Origin: Bacteroidota bacterium
GTDB lineage: Bacteria; Bacteroidota; Bacteroidia; Bacteroidales; Prolixibacteraceae
Assembly: GCA_021849365.1 (NCBI GenBank)
Contig: JAJZSZ010000006.1
Span: 1 to 35,423 of the forward strand
Direction of reading: 5' to 3'
DNA length: 35,423 nt
The translations under genes and the position numbers were made by a program. Under the pieces are notes generated by a model. It had not been told where the DNA came from. It saw nothing but the letters and a program-made list of their open reading frames with translations, and searched no databases. Every line of letters starts with the position of its first letter. Position 1 is the stretch's first letter. Positions 1 through 35,423 of the stretch are shown piece after piece.

Positions 1-728
1 TTTCCATCATAATCGAGCCGGCTGATGCCCGGAACAATGATGCCCAGCTGATCCTGCGAACCTGAAACATACTTGCTCCCGGGAGGATTTTCGGCACCAA
101 ATAAAAGCTGCGCATTTCGAACCGGATTGCCTTCAGGCATTTTTCCTCCCCACAATTCGGCGGCTACTTTTCGCGAGCTGGTTGCCATTCCCGAGCGGTC
201 GTTAAAATCGGTGGTTGGCCATATTTGTGCCACCACAACCGATCCCGGATGAATTTCGGAAACCCACGGTTGATCCATCCAGCCTCCGGCAATGCAAATG
301 CGGTAAGGAAACTGTAACTCTTTCTTGGAGCTTGAACTTGAACGGGCTGGAAGCCCTTCTTCCGGAATACGTTCCAAAACCACCAGTTCAACATTATTTT
401 CCTTGCAAATCCGTGCTTTTCCTTCGGTATAACCATCGGTATTCACAACGAAAATATCGGGTTTCAGGCGCTTCATATCTTCTTCAAAATCGAGCATTCC
501 CATGCCCGACGACACGAATGCTTCGGTAACATATTTAACGGCGCCCACCATGTAAACCCGTTCTTCCTGCGTAAAGTAGGGTTTTTTACCCTTCAGCTGA
601 AAGAGGTTTTCGTCGCGGCCAACACTCACATATAACTTGCCGTATTGAGCTGCTGTTTTAAAAAAGGCTACGTGACCGGCATGCAAAAGATCGTAACAAC
701 CACTGACCAATACTTTTTTATCACTCAT
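1..728 (-). CDS. Nucleotidyltransferase/GHMP-type sugar kinase fusion, C-terminus off the window
   Basis: This gene is missing from the ORF track because it runs off the left edge; the frame is open from an ATG at 728 (MSDKKVLVSGCYDLLHAGH) down to base 1, about 242 residues. Residues 5-135 look like an RfaE/TagD-type cytidylyl- or adenylyltransferase, with the HAGH (HxGH) nucleotide-binding motif at residues 16-19 and a serine-rich stretch near 130 (PARSSSSSKK) in the place of the family's ISTT motif. From about residue 142 the sequence changes to one resembling GHMP sugar kinases of the heptose/fucose-kinase type (RICIAGGWMDQP, then SGMATSSRKVAAELW and GSQDQLGI). Such a protein would phosphorylate a sugar and activate it to a nucleotide sugar in the cytoplasm. 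It lies 71 bp downstream of a co-directional epimerase, so the two probably form one operon. The substrate and nucleotide cannot be read from sequence, and the missing C-terminus leaves the kinase half unverified. Confidence 0.8.
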   Translation of the reverse strand, partial: MSDKKVLVSGCYDLLHAGHVAFFKTAAQYGKLYVSVGRDENLFQLKGKKPYFTQEERVYMVGAVKYVTEAFVSSGMGMLDFEEDMKRLKPDIFVVNTDGYTEGKARICKENNVELVVLERIPEEGLPARSSSSSKKELQFPYRICIAGGWMDQPWVSEIHPGSVVVAQIWPTTDFNDRSGMATSSRKVAAELWGGKMPEGNPVRNAQLLFGAENPPGSKYVSGSQDQLGIIVPGISRLDYDG

Positions 729-799
729 AAGTTTTCGAAAGTCTTAGAAAAGGGCCGGCGGCCGACTGCTAGTTGTCAGCCGCTGGCTTATTTTGTGAT

Positions 800-1774
800 T
801 TATTTAATCCCTCCGGTTACCATTTGGGTGCGAATCCAGTCGTAGGTTTCTTTCATCCCTTTGGCCAGCGGCAGGCTTGGTTCCCAGTTCAGAAGTTCGA
901 GAATCAGGGTATTGTCGCTGTTTCGTCCGCGAACGCCTTTTGGTGCATTCAGGTCGTATGTACGGTTTAATTTTATTCCGGCTATGTTTTCAACAATGTC
1001 AACCAGTTGATTGATTGATACCATTTCGCTGCTGCCCAGGTTAATAGGCTCAATAATGTCGCTGTACATGATTTTCAGGATACCTTCAACGCAGTCGGTA
1101 ATGTACATGAAGCTGCGGGTTTGTTCGCCGTCGCCCCAAATGTTGATGTCTTTTTTGCCATAGAGTTCAGCTTCGAGCACTTTTCGGCACATGGCTGCAG
1201 GTGCTTTTTCGCGTCCGCCGTCCCAGGTTCCGTGCGGGCCGTAAACGTTGTGGAAACGTGCCACACGGGTGTTAATTCCGTAATCTTCGCGGAAGTGGCG
1301 GCACATTCTTTCAGAGAATAATTTTTCCCATCCGTAGCCATCTTCGGCCTGAGCCGGATAAGCATCCGATTCTTTCAGTCCTGGATTGTTTACATCCTGT
1401 TGTTTTTCGCCGTTGTAAACACAGGCCGACGAAGCATAGAAGAACCGGTCGATACCCAGATCTTTGGCTGCCATCAGCAAGTGCGTATTGATTAAAACAC
1501 TCAGCATACATTCGGCTTTGTGAGTTTCGATGAAACCCATTCCTCCCATGTCGGCTGCAAGGTTGAACACTTCGTTGTATCCGTTCAGGGCAGTATAGCA
1601 GTTTTCTTTGCTATTCAAATCCAGAACAAGGTTATCAATGTCGGTGTGTACCTGATACCATTGATTCAATGGTTTTTTATCAACTGCACGCACATCGTTT
1701 CCTAAGTCTTTTAATTTTCTGGCCAGGTGACCGCCGATAAAACCACCGGCTCCGGCTACTACAATTTTTTTCAT
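800..1774 (-). CDS. NAD-dependent epimerase, GDP-mannose 3,5-epimerase-like
   Basis: A 324-residue extended short-chain dehydrogenase/reductase. It has an N-terminal Rossmann motif GAGGFIGGHLARKL (residues 8-21) and the catalytic Ser/Tyr/Lys set as SSACVYN and YGWEK. Several blocks strongly resemble plant GDP-mannose 3,5-epimerase: NLAADMGGMGFI, RFHNVYGPHGTWDGGREKAP, GDGEQTRSF and KGVRGRNSDN. That enzyme converts GDP-D-mannose to GDP-L-galactose (and GDP-L-gulose) in the cytosol, and its length is close to the plant protein without extensions. The next gene downstream is a sugar kinase/nucleotidyltransferase fusion, which supports a role in making an activated sugar for a surface glycan. The start is the only Met before the Rossmann motif (MKKIVVAGAGG). 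The subfamily assignment is fairly strong; the true sugar substrate could differ, for example a heptose. Confidence 0.86.
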   Translation of the reverse strand: MKKIVVAGAGGFIGGHLARKLKDLGNDVRAVDKKPLNQWYQVHTDIDNLVLDLNSKENCYTALNGYNEVFNLAADMGGMGFIETHKAECMLSVLINTHLLMAAKDLGIDRFFYASSACVYNGEKQQDVNNPGLKESDAYPAQAEDGYGWEKLFSERMCRHFREDYGINTRVARFHNVYGPHGTWDGGREKAPAAMCRKVLEAELYGKKDINIWGDGEQTRSFMYITDCVEGILKIMYSDIIEPINLGSSEMVSINQLVDIVENIAGIKLNRTYDLNAPKGVRGRNSDNTLILELLNWEPSLPLAKGMKETYDWIRTQMVTGGIK

Positions 1775-1893
1775 TTCTGTATGTATTGATGTTATGATTA
1801 AACTTTGCTTTTCGTTCTTCGGTTTTCGATTGGGTTTAGCAAAGATCGGTATAAAAAATTCGTCTGCAACACCTTAAAACAGGGCTGAATATT

Positions 1894-1917
1894 GCAAAGG
1901 TTTGCGCAAAGGTTTGC
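1894..1917. promoter_or_regulatory. Two abutting copies of a palindromic 12-mer, operator-like
   Basis: The 12-mer GCAAAGGTTTGC occurs twice back to back with no spacer (1894-1905 and 1906-1917). Each copy is an inverted repeat (GCAAA/TTTGC) around two central bases, the layout of many LacI-family operators. It sits in the divergent intergenic region between the epimerase (minus, starts 1774) and the lacI-type gene (plus, starts 2066), 149 bp before the latter. On the minus strand the same bases give ACCTTTGC, close to a Bacteroidota -7 box. Binding by the neighbouring repressor is an inference. Confidence 0.45.
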
Positions 1918-2029
1918 GTTTCAAAAATATGTTGCGGAACATCTTAAGAACGGAGAGATCAAATCTCAGAAGGATTGATTTTGGCGATTGCAAGAAACTG
2001 ACAGGTACATAAAATCCTGAATATTCTGT

Positions 2030-2037
2030 TAGCTTTG
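2030..2037 (+). promoter_or_regulatory. Probable -7 promoter box for the LacI-type gene
   Basis: TAGCTTTG matches the Bacteroidota -7 consensus TAnnTTTG exactly and ends 28 bp before the ATG at 2066. No clear TTTG/TTG element is seen 19-21 bp upstream, so the call rests on the -7 box alone. Confidence 0.4.
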
Positions 2038-2065
2038 TGAGTGAAAACTCATTGCGTTACGGGTT

Positions 2066-3085
2066 ATGCAAAAAGGCAAAAGTCATGTTTCGTTAAAAGA
2101 TTTGGCACGCGAAATCGGTGTTTCAATATCAACGGTTTCAAGGGCACTGAATAACCATCCCGACATATCTCCGGAGGTGACTCAAAAAGTCCAGAAGCTG
2201 GCTGCAGAGTTGAATTATACACCAAATCCACTTGCGATGGGCTTGCTCAAACAGGCGACCCGCATGATTGGGGTGATTGTTCCTGATTTGGTGACACACT
2301 TCTATTCGTCCATTATTTCAGGTATTGAAGATGTTGCAGAAGAAAAGGGGTATTACATTCTGATAGCCTCGTCGAACGAAAAACTGCAAAAGGAAATTAA
2401 GGCTGTTGAAAACCTGATGAAGACCCGGGTCGAAGGCCTGATTGTTTGCCTGAGCCAGGAAACAAAATCGTATGGGCATTTCGACCGGCTGATAAACAAC
2501 AATATTCCACTGGTTTTTTTCGATCGGGTGTGTCGAACAGATGAAGTGCCGTCGGTGGTGGTCAACAACGAAGACGCAGCATTAAAAATCACGAAGCATT
2601 TCTATAAAAATGGGTTCCGCCGCATAGCCTACATTGCTGGTCCCGAGTATCTGAATATTTCTCAGGAACGAACTCATGGGTATTTAGCCGGACTAAAAAG
2701 CTGCGGATTGGAATTTAGACCTGAATTACTGGAGAAATGTAACCTCAGTACCCGGGAAGCAACCAAAGCAACGGCGCGACTTCTCGATTTACCCGAGCCT
2801 CCCGACGCTATTTTTGGCATTAACGACACCGTGGTTTTTGCAGCGATGAAAGAAATTAAACAAAGAGGATTGAGAATTCCGGAAGATGTGGCTCTGGTTG
2901 GTTTCACCGACGAGTTTCACTCTACCGTTGTCGATCCGGCTTTAACATCAATTACTCACCCAACTTTCGAAATCGGTCAGGAAGCAGCACGTTTATTCTT
3001 TCGCTGTGTCGAAAATCCGGATAGCCGACCCGATCAGGTTGTTCTGAATACCAAACTGATCATTAGAAAATCGTCGGTCAGATAA
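2066..3085 (+). CDS. LacI-family transcriptional regulator
   Basis: A 339-residue protein of the usual LacI/GalR length. The N-terminal helix-turn-helix and hinge helix span about residues 8-58 ([19 protein letters not shown], then NYTPNPLA, the hinge that inserts in the minor groove). The rest is a periplasmic-binding-protein-like sensor domain, starting [17 protein letters not shown] and including the family-typical regions [15 protein letters not shown] and [11 protein letters not shown]. It should bind an operator and release or engage it on binding a sugar or sugar phosphate. The effector is unknown. A tandem palindrome at 1894-1917 is a candidate operator, which would make it autoregulated and possibly a regulator of the divergent nucleotide-sugar genes. 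The downstream oxidoreductase starts 63 bp after the stop and may be co-transcribed. Confidence 0.93.
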
Positions 3086-3148
3086 AACTTCCGGAGATGG
3101 CATTTGTTATTTTGCCTGAAAAGTAAATAACCACTTAAAAGAGTACTC

Positions 3149-4216
3149 ATGACATCCAGATTATTATCGCCGATCACCATAAAAAATATCACCCTGAAAA
3201 ACCGAATTACCATTTCACCCATGTGCCAGTATTCAGCTGTCGATGGGTTTGCAAACGACTGGCATTTGGTTCACTATGGAAGCCGTGCCGTTGGAGGTGC
3301 TGCATTAATTATTCAGGAAGCAACCGCTGTTTCGCCTGAAGGCCGTATTTCGCCCGGGGATTTGGGTTTGTACAACGAAGAACATATTGAAAGACTGAAG
3401 GGCATTACTTCGTTTGTTCGTCAGCATGGCGCTGTGGCAGGTGTTCAGCTTGCACATGCAGGTAGAAAAGCCTCATGCGCTGTTCCATTGAATGGTGGCA
3501 AACAACTTAAAAAAGAGGAAGGTGGATGGACAACCGTGGCACCATCGGCAATTCCATTTAACCCGGAAGATGAGGCTCCGCAGGCCTTGGATCTGGTCGG
3601 AATTCAAAAGGTTGTGGATGACTTTAAAAAAGCTTCTGAAAGAGCATTGACTGCCGGTTTTCAGGTGGTTGAAATACATGCGGCACATGGATATTTGATT
3701 CACCAGTTTCTTTCGCCATTAAGCAATCAGCGTACTGATGCGTATGGCGGAAGCTTCGAAAACCGCATTCGCCTGCTGCTCGAAATAGTGAATTCCGTAA
3801 AAGGTATTTGGCCTGAAGATCTGCCCTTGTTTGTGCGTATCTCGGCAACCGATTGGGTTGATGGGGGCTGGAATGTGGATGAAGCTGTGAAACTTGCTGC
3901 AATTCTGAAGGATTTGGGAGTTGATCTGATTGATTGTTCATCGGGAGGAATGGTGCCTCATGCTAAAATTCCGGTGGCTCCGGGCTATCAGGTTGCTTTT
4001 GCTGAGCGGATTAAAAAAGAATCGGGAATTTTGACCGGTGCAGTTGGCTTAATTACCGAGGTTAAACAAGCAGAAGACATTCTGGCAAACAACCGTGCCG
4101 ACCTTATTCTCATTGCCCGTGCCTCTTTGCGCGATCCTCATTTTGCGCTTCATGCAGCAAGAATTCTGGAAGACGACATTGCCTGGCCGGTGCAATATGC
4201 AAGGGCAAAACAGTAA
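3149..4216 (+). CDS. Old-yellow-enzyme-type NADPH:flavin oxidoreductase (YqjM/NamA-like)
   Basis: A 355-residue TIM-barrel flavoenzyme. The N-terminal block LLSPITIKNITLKNRI followed by SPMCQYS carries the cysteine (about residue 26) that tunes FMN in the YqjM (class II) branch of old yellow enzymes. VQLAHAGRKAS supplies the substrate-side histidine region, EIHAAHGYLIHQFLSPLSNQ holds the paired H-x-x-H that binds the substrate carbonyl, and RTDAYGGSFENR is the family signature. The C-terminal GLITE and ADLILIARASLRDP region binds the FMN phosphate. These cytoplasmic enzymes reduce activated C=C bonds of enals, enones and nitro-compounds with NADPH; the physiological substrate is usually unknown. 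The start follows the LacI-type gene by 63 bp, and a strong terminator follows directly after the stop. Confidence 0.93.
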   Translation: MTSRLLSPITIKNITLKNRITISPMCQYSAVDGFANDWHLVHYGSRAVGGAALIIQEATAVSPEGRISPGDLGLYNEEHIERLKGITSFVRQHGAVAGVQLAHAGRKASCAVPLNGGKQLKKEEGGWTTVAPSAIPFNPEDEAPQALDLVGIQKVVDDFKKASERALTAGFQVVEIHAAHGYLIHQFLSPLSNQRTDAYGGSFENRIRLLLEIVNSVKGIWPEDLPLFVRISATDWVDGGWNVDEAVKLAAILKDLGVDLIDCSSGGMVPHAKIPVAPGYQVAFAERIKKESGILTGAVGLITEVKQAEDILANNRADLILIARASLRDPHFALHAARILEDDIAWPVQYARAKQ

Positions 4217-4219
4217 AAT

Positions 4220-4259
4220 AAAATCAGAAAGCCTCGGTCAAGCGAGGCTTTCTGATTTT
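4220..4259. terminator. Strong bidirectional intrinsic terminator
   Basis: A perfect 17-bp stem (4220-4236 AAAATCAGAAAGCCTCG with 4243-4259) closes a 6-nt loop and begins 3 bp after the oxidoreductase stop. The stem base is A/T on both sides, so each strand presents a U-run after the hairpin. It lies between converging genes (ends 4216 and 4290) and should serve both. Confidence 0.88.
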
Positions 4260-4289
4260 ATTTTTGCTTCAAACGAGAAAAAATGCCGT

Positions 4290-5027
4290 TCAGTTTTTAG
4301 CCCATAAAAGATTAACTACATCATTGTAACCTTTAAAACTCACGAATCTCTTTAAGAATTCATCACTTTCAATTCCACCTAACGTTCTGATTCTGTTCCA
4401 GTCCGTATAAGCGCCTTCGTTATCTCCAAGTTCATAGCGGCACATTCCTCTTGCCAACAACATACTTTTGTCGTTTGGATAACAGCATATAGCTTTGTTG
4501 TATGACCTTAATGCGCTTTTGTTATTTTTTGCAATAAAGAACTTTTTATTTCCTTTATCGAAATTTGGTTTGGCGAGAGCTAAAAAGTCTTTACTGCTTT
4601 TTGACTTTCCATCCAGACAAAAAACAATCGAAACTTCTTTTTCCATACTTACAAGCTCGCCGTTTTTCAATCCAGGACTCCACATTTTGTTTGTTGTTTC
4701 AAATACTCGCATAACTTCCCTGTCTATTTCCGGCGATACACTATTAATAACAACAATATCTTCAATTTTGCCCTGGGGTGTAACCGTAAAATGAACGACT
4801 TCAATTCCTTCTTTGTCCCACATTTTTGACTCTTCCGGATATTGAATATTACTTAGTAAATATTGTCTTAGCGAACTTTCTTTTAATTGATTGTGGGCTA
4901 CTAACATAGATGGACCGTTAAATTTTGGAGCTGTAACTTTTATTCCTTCCAGTTCGTGAACATCGTCTTGAGCAAAAGCGAAGATTGCTCCAAATAAAAA
5001 CAAAAGAACACTAATTAATTTTTTCAT
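4290..5027 (-). CDS. Exported TonB C-terminal-domain protein with TPR-like tail
   Basis: A 245-residue protein with a cleavable signal peptide (MKKLISVLLFLFGAIFAFAQ). Residues about 50-135 look like the TonB C-terminal fold, which is common in Bacteroidota: SLRQYLLSNIQYPEESKMW, then VVHFTVTPQGKIEDIVVINS and the aromatic end MWSPGLKNGE. The remainder (about 160-220) contains a tetratricopeptide-like stretch (SALRSYNKAICCYPNDKSML, ARGMCRYELGDNEGAYTDW). No membrane anchor or Pro-rich linker precedes the TonB-C region, so this is not an energy-transducing TonB; it is more likely a periplasmic partner or peptidoglycan/protein-binding module. The gene stands alone on the minus strand, convergent with the oxidoreductase. 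Specific function unknown. Confidence 0.85.
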   Translation of the reverse strand: MKKLISVLLFLFGAIFAFAQDDVHELEGIKVTAPKFNGPSMLVAHNQLKESSLRQYLLSNIQYPEESKMWDKEGIEVVHFTVTPQGKIEDIVVINSVSPEIDREVMRVFETTNKMWSPGLKNGELVSMEKEVSIVFCLDGKSKSSKDFLALAKPNFDKGNKKFFIAKNNKSALRSYNKAICCYPNDKSMLLARGMCRYELGDNEGAYTDWNRIRTLGGIESDEFLKRFVSFKGYNDVVNLLWAKN

Positions 5028-5106
5028 GGCGTTTAATTTTAAGTTTTCAATTTCTGCTGAAATGGATTGATAAAAAAATTGCTTTCAAATAGGTAGCACA
5101 TTTTTT

Positions 5107-5138
5107 CCTGTTGGCCTGCATTACGCAGGCACAACGGG
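5107..5138. repeat. Inverted repeat (bulged 13-bp hairpin)
   Basis: The arm CCTGTTGGCCTGC (5107-5119) pairs with 5125-5138 in two runs of 7 and 6 bp separated by one unpaired A, around a 5-nt loop ATTAC; one pair is T-G. Neither strand has a U-run after the stem, so it is not a standard intrinsic terminator. It lies 80 bp upstream of the TonB-C gene on the minus strand and 32 bp upstream of the small plus-strand ORF. Confidence 0.6.
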
Positions 5139-5169
5139 AAAGACAATCTGAATTCTGAAAGATGTTTCC

Positions 5170-5415
5170 ATGGCCTGGTTGTTTAATAATGATCACGAAA
5201 ATTACCAACTCAAATTTCGGGAGAAATGCGAGGCCACACTTAGAAACTATTTGTATGATTGTGTTAAATTCCGGCAAATCATTGAAGAAATAAATTCAAT
5301 CGTTGAATTTATTTGCAAAAAGGAAGTTTATCGGGTTGAACTTGGAATTTTCGACCGATACAATTCACCCTGCGAGATGTATTCTCATATTCTACGGAAC
5401 TACATTATTTTTTGA
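5170..5415 (+). CDS. Possible small hypothetical protein
   Basis: An 81-residue ORF from ATG 5170 (preceding in-frame stop at 5149). It fills most of a 372-bp gap and overlaps the 3' end of the convergent gene at 5400 by 16 bp. The composition is protein-like and charged (QLKFREKCEATLRNYLYD, EEINSIVEFICKK), and codon choice resembles neighbouring genes, with many GAA, AAA and ATT. No domain, signal peptide or Shine-Dalgarno sequence is seen. The opposite-strand 76-aa ORF in the same gap looks less natural. It could be a genuine small gene, a fragment of something larger, or chance; I see no homologue I can name. Confidence 0.4.
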   Translation: MAWLFNNDHENYQLKFREKCEATLRNYLYDCVKFRQIIEEINSIVEFICKKEVYRVELGIFDRYNSPCEMYSHILRNYIIF

Positions 5416-7484
5416 TTTTTCAACCATTTGCTAACCCTGTCATGTTCAGCTTGATGCTCACTTATTATTTCATTCAATATTGCCTGAAACCGTGGCTCTG
5501 ATCGTAATCGATCAAAAAGCGGATCATTCTGGATTAAGATGATAATCCAGCTATGTTTCCATTTTATGGTATTCATAAACAGGTTGAGCTGCTCGTATGC
5601 ATTTTCTTTTTCCCCCAGAAATGCATAGACACCGGCTAAGTCATAATGAAAAAATGGATTGTTGATTCGCTGTAAATCAATTCCTTGGGTCGATAATTTA
5701 ATCTGTTTTTCAAAATAGTAGTTTGCTTTTTCCTTAAAACCTTTCATCCAGAAAGCATATCCAATCCGGTGCATTTCATTGTAGGATAAAAGATCTGATT
5801 TCTCCAATTGGACAAGTAGTTTTTGATAGGTCTCCAAGGCCTTATCATACTGATGTAAAAAAATGTATGTCAGTCCCAGACCTCTGATAACTGTTGTGTT
5901 GGAAGGATCAATCTGATGTGCTTTTAAGAAAAAAACAAGCTTTCCCTGCCAGTTTTGCATATAATCTTCAATGAATCCCTGATTCAGAAAATAAGTAACA
6001 GAGTCTCTTGTTAATTTAAATACCTCATTGTCATAATATGAACCTTCTTTTGGGAATCCGGCCCAAAGAAAACAATTCCCAATAGCTGCGAGTAATTTGG
6101 GAAGATCACGTCCACGATGTAATGAAGCTGCTTTTATGTAATTGCTTAGGGCAATAACCGCATCCTTAAATTCGTATAAAAATCCCATCGCAGCATAGGC
6201 CTCCCAGCAGTTTGGATTAATTTTTATGGCCTGGCTAAATTCCTGAATAGCCAGTTCCGGCTTCCCGGTTTCCATATAATAATCACCTCTGACTTTGTAG
6301 GCTTCGGCCAGTTGATCGTCGAGCTTAAGTGCTTTATTCGCAAAGAAAAAAGAAGAATCGATAAATGAATTGGAAAGGTATGAATGAATAAAATTCTTTT
6401 CCCAGTATATGTTCGCCAAGCCAGAATAAGCTTCAGCATATTGAGGGTCAAAAAGTAGAGCTTGTCGATAGTGATATTCAGATGATTTCAACATATCGGT
6501 CTTTTTTTTATCCAAGCGGTATTCCCAAAGTTCTTCTCTCGCCTTTTGATAGAAATCGTACGCCGTCAGGTTAAGTGTAGGAAATTTTTCGAGTCGCTGT
6601 CTTTCTTCCTGTCCGATTTTGGCATTTAACTCATTCGCGATTGATTGAGCCACTTCGTTTTGTACTGTTAATATTTCTCTTTTATCACGGAGGAAATTCC
6701 CGACCCATATATGGCGTTCCCTGCGACCAGGCTCAATTAACTGTGCAATTAACTGAATGCTGTCGCCAATGACAAACAAACTACTTTCGAACAAATAGTC
6801 AACTTTTTGCTCCTGACAAATTTTGCGGGCAGTTTTTTTTGTGCCACGGTATTGTTCGGTTGAGGTTCGCGACATCACTCTCAAATCGGCAATTTTTGAA
6901 AGATATAATAAGATAGCATCTTGTAATCCATCAGCCATATACTGTTTGTTTGGGTCATTTCCCAAATATTTTACCGGAAGCACTGCAATTGATTTTTCCT
7001 TGTCATTACCGGATTTTGAGTCTGAAACTTCATTCACAATCAGCGAAATTGCGATCGCCCCAAAAATAACAGACCCCAAAATCACTAATAATTTGGTTTT
7101 CAAACTCCGGCTTTTTGTCTTCGCAATAGCCTTATCGGAGTGGTTGTTATCTCCGTTCGATAACTCTCGCAACCTTAACTCGCCCGGAGCATATCCAAAA
7201 TATTCGTGAAAGCACTTATTGAAGTAGCTTGGGCTACCAAAGCCGACCCGGTAAGAAATCTCCGAAGCGGTCAGATCTTCATTTAGCAACAACTCTTTTG
7301 CCTTATTGAGTCTGGCCTCTCTGATGAATTGATTGATTGTTTGATTCGTAATTGATTTTAACTTTCGGTGCAGGTTTGAATGGCTCATTCCCATTTCCCG
7401 GATAAGATCTTCGACTCCAAATTCTTCATTTGACAAATTTGCGTTTACAAGATCTGTAAGCCTCTGCATGAAATCGTTGTTCAT
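5400..7484 (-). CDS. Membrane-anchored AraC-HTH/TolB-like/TPR regulator, paralogue A
   Basis: A 694-residue protein with an unusual order. An AraC-type DNA-binding domain comes first (about residues 5-105: two helix-turn-helix regions, MGMSHSNLHRKLKS and LTASEISYRVGFGSPSYFNK). A single membrane helix follows near 130-150 (LLVILGSVIFGAIAISLIV), then a TolB/FlgO-like domain as found beside adenylate cyclases and CadC-type regulators (KSIAVLPVKYLGND, ADGLQDAILLYLSKI, LRVMSRTSTEQYR). The rest is tetratricopeptide repeats (for example AEAYSGLANIYWEKN, PNCWEAYAAMGFLYEF). The layout suggests a one-component regulator with cytoplasmic DNA binding and periplasmic sensing. It is a close tandem paralogue of the next gene upstream: the first ~165 residues are nearly identical while the sensor halves have diverged. 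Targets and signal are unknown. Confidence 0.88.
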   Translation of the reverse strand: MNNDFMQRLTDLVNANLSNEEFGVEDLIREMGMSHSNLHRKLKSITNQTINQFIREARLNKAKELLLNEDLTASEISYRVGFGSPSYFNKCFHEYFGYAPGELRLRELSNGDNNHSDKAIAKTKSRSLKTKLLVILGSVIFGAIAISLIVNEVSDSKSGNDKEKSIAVLPVKYLGNDPNKQYMADGLQDAILLYLSKIADLRVMSRTSTEQYRGTKKTARKICQEQKVDYLFESSLFVIGDSIQLIAQLIEPGRRERHIWVGNFLRDKREILTVQNEVAQSIANELNAKIGQEERQRLEKFPTLNLTAYDFYQKAREELWEYRLDKKKTDMLKSSEYHYRQALLFDPQYAEAYSGLANIYWEKNFIHSYLSNSFIDSSFFFANKALKLDDQLAEAYKVRGDYYMETGKPELAIQEFSQAIKINPNCWEAYAAMGFLYEFKDAVIALSNYIKAASLHRGRDLPKLLAAIGNCFLWAGFPKEGSYYDNEVFKLTRDSVTYFLNQGFIEDYMQNWQGKLVFFLKAHQIDPSNTTVIRGLGLTYIFLHQYDKALETYQKLLVQLEKSDLLSYNEMHRIGYAFWMKGFKEKANYYFEKQIKLSTQGIDLQRINNPFFHYDLAGVYAFLGEKENAYEQLNLFMNTIKWKHSWIIILIQNDPLFDRLRSEPRFQAILNEIISEHQAEHDRVSKWLKNQKIM
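6985..7484 (-). repeat. Direct repeat, copy 1: 5' part of paralogue A
   Basis: The 5' ~500 bp of this gene align without gaps to 9320-9819 at a constant offset of 2,335 bp. Runs of tens of bases are identical (for example the segment around 7021-7085 against 9356-9420). Similarity falls sharply at the start of the sensor domain, so the duplication is mosaic. Confidence 0.85.
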
Positions 7485-7585
7485 CTTTCGCTTGATTAAA
7501 ATTCCTTTAATCGATACCCTTCCAGATTATAGATTCGTAATAAGGATCAATGAAATTCAGTCAATCAATCTTATTCGAGAAAAAA

Positions 7586-7711
7586 CTACAAGTTCTCCTG
7601 CGTTTCCAACCACTTTTTAACTCGTTCATGTTCTGCCTGATATTTAGCTTCTGCCTCATTCAGAATTTCTTTAAACCGAGGTTCATTTCGGATGTTATCC
7701 AATAATGGATT
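7586..7711 (-). pseudogene. C-terminal stub of a third AraC-HTH/TolB/TPR paralogue
   Basis: This is not in the ORF track because it has no start codon. Translating 7711 to 7586 on the minus strand gives 41 residues plus a stop, beginning NPLLDNIRNEPRFKEILN and ending VKKWLETQENL. It matches the C-terminal tails of both flanking paralogues (A: NDPLFDRLRSEPRFQAILNE; B: NDPLFDNIRGEARFQQIASD). It starts 8 bp after the stop of paralogue B in a different frame, so it is neither read through from B nor expressed alone. It is best read as what remains of a third tandem copy whose body was lost by recombination. Confidence 0.8.
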
Positions 7712-7719
7712 CACATATT

Positions 7720-9819
7720 CTAAGGAACTACCAGAATCCCTAATTCTGCAAGCCGTTTTCCGGTTCGCTCATGTTCAGCCTGATATTTTGATTCAATGTC
7801 GCTGGCAATCTGCTGAAACCTGGCTTCCCCACGGATATTGTCGAAAAGCGGATCATTTTTCAGGTAAACCGTCCACCAATGGGCAAATGATTTCCTTTTA
7901 TTTAAGATGTCTAAATTTTTGTAAGCCTCCTCTTTATTACCTATAAAAGTATAAGTAGCAGCAAGATCATAATAGGTGTGTGAGTCTGAGAAAAATCTTT
8001 GAAGTTTTATCATTTCCTGAGAATATTTGATTTGCTGATTAAAATAGAAATTGGCCTCTTTAAATTTGCCAAGTTTCCAATAGCAAAATCCAATACGATT
8101 CGCCCCATATGTAGGGATATATTCTGATTTTATTGATGCTTCAATGTATTTTTCGTAGAAAGGAAATAGTTCTTTGCTATTACTTAAAGATGAGCAATTT
8201 ATACCTAAATTGATAATGTAGTCGGGATTAATCGCGTGGGCTTTTTGGGCATAGCTTAAAGCGTTTTTAATGTTTCCACGGCTAAGCTCAATAGAACTTA
8301 AGTTATTAAAATACCATACTGAGTCTCCAAGTATGGATAATACGTCGGTATAATACTTTTCTGTTTGATCAAAAAATCCGGCCCATTGATATGCATGCCC
8401 AATAGACATCAAAAAATAGGGATACTCCTTTCCCCTGTTGCGTTTCATTCCTTCGATATAATTGGTAATGCCTTCTGCAAAATTCTCCAATAAATAGTGC
8501 GAAATTCTTCCTTTATTATAATACGACTTAAAGTCATTGGGATCCAGTTCTATGGCTTTGTCAAAATCTTCAGATGCCTGTTCAATTTTACCTGTTTCCA
8601 GGTAACAACTTCCCCTCAGCCGATATGCCTCTGCCAACTGACTGTCATAGTTAATTGCCTGATTGGCAAGAATTAAAATTGAATCTGTAAAATTTTCTAA
8701 GTATTGATTTTTAACCATGGGTATTTGAACATTTTTATCCCACATTATCTCGCCTAATCCAACGTATGCCTTCGCAAATGTTGAATCTTGCGCTACTGCT
8801 TTTTGGTAAAAATTCCAGGCATTTACAAGTGCAGTTTTGTTGTGGTTGTCATTCTCGCATTTCATGTATTCATTTCGCCCTCGTTGGTAAAAATCATAAG
8901 CTACAAGGTTTGTCGTAGGTAATTTTCTGATAAGCTTTTGTTCTTCCGGTGTTATTGCGGCCTTTAATTCATTGGCGACGGTCTCAGCAATTTCACTTTG
9001 AACCGATAAAATGTCTTTCCAATCCCGATTATATTCATTCGACCACGCATGCCTTTCGTCGCTTGCTTTAATTAGCTGCAATATCAACCTGCTTTTTTCT
9101 CCATCCCTTAAAAAGCTGCCTTCCAACAGATAGGCCACATCGAGTTCTTTGCCAATCGCTTTTGCAGTTTTGTCGGTTCTTCGGTACTGCTCAACAGAGG
9201 TTCTGGAAATAACACGCAGATCCTTTATTTTCGAAAGATGAAGCAGAATTGCGTCCATGATACCGTCGGCAAGATATTGTTTATCACCATCATCACTTAG
9301 GTATTTGAACGGAAGTACGGCAATTGATTTTTCTTTGTCATTGCCGGATTTTGAGTCTGAAACTTCATTCACAATCAGCGAAATTGCGATCGCCCCAAAA
9401 ATAACAGACCCCAAAATCACTAATATAATGGTTTTCAAATTCCGGCTTTTTGTCTTAGCGACAGGCTTATCGGAGTGGTTGTTATCGCCGTTCGATAACT
9501 CCCGCAACCTTAACTCGCCGGGAGCATATCCAAAATACTCGTGAAAGCACTTATTGAAATAAGTTGGACTGCCAAATCCGACCCGGTAAGAGATCTCTGA
9601 TGCGGTTAGATCTTCATTTAGCAACAACTCTTTTGCCTTATTGAGCCTGACCTCTCTGATAAATTGATTGATTGTTTGATTTGTATTGGATTTTAACTTT
9701 CGGTGCAGGTATGAATGGCTCATTCCCATTTCCCGGATAAGATCTTCGACTCCAAATTCTTCGTTTGCCAAATTTGCTTCCACAAGATCTGTAAGCCTTT
9801 GCATGAACGGGTTGTTCAT
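7720..9819 (-). CDS. Membrane-anchored AraC-HTH/TolB-like/TPR regulator, paralogue B
   Basis: A 699-residue protein with the same order as its downstream neighbour: N-terminal AraC-type DNA-binding domain (about 5-105; MGMSHSYLHRKLKS, YRVGFGSPTYFNK), one membrane helix near 130-150, TolB-like domain (KSIAVLPFKYLSDD, ADGIMDAILLHLSKI, LRVISRTSVEQYR) and a long TPR array (FAKAYVGLGEIMWDKN, AEAYRLRGSCYLETGKIEQA). Only about a dozen of the first 165 residues differ from paralogue A, but the TolB and TPR halves diverge widely, which suggests different inputs feeding very similar DNA targets. The tail (RTGKRLAELGILVVP) also differs. A possible promoter lies at 9860-9890. It is separated from paralogue A by 235 bp that hold the stub of a third copy. 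Confidence 0.88.
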   Translation of the reverse strand: MNNPFMQRLTDLVEANLANEEFGVEDLIREMGMSHSYLHRKLKSNTNQTINQFIREVRLNKAKELLLNEDLTASEISYRVGFGSPTYFNKCFHEYFGYAPGELRLRELSNGDNNHSDKPVAKTKSRNLKTIILVILGSVIFGAIAISLIVNEVSDSKSGNDKEKSIAVLPFKYLSDDGDKQYLADGIMDAILLHLSKIKDLRVISRTSVEQYRRTDKTAKAIGKELDVAYLLEGSFLRDGEKSRLILQLIKASDERHAWSNEYNRDWKDILSVQSEIAETVANELKAAITPEEQKLIRKLPTTNLVAYDFYQRGRNEYMKCENDNHNKTALVNAWNFYQKAVAQDSTFAKAYVGLGEIMWDKNVQIPMVKNQYLENFTDSILILANQAINYDSQLAEAYRLRGSCYLETGKIEQASEDFDKAIELDPNDFKSYYNKGRISHYLLENFAEGITNYIEGMKRNRGKEYPYFLMSIGHAYQWAGFFDQTEKYYTDVLSILGDSVWYFNNLSSIELSRGNIKNALSYAQKAHAINPDYIINLGINCSSLSNSKELFPFYEKYIEASIKSEYIPTYGANRIGFCYWKLGKFKEANFYFNQQIKYSQEMIKLQRFFSDSHTYYDLAATYTFIGNKEEAYKNLDILNKRKSFAHWWTVYLKNDPLFDNIRGEARFQQIASDIESKYQAEHERTGKRLAELGILVVP
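9320..9819 (-). repeat. Direct repeat, copy 2: 5' part of paralogue B
   Basis: Partner of the repeat at 6985-7484: same orientation, gap-free over about 500 bp, with long identical stretches. It covers the AraC HTH, the linker and the membrane helix. Confidence 0.85.
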
Positions 9820-10121
9820 AGGACATTGATCTGATTGCTCGCGTTTAATTGTAGCAATATAAATTTACGACATTATTACCTGATAACAATTAGTTGATCA
9901 TACTTTCTGAACCGACCTTAAATTAACGAGAGCTCAATTCATTGAAAAAAGCCCTGTTAAAAGGACAGTCGTCAACGAGCACAACCGGAAATCAATGCGT
10001 TGGTATTTAATCAATAAAGTATCAGCTCTCCGACGATAATCACAAATTTTATCGTTAACTTTAATAGACAATTCATTTGTCTGGCTTTAAATAGTGGGAT
10101 GAACCTCAAAAATTTAGTGTT
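9820..10121. other. Divergent intergenic region between paralogue B and maeB
   Basis: This 302-bp AT-rich region has no ORF worth calling. It must hold promoters in both directions. One -33/-7-like pair is listed for the minus strand. For maeB only a degenerate box TAACTTTA (10056-10063) is visible. No RNA gene or strong hairpin was recognised. Confidence 0.5.
9860..9890 (-). promoter_or_regulatory. Candidate promoter for paralogue B
   Basis: On the minus strand ATTG (9890-9887) is followed after 19 bp by TAAATTTA (9867-9860). That is the Bacteroidota -33/-7 spacing with one mismatch to TAnnTTTG. It lies about 40 bp upstream of the ATG at 9819. Confidence 0.3.
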
Positions 10122-12392
10122 ATGGCAAAATTTACCAAAGAAGATGCCCTGAGGTACCATGCTGAAGGACGTCCCGGCAAGCTTGAAGTAGTTACCACCA
10201 AACCGCATTCTACCCAACGCGATCTTTCGCTGGCCTATTCGCCCGGAGTGGCCCATCCTTGCCTTGAGATCGAAAAGAACTTCGACGACATTTACAAATA
10301 CACGTCCAAAGGAAATCTTGTAGCCGTTATTTCAAACGGAACTGCAGTTCTTGGACTTGGAGACATTGGGGCCGGTGCCGGAAAGCCAGTGATGGAAGGC
10401 AAGGGTTTCCTTTTTAAAATTTTTGCTGATATTGATGTATTTGACATTGAAGTTGATACGCATAACGTGGATACCTTGGTTGAAACTGTGAAAAATATTG
10501 CTGTTACATTTGGCGGAATCAACCTCGAAGATATTAAAGCACCTGAATGTTTTGAGGTGGAAGAGCGGCTAAAGCGGGAAGTTTCCATTCCGCTTATGCA
10601 CGACGACCAACACGGCACAGCCATCATCTGTTCGGCCGGAATAATTAATGCCCTTGAATTGGCCGGAAAAAAACTCGGAGATGTCCGCATTGTAATTAGC
10701 GGGGCCGGAGCTGCTGCCATTGCCTGTGCCAACCTGATTGTTTCGTTGGGTGCACGAAAAGAAAACATGGTGATGCTCGATTCCAAAGGGGTTATCCGGA
10801 AAGATCGAACCGACCTGAATAAATACAAAGCCGCGTTTGCTACCGATTTCGATCTTCATACCTTGCCCGAGGCTATGACCGGAGCTGATATATTCCTCGG
10901 GTTGTCTCAAGCCAACTTGGTTTCGAAGGAAATGGTTCGTTCGATGGCTCCCAACCCAATCATTTTTGCCATGGCCAATCCCGATCCGGAAATTCCTTAC
11001 GACGAAGCGATGTCAGCTCGCGAAGACCTGATTATGGCTACCGGTCGTTCCGATTTTCCGAACCAGGTAAATAATGTGCTGGGCTTCCCGTATATATTTC
11101 GGGGAGCGCTTGATGTGCGGGCAACCTGTATCAACGAGGAGATGAAGCGGGCTGCGGTTTATGCACTAGCCGGTTTGGCCAAGGAAGCTGTTCCTGAAAG
11201 TGTAAGCAAGGCATACAACGTAAAGAATCTGGTATTTGGAAAGGAATACATTATTCCCAAGCCACTCGATCCACGACTAATTTCGACTGTTGCACCGGCA
11301 GTTGCCAAAGCCGCTATCGACAGCGGTGTTGCACGGAAACCAATCTACGACTGGGATCAGTATAAGCTTGAATTGAGCCAGCGGCTTGGTTTGGATAATC
11401 AGTTGTTGCACGGCATCGTGGTAAAAGCCAAACAACATCCAAAACGAATTGTATTTGCTGAAGGAAATAACCCGAAAGTGCTTAGGGCGGCAAATGAAGT
11501 TCTGCACGACGGAATTGCAGTTCCGATATTGCTGGGGAACGAGAACGAAATCAGGCAATTAATTGCAGAGAACCATTTCGATTTGCACACCATATCCATT
11601 ATCGATCCGCACGCAACGGAAAGCGATCAGATGCGTGAGTCGTTTGCCAACCTGATTTGGGAAAAGCGTCGCCGGAAGGGAATTACGCTTGAAGAAGCTA
11701 TGGAATTGACCTACAATCGCAATTATTTTGGCATCATGATGGTTGATGCCGGAGAAGCCGATGCCATGATCTCAGGCGTTACCAGTCATTATGGCGATGT
11801 CATGAGTCCGGCATTGAAATTAATCGGACCGAAATCCGGACTGGTCCACATTTCGAGCATGTACATTGTATTGACTAAACGTGGTCCGCTGTTCTTTGCT
11901 GATACTTCGGTTAATCTCGATCCCGATGTTCAAACCCTCATTGAAACGACTTTACTGGCTTCGGAAGAAGTGAAGAAGTTTAATATTGAACCGGTAATTG
12001 CCATGGTTTCCTATTCAAATTTCGGATCGGTTAAATCATCGGAACATACCCGTACACTTGACCGCGTGCGGCAAACCATTGCCTTCCTGCATCAGAATCA
12101 TCCTGATTTGGTTGTGGACGGCGAGATACAGATGAATTTTGCACTCAACAAGGAATTGCGAAGCCAAAAATTCCCATTCACCCGGCTCGAAAACCGCGAT
12201 GTTAATACCATCATTTTCCCAAACCTGACTTCAGGAAATATTGCATACAAACTGATGCAGGAGGTTGGTGGGGCCGAGGTGGTTGGCCCAATCCTCATGG
12301 GAATGAAAAAGCCTATACATGTGGTTCCAATGGAATGTTCGGTACGCGAAATTGTCAATATGGCGACAATTGCCGTCGTCGATGCGCAATAA
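10122..12392 (+). CDS. maeB: NADP-dependent malic enzyme with C-terminal phosphotransacetylase domain
   Basis: A 756-residue fusion of the size usual for MaeB. The first ~420 residues are malic enzyme: SLAYSPGVAHPCLEIEKN and GNLVAVISNGTAVLGLGDIG in the substrate region, PLMHDDQHGTAI with the metal-binding acid pair, and the nucleotide-binding ISGAGAAAIACANLIVSLGA. From about 430 to the end is a phosphotransacetylase-like domain (KQHPKRIVFAEGNNPKVLRA, DAGEADAMISGVTSHY, PNLTSGNIAYKLMQ). The enzyme decarboxylates malate to pyruvate with NADP+; in studied homologues the PTA-like part is regulatory, sensing acetyl-CoA, rather than catalytic. It is a cytoplasmic housekeeping gene, apparently monocistronic with its own terminator. 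The start ATG at 10122 gives the expected N-terminus MAKFTKEDALRYHAEG. Confidence 0.96.
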   Translation: MAKFTKEDALRYHAEGRPGKLEVVTTKPHSTQRDLSLAYSPGVAHPCLEIEKNFDDIYKYTSKGNLVAVISNGTAVLGLGDIGAGAGKPVMEGKGFLFKIFADIDVFDIEVDTHNVDTLVETVKNIAVTFGGINLEDIKAPECFEVEERLKREVSIPLMHDDQHGTAIICSAGIINALELAGKKLGDVRIVISGAGAAAIACANLIVSLGARKENMVMLDSKGVIRKDRTDLNKYKAAFATDFDLHTLPEAMTGADIFLGLSQANLVSKEMVRSMAPNPIIFAMANPDPEIPYDEAMSAREDLIMATGRSDFPNQVNNVLGFPYIFRGALDVRATCINEEMKRAAVYALAGLAKEAVPESVSKAYNVKNLVFGKEYIIPKPLDPRLISTVAPAVAKAAIDSGVARKPIYDWDQYKLELSQRLGLDNQLLHGIVVKAKQHPKRIVFAEGNNPKVLRAANEVLHDGIAVPILLGNENEIRQLIAENHFDLHTISIIDPHATESDQMRESFANLIWEKRRRKGITLEEAMELTYNRNYFGIMMVDAGEADAMISGVTSHYGDVMSPALKLIGPKSGLVHISSMYIVLTKRGPLFFADTSVNLDPDVQTLIETTLLASEEVKKFNIEPVIAMVSYSNFGSVKSSEHTRTLDRVRQTIAFLHQNHPDLVVDGEIQMNFALNKELRSQKFPFTRLENRDVNTIIFPNLTSGNIAYKLMQEVGGAEVVGPILMGMKKPIHVVPMECSVREIVNMATIAVVDAQ

Positions 12393-12430
12393 TTGTTTTT
12401 TTGTTTCTGTTCGTTTTAGGGTGGAATTTT

Positions 12431-12457
12431 AAAGAGGTCGTAACGACCTCTTTTTTT
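12431..12457 (+). terminator. Intrinsic terminator after maeB
   Basis: AAAGAGGTC (12431-12439) pairs with GACCTCTTT (12445-12453) around a GTAAC loop, followed by more T residues. It starts 38 bp after the maeB stop. Confidence 0.85.
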
Positions 12458-12558
12458 ATTGCAAAATTTCGACACGTGCGGGAAAATAGCGCCCTTTGAT
12501 TTTGTTTTTGTAGGCCGCTTTTAATATCATTGTGTAACCTAACCAAACAACCTATACG

Positions 12559-14568
12559 ATGAATCACTTTTCCTGCAGAAGATTAAAATCGCTTCTTTCA
12601 CTGATAGTTATACTTTGTTTCCAGAATAATATGCTGGTTCAGGCCGACGAAAATCGGTGGAAAATAAACCCTTCCGGTTCAATTTCATGGTTTATCGACA
12701 ACCGTTTGCCTCATTCGGATCACATCGAAATGAGTGGCGACAGTATTTCGGCTATTCTTCGTTATGGCGTAAATGCTGATAAATCGTTTCAGATTGAGCG
12801 GCAGCTGGTGTGGCCCATGCTGAGAACCATTCCGAACAATACGCACGCCAGTTTAATCCGCTCGTTTTCTGAAGATTTGATTGGCAAAATATCAGTGAAT
12901 GGTCGCCTTATAAAAGGCGAAAAAGTTGATGAAATTAGTCTGAATGGATTGATGACCGTTAAAAGTTCGGCTAATGGAATTGGGATTGAGCGGGTCATCT
13001 TTCCCTCAACAGCTCACCCGTTTTTTTACGAAGAATACAGGATTACAAATAGGCAGGACCGGCCACTTTCGGTTGAAATACCTGATTATCGGGTAGATTA
13101 CACAACCGATCCGCAAAAAGGAACAGTAGGTAGTTACAGCGTAGTTTCAGAGGTAGCGGGAAGCGGTTTTTATACCCTGAAAAAGGACGAAAGCGTTAGG
13201 TTTGGTCTGGTGTTTTCGGCATATCCAAAAGGTAAAAACAAAGTTGCTACAGATATTTCTGCAGAAAGAAGCAGCCGCGAGAATCTGGTTGCTGAGTGGG
13301 AAAACAAATTGGTACTCGAAACTCCTGACCAGGTTTTAAATCAGGCTTTTGCGTTTGCAAAAATCAGAGCTTCTGAAAGTATCTATAAAACTGCAGGTGG
13401 ATACATGCATGGTCCTGGTGGCGGAGCTTACTATGCCGCAATCTGGGCCAACGATCAGGCCGAATATGTCGGGCCATTCTTTCCGTTTTTGGGTTACTCA
13501 AAGGGCAACGATGCTTCGGACAACGCTTACCTGCATTTTGCCCGGTTCATGAATCCGGAGTACAAGCCAATTCCGAGCTCAATTATTGCTGAAGGGAAAG
13601 ATATCTGGAACGGAGCCGGGGACAGGGGCGATGCCGCTATGATTGCTTATGGGGCAGCCCGTTTCAGCCTTTCGCTGGGCGACAAACAAACCGCTGAAAA
13701 ACTCTGGCCTTTAATTGAATGGTGCCTCGAGTACAACAAACGACACATAAATACAGATGGCGTTGTTTCGTCGGATTCGGATGAGCTTGAAGGTCGCTTT
13801 CCTGCCGGAAAAGCAAATTTATGCACTTCGAGTTTGTATTACGATGCATTAATCTCGGCTGCTGCTCTGGGAAAGGAACTTGGCAAACCAGCCTCTTTAA
13901 CTTCAGTTTATGCCAAACAGGCTGCCGCGATAAAGCAGTCGATCGAATCGTTTTTTGGTCGCAAGGTTGAAGGGTTTGATACATACCGGTATTACAAGGA
14001 AAATGATGTACTGAGGTCGTGGATTTGTGTTCCGCTGACTGTCGGAATTTTCGATCGCAGCGAAGGAACAATTAATGCCCTTTTCTCTTCAAGGCTTTGG
14101 ACCAAAGACGGGTTGGCCACACAGGCAGGCGATTCAACCTTCTGGGATCGCTCAACTTTATACGCATTGCGGGGAGTTTTGCAGGCCGGTAAAACCGAAA
14201 AGGCAATGGAATTCCTGAAATATTATTCTCAGCGTCGTTTGTTGGGCGAACATGTTCCTTATCCGGTTGAGGCTTATCCGGAAGGAGGACAGCGACATCT
14301 TTCGGCCGAAAGCGGGTTATATTGCCGCATTTATACCGAAGGATTGTTTGGCATTCGTCCGGTTGGATTGAGTAGCTTCACAATTACTCCGCAGTTACCT
14401 GCCGATTGGGATTTTATGCGGCTGAAGAAGGTCCATGGATTTCAGAAGGAATTTGACATTGACATTAAGCGCGAAGGTGACAAAATCCGGTTGACTGTTA
14501 TGAGTAATGGGGCGGTCGTTCTAAATAAACTCGTACCAAACGGATCGAAACAGATGGTTAAGTTTTAG
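12559..14568 (+). CDS. Exported six-hairpin glycosidase-like protein, family unassigned
   Basis: A 669-residue protein with a probable signal peptide (basic start MNHFSCRRLK, hydrophobic SLLSLIVILCF, mature from about residue 30). Residues 30-270 look like a beta-sandwich domain. From about 270 to 600 the sequence has the aromatic- and Gly-rich helical pattern of (alpha/alpha)6 glycosidases: GGAYYAAIWANDQAEYVGPF, GAGDRGDAAMIAYGAARF, STFWDRSTLYALRGV, and SAESGLYCRIYTEGLFGIRP close to the end of the barrel. The C-terminus (SSFTITPQLPADWDFM, then a short strand-rich tail) resembles the closing beta domain of rhamnosidase- or trehalase-like enzymes. Candidate acids are Asp in WANDQAEY and Glu in AESGLY, but I cannot name the GH family or substrate. 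It converges with an MFS transporter gene only 9 bp away, which may handle the product. Confidence 0.75.
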   Translation: MNHFSCRRLKSLLSLIVILCFQNNMLVQADENRWKINPSGSISWFIDNRLPHSDHIEMSGDSISAILRYGVNADKSFQIERQLVWPMLRTIPNNTHASLIRSFSEDLIGKISVNGRLIKGEKVDEISLNGLMTVKSSANGIGIERVIFPSTAHPFFYEEYRITNRQDRPLSVEIPDYRVDYTTDPQKGTVGSYSVVSEVAGSGFYTLKKDESVRFGLVFSAYPKGKNKVATDISAERSSRENLVAEWENKLVLETPDQVLNQAFAFAKIRASESIYKTAGGYMHGPGGGAYYAAIWANDQAEYVGPFFPFLGYSKGNDASDNAYLHFARFMNPEYKPIPSSIIAEGKDIWNGAGDRGDAAMIAYGAARFSLSLGDKQTAEKLWPLIEWCLEYNKRHINTDGVVSSDSDELEGRFPAGKANLCTSSLYYDALISAAALGKELGKPASLTSVYAKQAAAIKQSIESFFGRKVEGFDTYRYYKENDVLRSWICVPLTVGIFDRSEGTINALFSSRLWTKDGLATQAGDSTFWDRSTLYALRGVLQAGKTEKAMEFLKYYSQRRLLGEHVPYPVEAYPEGGQRHLSAESGLYCRIYTEGLFGIRPVGLSSFTITPQLPADWDFMRLKKVHGFQKEFDIDIKREGDKIRLTVMSNGAVVLNKLVPNGSKQMVKF

Positions 14569-14577
14569 AGCCAGAAA

Positions 14578-15819
14578 TCAGGCTTCCGTCTTATTAATTG
14601 TTTTGGGATGTAGCGTTACCAATTGCAGAATTATTGCAATGGCAACAACGATTGTGAGTTTCGCGAAATCGTGCCTCATGTTTCCGGCGTCAGCCGATTT
14701 TCCCATAAAACTGGTTATGGCCGCACCTGCCGAAATTCCGACAAGGTTCATCAGGCCATACCCGGTGGCACGGTATCGCGACGAAACAAACTGACAAAGA
14801 ATAGGCATATTGTTTACATCGAAAATTCCAAAGCCAAGCCCGAAACACAGTCCGCCAAGCAGGATAAATCCGAATCCTGAGCCGTACCCAAGTAGAAAAA
14901 GGGCCGGAATGGTGAGTGCCAGTCCGATCACTCCTGTGTAAATCCGGCCTTTCAGGTTGTGCTGCGACCATCGGTCGGAAACATATCCTCCCAGTAATAC
15001 TCCGGCCAGTGAGGCCAGGGCAGTTGTCATGGTCGCCAGCGGGCCTGCTTCCGACATGTCGAGGTGTAAAGTTTCGGAAAACAGGGTAGGGACCCAGTTT
15101 TTTACAGCCCAGCCGGGCAGACTTGGAGCCGAAAAATAAAAAAGCAGTACCCAGAATGCGACGTTTCCGAACAGAATCCTGAACGCATTGAATGCCATTG
15201 AAAGCTCCGTTTTGAACGAAGATCGTTCGGTTGATTCAACCTTGTAAGTTTTCTTTTCTTTCAGGAAAAACAGAAGAATAAAGCTGTAAACCATGCCAAT
15301 TATTCCGAAGAGGAAAAATGTGGAGTGCCACGAAAGCTTTGTTGCAATGGTTGCTCCAAAACCACCCAGTGCCTGACCCAGATATATTCCGGTGGTGTGA
15401 ATTCCGATGGCAAACGATCGAGTTTTGCCCAAATGATAGTCGGCAATTAACGACAGTCCGGCCGGAATATAAAAAGCTTCGCTGATGCCCATAATGGCCC
15501 GGAGTACATACAGCTGATCGAATGTTTGGGCGAAACCCATTCCCAGGGTGACGCTCGACCAGGTAAACAAACTTCCGACAATTAGCCACTTGCGGTTTAT
15601 CCGGTCGGCAATAATGCCCGAAATGGGACTCATCAAGGCGTAAATCCAGAGAAAGATAGCCATGAGACGGCCGAAACTTTCGGCTTTGGCCAGTTCAGCA
15701 ATATCTACCATCATCGAGGGTTTCATGGTCGAAAGCATCTGTCGGTCGAGGTAGTTGAGAACTCCGACCAGCCACAACAAACCGACTACAACCCACGGGT
15801 ATATTGCTTTTTCTTTCAT
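14578..15819 (-). CDS. MFS transporter, sugar-acid/anion symporter-like
   Basis: A 413-residue protein with about 12 hydrophobic segments. Typical major facilitator features are present: an acidic start to helix 1 (VGVLNYLDRQMLS), the loop 2-3 motif GIIADRINRKW, and the repeat at the half-way point GGYVSDRWSQHNLKGR. The LNYLDR signature and SEAFYIPAGLSLIADY resemble the anion:cation symporter branch (hexuronate and related acids) or the spinster-like branch. The inner-membrane substrate is unknown. The gene ends 9 bp from the stop of the convergent glycosidase-like gene, and no terminator hairpin is visible between them, so the 3' ends of the two transcripts probably overlap. Confidence 0.87.
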   Translation of the reverse strand: MKEKAIYPWVVVGLLWLVGVLNYLDRQMLSTMKPSMMVDIAELAKAESFGRLMAIFLWIYALMSPISGIIADRINRKWLIVGSLFTWSSVTLGMGFAQTFDQLYVLRAIMGISEAFYIPAGLSLIADYHLGKTRSFAIGIHTTGIYLGQALGGFGATIATKLSWHSTFFLFGIIGMVYSFILLFFLKEKKTYKVESTERSSFKTELSMAFNAFRILFGNVAFWVLLFYFSAPSLPGWAVKNWVPTLFSETLHLDMSEAGPLATMTTALASLAGVLLGGYVSDRWSQHNLKGRIYTGVIGLALTIPALFLLGYGSGFGFILLGGLCFGLGFGIFDVNNMPILCQFVSSRYRATGYGLMNLVGISAGAAITSFMGKSADAGNMRHDFAKLTIVVAIAIILQLVTLHPKTINKTEA

Positions 15820-16046
15820 CTGAAAAGTTTAGTTGGTTTTGAATTTCAAAACTGAAAGCGAATTTAAGAAAACTCCGGCAAGTCTGGCTTTCGATTTTAA
15901 TTCATGAAAAAGGAAGTTTAAGGCAAAAGGTGGTGGTTATTCCTGTTAGTATTTGGATCCGGATTGATTTTTTATTGATTAATCAACTTTTATTCCTATT
16001 TTCATCCGAAAAGTTATTGCTTTCGGCTTTAAAGAGAGGTAAAGAG

Positions 16047-18194
16047 ATGAATATAAGGATTATCCGGACTTTTTTGCTTTTAATAATCATTGCAAGTATT
16101 CAACCTGCCTTTTCCGGGGAAAAATCGGGCATTACTCAAATTGATAGTCTTCGTAATACAGGAAGCAATAAAAAGGGAGTTGATAAAATATCTGCTCAAC
16201 TGGAATTTGCCATGCAAATTATGGGAAAAGATGCCCAGGAAGCTCAGCGTTTAGCAAATTCAGCACTCATCGCAGCCAAAGCAGCAAAAAATAAATTGCT
16301 TGAAACCAAAGCTTATTATACGCTTGGAAGAGTAAGTGAAGCATCGGAGAACAAAGACGCTGCAGAGGCTTATTACGATTCGGCTTTAGTAATTGCAGAG
16401 GGAACCGGTGATCAATGGAATAAGGGAGAAATTCTTTTTCGGAAAGGGATTATCAAGCACAATCGGAGCGAAGAAATACATGCATTGGAGTATTTTAATG
16501 CATCGATTCAGGCTTGTCGGCTATCCGACAATTTCAAGATAATGGGTTCTTCCTATTCAATGATGGGAACCATATTCAGGGTTAACGGATTATACGACAG
16601 AGCAATAGAATATACTGTAAACTCGAAATTGAATTATGAGAAGGCGGGCTACCTGGAAGGTAATGCCTGGGCTGCATATATTTTAGGGCGAATTTATGCT
16701 GACTTGAAACTTCCGGAAAAGGCACTTGAGTATTTTCAGGAAGCATTGGGAGAATATACCAAGCAGGCTTCGGTTGATGGGAATGAAGATGGCGTAGCAA
16801 TTTGCTACGAACAAATCGGTCTGTTGAATCTGGATTCGGGCAATTATGCCGAAGCAAAAAAATACATTGACAATACACTAAAAATTTACACCGATAAGAA
16901 ATCGAAATACGGCATCTCAAATGCTCATAAAAATCTCGGTATTGTTGAGTATTCGATGGGTGATTATGGTCTTGCGGAGAAATATCTGAATGAGGCTCTT
17001 GCGATAAAAAAAGAAGTCAATGATTTACTTAGTTTGCCTACTATTTACGAGTACATCGGATTATGCCTTGTGGGTAAAGGGCAAATTAATGCGGGCCTGA
17101 AGAATTTAAGGCAAGGTTTAGCACTAGCTGTTTCGAACAACCAGAAGAAAATCCAGTTAAATATTTATTCAAAGCTTACTGAAGTTTATTTAGGTATCAA
17201 TGATCTTAAGAATGCACTTGATTGTCAGAAAAAACAAATTGAAATTCAGGATTTAATACTTTCGGGTGCTGCCAACATAAAAATTGAGCAGTTGCAGGCC
17301 ATTTACGAAATTGACAAGAAAAACGCACAGATTATCGAGTTGGAAAAGCAAAACGAAATCAATGCATTAACAATCAAGCAACATCGTATTTCGCAGCTGA
17401 TTATGATTGTGGGAATTGTCATTGCATTTTTAATTTCAGTATCTATTTATTTGGTTTATAATAAGATTCGGCGTAAGAATCAGGAATTAAGAGAAACCAA
17501 TGCTGCAAAAGACAAGCTTTTTGCAATCATTGCACACGATTTACGTGGCCCAACCGGGAATCTTGCTTCATTTCTGGAGCACCTCAACGACACTTTTGCA
17601 GAGCATAGTCCCGATGAATTGAAGAAAATCTTATTGTCACTGTACAAATCAGCCGACAGTGTAAGTGTTCTGCTTGAAAATCTGCTTATTTGGGCGCAGT
17701 CGCAGTTAAATAAAATTGAGTACCGGCCTAAGGAGTTAGAATTGAGTGATGTAATCCAGAATTCAGTAAAGGGATTGAAGCCAATGGCTGATAACAAACA
17801 GGTTGAAATTAATCTGAAATTGGATGAAAACATTTCTGTGATGGCTGACCCAAACATGATTCAATCTGTTGTGCGTAACCTGTTTAGCAATGCCATAAAA
17901 TTTACACAACGGGGCGGTTCGGTAACGATCAAAACTGAAGTTAGCGATATGAGCAAGGCTTGCATCAGTATCACCGATAACGGTATCGGCATTGAAAAAG
18001 CATCACTCTCCAAGTTGTTTGACTTAAGTAATTCACAGCATACTCCCGGCACCGAAAATGAAAAGAGTACCGGACTGGGCTTGATTCTGGTTAAAGATTT
18101 CGTTGAAAGAAACCACGGAACGCTAACAATAGATAGTGAAAAGGGAAAAGGAACTGTAGTTTCATTTACACTACCTCTAATTCAACGTAGCTGA
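16047..18194 (+). CDS. TPR-containing sensor histidine kinase
   Basis: I prefer ATG 16047 over the ORF-track start at 15930: it gives a clean signal peptide (MNIRIIRTFLLLIIIASIQPAFS), follows a purine-rich AAAGAGAGG, and the extra 39 residues look unnatural. The result is 715 residues. The periplasmic part is a TPR array (KAYYTLGRVSEASENKDAAE, AIEYTVNSKLNYEKAGY, AEKYLNEALAIKKE), then a coiled-coil-like stretch, one membrane helix near 450-470 (LIMIVGIVIAFLISVSIYLV), and a cytoplasmic kinase. The H-box is AIIAHDLRGPTGN (His at about 496), the N-box RNLFSNAIKF, the G1 box DNGIGIE and the G2 box STGLGLILVKDF. There is no receiver domain and no response regulator next to it, so its partner must be elsewhere. 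The signal is unknown. Confidence 0.92.
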   Translation: MNIRIIRTFLLLIIIASIQPAFSGEKSGITQIDSLRNTGSNKKGVDKISAQLEFAMQIMGKDAQEAQRLANSALIAAKAAKNKLLETKAYYTLGRVSEASENKDAAEAYYDSALVIAEGTGDQWNKGEILFRKGIIKHNRSEEIHALEYFNASIQACRLSDNFKIMGSSYSMMGTIFRVNGLYDRAIEYTVNSKLNYEKAGYLEGNAWAAYILGRIYADLKLPEKALEYFQEALGEYTKQASVDGNEDGVAICYEQIGLLNLDSGNYAEAKKYIDNTLKIYTDKKSKYGISNAHKNLGIVEYSMGDYGLAEKYLNEALAIKKEVNDLLSLPTIYEYIGLCLVGKGQINAGLKNLRQGLALAVSNNQKKIQLNIYSKLTEVYLGINDLKNALDCQKKQIEIQDLILSGAANIKIEQLQAIYEIDKKNAQIIELEKQNEINALTIKQHRISQLIMIVGIVIAFLISVSIYLVYNKIRRKNQELRETNAAKDKLFAIIAHDLRGPTGNLASFLEHLNDTFAEHSPDELKKILLSLYKSADSVSVLLENLLIWAQSQLNKIEYRPKELELSDVIQNSVKGLKPMADNKQVEINLKLDENISVMADPNMIQSVVRNLFSNAIKFTQRGGSVTIKTEVSDMSKACISITDNGIGIEKASLSKLFDLSNSQHTPGTENEKSTGLGLILVKDFVERNHGTLTIDSEKGKGTVVSFTLPLIQRS

Positions 18195-18206
18195 AGTGTA
18201 AAAACA

Positions 18207-18236
18207 GAAAAGGCCAGGTGATGACCTGACCTTTTC
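18207..18236. terminator. Bidirectional intrinsic terminator
   Basis: A 13-bp stem with one C-A mismatch (18207-18219 with 18224-18236; core GAAAAGGCCAGGT) closes a GATG loop. It lies between converging genes ending at 18194 and 18261. T-rich bases follow the stem on the plus strand only after a short gap. Confidence 0.7.
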
Positions 18237-18260
18237 CGGATGTATTTCTGTAATTAAAAA

Positions 18261-19430
18261 TCAGACATTCAGTTTGTGAGCTAATTTTTGTGCTGTTAAA
18301 GCCAGCTTAGTAGCCAGGAAACAATGATCCTGAGTCATTGCTGTTTCGGTCCGGTTCACCACATCGTTTACAAGTTGTTCGCCATATGGCATATATACTC
18401 CTGAACAATCGAAGTATTGTGTTTCTTTCTGATTAACCAGGAATAAATGATTTTCGCCCTTTCGTCCGGCAATGTCAACATATTTTCTCATTTCAATATA
18501 TCCTTCAGTCCCCAAAATAAACGTACGGCCATCGCCCCAGGTTGGAAGGCCCTTGGGGGTAAACCAATCGATTCGGATATAACCGGTTGCATGAGGACTA
18601 CGTACGCTCATGTCGCCAAAGTCCTGGTAATTTGGGTAATCAGGTGTGTTAAAATTGGCGATTTGCGAAAAGTTAACTTCGGCTTGTTTCGATCCGGTGT
18701 AAAAAAGGAACTGATCGCATTGGTGTGAGCCGATGTCGCATAACACTCCACCGGCTTTTTGCGGATCAAAAAACCAGGCCGGGCGTGAAGCCGGATTCAT
18801 GCGGTGAGGTCCCAGTCCGATAGTCTGAATGACTCTTCCGATGGCGCCTGACTGCACTAATTCGCCAGCCTTCACCGATGCCGGATTGGTCAATCGCTCG
18901 CTGTAGAGGATTGAAAAAATTCGTTTGGTTTCTTTCTGAACTTTCTTGACTTCTTTGAGTTGTTCGAAAGTGATAATACCGGGTTTGTCGGTCACATAAT
19001 CCTTTCCCGATTTCATTACCCGGATGCCGAGCGGCGCACGATCAACCGGAATACCGGCACTGGCCACGAGCTGAATGGAATTATCTTCCAGAATTTCTTC
19101 TTCTGATTTGGCCACTTTTACATTGGGGTACGCTTTGGTAAAGGCAGGTAACAAATCGGGCTCCCTTGAATATACGGCAACCAATTCTCCACCACCATTA
19201 ATCAGCGCATTGGCTATTCCGTAAATATGGTTATGGTTAATCCCAATTATTGAGAATTTGATTTGCTTTTTGAGAACCGGTCGGTCGTCAGGCTTCAAAA
19301 TTACTTCAACCGGGGTAGTATTGTTATAAAAACTTCTACCCAATGCTTCATCCGGAAACATGGATATGGCGGCCATTCCGGCAGCCGAAGCAATCGACTG
19401 CCTCAGGAAATTTCGTCTGTTGGATTGCAT
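18261..19430 (-). CDS. Gfo/Idh/MocA-family oxidoreductase with Tat signal
   Basis: A 389-residue protein that begins with a twin-arginine signal (NRRNFLRQSIASAAGMAAIS), so it is predicted to be exported folded, with its nucleotide cofactor. The Rossmann half starts KFSIIGINHNHIYGIANAL, continues with the NAD(P)-binding VYSREPDLLPAF, and has the family-typical KDYVTDKPG at about residues 160-170, where Lys is the catalytic EKP-type residue (here DKP). The C-terminal half carries GGVLCDIGSHQCDQFLFYTG, the H-containing block expected in the active site. These enzymes oxidise or reduce sugars, inositols or glycosides; periplasmic members in Bacteroidota often act on unusual glycans. The substrate cannot be told. 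A 10-bp inverted repeat lies just upstream (19454-19504). Confidence 0.9.
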   Translation of the reverse strand: MQSNRRNFLRQSIASAAGMAAISMFPDEALGRSFYNNTTPVEVILKPDDRPVLKKQIKFSIIGINHNHIYGIANALINGGGELVAVYSREPDLLPAFTKAYPNVKVAKSEEEILEDNSIQLVASAGIPVDRAPLGIRVMKSGKDYVTDKPGIITFEQLKEVKKVQKETKRIFSILYSERLTNPASVKAGELVQSGAIGRVIQTIGLGPHRMNPASRPAWFFDPQKAGGVLCDIGSHQCDQFLFYTGSKQAEVNFSQIANFNTPDYPNYQDFGDMSVRSPHATGYIRIDWFTPKGLPTWGDGRTFILGTEGYIEMRKYVDIAGRKGENHLFLVNQKETQYFDCSGVYMPYGEQLVNDVVNRTETAMTQDHCFLATKLALTAQKLAHKLNV

Positions 19431-19758
19431 AAGTTGGGTTTTTGGGTAAACTATTCAGGAACCGAACTTACGAAATATCTTTTCAAAATAGATGGGTTCC
19501 TGAAAATTAAGGGTTGAAGCCTGAATTTGTACCATGGGAATCAATAGACTCTTCAATACCTGTACACTTTTTATCTCTTAGTATTAAAATTGTCAGGAAT
19601 ATGGCTGGTTATACATGACTTGTTTTACTCTTTGTTTCAATTAGTTTTCAAGTATTTGTAGTAAATTTATAGTTAGTAAATTAACAGTTGATTTGTTTTT
19701 TACTTCATTACGGAGCCTCTGAACATTGTTCACTGCTCAAGAGATAATAGAGCTGACC
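19431..19758. other. Divergent intergenic region between the Gfo/Idh/MocA gene and the hybrid sensors
   Basis: This 328-bp region is AT-rich with no convincing ORF. Besides the long-arm inverted repeat it holds only degenerate promoter-like boxes (for example TTGATTTG near 19690). No RNA gene was recognised. Confidence 0.5.
19454..19504. repeat. 10-bp inverted repeat upstream of the Gfo/Idh/MocA gene
   Basis: TTCAGGAACC (19454-19463) and GGTTCCTGAA (19495-19504) are perfect inverted copies separated by 31 bp, 24 bp upstream of the ATG at 19430. The spacing is three turns of DNA plus arm length, which would suit a looped or dimeric operator. It could also form a long-loop hairpin in the leader. 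Confidence 0.5.
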
Positions 19759-21921
19759 ATGAAGCAGTTTTCTGCTATCGGTGATTGGTTTACGTGGTTA
19801 GTATTTCATCAGAATGACACTCCGGAACTTATTATCAGAAAAAAATTCTTTCTGATCACAAACCTCGTAACTATCGTTTTCATATCCATTATTACCGTAT
19901 TATCGTATGTGCTTGATTTGATGAATTTCGCACGCTATGCATTGATGTTGTTGGCATTTAGTTTGGGGCAATCAATTCTGCTGTTAATTCTCAGAAGCTG
20001 GTCGCGATGGTTTGTTTACTCTGTTTGCAGCCTTTTCATGGTGTTGATCTTCTACATTATTCTCAAACTTGGAGGGATTGCAAACTCGGCGGGCCTTTTA
20101 ATGGCGGCCTATTTTTTCCTTCTTACTTCGCAATGGATGGAAGATACAAAACTCTTGGTTTTGATTGGATTGCTGTTTGTGATTGGCGTGCTGGTTGCCG
20201 GAGTTTCATATCCTTATCTTAAACTTGATGAAAGCATATTCGGATGGAAGAACAACCTTTTCTTTGCAATAAACTTTGGCTGGATTGGACTATTGTTGGC
20301 TGTGGCTCTTTATTTTACAATTATAAAAAGTGAAAATACGGCTAAAAACAGGGCCGAGCAGTTACAGGAACTTGATCTTCTGAAATCACAACTTTATGCC
20401 AATATCGCTCACGAATTACGTACTCCGTTAACACTGATAAAGGGAAATGCAGAGGAAATAAAAGAGAATCATTATGGTGAAACTACAGATAGGGCAAACA
20501 GCATTATACAAAATTCAGATAAGATTTTGTCTCTGGTTAACCAGATATTGAACCTTTCCAAAATAGAAGAAGGTGTTATGCCAATGCGTTATGTCCAGAG
20601 CGATTTGATCACTTTTGTCAAGGCTATTGTGGATTCATTTCACGCATATGCCCATATGCAAAAGATTGAGCTACACTTTTATTCAGAATGCCCGCAACTA
20701 TTGATGGATATTGAACCAGAGAAGTTGGAAGAATCGCTGTCGAACCTGTTATCGAACGCCATCAAATATACCCCTCAAAATGGAGATGTTTATGTTTCGG
20801 TTCGAAAACTCCTTTCGGACAGTAAATCAGAGCCGCAGGTTGAAATCAGTGTACGTGATACCGGAATTGGCATTCAGGAAGACCAGCTCGATAAAATTTT
20901 CATTCGCTTTTACCGTGTCGAGGACAAACGTTATCCTTATCCCGAGGGAACAGGAATAGGGCTGACGCTGGTGAACGAATATCTTAAGCTAATGAATGGC
21001 TCAATACACGTAAGCAGTTCGTTGGAAGAAGGTTCCGAATTCATCATCGTGCTTCCCGTAACTCACACTGCAGAAACAAAGAATGAAATTCGTTCAGGAA
21101 ATTCATTCAGGAGTAGGGAAACATTTAATACATCGCATATCGCAATTACAAACAATGACAATAACTTACCTCATTTACTCATTATTGAAGACAATAAGGA
21201 GTTGAGCGAATATCTTATCGGTTTGCTTAATGACGAATATCAGATTCTAACTGCCGAAAATGGTGTCTCCGGAGTTGAAAAGGCTGTAACTATTATTCCT
21301 GACATTATTTTGAGTGATGTAATGATGCCCGGCAAAGATGGCTATCAGGTTTGCAAAGAGTTGAAGAATGATTTTCGTACAAACCATATCCCAATTGTAT
21401 TACTCACGGCCAGAGCCGACACTGATTCGCGCATTTTGGGACTGGAGCTAGGCGCCGATGCATACCTTACCAAGCCTTTCGACAAAAAGGAATTGATGAT
21501 TTGCCTGCATAATCTGTTTATTCAACGGGAGAAACTGAGGTTGAAGTATCAATCAAATCTTTACGAAAAGTTTCCTGAGGAATATGCTGGCGGATTAAGT
21601 GAAAAGTTTTTGAACAGGACGATTAGAATTCTTGAACAGAATTTTGGCGATGAAACCTTCCGTATTGAGGACCTGTACCTGAAATTAGGAATCAGTAGAG
21701 TACAACTGCACCGAAAACTGACGGCTTTAACCGGACAATCAACATCCACTTTCATGCGAAATTTCAGGTTACATAAAGCCTGCAGGCTATTGCCTGAACC
21801 CGATAAAAATGTTTCGGAAATTGCTTATGCTGTTGGCTTTACTGATGCCAATTACTTTACACGTGCATTCACGCAGGAATACGGAATAACTCCGACAGAA
21901 TACAGGAGATCTATTATATAA
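19759..21921 (+). CDS. Hybrid two-component system with polytopic membrane input domain, copy 1
   Basis: The ORF track begins at a TTG (19726); I prefer ATG 19759 (MKQFSAIGDWFTW), giving 720 residues, because it matches the start of the tandem copy. Order: about six hydrophobic segments in residues 30-195, a short coiled coil (RAEQLQELDLLKSQ), a HisKA domain with LYANIAHELRTPLTLI, an ATPase domain (LSNLLSNAIKY, DTGIGIQEDQLDKIF, GTGIGLTLVNEYL), a receiver domain with phospho-acceptor Asp in DIILSDVMMPGKDGYQV and Lys in YLTKPF, and a C-terminal AraC-type DNA-binding domain (GISRVQLHRKLTALTG, YAVGFTDANYFTRAF). Sensing, phosphorelay and DNA binding are thus in one inner-membrane protein. It lacks the periplasmic two-beta-propeller domain of classic HTCS regulators of glycan loci. 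Confidence 0.94.
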   Translation: MKQFSAIGDWFTWLVFHQNDTPELIIRKKFFLITNLVTIVFISIITVLSYVLDLMNFARYALMLLAFSLGQSILLLILRSWSRWFVYSVCSLFMVLIFYIILKLGGIANSAGLLMAAYFFLLTSQWMEDTKLLVLIGLLFVIGVLVAGVSYPYLKLDESIFGWKNNLFFAINFGWIGLLLAVALYFTIIKSENTAKNRAEQLQELDLLKSQLYANIAHELRTPLTLIKGNAEEIKENHYGETTDRANSIIQNSDKILSLVNQILNLSKIEEGVMPMRYVQSDLITFVKAIVDSFHAYAHMQKIELHFYSECPQLLMDIEPEKLEESLSNLLSNAIKYTPQNGDVYVSVRKLLSDSKSEPQVEISVRDTGIGIQEDQLDKIFIRFYRVEDKRYPYPEGTGIGLTLVNEYLKLMNGSIHVSSSLEEGSEFIIVLPVTHTAETKNEIRSGNSFRSRETFNTSHIAITNNDNNLPHLLIIEDNKELSEYLIGLLNDEYQILTAENGVSGVEKAVTIIPDIILSDVMMPGKDGYQVCKELKNDFRTNHIPIVLLTARADTDSRILGLELGADAYLTKPFDKKELMICLHNLFIQREKLRLKYQSNLYEKFPEEYAGGLSEKFLNRTIRILEQNFGDETFRIEDLYLKLGISRVQLHRKLTALTGQSTSTFMRNFRLHKACRLLPEPDKNVSEIAYAVGFTDANYFTRAFTQEYGITPTEYRRSII

Positions 21922-21952
21922 ACTTACATTCTTTTATAAGGTAGTTACAATT

Positions 21953-24112
21953 ATGGTACTTAACCGAAAAATAGATGGTTGGCTTAGCCGGTTACTTTGG
22001 TACGAAAGTGATACGCAGGAAACGCTTGACCTGAAAGTTTATCTTGTTGGAAACATGATCATTCCGGCAGTTATTATCACGCTTAACCTGATCCTGATTT
22101 TAATATTAAAGGTGTCTCATCTCTTCTTGTTAATCAGCCCCCTTGTACTATCCATGATAATTACAGTGGCTTTACTGCTAATGATAAAGCGGGGAATAAA
22201 ATGGTTTCTCTATTTTTATTATGGGGGGTATATCGTTATTTGTGGGTTAATTGTTCTTGAGCTGGGAGGACTTCCAAATTCATGCGGGGTATGGGGAGGA
22301 GCGTTTATTTGTTTTATGCATGCTTTGGCTGTAAAGAGTAAGCAAATATTGATTATTAATGCGTCAATTTACTGTATTTGTCTGATTATAATAGGCTTTT
22401 CATTCCCTTATCTGTCGCCTGCAAAAGAATGGAGCCCCAAAATCAACAATATATTCTTCACAATAAACGAAATATGGATGTGTTTGTATCTGGTCAAATC
22501 CTTTTATGACAGTATCATCATTAAAACGGATGAGGCGAAAAAAAGGACAGCACACTTACAAGAGCTCGACCTGATGAAATCTAAACTATACGCCAACATT
22601 GCCCATGAATTTCGTACTCCTTTAACATTGATAAGGGGAAATGCCGAAGAGATTGAGGAGCATTATAGTGGTGAAACGAACTCCCGGGCAAATTGTATCA
22701 TCCAGAATTCAAATAAAATTCTATTTCTGATCAACCAAATGCTGAACCTTTCAAAAATAGAGGAAGGCCATGTTTCTTTAAATTACATTCAATGCGATTT
22801 GGTTGCCTTTGTGAGGTTTATCGTAAATTCATTTCTGGGCTATGCCGAATCGCGGAAAATTGAGTTACACTACCAACCACAATGTCGTCAGCTGATGATG
22901 GATATTGAAACAGAGAAACTTGAAGAGTCGTTATCTAATCTTTTGTCCAATGCTATAAAATATACGCCTGAAGGTGGCGATGTTTATATTTCAATCAGGC
23001 CGCTGAATTCGACTAAAACAACAAATTTACAGGTCGAAATCAGCGTGCAAGACACCGGAATTGGCATTCCTGAAAATCAGTTGGATAAAATATTTATTCG
23101 ATTTTATCGGGTTGAGGATAAGCGTTTCCCCTATCAGGAAGGTACAGGAATTGGACTTACTTTGGTCAGCGAATACATAAAACTAATGCATGGCTCTATT
23201 CGGGTGAATAGTACGCCAAATATTGGTTCCGAATTTATTATAGCGCTTCCGGTTACGCAGAATGCAAAAATTGGAGGACTTGCCCCCGATAGAGCTAATG
23301 TTTGTGTACAAGAGATAGCTGACTCTCAGTCGAGAGAAGTTAAACATACCACCAATCGCCCTCGTTTGCTGATTATTGAAGACAACAGTGAACTGACCGA
23401 TTATCTTGTGGGATTGCTTGAGATCGATTATCAGATTCTTACTGCCGAAAATGGAATTCAGGGTATAACGCATGCCATAAAATATATTCCGGATATTATT
23501 CTGAGTGATGTAATGATGCCAGGCAAAGATGGATATCAGGTTTGTAAGGAATTGAAGAAAGATTTTCGCACCAATCATATTCCGATTGTATTGCTGACTG
23601 CCAGGGCTGATAACGATTCACGCATACGTGGATTGGAACATGGCGCAGATGTGTATCTCACAAAACCTTTTAATAAAAGAGAATTGATGGTTTGCCTGAA
23701 TAATCTGCTTGTACAAAGAGATATTTTGCGGCTCAAGTTCAGCAATCAAATTTTAAGTAAGGAAACCATTAATAAAGAGGCTGGATTAAACGAGAATTTT
23801 ATGAATAAAGTAATTGTGTTCCTTGAAAAGAATTACCAAAACGACAGGTACGGGATAAACAATCTTTATTCCGATATGAAAATAAGTAGGGTACAGCTTC
23901 ACCGAAAACTTACTGCTTTAACCGGTCAACCGGCATCCGGTTTTATCCGGAACTTCAGGCTGCAAAAAGCCCGCAACCTTTTGCTCGAAACCTACAAAAA
24001 TGTATCAGACATCGCCTATGAAGTTGGGTTTGCCGACGCTAATTATTTTGGTAAAGCTTTTATTTCAGAATATGGATTATCGGCTACCGATTACCGAAAA
24101 TCATTCACATAG
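21953..24112 (+). CDS. Hybrid two-component system with polytopic membrane input domain, copy 2
   Basis: A 719-residue paralogue starting 31 bp after copy 1, almost certainly co-transcribed. It has the same architecture: membrane segments in about 30-190, LYANIAHEFRTPLTLI (H-box), LSNLLSNAIKY and DTGIGIPENQLDKIF and GTGIGLTLVSEYI (ATPase), a receiver with Asp in DIILSDVMMPGKDGYQV and YLTKPF, and a C-terminal AraC domain (MKISRVQLHRKLTALTG, YEVGFADANYFGKAF). The kinase, receiver and DNA-binding parts are closely similar to copy 1, while the membrane part is less so, suggesting one output driven by two signals. All phosphorelay residues are intact in both. A small lipoprotein gene follows 103 bp downstream and could be a target or accessory. 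Confidence 0.94.
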   Translation: MVLNRKIDGWLSRLLWYESDTQETLDLKVYLVGNMIIPAVIITLNLILILILKVSHLFLLISPLVLSMIITVALLLMIKRGIKWFLYFYYGGYIVICGLIVLELGGLPNSCGVWGGAFICFMHALAVKSKQILIINASIYCICLIIIGFSFPYLSPAKEWSPKINNIFFTINEIWMCLYLVKSFYDSIIIKTDEAKKRTAHLQELDLMKSKLYANIAHEFRTPLTLIRGNAEEIEEHYSGETNSRANCIIQNSNKILFLINQMLNLSKIEEGHVSLNYIQCDLVAFVRFIVNSFLGYAESRKIELHYQPQCRQLMMDIETEKLEESLSNLLSNAIKYTPEGGDVYISIRPLNSTKTTNLQVEISVQDTGIGIPENQLDKIFIRFYRVEDKRFPYQEGTGIGLTLVSEYIKLMHGSIRVNSTPNIGSEFIIALPVTQNAKIGGLAPDRANVCVQEIADSQSREVKHTTNRPRLLIIEDNSELTDYLVGLLEIDYQILTAENGIQGITHAIKYIPDIILSDVMMPGKDGYQVCKELKKDFRTNHIPIVLLTARADNDSRIRGLEHGADVYLTKPFNKRELMVCLNNLLVQRDILRLKFSNQILSKETINKEAGLNENFMNKVIVFLEKNYQNDRYGINNLYSDMKISRVQLHRKLTALTGQPASGFIRNFRLQKARNLLLETYKNVSDIAYEVGFADANYFGKAFISEYGLSATDYRKSFT

Positions 24113-24215
24113 TAATTTGAAACAATACTGCTAGCATTGAAACATTAGGGAATCAACCCATGGTCGGTTCTCTTGTAACTTTAACTCATAGTTTAACTTC
24201 ATAATTCTAAAAGCT

Positions 24216-24740
24216 ATGAAAAAGATTATCATTTCAATTGCAGTATTGATGCTGATTTTCATTGGTTCAGGATGTGATAAGGAAACTCTTATGACTGAAG
24301 AACCAACTGTGAACTTTAAATCAGCAGAGATGAAGAGCATCCCAATTACAGCAGATTTCTATGCTGTTACTTCTACATGGATACCCGACGGATTAGCTTA
24401 TTCAGGCAATTTGGGAGGGAATTTTTCTCATCTGGGTAAGATCGATTTTGAAAAGAGCACCTTTGAAAGAACAGGTCTGGAAATACTGGGACCATACACC
24501 GTTCGCTGGGAGATGTTTGGCGAAGTTGTTGCCGCCGATGGTGACGCCTTGCATTATACTTTATGGGGTATAATGGATCAGGAGAAAAACGAATACACAA
24601 GCACGGTTACTTATAGCGGTGGAACTGGTCGGTTCGAAAATGCTTCAGGGTATCTTGATGTCACCGGGTATGTTGACGAATCACACGTACTTTGGATGAA
24701 AGGGGATGGTCTACTCTCCAATGTTGGTAGCTCAAAATGA
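24216..24740 (+). CDS. Small lipoprotein of unknown function
   Basis: A 174-residue protein with a lipoprotein signal (MKKIIISIAVLMLIFIGSGC, mature Cys at residue 20). The mature part is Gly- and aromatic-rich and predicted mostly beta (LAYSGNLGGNFSHLGKIDF, VTYSGGTGRFENASGYLDV), suggesting a small barrel or lipocalin-like fold; the GGTGRFENASG motif recurs in Bacteroidota proteins of that kind, but I cannot name a family. The residue after Cys is Asp followed by Lys (C-D-K-E), so surface versus periplasmic location is uncertain. It lies downstream of the tandem hybrid sensors in the same direction. Function unknown. Confidence 0.82.
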   Translation: MKKIIISIAVLMLIFIGSGCDKETLMTEEPTVNFKSAEMKSIPITADFYAVTSTWIPDGLAYSGNLGGNFSHLGKIDFEKSTFERTGLEILGPYTVRWEMFGEVVAADGDALHYTLWGIMDQEKNEYTSTVTYSGGTGRFENASGYLDVTGYVDESHVLWMKGDGLLSNVGSSK

Positions 24741-24899
24741 TGAAAGGCGAAAAAGAGAATGCCAATGCCTTCTTTCCGTTCAGATTCACCTATGATCTGC
24801 AACTAATTAAAATATCCGTGTTAAGATTTCAATTGGCTCGTTTTCAGGAGGTGAAGAAATATGTGTTCGGGATTTTCGGGGAATTAAAAATTAGAGGTT

Positions 24900-25733
24900 A
24901 TGAAAAAGAAATTTACCTTTTCGAAAGGGATCAGGAGCAGTCTTATTGTTTTCTTCTTAGGAATAATCCTGATTACTGGTGGTTGTTATTTGATTGACTA
25001 TATTGTTCAACCTGTTGTTGTCCGTCCGAATAGTGCTTTTAATGTTAAAATAGCTATTAAACCTGATGTGGAAAATACAGAGGATTATGAATCAGGAACA
25101 GGGATTTTAGGAATTATTTTACCTGAAGGTTGGATTGTGAAAGATTCGATAGCTTATTCGGTAAGTGGAAGTGGTTCTGATCAGGTAGGTGTTTTTTGTT
25201 CTGATGCCGGTGTTGTTTCGTTTCTTAATAGTTATGCCACTCAACCACCATCCGGATATCGTTGGTGGGGGGCAAAATCAAATGATGTGATAGACTTGCG
25301 TAATTATAAAAGCGGGGTCGTTAATTTAACAATTTTGACCAATGAAAAATTGGGAAAATTTAAGACCAAGTATATTTTGGGAGATGATAATGACTGGAAT
25401 AAACAAAAGCTCGAAGACCAATTCACTATTATGGCCCAAAGCGATTTTATGCCAATTACTGTTGATTTTACAGAATCTACAGTAAATTCCTGGATAAATG
25501 AAGTGTGGGAAGTTTATCCTAATCCCTCGGAAGGACAGATTTACATCAGGCAAGCAAGTTTGACAGATGGGATTGTGATGAAGGTTTACGATTTGAATGG
25601 AAAACTTCAAAAATCAGGGGTTCTTCGTGAAAGCCTGAATTCTGTTGATTTAAGTTTTCTGTCAAAAGGAATGTACATTATTTCTTTGGAGAAAGATGGG
25701 GAGGTTAAATCTAAACAGCTAGTTATTAAATAA
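24900..25733 (+). CDS. Type IX secretion cargo with C-terminal sorting domain
   Basis: A 277-residue protein. The N-terminus is a signal or anchor (SLIVFFLGIILITGG then CYLID). The middle (45-195) is beta-rich with no recognisable enzyme motif. The last ~75 residues form a T9SS type A sorting domain: VWEVYPNPSEGQIYIRQAS, VYDLNGKLQKSG, FLSKGMYIISLEKDGE, ending KQLVIK. That domain sends proteins through the type IX system, found only in Bacteroidota and relatives. A cysteine right after the hydrophobic stretch resembles a poor lipobox (ITGGC lacks the usual Leu at -3). It starts 159 bp after the lipoprotein stop in the same direction and ends at a hairpin. Function unknown; adhesin or glycan-binding would be typical of such cargo. 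Confidence 0.85.
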   Translation: MKKKFTFSKGIRSSLIVFFLGIILITGGCYLIDYIVQPVVVRPNSAFNVKIAIKPDVENTEDYESGTGILGIILPEGWIVKDSIAYSVSGSGSDQVGVFCSDAGVVSFLNSYATQPPSGYRWWGAKSNDVIDLRNYKSGVVNLTILTNEKLGKFKTKYILGDDNDWNKQKLEDQFTIMAQSDFMPITVDFTESTVNSWINEVWEVYPNPSEGQIYIRQASLTDGIVMKVYDLNGKLQKSGVLRESLNSVDLSFLSKGMYIISLEKDGEVKSKQLVIK

Positions 25734-25792
25734 TTAACTGTATTTTCACTTTGGACATCCTTATACCTTTGGTCTTCAGATGAAATAAAAGC

Positions 25793-25820
25793 AAGAGGAG
25801 GTCGAAAAAGGCCTCCTCTT
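25793..25820. terminator. Intrinsic terminator between converging genes
   Basis: AAGAGGAGG (25793-25801) pairs with CCTCCTCTT (25812-25820), extendable by two weak pairs. It lies 59 bp after the T9SS cargo stop and 65 bp beyond the fructokinase stop. A short T-run follows on the minus strand (CTTTTATTT), so it may chiefly end the fructan operon. Confidence 0.7.
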
Positions 25821-25885
25821 CTTATAGATTTCTTTGTTTGATGAAATTTAATGTGTAATGCCGCGGATATTGGTAAGAAACAGGC

Positions 25886-26767
25886 TCATTTTAGCAATTC
25901 GGCTGGAATTGCCGGCGTTGCCCCTTTTTGCGTACAAACAAAAGCAGAAATCTCGACAGCCTTTTGGTGAATCTCTTTTAATGGTCTTTGGTTAAGTATA
26001 CCCATTACCATAGCCGAAGTAAACGAATCGCCAGCACCAACGGTATCTTCAACCTTTACTAACGGTGTTGGTACAAACGAAACTTCGTCGTTACCAAACA
26101 AATAACTGCCGGATTCACCTTTGGTCAGGGCTAAATAATCGAGCGAATAGGTTTCTTTGATTTTTTCACAGATTTGTGTTTCTGATCCTTCCAGCCCAAA
26201 CAGTTCTTTAAATATTTCAACCTCGTCGTCGTTGATCTTGAAAATATTGGCAAGCGATAACGATTCATGAATCAACTCTTTACTGTAATATTTCTGCCGA
26301 AGATTGATGTCATAAACTTTCAGGCAATGGTCCGGAACAAGCTTCAAGGCCAATATGATGGATTCATGCGAAACCCAGCTGCGCTGTGCCAGAGTCCCGA
26401 AACATACCGCATCAGTTTCTTTTAAAACCTGAATGGCTTCAGGAAGAAGCTCAATGAAATCCCATGCTACATTTTCGTAGATGGTGTATTCGGGCTTCCC
26501 TTCCTTTAAGGTTACACCAACGGTACTGGTCGGGTATTTATTAATGGCGATGCAATTCCGGATTCCTTTTTCATTGACAGTATTCATGATTTCACGGCCC
26601 AATTCATCGTCGCCAACTGCACTGATTGCCACGCCAACAGCGCCAAGCTGCATGGCATGATAAGCGAAATTAACAGGTGCTCCACCCAAAACTTTTCCTG
26701 TAGGCAACATGTCCCAAAGAACTTCGCCCATCCCGACTACTGTATATTTTTTGATTGAATTATTCAT
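25886..26767 (-). CDS. Fructokinase, PfkB family
   Basis: A 293-residue ribokinase/PfkB-fold kinase. The N-terminal block is GMGEVLWDMLPTGKVLGGAP, with the sugar-binding GGAPVNFAYH typical of fructokinases. The C-terminal signature DTVGAGDSFTSAMVMG holds the catalytic Asp (GAGD) and the anion hole. It phosphorylates fructose in the cytoplasm (product fructose-6-phosphate in this family), feeding glycolysis. It is the last gene of the fructan operon, 44 bp after the transporter gene, matching BT1757 in the B. thetaiotaomicron locus. No substrate besides fructose is suggested by the context. Confidence 0.93.
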   Translation of the reverse strand: MNNSIKKYTVVGMGEVLWDMLPTGKVLGGAPVNFAYHAMQLGAVGVAISAVGDDELGREIMNTVNEKGIRNCIAINKYPTSTVGVTLKEGKPEYTIYENVAWDFIELLPEAIQVLKETDAVCFGTLAQRSWVSHESIILALKLVPDHCLKVYDINLRQKYYSKELIHESLSLANIFKINDDEVEIFKELFGLEGSETQICEKIKETYSLDYLALTKGESGSYLFGNDEVSFVPTPLVKVEDTVGAGDSFTSAMVMGILNQRPLKEIHQKAVEISAFVCTQKGATPAIPAELLK

Positions 26768-26811
26768 TATTAATGATTGATTATTGGTTGCAATGATGTT
26801 TCCGCTTATTG

Positions 26812-27963
26812 CTACGCTTGTTTAATTTTAGGAAAAACGCCAAGAATCAGGTAGGTCACCAAAGCAAGCAACACGATAACAGCGCCGACTTGTCCGCCCA
26901 TTGTATCCGACATTACGCCCATGATCAACGGGAAAACCGCCCCGCCGAATACGCCCATGATCATTAACCCCGAAACCTCGTTGTTGTATTTGGGTTGACA
27001 AACAAGGGCTTGTGAGAACATGACCGAGAAAATGTTTGCATTACCCAGGCCAAATAAGGCAATACCCACATAAATGATGGTTTTATCGGCAGTGAACATG
27101 GTTAAGATTCCTGTTAAAATCATCAATACACTGACCAAAAATACTTTCCGGCCTGAGAATTTTGCAAGTATCGCCGATCCCAGCAAACAGCCTACAGTTC
27201 TGAAAATGAAATAAAAACTGGTGGCATAACCTGCATCGGCTAATGGGATATTTAATTTCTCGATCAAAAGTTTGGGCGCAGTTGTATTTAAACCAACATC
27301 GAGTCCAACATGCGCCATAATTCCGAGAAACAAAAAAAGCACAGTGACATCGCCAAGGAGTGAAAAACTGGCCCGAAAAGAGGTTGATTTATTTTCGGCT
27401 TTGGGCTCATCAACTTTTGTAATGAAAAGTAAGGCAATCACCAATACACATATTGCCAGGAATGAGGGGAACAGAATCATTCTCCAATCAGAAAAACGAA
27501 TGACTGCCCAGGCTGCAAGAATCGGGGCGATGAACGAGGCGATTGCCTTAACAAATTGACCAAAAGTTAAGGTACTTGCCATCCGTTCTTTACTTACCAA
27601 ACCTGCAATCAGCGGATTCAGCGACACTTGCATCAGTGTATTTCCTATACCCAGAAAGGTAAATGAAATAAGCATCGTGACAAATGAATAGCTAATTAGC
27701 GGAATCATTAATGCAGGAAGGGTTACCACCAAACTCAGCAATACGGTGTTTTTTCTTCCAATTTTGTTCATCAGCATGCCTGTTGGAACCGAAAAAACAA
27801 AGAACCACAGGAACACCATGGAGGGCAATAAATTGGCCAACGTATCAGACAGTTGAAAGTCAGCTTTCACGTAATTGGCTGCAATACCTACCAGGTCGAC
27901 AAATCCCATGGTAAAAAAAGCCAACATAATAGGAACTAATAAAAGGGCTGATGATTTTTTCAT
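26812..27963 (-). CDS. MFS sugar (fructose) transporter, FucP-like
   Basis: A 383-residue protein with about 12 membrane segments, resembling the fucose/glucose/galactose H+ symporter group (helix 1 AFFTMGFVDLVGIAANYVKA, loop MLMNKIGRKN, helix 4-5 GIGNTLMQVSLNPLIAGLV). It should carry the monosaccharide released by the GH32 enzyme across the inner membrane by proton symport. It is placed 18 bp after the GH32 gene and 44 bp before the fructokinase gene, as in the B. thetaiotaomicron locus (BT1758). Fructose specificity comes from context only. Confidence 0.88.
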   Translation of the reverse strand: MKKSSALLLVPIMLAFFTMGFVDLVGIAANYVKADFQLSDTLANLLPSMVFLWFFVFSVPTGMLMNKIGRKNTVLLSLVVTLPALMIPLISYSFVTMLISFTFLGIGNTLMQVSLNPLIAGLVSKERMASTLTFGQFVKAIASFIAPILAAWAVIRFSDWRMILFPSFLAICVLVIALLFITKVDEPKAENKSTSFRASFSLLGDVTVLFLFLGIMAHVGLDVGLNTTAPKLLIEKLNIPLADAGYATSFYFIFRTVGCLLGSAILAKFSGRKVFLVSVLMILTGILTMFTADKTIIYVGIALFGLGNANIFSVMFSQALVCQPKYNNEVSGLMIMGVFGGAVFPLIMGVMSDTMGGQVGAVIVLLALVTYLILGVFPKIKQA

Positions 27964-27981
27964 ATTGATAAGCTTTAGTTT

Positions 27982-29544
27982 TTAACGCCAGATTGAGGCT
28001 AGTTTCCGTACTTTTGATTCAGTTATTTTTATTTCCTGTTCCGACTTAATATTCACTTCATTGTAAATTTCGCCCGGAAATACAATATTAGTCATTTCAA
28101 GCAATCCTTCATTCAGGAAAAGCTCAACCGATGCCTGATCGATAACCAGACGTAGTGATACTTTTTCATCTATCTGAGCCGGGGCAACAATATCGACCGG
28201 AAAATTCGGACTGAAAGATGTCTCGCCCGAATGATTGCGGTTAATGCGAACCTGCTGTTTGGCTTTATCCAGAACAATTTCAAATACCTCATTTTTGCTG
28301 TTTGCCAGCTGAATGTTAGCCTGACTGGCCGTTCCCAAATCGAGTTCTACGGAATAGTCGAAAGCATCAGCAGCACCCAGACTGTATGTATTTGATGATT
28401 TTTCCGATTGAAGAGTTTCCCATTTTGACCCGTAATTTTCAAATTCAGCAGTTGGGTAGCCACTCAATACAATTTCGCCGGATTCAAGCTTTTTAAGTTT
28501 TAACTCCCGGGGTAAAGTCATTGCTCCACGCCAAACCGTTGTTGGAACCTTGTTTGCATATTGCCAGTTACTCATCCAGCCAATCAACAATCTGTGTCCG
28601 TCAGCTGCCGGAATGCCCGACCAGCTTACTCCGGCGTAATTGTCTTTCCCGTAATCCATCCAGCGGGGAGCAGGACTCGGGCTTTCGTTGTGAAATACCT
28701 TGCCGTCGAATTCGCCTACGAAATACTGTGTTGCCGAGCCTCCGTTTGGCCCACCGGGATTGATGCTCACCAAAAGCACCCATTTTTCCAGATCGGTTCC
28801 CTCTACTTTTAGCTTGAACAAATCGGGACATTCCCAGGCAGCGCCATGCTGACCAACGCCTTCGCCAAATTCGCTTTCCTTGGTCCAGTTTTTCAGATCG
28901 GGTGACGAGAAAAATGTAATGGTATTGAGCGTTGCCAAAGTCAAAATCCACTTTTTTGTGGGTTCGTGCCAACACACTTTCGGATCGCGGAAATCGCGAA
29001 TCCCGGGGTTTTTAACTACAGGATTGTGATCGTATTTGGTCCAGGTCATTCCATCGTCGTTGCTGTATGCAATCGCCTGATTCTGAAATGTATTTGTTCC
29101 GGCTTTTGCTCCAACAAAGTCATGATAGGTAAACATAGCCACCAGCGGTCCTTTCCCATCTTTTCCCAATCCTGAGGTGTTATTCGCATCGACAACCGCA
29201 CTTCCGGAGAAAATGCAACCAAGCGAATCGGGATAGAGTGCTATAGGCAAGTGTTTCCAGTGAATCAAATCCTTACTTACGGCATGTCCCCAATGCATAG
29301 GACCCCAAACTGAACTGTCGGGGTAATACTGGTAAAACAGGTGGTAATTTCCGTTCGAGAACACCAGTCCGTTCGGATCGTTTGTCCAATGCGCTTCAGG
29401 CGAGAAGTGAATCTGAGGACGATAAGGCTCGGTATAATAACCACTTTTCGAAGCATCAGCCGTTTGTTTTTTTGCGGACTGATTGGTACACGACATGATT
29501 ATCATGCCAATTGCAAAAACGCTTAAAATGAAATTTATCTTCAT
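27982..29544 (-). CDS. GH32 beta-fructanase lipoprotein
   Basis: I prefer ATG 29544 over the ORF-track 29598: it gives a lipoprotein signal (MKINFILSVFAIGMIIMSC) in a 520-residue protein, while the longer form adds 18 unlikely residues. GH32 hallmarks are all intact: nucleophile Asp in AHWTNDPNG (about residue 56), transition-state stabiliser in FRDPK (about 187) and the acid/base Glu in WECPD (about 238), plus FSGSAVV and YGKDNYAGV. The first ~330 residues are the five-bladed propeller and the rest a beta-sandwich (YSVELDLG, SVELFLNEG). It hydrolyses beta-2,1 or beta-2,6 fructosyl bonds; endo versus exo action and levan versus inulin cannot be told from these motifs. It is anchored by lipid, most likely on the outer membrane, and lies between the GH32-like pseudo-enzyme and the transporter. 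Confidence 0.94.
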   Translation of the reverse strand: MKINFILSVFAIGMIIMSCTNQSAKKQTADASKSGYYTEPYRPQIHFSPEAHWTNDPNGLVFSNGNYHLFYQYYPDSSVWGPMHWGHAVSKDLIHWKHLPIALYPDSLGCIFSGSAVVDANNTSGLGKDGKGPLVAMFTYHDFVGAKAGTNTFQNQAIAYSNDDGMTWTKYDHNPVVKNPGIRDFRDPKVCWHEPTKKWILTLATLNTITFFSSPDLKNWTKESEFGEGVGQHGAAWECPDLFKLKVEGTDLEKWVLLVSINPGGPNGGSATQYFVGEFDGKVFHNESPSPAPRWMDYGKDNYAGVSWSGIPAADGHRLLIGWMSNWQYANKVPTTVWRGAMTLPRELKLKKLESGEIVLSGYPTAEFENYGSKWETLQSEKSSNTYSLGAADAFDYSVELDLGTASQANIQLANSKNEVFEIVLDKAKQQVRINRNHSGETSFSPNFPVDIVAPAQIDEKVSLRLVIDQASVELFLNEGLLEMTNIVFPGEIYNEVNIKSEQEIKITESKVRKLASIWR

Positions 29545-29611
29545 GATATACTGGTTTAGTTTGTATATGCCCGCGTTGTTGTAAGACGAGCAATGCAATT
29601 TTGTTGATGGG

Positions 29612-31078
29612 TTAATTGGTTAAATTATATATGGTTGCTCCATTTAATGTGATTTCGCCACCTTCGGCAAACAATTTTAAGTTGTTGAATTCCTTGTTGG
29701 GAAGCAGCTTCTCTGTCATTACCACATGTCCGTTTCCTGAAAAAAGTTCAACCGATGAATGATAGATAATAATTCGGAGATCGAGGGTTTCCTGGTTGGC
29801 AATGTATGGCCCATAATCCACCGGAATCGGTAATTCTGCCTGTTCAGTTTGTCCTTTATACTGTCGATCGACGTAAAATACGCGCTTCGTATGGTTATAG
29901 GCAACAGTTAATCTATCTCCTGCATCCGTCAGAAATTCGGCCCCAAATTTCTCGGCAAAGTTTAACCATTGCAATTTATTGAGGTTAAAAGTGAGGTTCA
30001 GTTCATAAGGCAAAGTCAGCTTTTCATTAATTGTCAGAACGCCTTTCAAATTGGTTCCTGCAATCATTTTCTTTTGGTCCCGGAGTTGGTCAATTTCTTC
30101 AACTGGTGACGATTGAACTACAAAACCATTAAAATTACGACTTAATGAAAGTTCCCGGGGAAGAGTAAATGAGTTAACCGATTTTGAAGTGTCTGCGGAA
30201 TTACTGATGCAACCGATGTGGTAACAAATGTTGTTTGCCAAGGCTGTAACTCCGGCAAAATTATCACTTCCGTAATCGACCGATTTAATTTTCTCGCGAA
30301 CCGGCTGAAATGCAAATCCGTTGAAATCACCAATAATACTACGTGTTCCGGCACCACAGGAAGGATTTCCCGAATTGTAACTTACCATCAGCACCCATTT
30401 TGTTTTATTACTTTCCGTATCAATTAAAGGGAAGAAATCTGCACGGTTCCATTCGCCGCTGATGTAATCGAGTACCTCGGTAAATGTGCTGTTCAATTGC
30501 CAGTCGATCAGGTTTTCCGACGAATAAAAGCGCACATGATCGCGTCCGGTTGCCATTAGTATCCATTTCTGCGACTCTTCGTGCCAGATAATTTTCGAGA
30601 TTTTATAATCGGACACTGGAGTGCCGAGTGAGATCTGTCGCTCGGTATATCTGGTCCAGGTTTTTCCGAAATCGTAACTGTAGGCTAGCTGCTGGATATC
30701 CGTTGAAACAGTTTGGTAGATGGCAATCAATGGTTGTTGCCCGTCTTTCGCCAGGCCTGAAGTATTATCCCAATCGATTACAAAACCGGCAGAATTAATA
30801 ACTCCTGACGAATCGGGTAGTTGCAGTGTTGACGACTTTTCCCAATGAATCAAATCGCTGCTTATAGTTTGCGCCCATTTATTATCGTCGCCGTTAATTT
30901 TACCCTGAAAGAAAAGATGAAACTGTTTACCGTCGTGAACCAAAGCCGCCGGAATACCATCATTCATTCCACTCGCAGCAAAATGCAACGATTGGCGGTT
31001 TGCTTCATTCTCAGGAGTATGCCCACAACTTACCAACAGAAAAATAACAAGTAGAAAAGAAACTATTTTGAATGCCAT
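29612..31078 (-). CDS. Catalytically degenerate GH32-like lipoprotein, candidate fructan-binding protein
   Basis: The start at 31078 gives the signal MAFKIVSFLLVIFLLVSC (lipobox LLVSC) and 488 residues; the ORF-track start adds seven residues. The whole length aligns by eye to the neighbouring GH32: HLFFQG/HLFYQY, SSDLIHWEKS/SKDLIHWKHL, DNTSGLAKDGQQPLIAIY/NNTSGLGKDGKGPLVAMF, YGSDNFAGV/YGKDNYAGV, FTLPRELSL/MTLPRELKL, plus the C-terminal sandwich (SSVELFSGNGHVVMTEK). Yet catalytic motifs are ruined: RDP is KIS (about 159-161) and WEC is WNR (about 210-212), so the stabiliser Asp and the acid/base Glu are gone; WTNDPNG has become SGMNDGIPA, with only an ND left. The frame is open throughout and the gene lies 67 bp before the active GH32, so it is maintained, not a decaying pseudogene. 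By position it replaces a SusE/F-type surface glycan-binding protein. Confidence 0.88.
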   Translation of the reverse strand: MAFKIVSFLLVIFLLVSCGHTPENEANRQSLHFAASGMNDGIPAALVHDGKQFHLFFQGKINGDDNKWAQTISSDLIHWEKSSTLQLPDSSGVINSAGFVIDWDNTSGLAKDGQQPLIAIYQTVSTDIQQLAYSYDFGKTWTRYTERQISLGTPVSDYKISKIIWHEESQKWILMATGRDHVRFYSSENLIDWQLNSTFTEVLDYISGEWNRADFFPLIDTESNKTKWVLMVSYNSGNPSCGAGTRSIIGDFNGFAFQPVREKIKSVDYGSDNFAGVTALANNICYHIGCISNSADTSKSVNSFTLPRELSLSRNFNGFVVQSSPVEEIDQLRDQKKMIAGTNLKGVLTINEKLTLPYELNLTFNLNKLQWLNFAEKFGAEFLTDAGDRLTVAYNHTKRVFYVDRQYKGQTEQAELPIPVDYGPYIANQETLDLRIIIYHSSVELFSGNGHVVMTEKLLPNKEFNNLKLFAEGGEITLNGATIYNLTN

Positions 31079-31111
31079 ATTGATTGATTTGAAAGACATA
31101 AGCTGCAGGTT

Positions 31112-31143
31112 AAAATGGGGATGAATAAAATCATCCCCATTTT
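31112..31143 (-). terminator. Intercistronic hairpin after susD (partial terminator or stabiliser)
   Basis: A perfect 13-bp stem (31112-31124 AAAATGGGGATGA with 31131-31143) closes a 6-nt loop, 13 bp after the susD stop and 33 bp before the next start. On the minus strand four U residues come from the stem base and then AACC follows, so it is a weak terminator by shape. Such hairpins inside Sus operons can lower downstream expression or protect the susCD mRNA. Confidence 0.65.
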
Positions 31144-31156
31144 TTAGGTATATAAT

Positions 31157-32899
31157 TTAGTAGCCAGGATTCTGGACGTACAATCCTTTGGTAAAGTCGA
31201 TTTCACGTTGCGGAATTGGGAAATATTCATCACGACCGGCAGTGAATTTCGCATTACCCAGGAATGCTCTTCTGGTTTTTTCTTTGGTCAGATAAGCGTT
31301 GAGCGTTGGCTCGGCAATTCCCCAGCGAACAAGGTCGAAGAAGCGCGGACTTTCCATGGCAAATTCCAAACGTCGCTCCCATTGCAGAGCCTTGCGTGCA
31401 TTTTCTTTGGTCCACGAAAGATTCGATCCGTCATACAAAGCAATCTTGTAATTTGAAGCAGGAGTACCATCGGCCAGTTTTGTTCTTCCAGTACTGTTGG
31501 CAGCTCTGGCCCTGATCTGGTTGATCAATGGCATTGCTTTTTCCTGCTGACCTAATTCAATATAGGCTTCGGCCTGCCATAAAAGCACATCAGCATAACG
31601 AATGATATCGATATTTTTGGATGTTCCCATAAATGGGCCAAGCTTCTTATAACATGCACAATCGGCAGCCTGCTGTTCTTTCATACTTTGGAAGAATCCG
31701 TAAACACCGGGATCACGAACCCAACTGTTTTTGAAAATGTAAGCAGCATCGCTCCGATATTTATACGGGTGTCCGTCCATTCCAACGGTATGGTCAATGC
31801 GCGGATCAACAGTAACTCCTTTCGGTGTAATGTCGGCAGCACTCAACTCCACATTGTTGAAAGTATCATATTTCGGTAAACCATTGGCGTCGGTTGCAAA
31901 AGCATTGACCAGGTTCTGGCTTGGCTGATGGAATCCGCAACAGCCGTACTGCGAGGCTCCGGTTGGGTAATTTAAACCTGTTACGAAACTGAGACGACCG
32001 GTCGAAGTTCCGTCGCTGATAGAGAACTGAACAGCGAAAACCGATTCAGGACCATTGTCAAATCCATCCAAGAAGTTTTCAGCAAAATCGGGCTGAAGAC
32101 GATACTTTCCTGAATTGATTACTGTTTGTGTCAAAGCAACAACCTCGTTTAAGCGGGCAGCATTTATTCCGGTAACTTTGTGGTTCGCATCCTGCTCATA
32201 AGCCTGATACAAACGCAGTTTTGCCAGGTAAGCCGCAGCCGCAAATTTGTTGACGCGACCAACTTCAGGTTGTGTTTCAGGAAGATTGTCCAGGGCGTAT
32301 TTAAAATCATCGGCGATCTTGTTCCACAACTGATCGTTGGTGTATTGGTTGTTTTTGGTCTTCAGAATGTCCTCGTTCGACAAGGTTTCGTCGATAAACG
32401 GAATATTCTTGAAAATCAGTTTCATTACAAAATGAGAGTGTGCACGTAAAAAACGAGCTTCGGCAATACGCGTTTTACGCAATGATGTTGGAGTGAAATT
32501 TTCGTCTTTCAATTCGTTGAGCGCACGTAAAGCTGCATTGGCTCTTGAGATAGCAGCATAAAAATTCTCCCAGGTATAAGCGCCCATCCAAACCTGGCTT
32601 GGTGTGGTCAGGTTGTATTGCTCATAGAAATTCACGTCGGCTACGTCGCCAACGCCTCCACCACCCTTGTAAGCATCGTCAGAGCGGACACTTCCGTAAA
32701 CCCACATACTAGTCATCGGACCAATCATATCGTCGTTGGCAATACCTGCATAAGCGGCTATTACCAGCCCATTCGCACTTTCAGCTGTTGGATTGCCCGC
32801 GGTAATATATCCTTCAGGCTTTGTATCAAGGTAATCATTACACGAAGCCAGTGAAACGGCCAGTATAACTAATGCTTTACCAAAATTTCTATATTTCAT
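31157..32899 (-). CDS. susD: SusD/RagB-family outer-membrane lipoprotein
   Basis: A 580-residue protein with a lipoprotein signal ending LAVSLASC (Cys about residue 20) and the usual NDYLDTKPEGYI start of mature SusD-like proteins. Helical repeat regions typical of the SusD fold are visible (YAAISRANAALRALNELKDE, RKTRIAEARFLRAHSHFVMK, VLLWQAEAYIELGQQEKA), and the C-terminus ends with the common pattern REIDFTKGLYVQNPGY. SusD lids the SusC barrel on the cell surface and captures the oligosaccharide. The gene lies 21 bp after susC, the normal pair order. Gene symbol denotes the family, not orthology to the starch protein; specificity for fructan is inferred from the GH32 and fructokinase genes. 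Confidence 0.95.
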   Translation of the reverse strand: MKYRNFGKALVILAVSLASCNDYLDTKPEGYITAGNPTAESANGLVIAAYAGIANDDMIGPMTSMWVYGSVRSDDAYKGGGGVGDVADVNFYEQYNLTTPSQVWMGAYTWENFYAAISRANAALRALNELKDENFTPTSLRKTRIAEARFLRAHSHFVMKLIFKNIPFIDETLSNEDILKTKNNQYTNDQLWNKIADDFKYALDNLPETQPEVGRVNKFAAAAYLAKLRLYQAYEQDANHKVTGINAARLNEVVALTQTVINSGKYRLQPDFAENFLDGFDNGPESVFAVQFSISDGTSTGRLSFVTGLNYPTGASQYGCCGFHQPSQNLVNAFATDANGLPKYDTFNNVELSAADITPKGVTVDPRIDHTVGMDGHPYKYRSDAAYIFKNSWVRDPGVYGFFQSMKEQQAADCACYKKLGPFMGTSKNIDIIRYADVLLWQAEAYIELGQQEKAMPLINQIRARAANSTGRTKLADGTPASNYKIALYDGSNLSWTKENARKALQWERRLEFAMESPRFFDLVRWGIAEPTLNAYLTKEKTRRAFLGNAKFTAGRDEYFPIPQREIDFTKGLYVQNPGY

Positions 32900-32920
32900 A
32901 GTTCTTTAGATTTTAAGTGA

Positions 32921-35423
32921 TTAGAATGAAACATTTACCCCGAAAGACAATGTTCTTGGAATTGGGATTGTATTGACGTCAGTCCGTTCAGGATCTGGTC
33001 CCTGCCATTCTTTGCTGGTAATCCAGAAAACATTGTCGGCCATGGCATACACGCGAAGTGATTTTACAACACCAATCTTTTTAAGGGTTGTTTCAGGAAC
33101 TTTATAGCCCAACTGAATATTCCTCAGTTTGAAATAAGAAGCGTTGATCATGAAATAGTCTGAAGTACGGAATTCAGAGTTGTTATCAGACAAGGTTAGG
33201 GCAGGAATGGTTGAGCTGGTATTTTTCGTTGACCACGCGTTAAACAAGCCAGGGCCTCCATTGTCGCGACTTCTGATAAAGTTGTTGATTTGAGTGTATG
33301 GGCAATATCCGGTTTTTCCGGCAACACCCGAACCGAAGATCGCCAAATCGAAATTCTTGTAGTTCAATTCAATTCTTAAACTGTATTCCAATGCTGGCAA
33401 TAAAGTCCCAAGGAACTTCTGGTCAAGAGCATCCACTTTTTTATCGCCATTCAAATCTTTATAACGGATTCGTCCGGGAGCAGCACCTGGTTGGGTCGCA
33501 TGTGCAGCCACTTCAGCAGCATTTTGGAAAAGGCCATCGGTAACATATCCAAAAACTGATAATTCAGAATGTCCAATGATGGATTGTTCTGCGTTTCCGG
33601 GGTAGCCGGTGCGAACTTCTTCAGGAAGAACTGTGATTTTATCTTTAAAATGACCGGCTGCTGCCGAAATGTTGTAAGTGAAATCAGCATTTCGCCTTCC
33701 TCCTGCATAACTCAACGACAATTCCCAACCTTTATTGGTTTTAGTCGCACCATTAAGAAATTGCAACTGTCCTTCGCCTACAGCAGAAGCCACTGGCGGA
33801 CGGATAAGAATATCGGTGGTTTTGCGGGCGAAATAATCGAATGCACCAATCAGTTTGTTGTTGAGAATTCCAAAATCGAGACCAATGTTGAATTCGTTGG
33901 TTGTTTCCCAGCGCAAATTTGGGTTGGCAGCCTGAACCGAAACAAATCCTGACGGAAGGTTTCCGGAATTGCTGCCATAAATATCGTAAGCTGTACCAAC
34001 GTTGCGGTATTGATCGAAAAAACCTACGTGGCCAATACCGGCTCCTTCAGATGCAACAGCGCCGTAGCGTGGTTCGAAAAGACCAAGACTGGCAAAACTA
34101 CCAACATCCTGATTACCTACACGACCAGCACCGGCACGAAGTTTCAGGTTCGAGATTTGTGGAAGATTTGCCATAAATGGTTCAGAGCTAATTCTCCAAC
34201 CTAAGGTTGCAGCTGGGAAAATACCGTAACGGTTATTCGATCCAAATCGGGAAGATCCGTCGCGACGAACTGTAGCTGATGCTAAATATTTATCAGAAAA
34301 TGTGTATTCAATTTTACCGAACTGAGAGAAAAGACGACTGCTGTTGGCAGTACCAAAACTATTTCCATTGGCACTTCCGGCACTCAAAACAAAGAATTCT
34401 TCGGTCTGGGTGGCAAATCCTTCTTTATAGGCTGTTACATCATTGTAATTATCGCCAACAGCTTCAATACCGGCAAGAAATGCAAACTTATTCTGACCTA
34501 AGTCAATTTTGTAATTCAATGTATTTGACCACGATACGCTTTTGAATTTGCTTTCAATAATTCTCAGGCTATTCACCGCACGGGCGATAAAACCTTCCTT
34601 GAAACTCTGTTCAATATTCTTATTATTGATCATCGAATAATCCAAACCCAACGTTGAACGGAAGCTCAGATTTCTGGCCAGTGAAACATCAGCATAAACA
34701 TTTCCGAACAGAAAACTACGATTCACGTTATCCCAACGATTGAGGTACTGCATGTGAACCGGGTTATTACGATCGGAATATCCTGAACCCAGAGGGCCGG
34801 CATATTCTCCGGTTTTAGTGTACATCGGAATAGTTGGAGCCAGATTGATCGCCAAGCCGGGAGTTGGAGCACTTCCAAGGTCAGGACATTGCAACGTTTC
34901 ATTCGACGATACAATCTGGGTGTTCATCCCAAATTTAATTTTACCCTGAAATACGCTGGTTGAAGCATTGATACGGGCATTCACACGGTCGTAGTTGGTA
35001 TATTTCAGAATACCGGTGTTTTTAATGTAACCCAAAGCAACAAGAGCAGATGTCTTTTCATTACCACCTGAAATAGTGATATCATTATTGGTCACATAAC
35101 CTGTTTTATAGGTTTCGGCCTGCCAGTCGGTATCTCCAACAGGTACATTCTGATCACCGCCAACATAAGGCTTTGGAGTTACGCTATTGAGTATCGGGTT
35201 GTTAAAGTCTTTGTTCCAGTCGAACGTATAAATTTCGCCGTAACCATCGGTTGGGTTGATATGATCGTTAACCGAAGCCTGCCACAGAACTTTTCCGCGA
35301 TCAACAGCATTCAGCATCTTGAAGCGCTGATTCTTTTCTGACTGAATAGAAAGGTTGGAGTTAAACTGAATGCTTACTTCGCCGTTTTTCTTCGAGCCGT
35401 TGTTGGTGGTAACAATGATTACG
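32921..35423 (-). CDS. susC: SusC/RagA-family TonB-dependent receptor, N-terminus off the window
   Basis: The ORF track starts at an internal Met (35317), but the frame stays open to the right edge and encodes the end of the plug domain (VIVTTNNGSKKNGEVSIQ), so at least 833 residues are present and the start is outside. The rest is a long beta-barrel with alternating aromatic strands and SusC-typical features: YSMINNKN, DGSSRFGSNNRYGIFPAATL, NLRWETTNEFNIGLDFGILN, and the C-terminal PIPRTLSFGVNVSF ending in Phe. It imports oligosaccharide through the outer membrane, powered by TonB-ExbBD. It is the first visible gene of the fructan operon (SusC, SusD, GH32-like, GH32, transporter, kinase). The promoter and any adjacent regulator lie beyond the window. 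Confidence 0.95.
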   Translation of the reverse strand, partial: VIIVTTNNGSKKNGEVSIQFNSNLSIQSEKNQRFKMLNAVDRGKVLWQASVNDHINPTDGYGEIYTFDWNKDFNNPILNSVTPKPYVGGDQNVPVGDTDWQAETYKTGYVTNNDITISGGNEKTSALVALGYIKNTGILKYTNYDRVNARINASTSVFQGKIKFGMNTQIVSSNETLQCPDLGSAPTPGLAINLAPTIPMYTKTGEYAGPLGSGYSDRNNPVHMQYLNRWDNVNRSFLFGNVYADVSLARNLSFRSTLGLDYSMINNKNIEQSFKEGFIARAVNSLRIIESKFKSVSWSNTLNYKIDLGQNKFAFLAGIEAVGDNYNDVTAYKEGFATQTEEFFVLSAGSANGNSFGTANSSRLFSQFGKIEYTFSDKYLASATVRRDGSSRFGSNNRYGIFPAATLGWRISSEPFMANLPQISNLKLRAGAGRVGNQDVGSFASLGLFEPRYGAVASEGAGIGHVGFFDQYRNVGTAYDIYGSNSGNLPSGFVSVQAANPNLRWETTNEFNIGLDFGILNNKLIGAFDYFARKTTDILIRPPVASAVGEGQLQFLNGATKTNKGWELSLSYAGGRRNADFTYNISAAAGHFKDKITVLPEEVRTGYPGNAEQSIIGHSELSVFGYVTDGLFQNAAEVAAHATQPGAAPGRIRYKDLNGDKKVDALDQKFLGTLLPALEYSLRIELNYKNFDLAIFGSGVAGKTGYCPYTQINNFIRSRDNGGPGLFNAWSTKNTSSTIPALTLSDNNSEFRTSDYFMINASYFKLRNIQLGYKVPETTLKKIGVVKSLRVYAMADNVFWITSKEWQGPDPERTDVNTIPIPRTLSFGVNVSF

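Follow-up and report, generated by a model that had tools for sequence, protein, structure and literature searches.

GDP-mannose 3,5-epimerase (GME), FKP-type kinases and the breakdown of L-galactose, which in the known bacterial cases is oxidative, are already known, each separately. In Bacteroides, FKP salvages fucose beside Gmd/Fcl, and among the heptose systems that pair a kinase with a nucleotidyltransferase (HldE/RfaE, HddA/HddC) the kinase of HldE is of the PfkB/ribokinase type. To date, the bacterial GMEs in the literature have been assigned to LPS or antibiotics. The GME equilibrium lies at about 80:15:5 with GDP-mannose favoured, and activity from GDP-L-galactose has been measured in Chlorella (PMC6678494, PMC8787198). 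FKP also phosphorylates L-galactose, with poor affinity, and yields GDP-L-galactose (PMC11982464). The known bacterial catabolism of L-galactose follows a dehydrogenase route to D-tagaturonate that involves no nucleotide sugars (Phocaeicola vulgatus BVU_0219/0222; Luteolibacter lgu genes, PMC12632266).

The locus described here, at one end of a 35,423-nucleotide stretch of DNA (the window), shares elements with each of these systems. Its GME shares family and fold with the enzymes of Arabidopsis (2C59) and Methylacidiphilum fumariolicum (MfGM35E), as well as every catalytic and signature residue, and its identity to plant GME is about 50%, as for the characterised bacterial GME; unlike known GMEs, however, it belongs to an apparently LacI-controlled sugar-uptake operon with a kinase-nucleotidyltransferase, and not to vitamin C or LPS/antibiotic synthesis. 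The fusion protein encoded next to it would, like FKP, convert a free L-galacto-configured sugar to the sugar-1-phosphate and then to the NDP-sugar on a single chain, and its C-terminal GHMP kinase has the same sugar-contact residues, whereas it differs from FKP in length (378 aa vs. about 950), in an unrelated HxGH N-terminal half where FKP has PF07959 and a beta-helix, and in the compactness of its kinase. With HldE/RfaE and HddA/HddC the fusion shares the kinase-plus-nucleotidyltransferase logic, and its HxGH domain is related to HldE domain II, but its kinase is of the GHMP type. We interpret the locus, with a probability of about 0.6, as a LacI-controlled operon for the salvage or catabolism of L-galactose that is analogous to the Leloir pathway but operates on GDP-sugars. 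As in the Leloir pathway (GalK, GalT, GalE), a kinase, NDP-sugar activation and NDP-sugar epimerisation would deliver a common sugar phosphate; unlike in that pathway, the intermediates would be GDP- rather than UDP-sugars, the substrate an L-sugar, the epimerisation a double one (3,5), and a pyrophosphorylase would stand in for the uridylyltransferase. The proposed growth substrate is the same as that of oxidative L-galactose catabolism.

Organisation of the locus

The window is one contig (C99) of a draft genome in 528 contigs, the close relatives of which include Prolixibacteraceae. The GME gene is followed on the same strand by the start of the fusion gene, and a lacI gene diverges from the pair (Table 1). 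A second contig of the assembly (C343) repeats the window's last ~84 bases almost exactly at its start, with a few mismatches that probably reflect strain variation, and holds the 162 residues that the fusion lacks at the left edge of the window (L010:2-490), followed by genes for ManC (360 aa, of the mannose-1-phosphate guanylyltransferase family) and a GH29 glycoside hydrolase of 511 aa that looks secreted. In a related genome (G012), the order LacI, GME, fusion, ManC, GH29 is unbroken on one contig, and the complete fusion (378 aa) is 89% identical. Whether the NADH:flavin oxidoreductase gene downstream of lacI belongs to the cluster is doubtful.

Table 1. Positions of the features at the GME-fusion locus within the window
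Feature	Position	Strand	Basis
Bifunctional fusion, 5' part (242 of 378 codons)	3..728	-	ORF runs off the left edge; remainder on C343; whole gene in G012
GDP-mannose 3,5-epimerase, 324 aa	800..1774	-	phmmer and active-site residues
Putative tandem palindromic operator GCAAAGGTTTGC-GCAAAGGTTTGC, divergent promoter region	1894..1917		Motif kept in related genomes
LacI-family regulator; conserved neighbour, transcribed away from the GME-fusion operon	2066..3085	+	Pfam LacI/Peripla_BP
NADH:flavin oxidoreductase (old yellow enzyme type), downstream of lacI; doubtful cluster member	3149..4216	+	Found in closest relatives only

Elsewhere in the window, a fructan utilisation locus (25886-35422, minus strand) encodes a PfkB-family sugar kinase, an MFS transporter, two GH32 proteins, and SusD-like and SusC-like proteins. 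The GH32 at 29612-31099 (minus strand) is 28% identical to the neighbouring GH32 and has MNDGIPAA and GEWNRADF in place of its NDPNG and WECPD blocks; it might therefore be an altered paralogue or one without catalytic activity. Two adjacent AraC-HTH/TPR regulators (5400-9819, minus strand) are near-identical over the first ~180 residues and diverged over the remainder (54% overall), a pattern such as might be left by gene conversion or domain swapping. The ORF translations also reveal an adjacent pair of paralogous hybrid sensors (19726-24112, plus strand), each with a membrane part, a histidine kinase, a receiver and an AraC-type HTH. A secreted-looking protein of 669 aa without a Pfam match (12559-14568, plus strand), possibly an (alpha/alpha)6-type glycoside hydrolase, adjoins an MFS transporter (14578-15819, minus strand).

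The epimerase and the fusion protein

A phmmer search of the PDB matched the epimerase to Arabidopsis GME (2c59) with E = 4.7e-96, with 154 of 310 aligned residues identical and long identity blocks; the next family, GDP-L-fucose synthase, followed only at 5e-29. The original prediction of a plant-like GME is borne out by this match, and the protein does not fall into another SDR clade. The hallmarks of GME are a catalytic Cys, a Lys (not His) base, an acidifying Arg (not Lys), the S-Y-xxx-K triad, N203 and R243 (PMC8787198). The residues S116, C118, Y147, K151, N176, K190, R220 and R284 of the protein correspond to S143, C145, Y174, K178, N203, K217, R243 and R306 of the Arabidopsis enzyme; all eight are invariant in the 55 homologues collected (55/55), K190 providing the Lys base and R284 the Arg where GMER has His and Lys, respectively. 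Judged by its sequence, the protein is a genuine member of the GME family, closer to characterised GMEs than to GMER, GalE or other SDRs. A search of plasmids found GME-like genes in four records (Azospirillum, Skermanella, Thalassobaculum and Methylobacterium).

The N-terminal domain of the fusion (residues 1 to about 135) is an HxGH nucleotidyltransferase (PF01467, E = 1e-14; motif H16-A-G-H19), with H16, G18 and H19 invariant among 98 sequences. The GHMP kinase domain starts at P141-Y-R-I-C-I-A-G-G-W-M-D-Q-P. With the completed single sequence, no Pfam GHMP model matched at E ≤ 1 (the GHMP_kinases_N/C cut-offs were not reached), and a search of the PDB with the single sequence also missed the kinase half; we regard the Pfam miss as a detection limit because profile and fold searches succeed. 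The profile of the fusion alignment matched the L-fucokinase half of FKP (E = 1.6e-9) ahead of the heptose kinase HddA (3k85, 1e-5), and a search with the C-terminal domain alone agreed with this. AlphaFold models reached a mean pLDDT of 87.7 for the whole fusion and 92.9 for the C-terminal domain alone, and in Foldseek searches the latter retrieved FKP first, then WcbL, HddA and mevalonate kinase, with moderate TM-scores (about 0.6). At ~240 aa, the kinase domain is compact and does not reach the length of other GHMP kinases, but carries motif 1 (P-x-R...AGG), the glycine-rich ATP loop, the catalytic Asp, a C-terminal GxGGG motif (SG[CS]GGG in the majority of clade-A sequences and GAGGGG in those of clade B; see below) and the predicted GHMP fold. 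Residues R143, W150, D152, G223, Q225 and D226 are invariant in 98 of 98 sequences and correspond to R592, W599, D601, G759, Q761 and D762 of FKP, which are sugar or catalytic contacts (D762 being the general base) or, for G759, lie near them (PMC11982464); the correspondence comes from the profile alignment for motif 1 and from reading of the G-x-Q-D motif for G223, Q225 and D226. A further FKP contact, T602, is Q153 in the fusion. From these comparisons, the C-terminal domain appears to be a compact GHMP kinase with the L-fucokinase half of FKP as its nearest solved relative. The predicted fusion of a nucleotidyltransferase and a GHMP kinase is thus supported in both halves, and the kinase half, once completed, retains the GHMP catalytic residues. 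PF07959 was found neither in the fusion protein nor in the window's genome.

The activated sugar had been proposed to be an L-galactose or a heptose derivative; the L-galactose type is supported, the heptose type is not, the kinase being nearer to L-fucokinase than to heptose kinases. For the fusion to be an HddA/HldE-like kinase joined to a heptose-1-phosphate nucleotidyltransferase is very improbable, despite the relationship of its N-terminal domain to the HldE/HldC nucleotidyltransferases and despite HddA and the heptokinase WcbL being the next best matches of the kinase: the protein scores far below the HldE/RfaE equivalog cut-offs (45.7 bits vs. 181.5, and 38.7 vs. 521), L-fucokinase is the best match of the kinase in both sequence and fold, with conserved sugar contacts, the fusion keeps a strict partnership with GME, and the operons examined showed no genes for heptose biosynthesis. 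We therefore rejected this reading.

The fusion family is widespread: the first 594 stretches matched yielded at least 517 relatives. In a tree built from 97 fusions, clade A (32 rows) separates from clade B (65 rows), both starred; this tree and that of the GMEs are quick trees with SH-aLRT support only. Residue 145, beside the sugar motif, is C or S in 33 of 33 clade-A sequences and D or E in 65 of 65 clade-B sequences; in FKP it is D. GME is adjacent to 29 of the 32 clade-A fusions, and two of the other three genomes carry a GME of 69% identity elsewhere. One verrucomicrobial locus (L075:7283-12532) has a clade-A fusion flanked by two genes of the GH4 family and a GFO/IDH/MocA oxidoreductase gene, with an ABC importer, the GME being elsewhere in the genome.

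Some clade-B loci include Gmd, GDP-fucose synthase, a FucP-like MFS transporter and RhaM, although most have neither Gmd nor Fcl alongside. From this context, clade-B fusions probably convert L-fucose to GDP-L-fucose in place of FKP. FKP was found in none of 8 clade-B genomes compared to 18 of 61 relatives overall, a difference (chance 0.049, kinship uncorrected) that is only suggestive because the wider sample of the phylum holds three fusion genomes besides the window's own. Clade-B fusions also occur in host-associated Bacteroidota (L091, L097, L089; Tannerella forsythia, Coprobacter), where they are likely an unrecognised enzyme of GDP-L-fucose salvage that replaces FKP.

L-fucose might also be considered as the sugar of clade A, in which case the fusion would make GDP-L-fucose and GME would 3,5-epimerise it to GDP-D-rhamnose (GDP-6-deoxy-D-mannose). 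The L-fucokinase-like kinase half and the sister-clade members with Gmd/Fcl agree with this assignment, and the GH29, MFS and RhaM neighbours of GME are compatible with fucose as well. Nevertheless, we consider it improbable. FKP accompanies the clade-A fusion in 8 of 15 genomes, and a clade-B fusion does so in two, a coexistence that would follow if the sugar of clade A were a different one and that makes a fucose enzyme doubtful; residue 145 switches between the clades; the GH29 of the cluster is nearest to an alpha-L-galactosidase; and we know of no outlet for D-rhamnose-1-phosphate.

Genetic coupling, regulator and neighbours

In several phyla GME and the fusion are direct neighbours, at 38 loci, of which 35 are distinct and the rest near-duplicates; GME comes first on the same strand in 36 of the 38, and the two genes lie from 1 to a few hundred bases apart. 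Among 61 relatives, all 15 with a clade-A fusion have the close GME (15/15), clade-A fusions are missing from the 45 that lack this GME, and in the remaining one a contig end truncates GME, with LacI adjoining. Three more pairings involve distant GMEs (L068, L132, L223). A clade-A fusion accompanies a 45% identical GME in a Phycisphaerales locus, as does a clade-B fusion in a Chloroflexi locus (L132) and, together with Gmd and Fcl, in genome G138. GME and the fusion thus appear to have been paired independently about four times, which argues that both proteins act in one pathway.

A LacI gene is nearby in 26 of the 35 distinct loci. Of 15 related genomes, 12 have the palindrome GCAAAGGTTTGC in the LacI-GME intergenic region, and copies elsewhere are few, so that the LacI regulator probably binds the tandem copies in the window. 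The extra sites had no recurring neighbour; in one locus (L040), the operator also precedes an ORF of 1075 aa, the size of SusC. LacI regulators, GH29, MFS transporters, RhaM-type mutarotases and ManC are the commonest neighbours of fusion-linked GMEs; SSF and ABC importers also occur, and the tally includes a match to D-lyxose isomerase. ManC is confined to Prolixibacteraceae-type loci (15/35). Neither a phosphomannomutase nor an isomerase was found among the ten neighbours scanned in L056, L058, L061, L071 and L073, where one ORF (L058:11165-12820, from the cultured Maribellus sp. YY47) had no Pfam match. The window's genome also encodes an L-fucose isomerase. Among solved GH29 structures, the cluster GH29 is closest to BpGH29, which acts in porphyran degradation as an exo-alpha-L-galactosidase (E ~1e-91 vs. 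~1e-55 for the next GH29), as are the GH29s of L035, L063 and L059, the last from the cultured Draconibacterium aestuarii; BpGH29 shares its similarity cluster with true fucosidases, so that this closeness supports, but does not prove, the specificity. The L132 locus comprises LacI, an aldo-keto reductase, an amidohydrolase, a Zn-dehydrogenase, an ABC importer, the fusion, GME and L-fucose isomerase, a gene set for sugar breakdown in which the reductase, amidohydrolase and dehydrogenase are of the general type of the oxidative L-galactose route.

The original prediction left salvage and synthesis side by side and looked for flanking glycosyltransferases. None is present in the core cluster, which instead has LacI, the operator, importers, mutarotase, ManC and the alpha-L-galactosidase-like GH29, and they are nearly absent from fusion-linked operons (in L061, two occur upstream in the opposite orientation). 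This context favours L-galactose uptake and breakdown or recycling over synthesis. A biosynthetic role, in which a surface glycan would draw on GDP-L-galactose (or GDP-L-gulose) made by ManC and GME, with the fusion salvaging free L-galactose into the same pool, is the less probable alternative. In its favour, ManC-GME is the forward route, the described bacterial enzymes have the biosynthetic assignments noted above, GMEs without a fusion have glycosyltransferases and sugar transferases as their commonest neighbours, and L223 unites GME, the fusion, Gmd and Fcl. Fusion-linked operons, however, combine LacI and operator with importer, mutarotase and exo-glycosidase, and the L040 operator ahead of the SusC-size ORF likewise speaks against this role.

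A possible GDP-sugar route for L-galactose

By family and neighbourhood, a sugar 1-kinase, an NDP-sugar forming enzyme and an NDP-sugar epimerase are encoded together. In the catabolic reading that we prefer, the exo-alpha-L-galactosidase-like GH29 would free L-galactose from plant or algal polysaccharides, and the importer and mutarotase would supply the correct anomer. The C-terminal domain of the fusion would phosphorylate C1 to give L-galactose-1-phosphate, and the N-terminal domain would transfer GMP from GTP to give GDP-L-galactose and PPi. GME, working in reverse, toward the favoured side of its equilibrium, would then produce GDP-D-mannose, which could be used directly or be converted by ManC, also in reverse and with PPi, to mannose-1-phosphate and GTP; mannose-1-phosphate would enter glycolysis, and GTP and PPi would be balanced across the nucleotide steps. 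Several observations weigh against this reading: ManC is restricted to Prolixibacteraceae-type loci, the operons yielded no phosphomannomutase, the genome has an L-fucose isomerase, the FKP contact T602 is replaced in the fusion, BpGH29 clusters with fucosidases, and the L223 gene set would suit biosynthesis as well. The sequences establish the enzyme families, the conserved active-site residues, the repeated gene linkage and the conservation of regulator and palindrome; we infer the substrate and the direction of flux from the gene context. The use of GTP by the fusion is the weakest link, its GDP-sugar partners being the one pointer to it; to our knowledge, HxGH nucleotidyltransferases use CTP or ATP, and GTP would be unusual.

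We found no description of the fusion, or of L-galactose breakdown through GDP-sugars, in the open-access literature searched. We would give even odds that the locus represents an undescribed Leloir-type pathway for an L-sugar, proceeding through a bifunctional enzyme of a new kind, an HxGH guanylyltransferase joined to a compact L-fucokinase-like GHMP kinase, with GME and ManC running backwards, and that the sister clade is an unrecognised replacement of FKP in GDP-L-fucose salvage in many Bacteroidota. If correct, this would assign a catabolic role to a bacterial GME, an enzyme hitherto regarded as biosynthetic, would extend the known routes for L-galactose from polysaccharides of algae and plants by a non-oxidative one, and would provide a function for a widespread fusion family.
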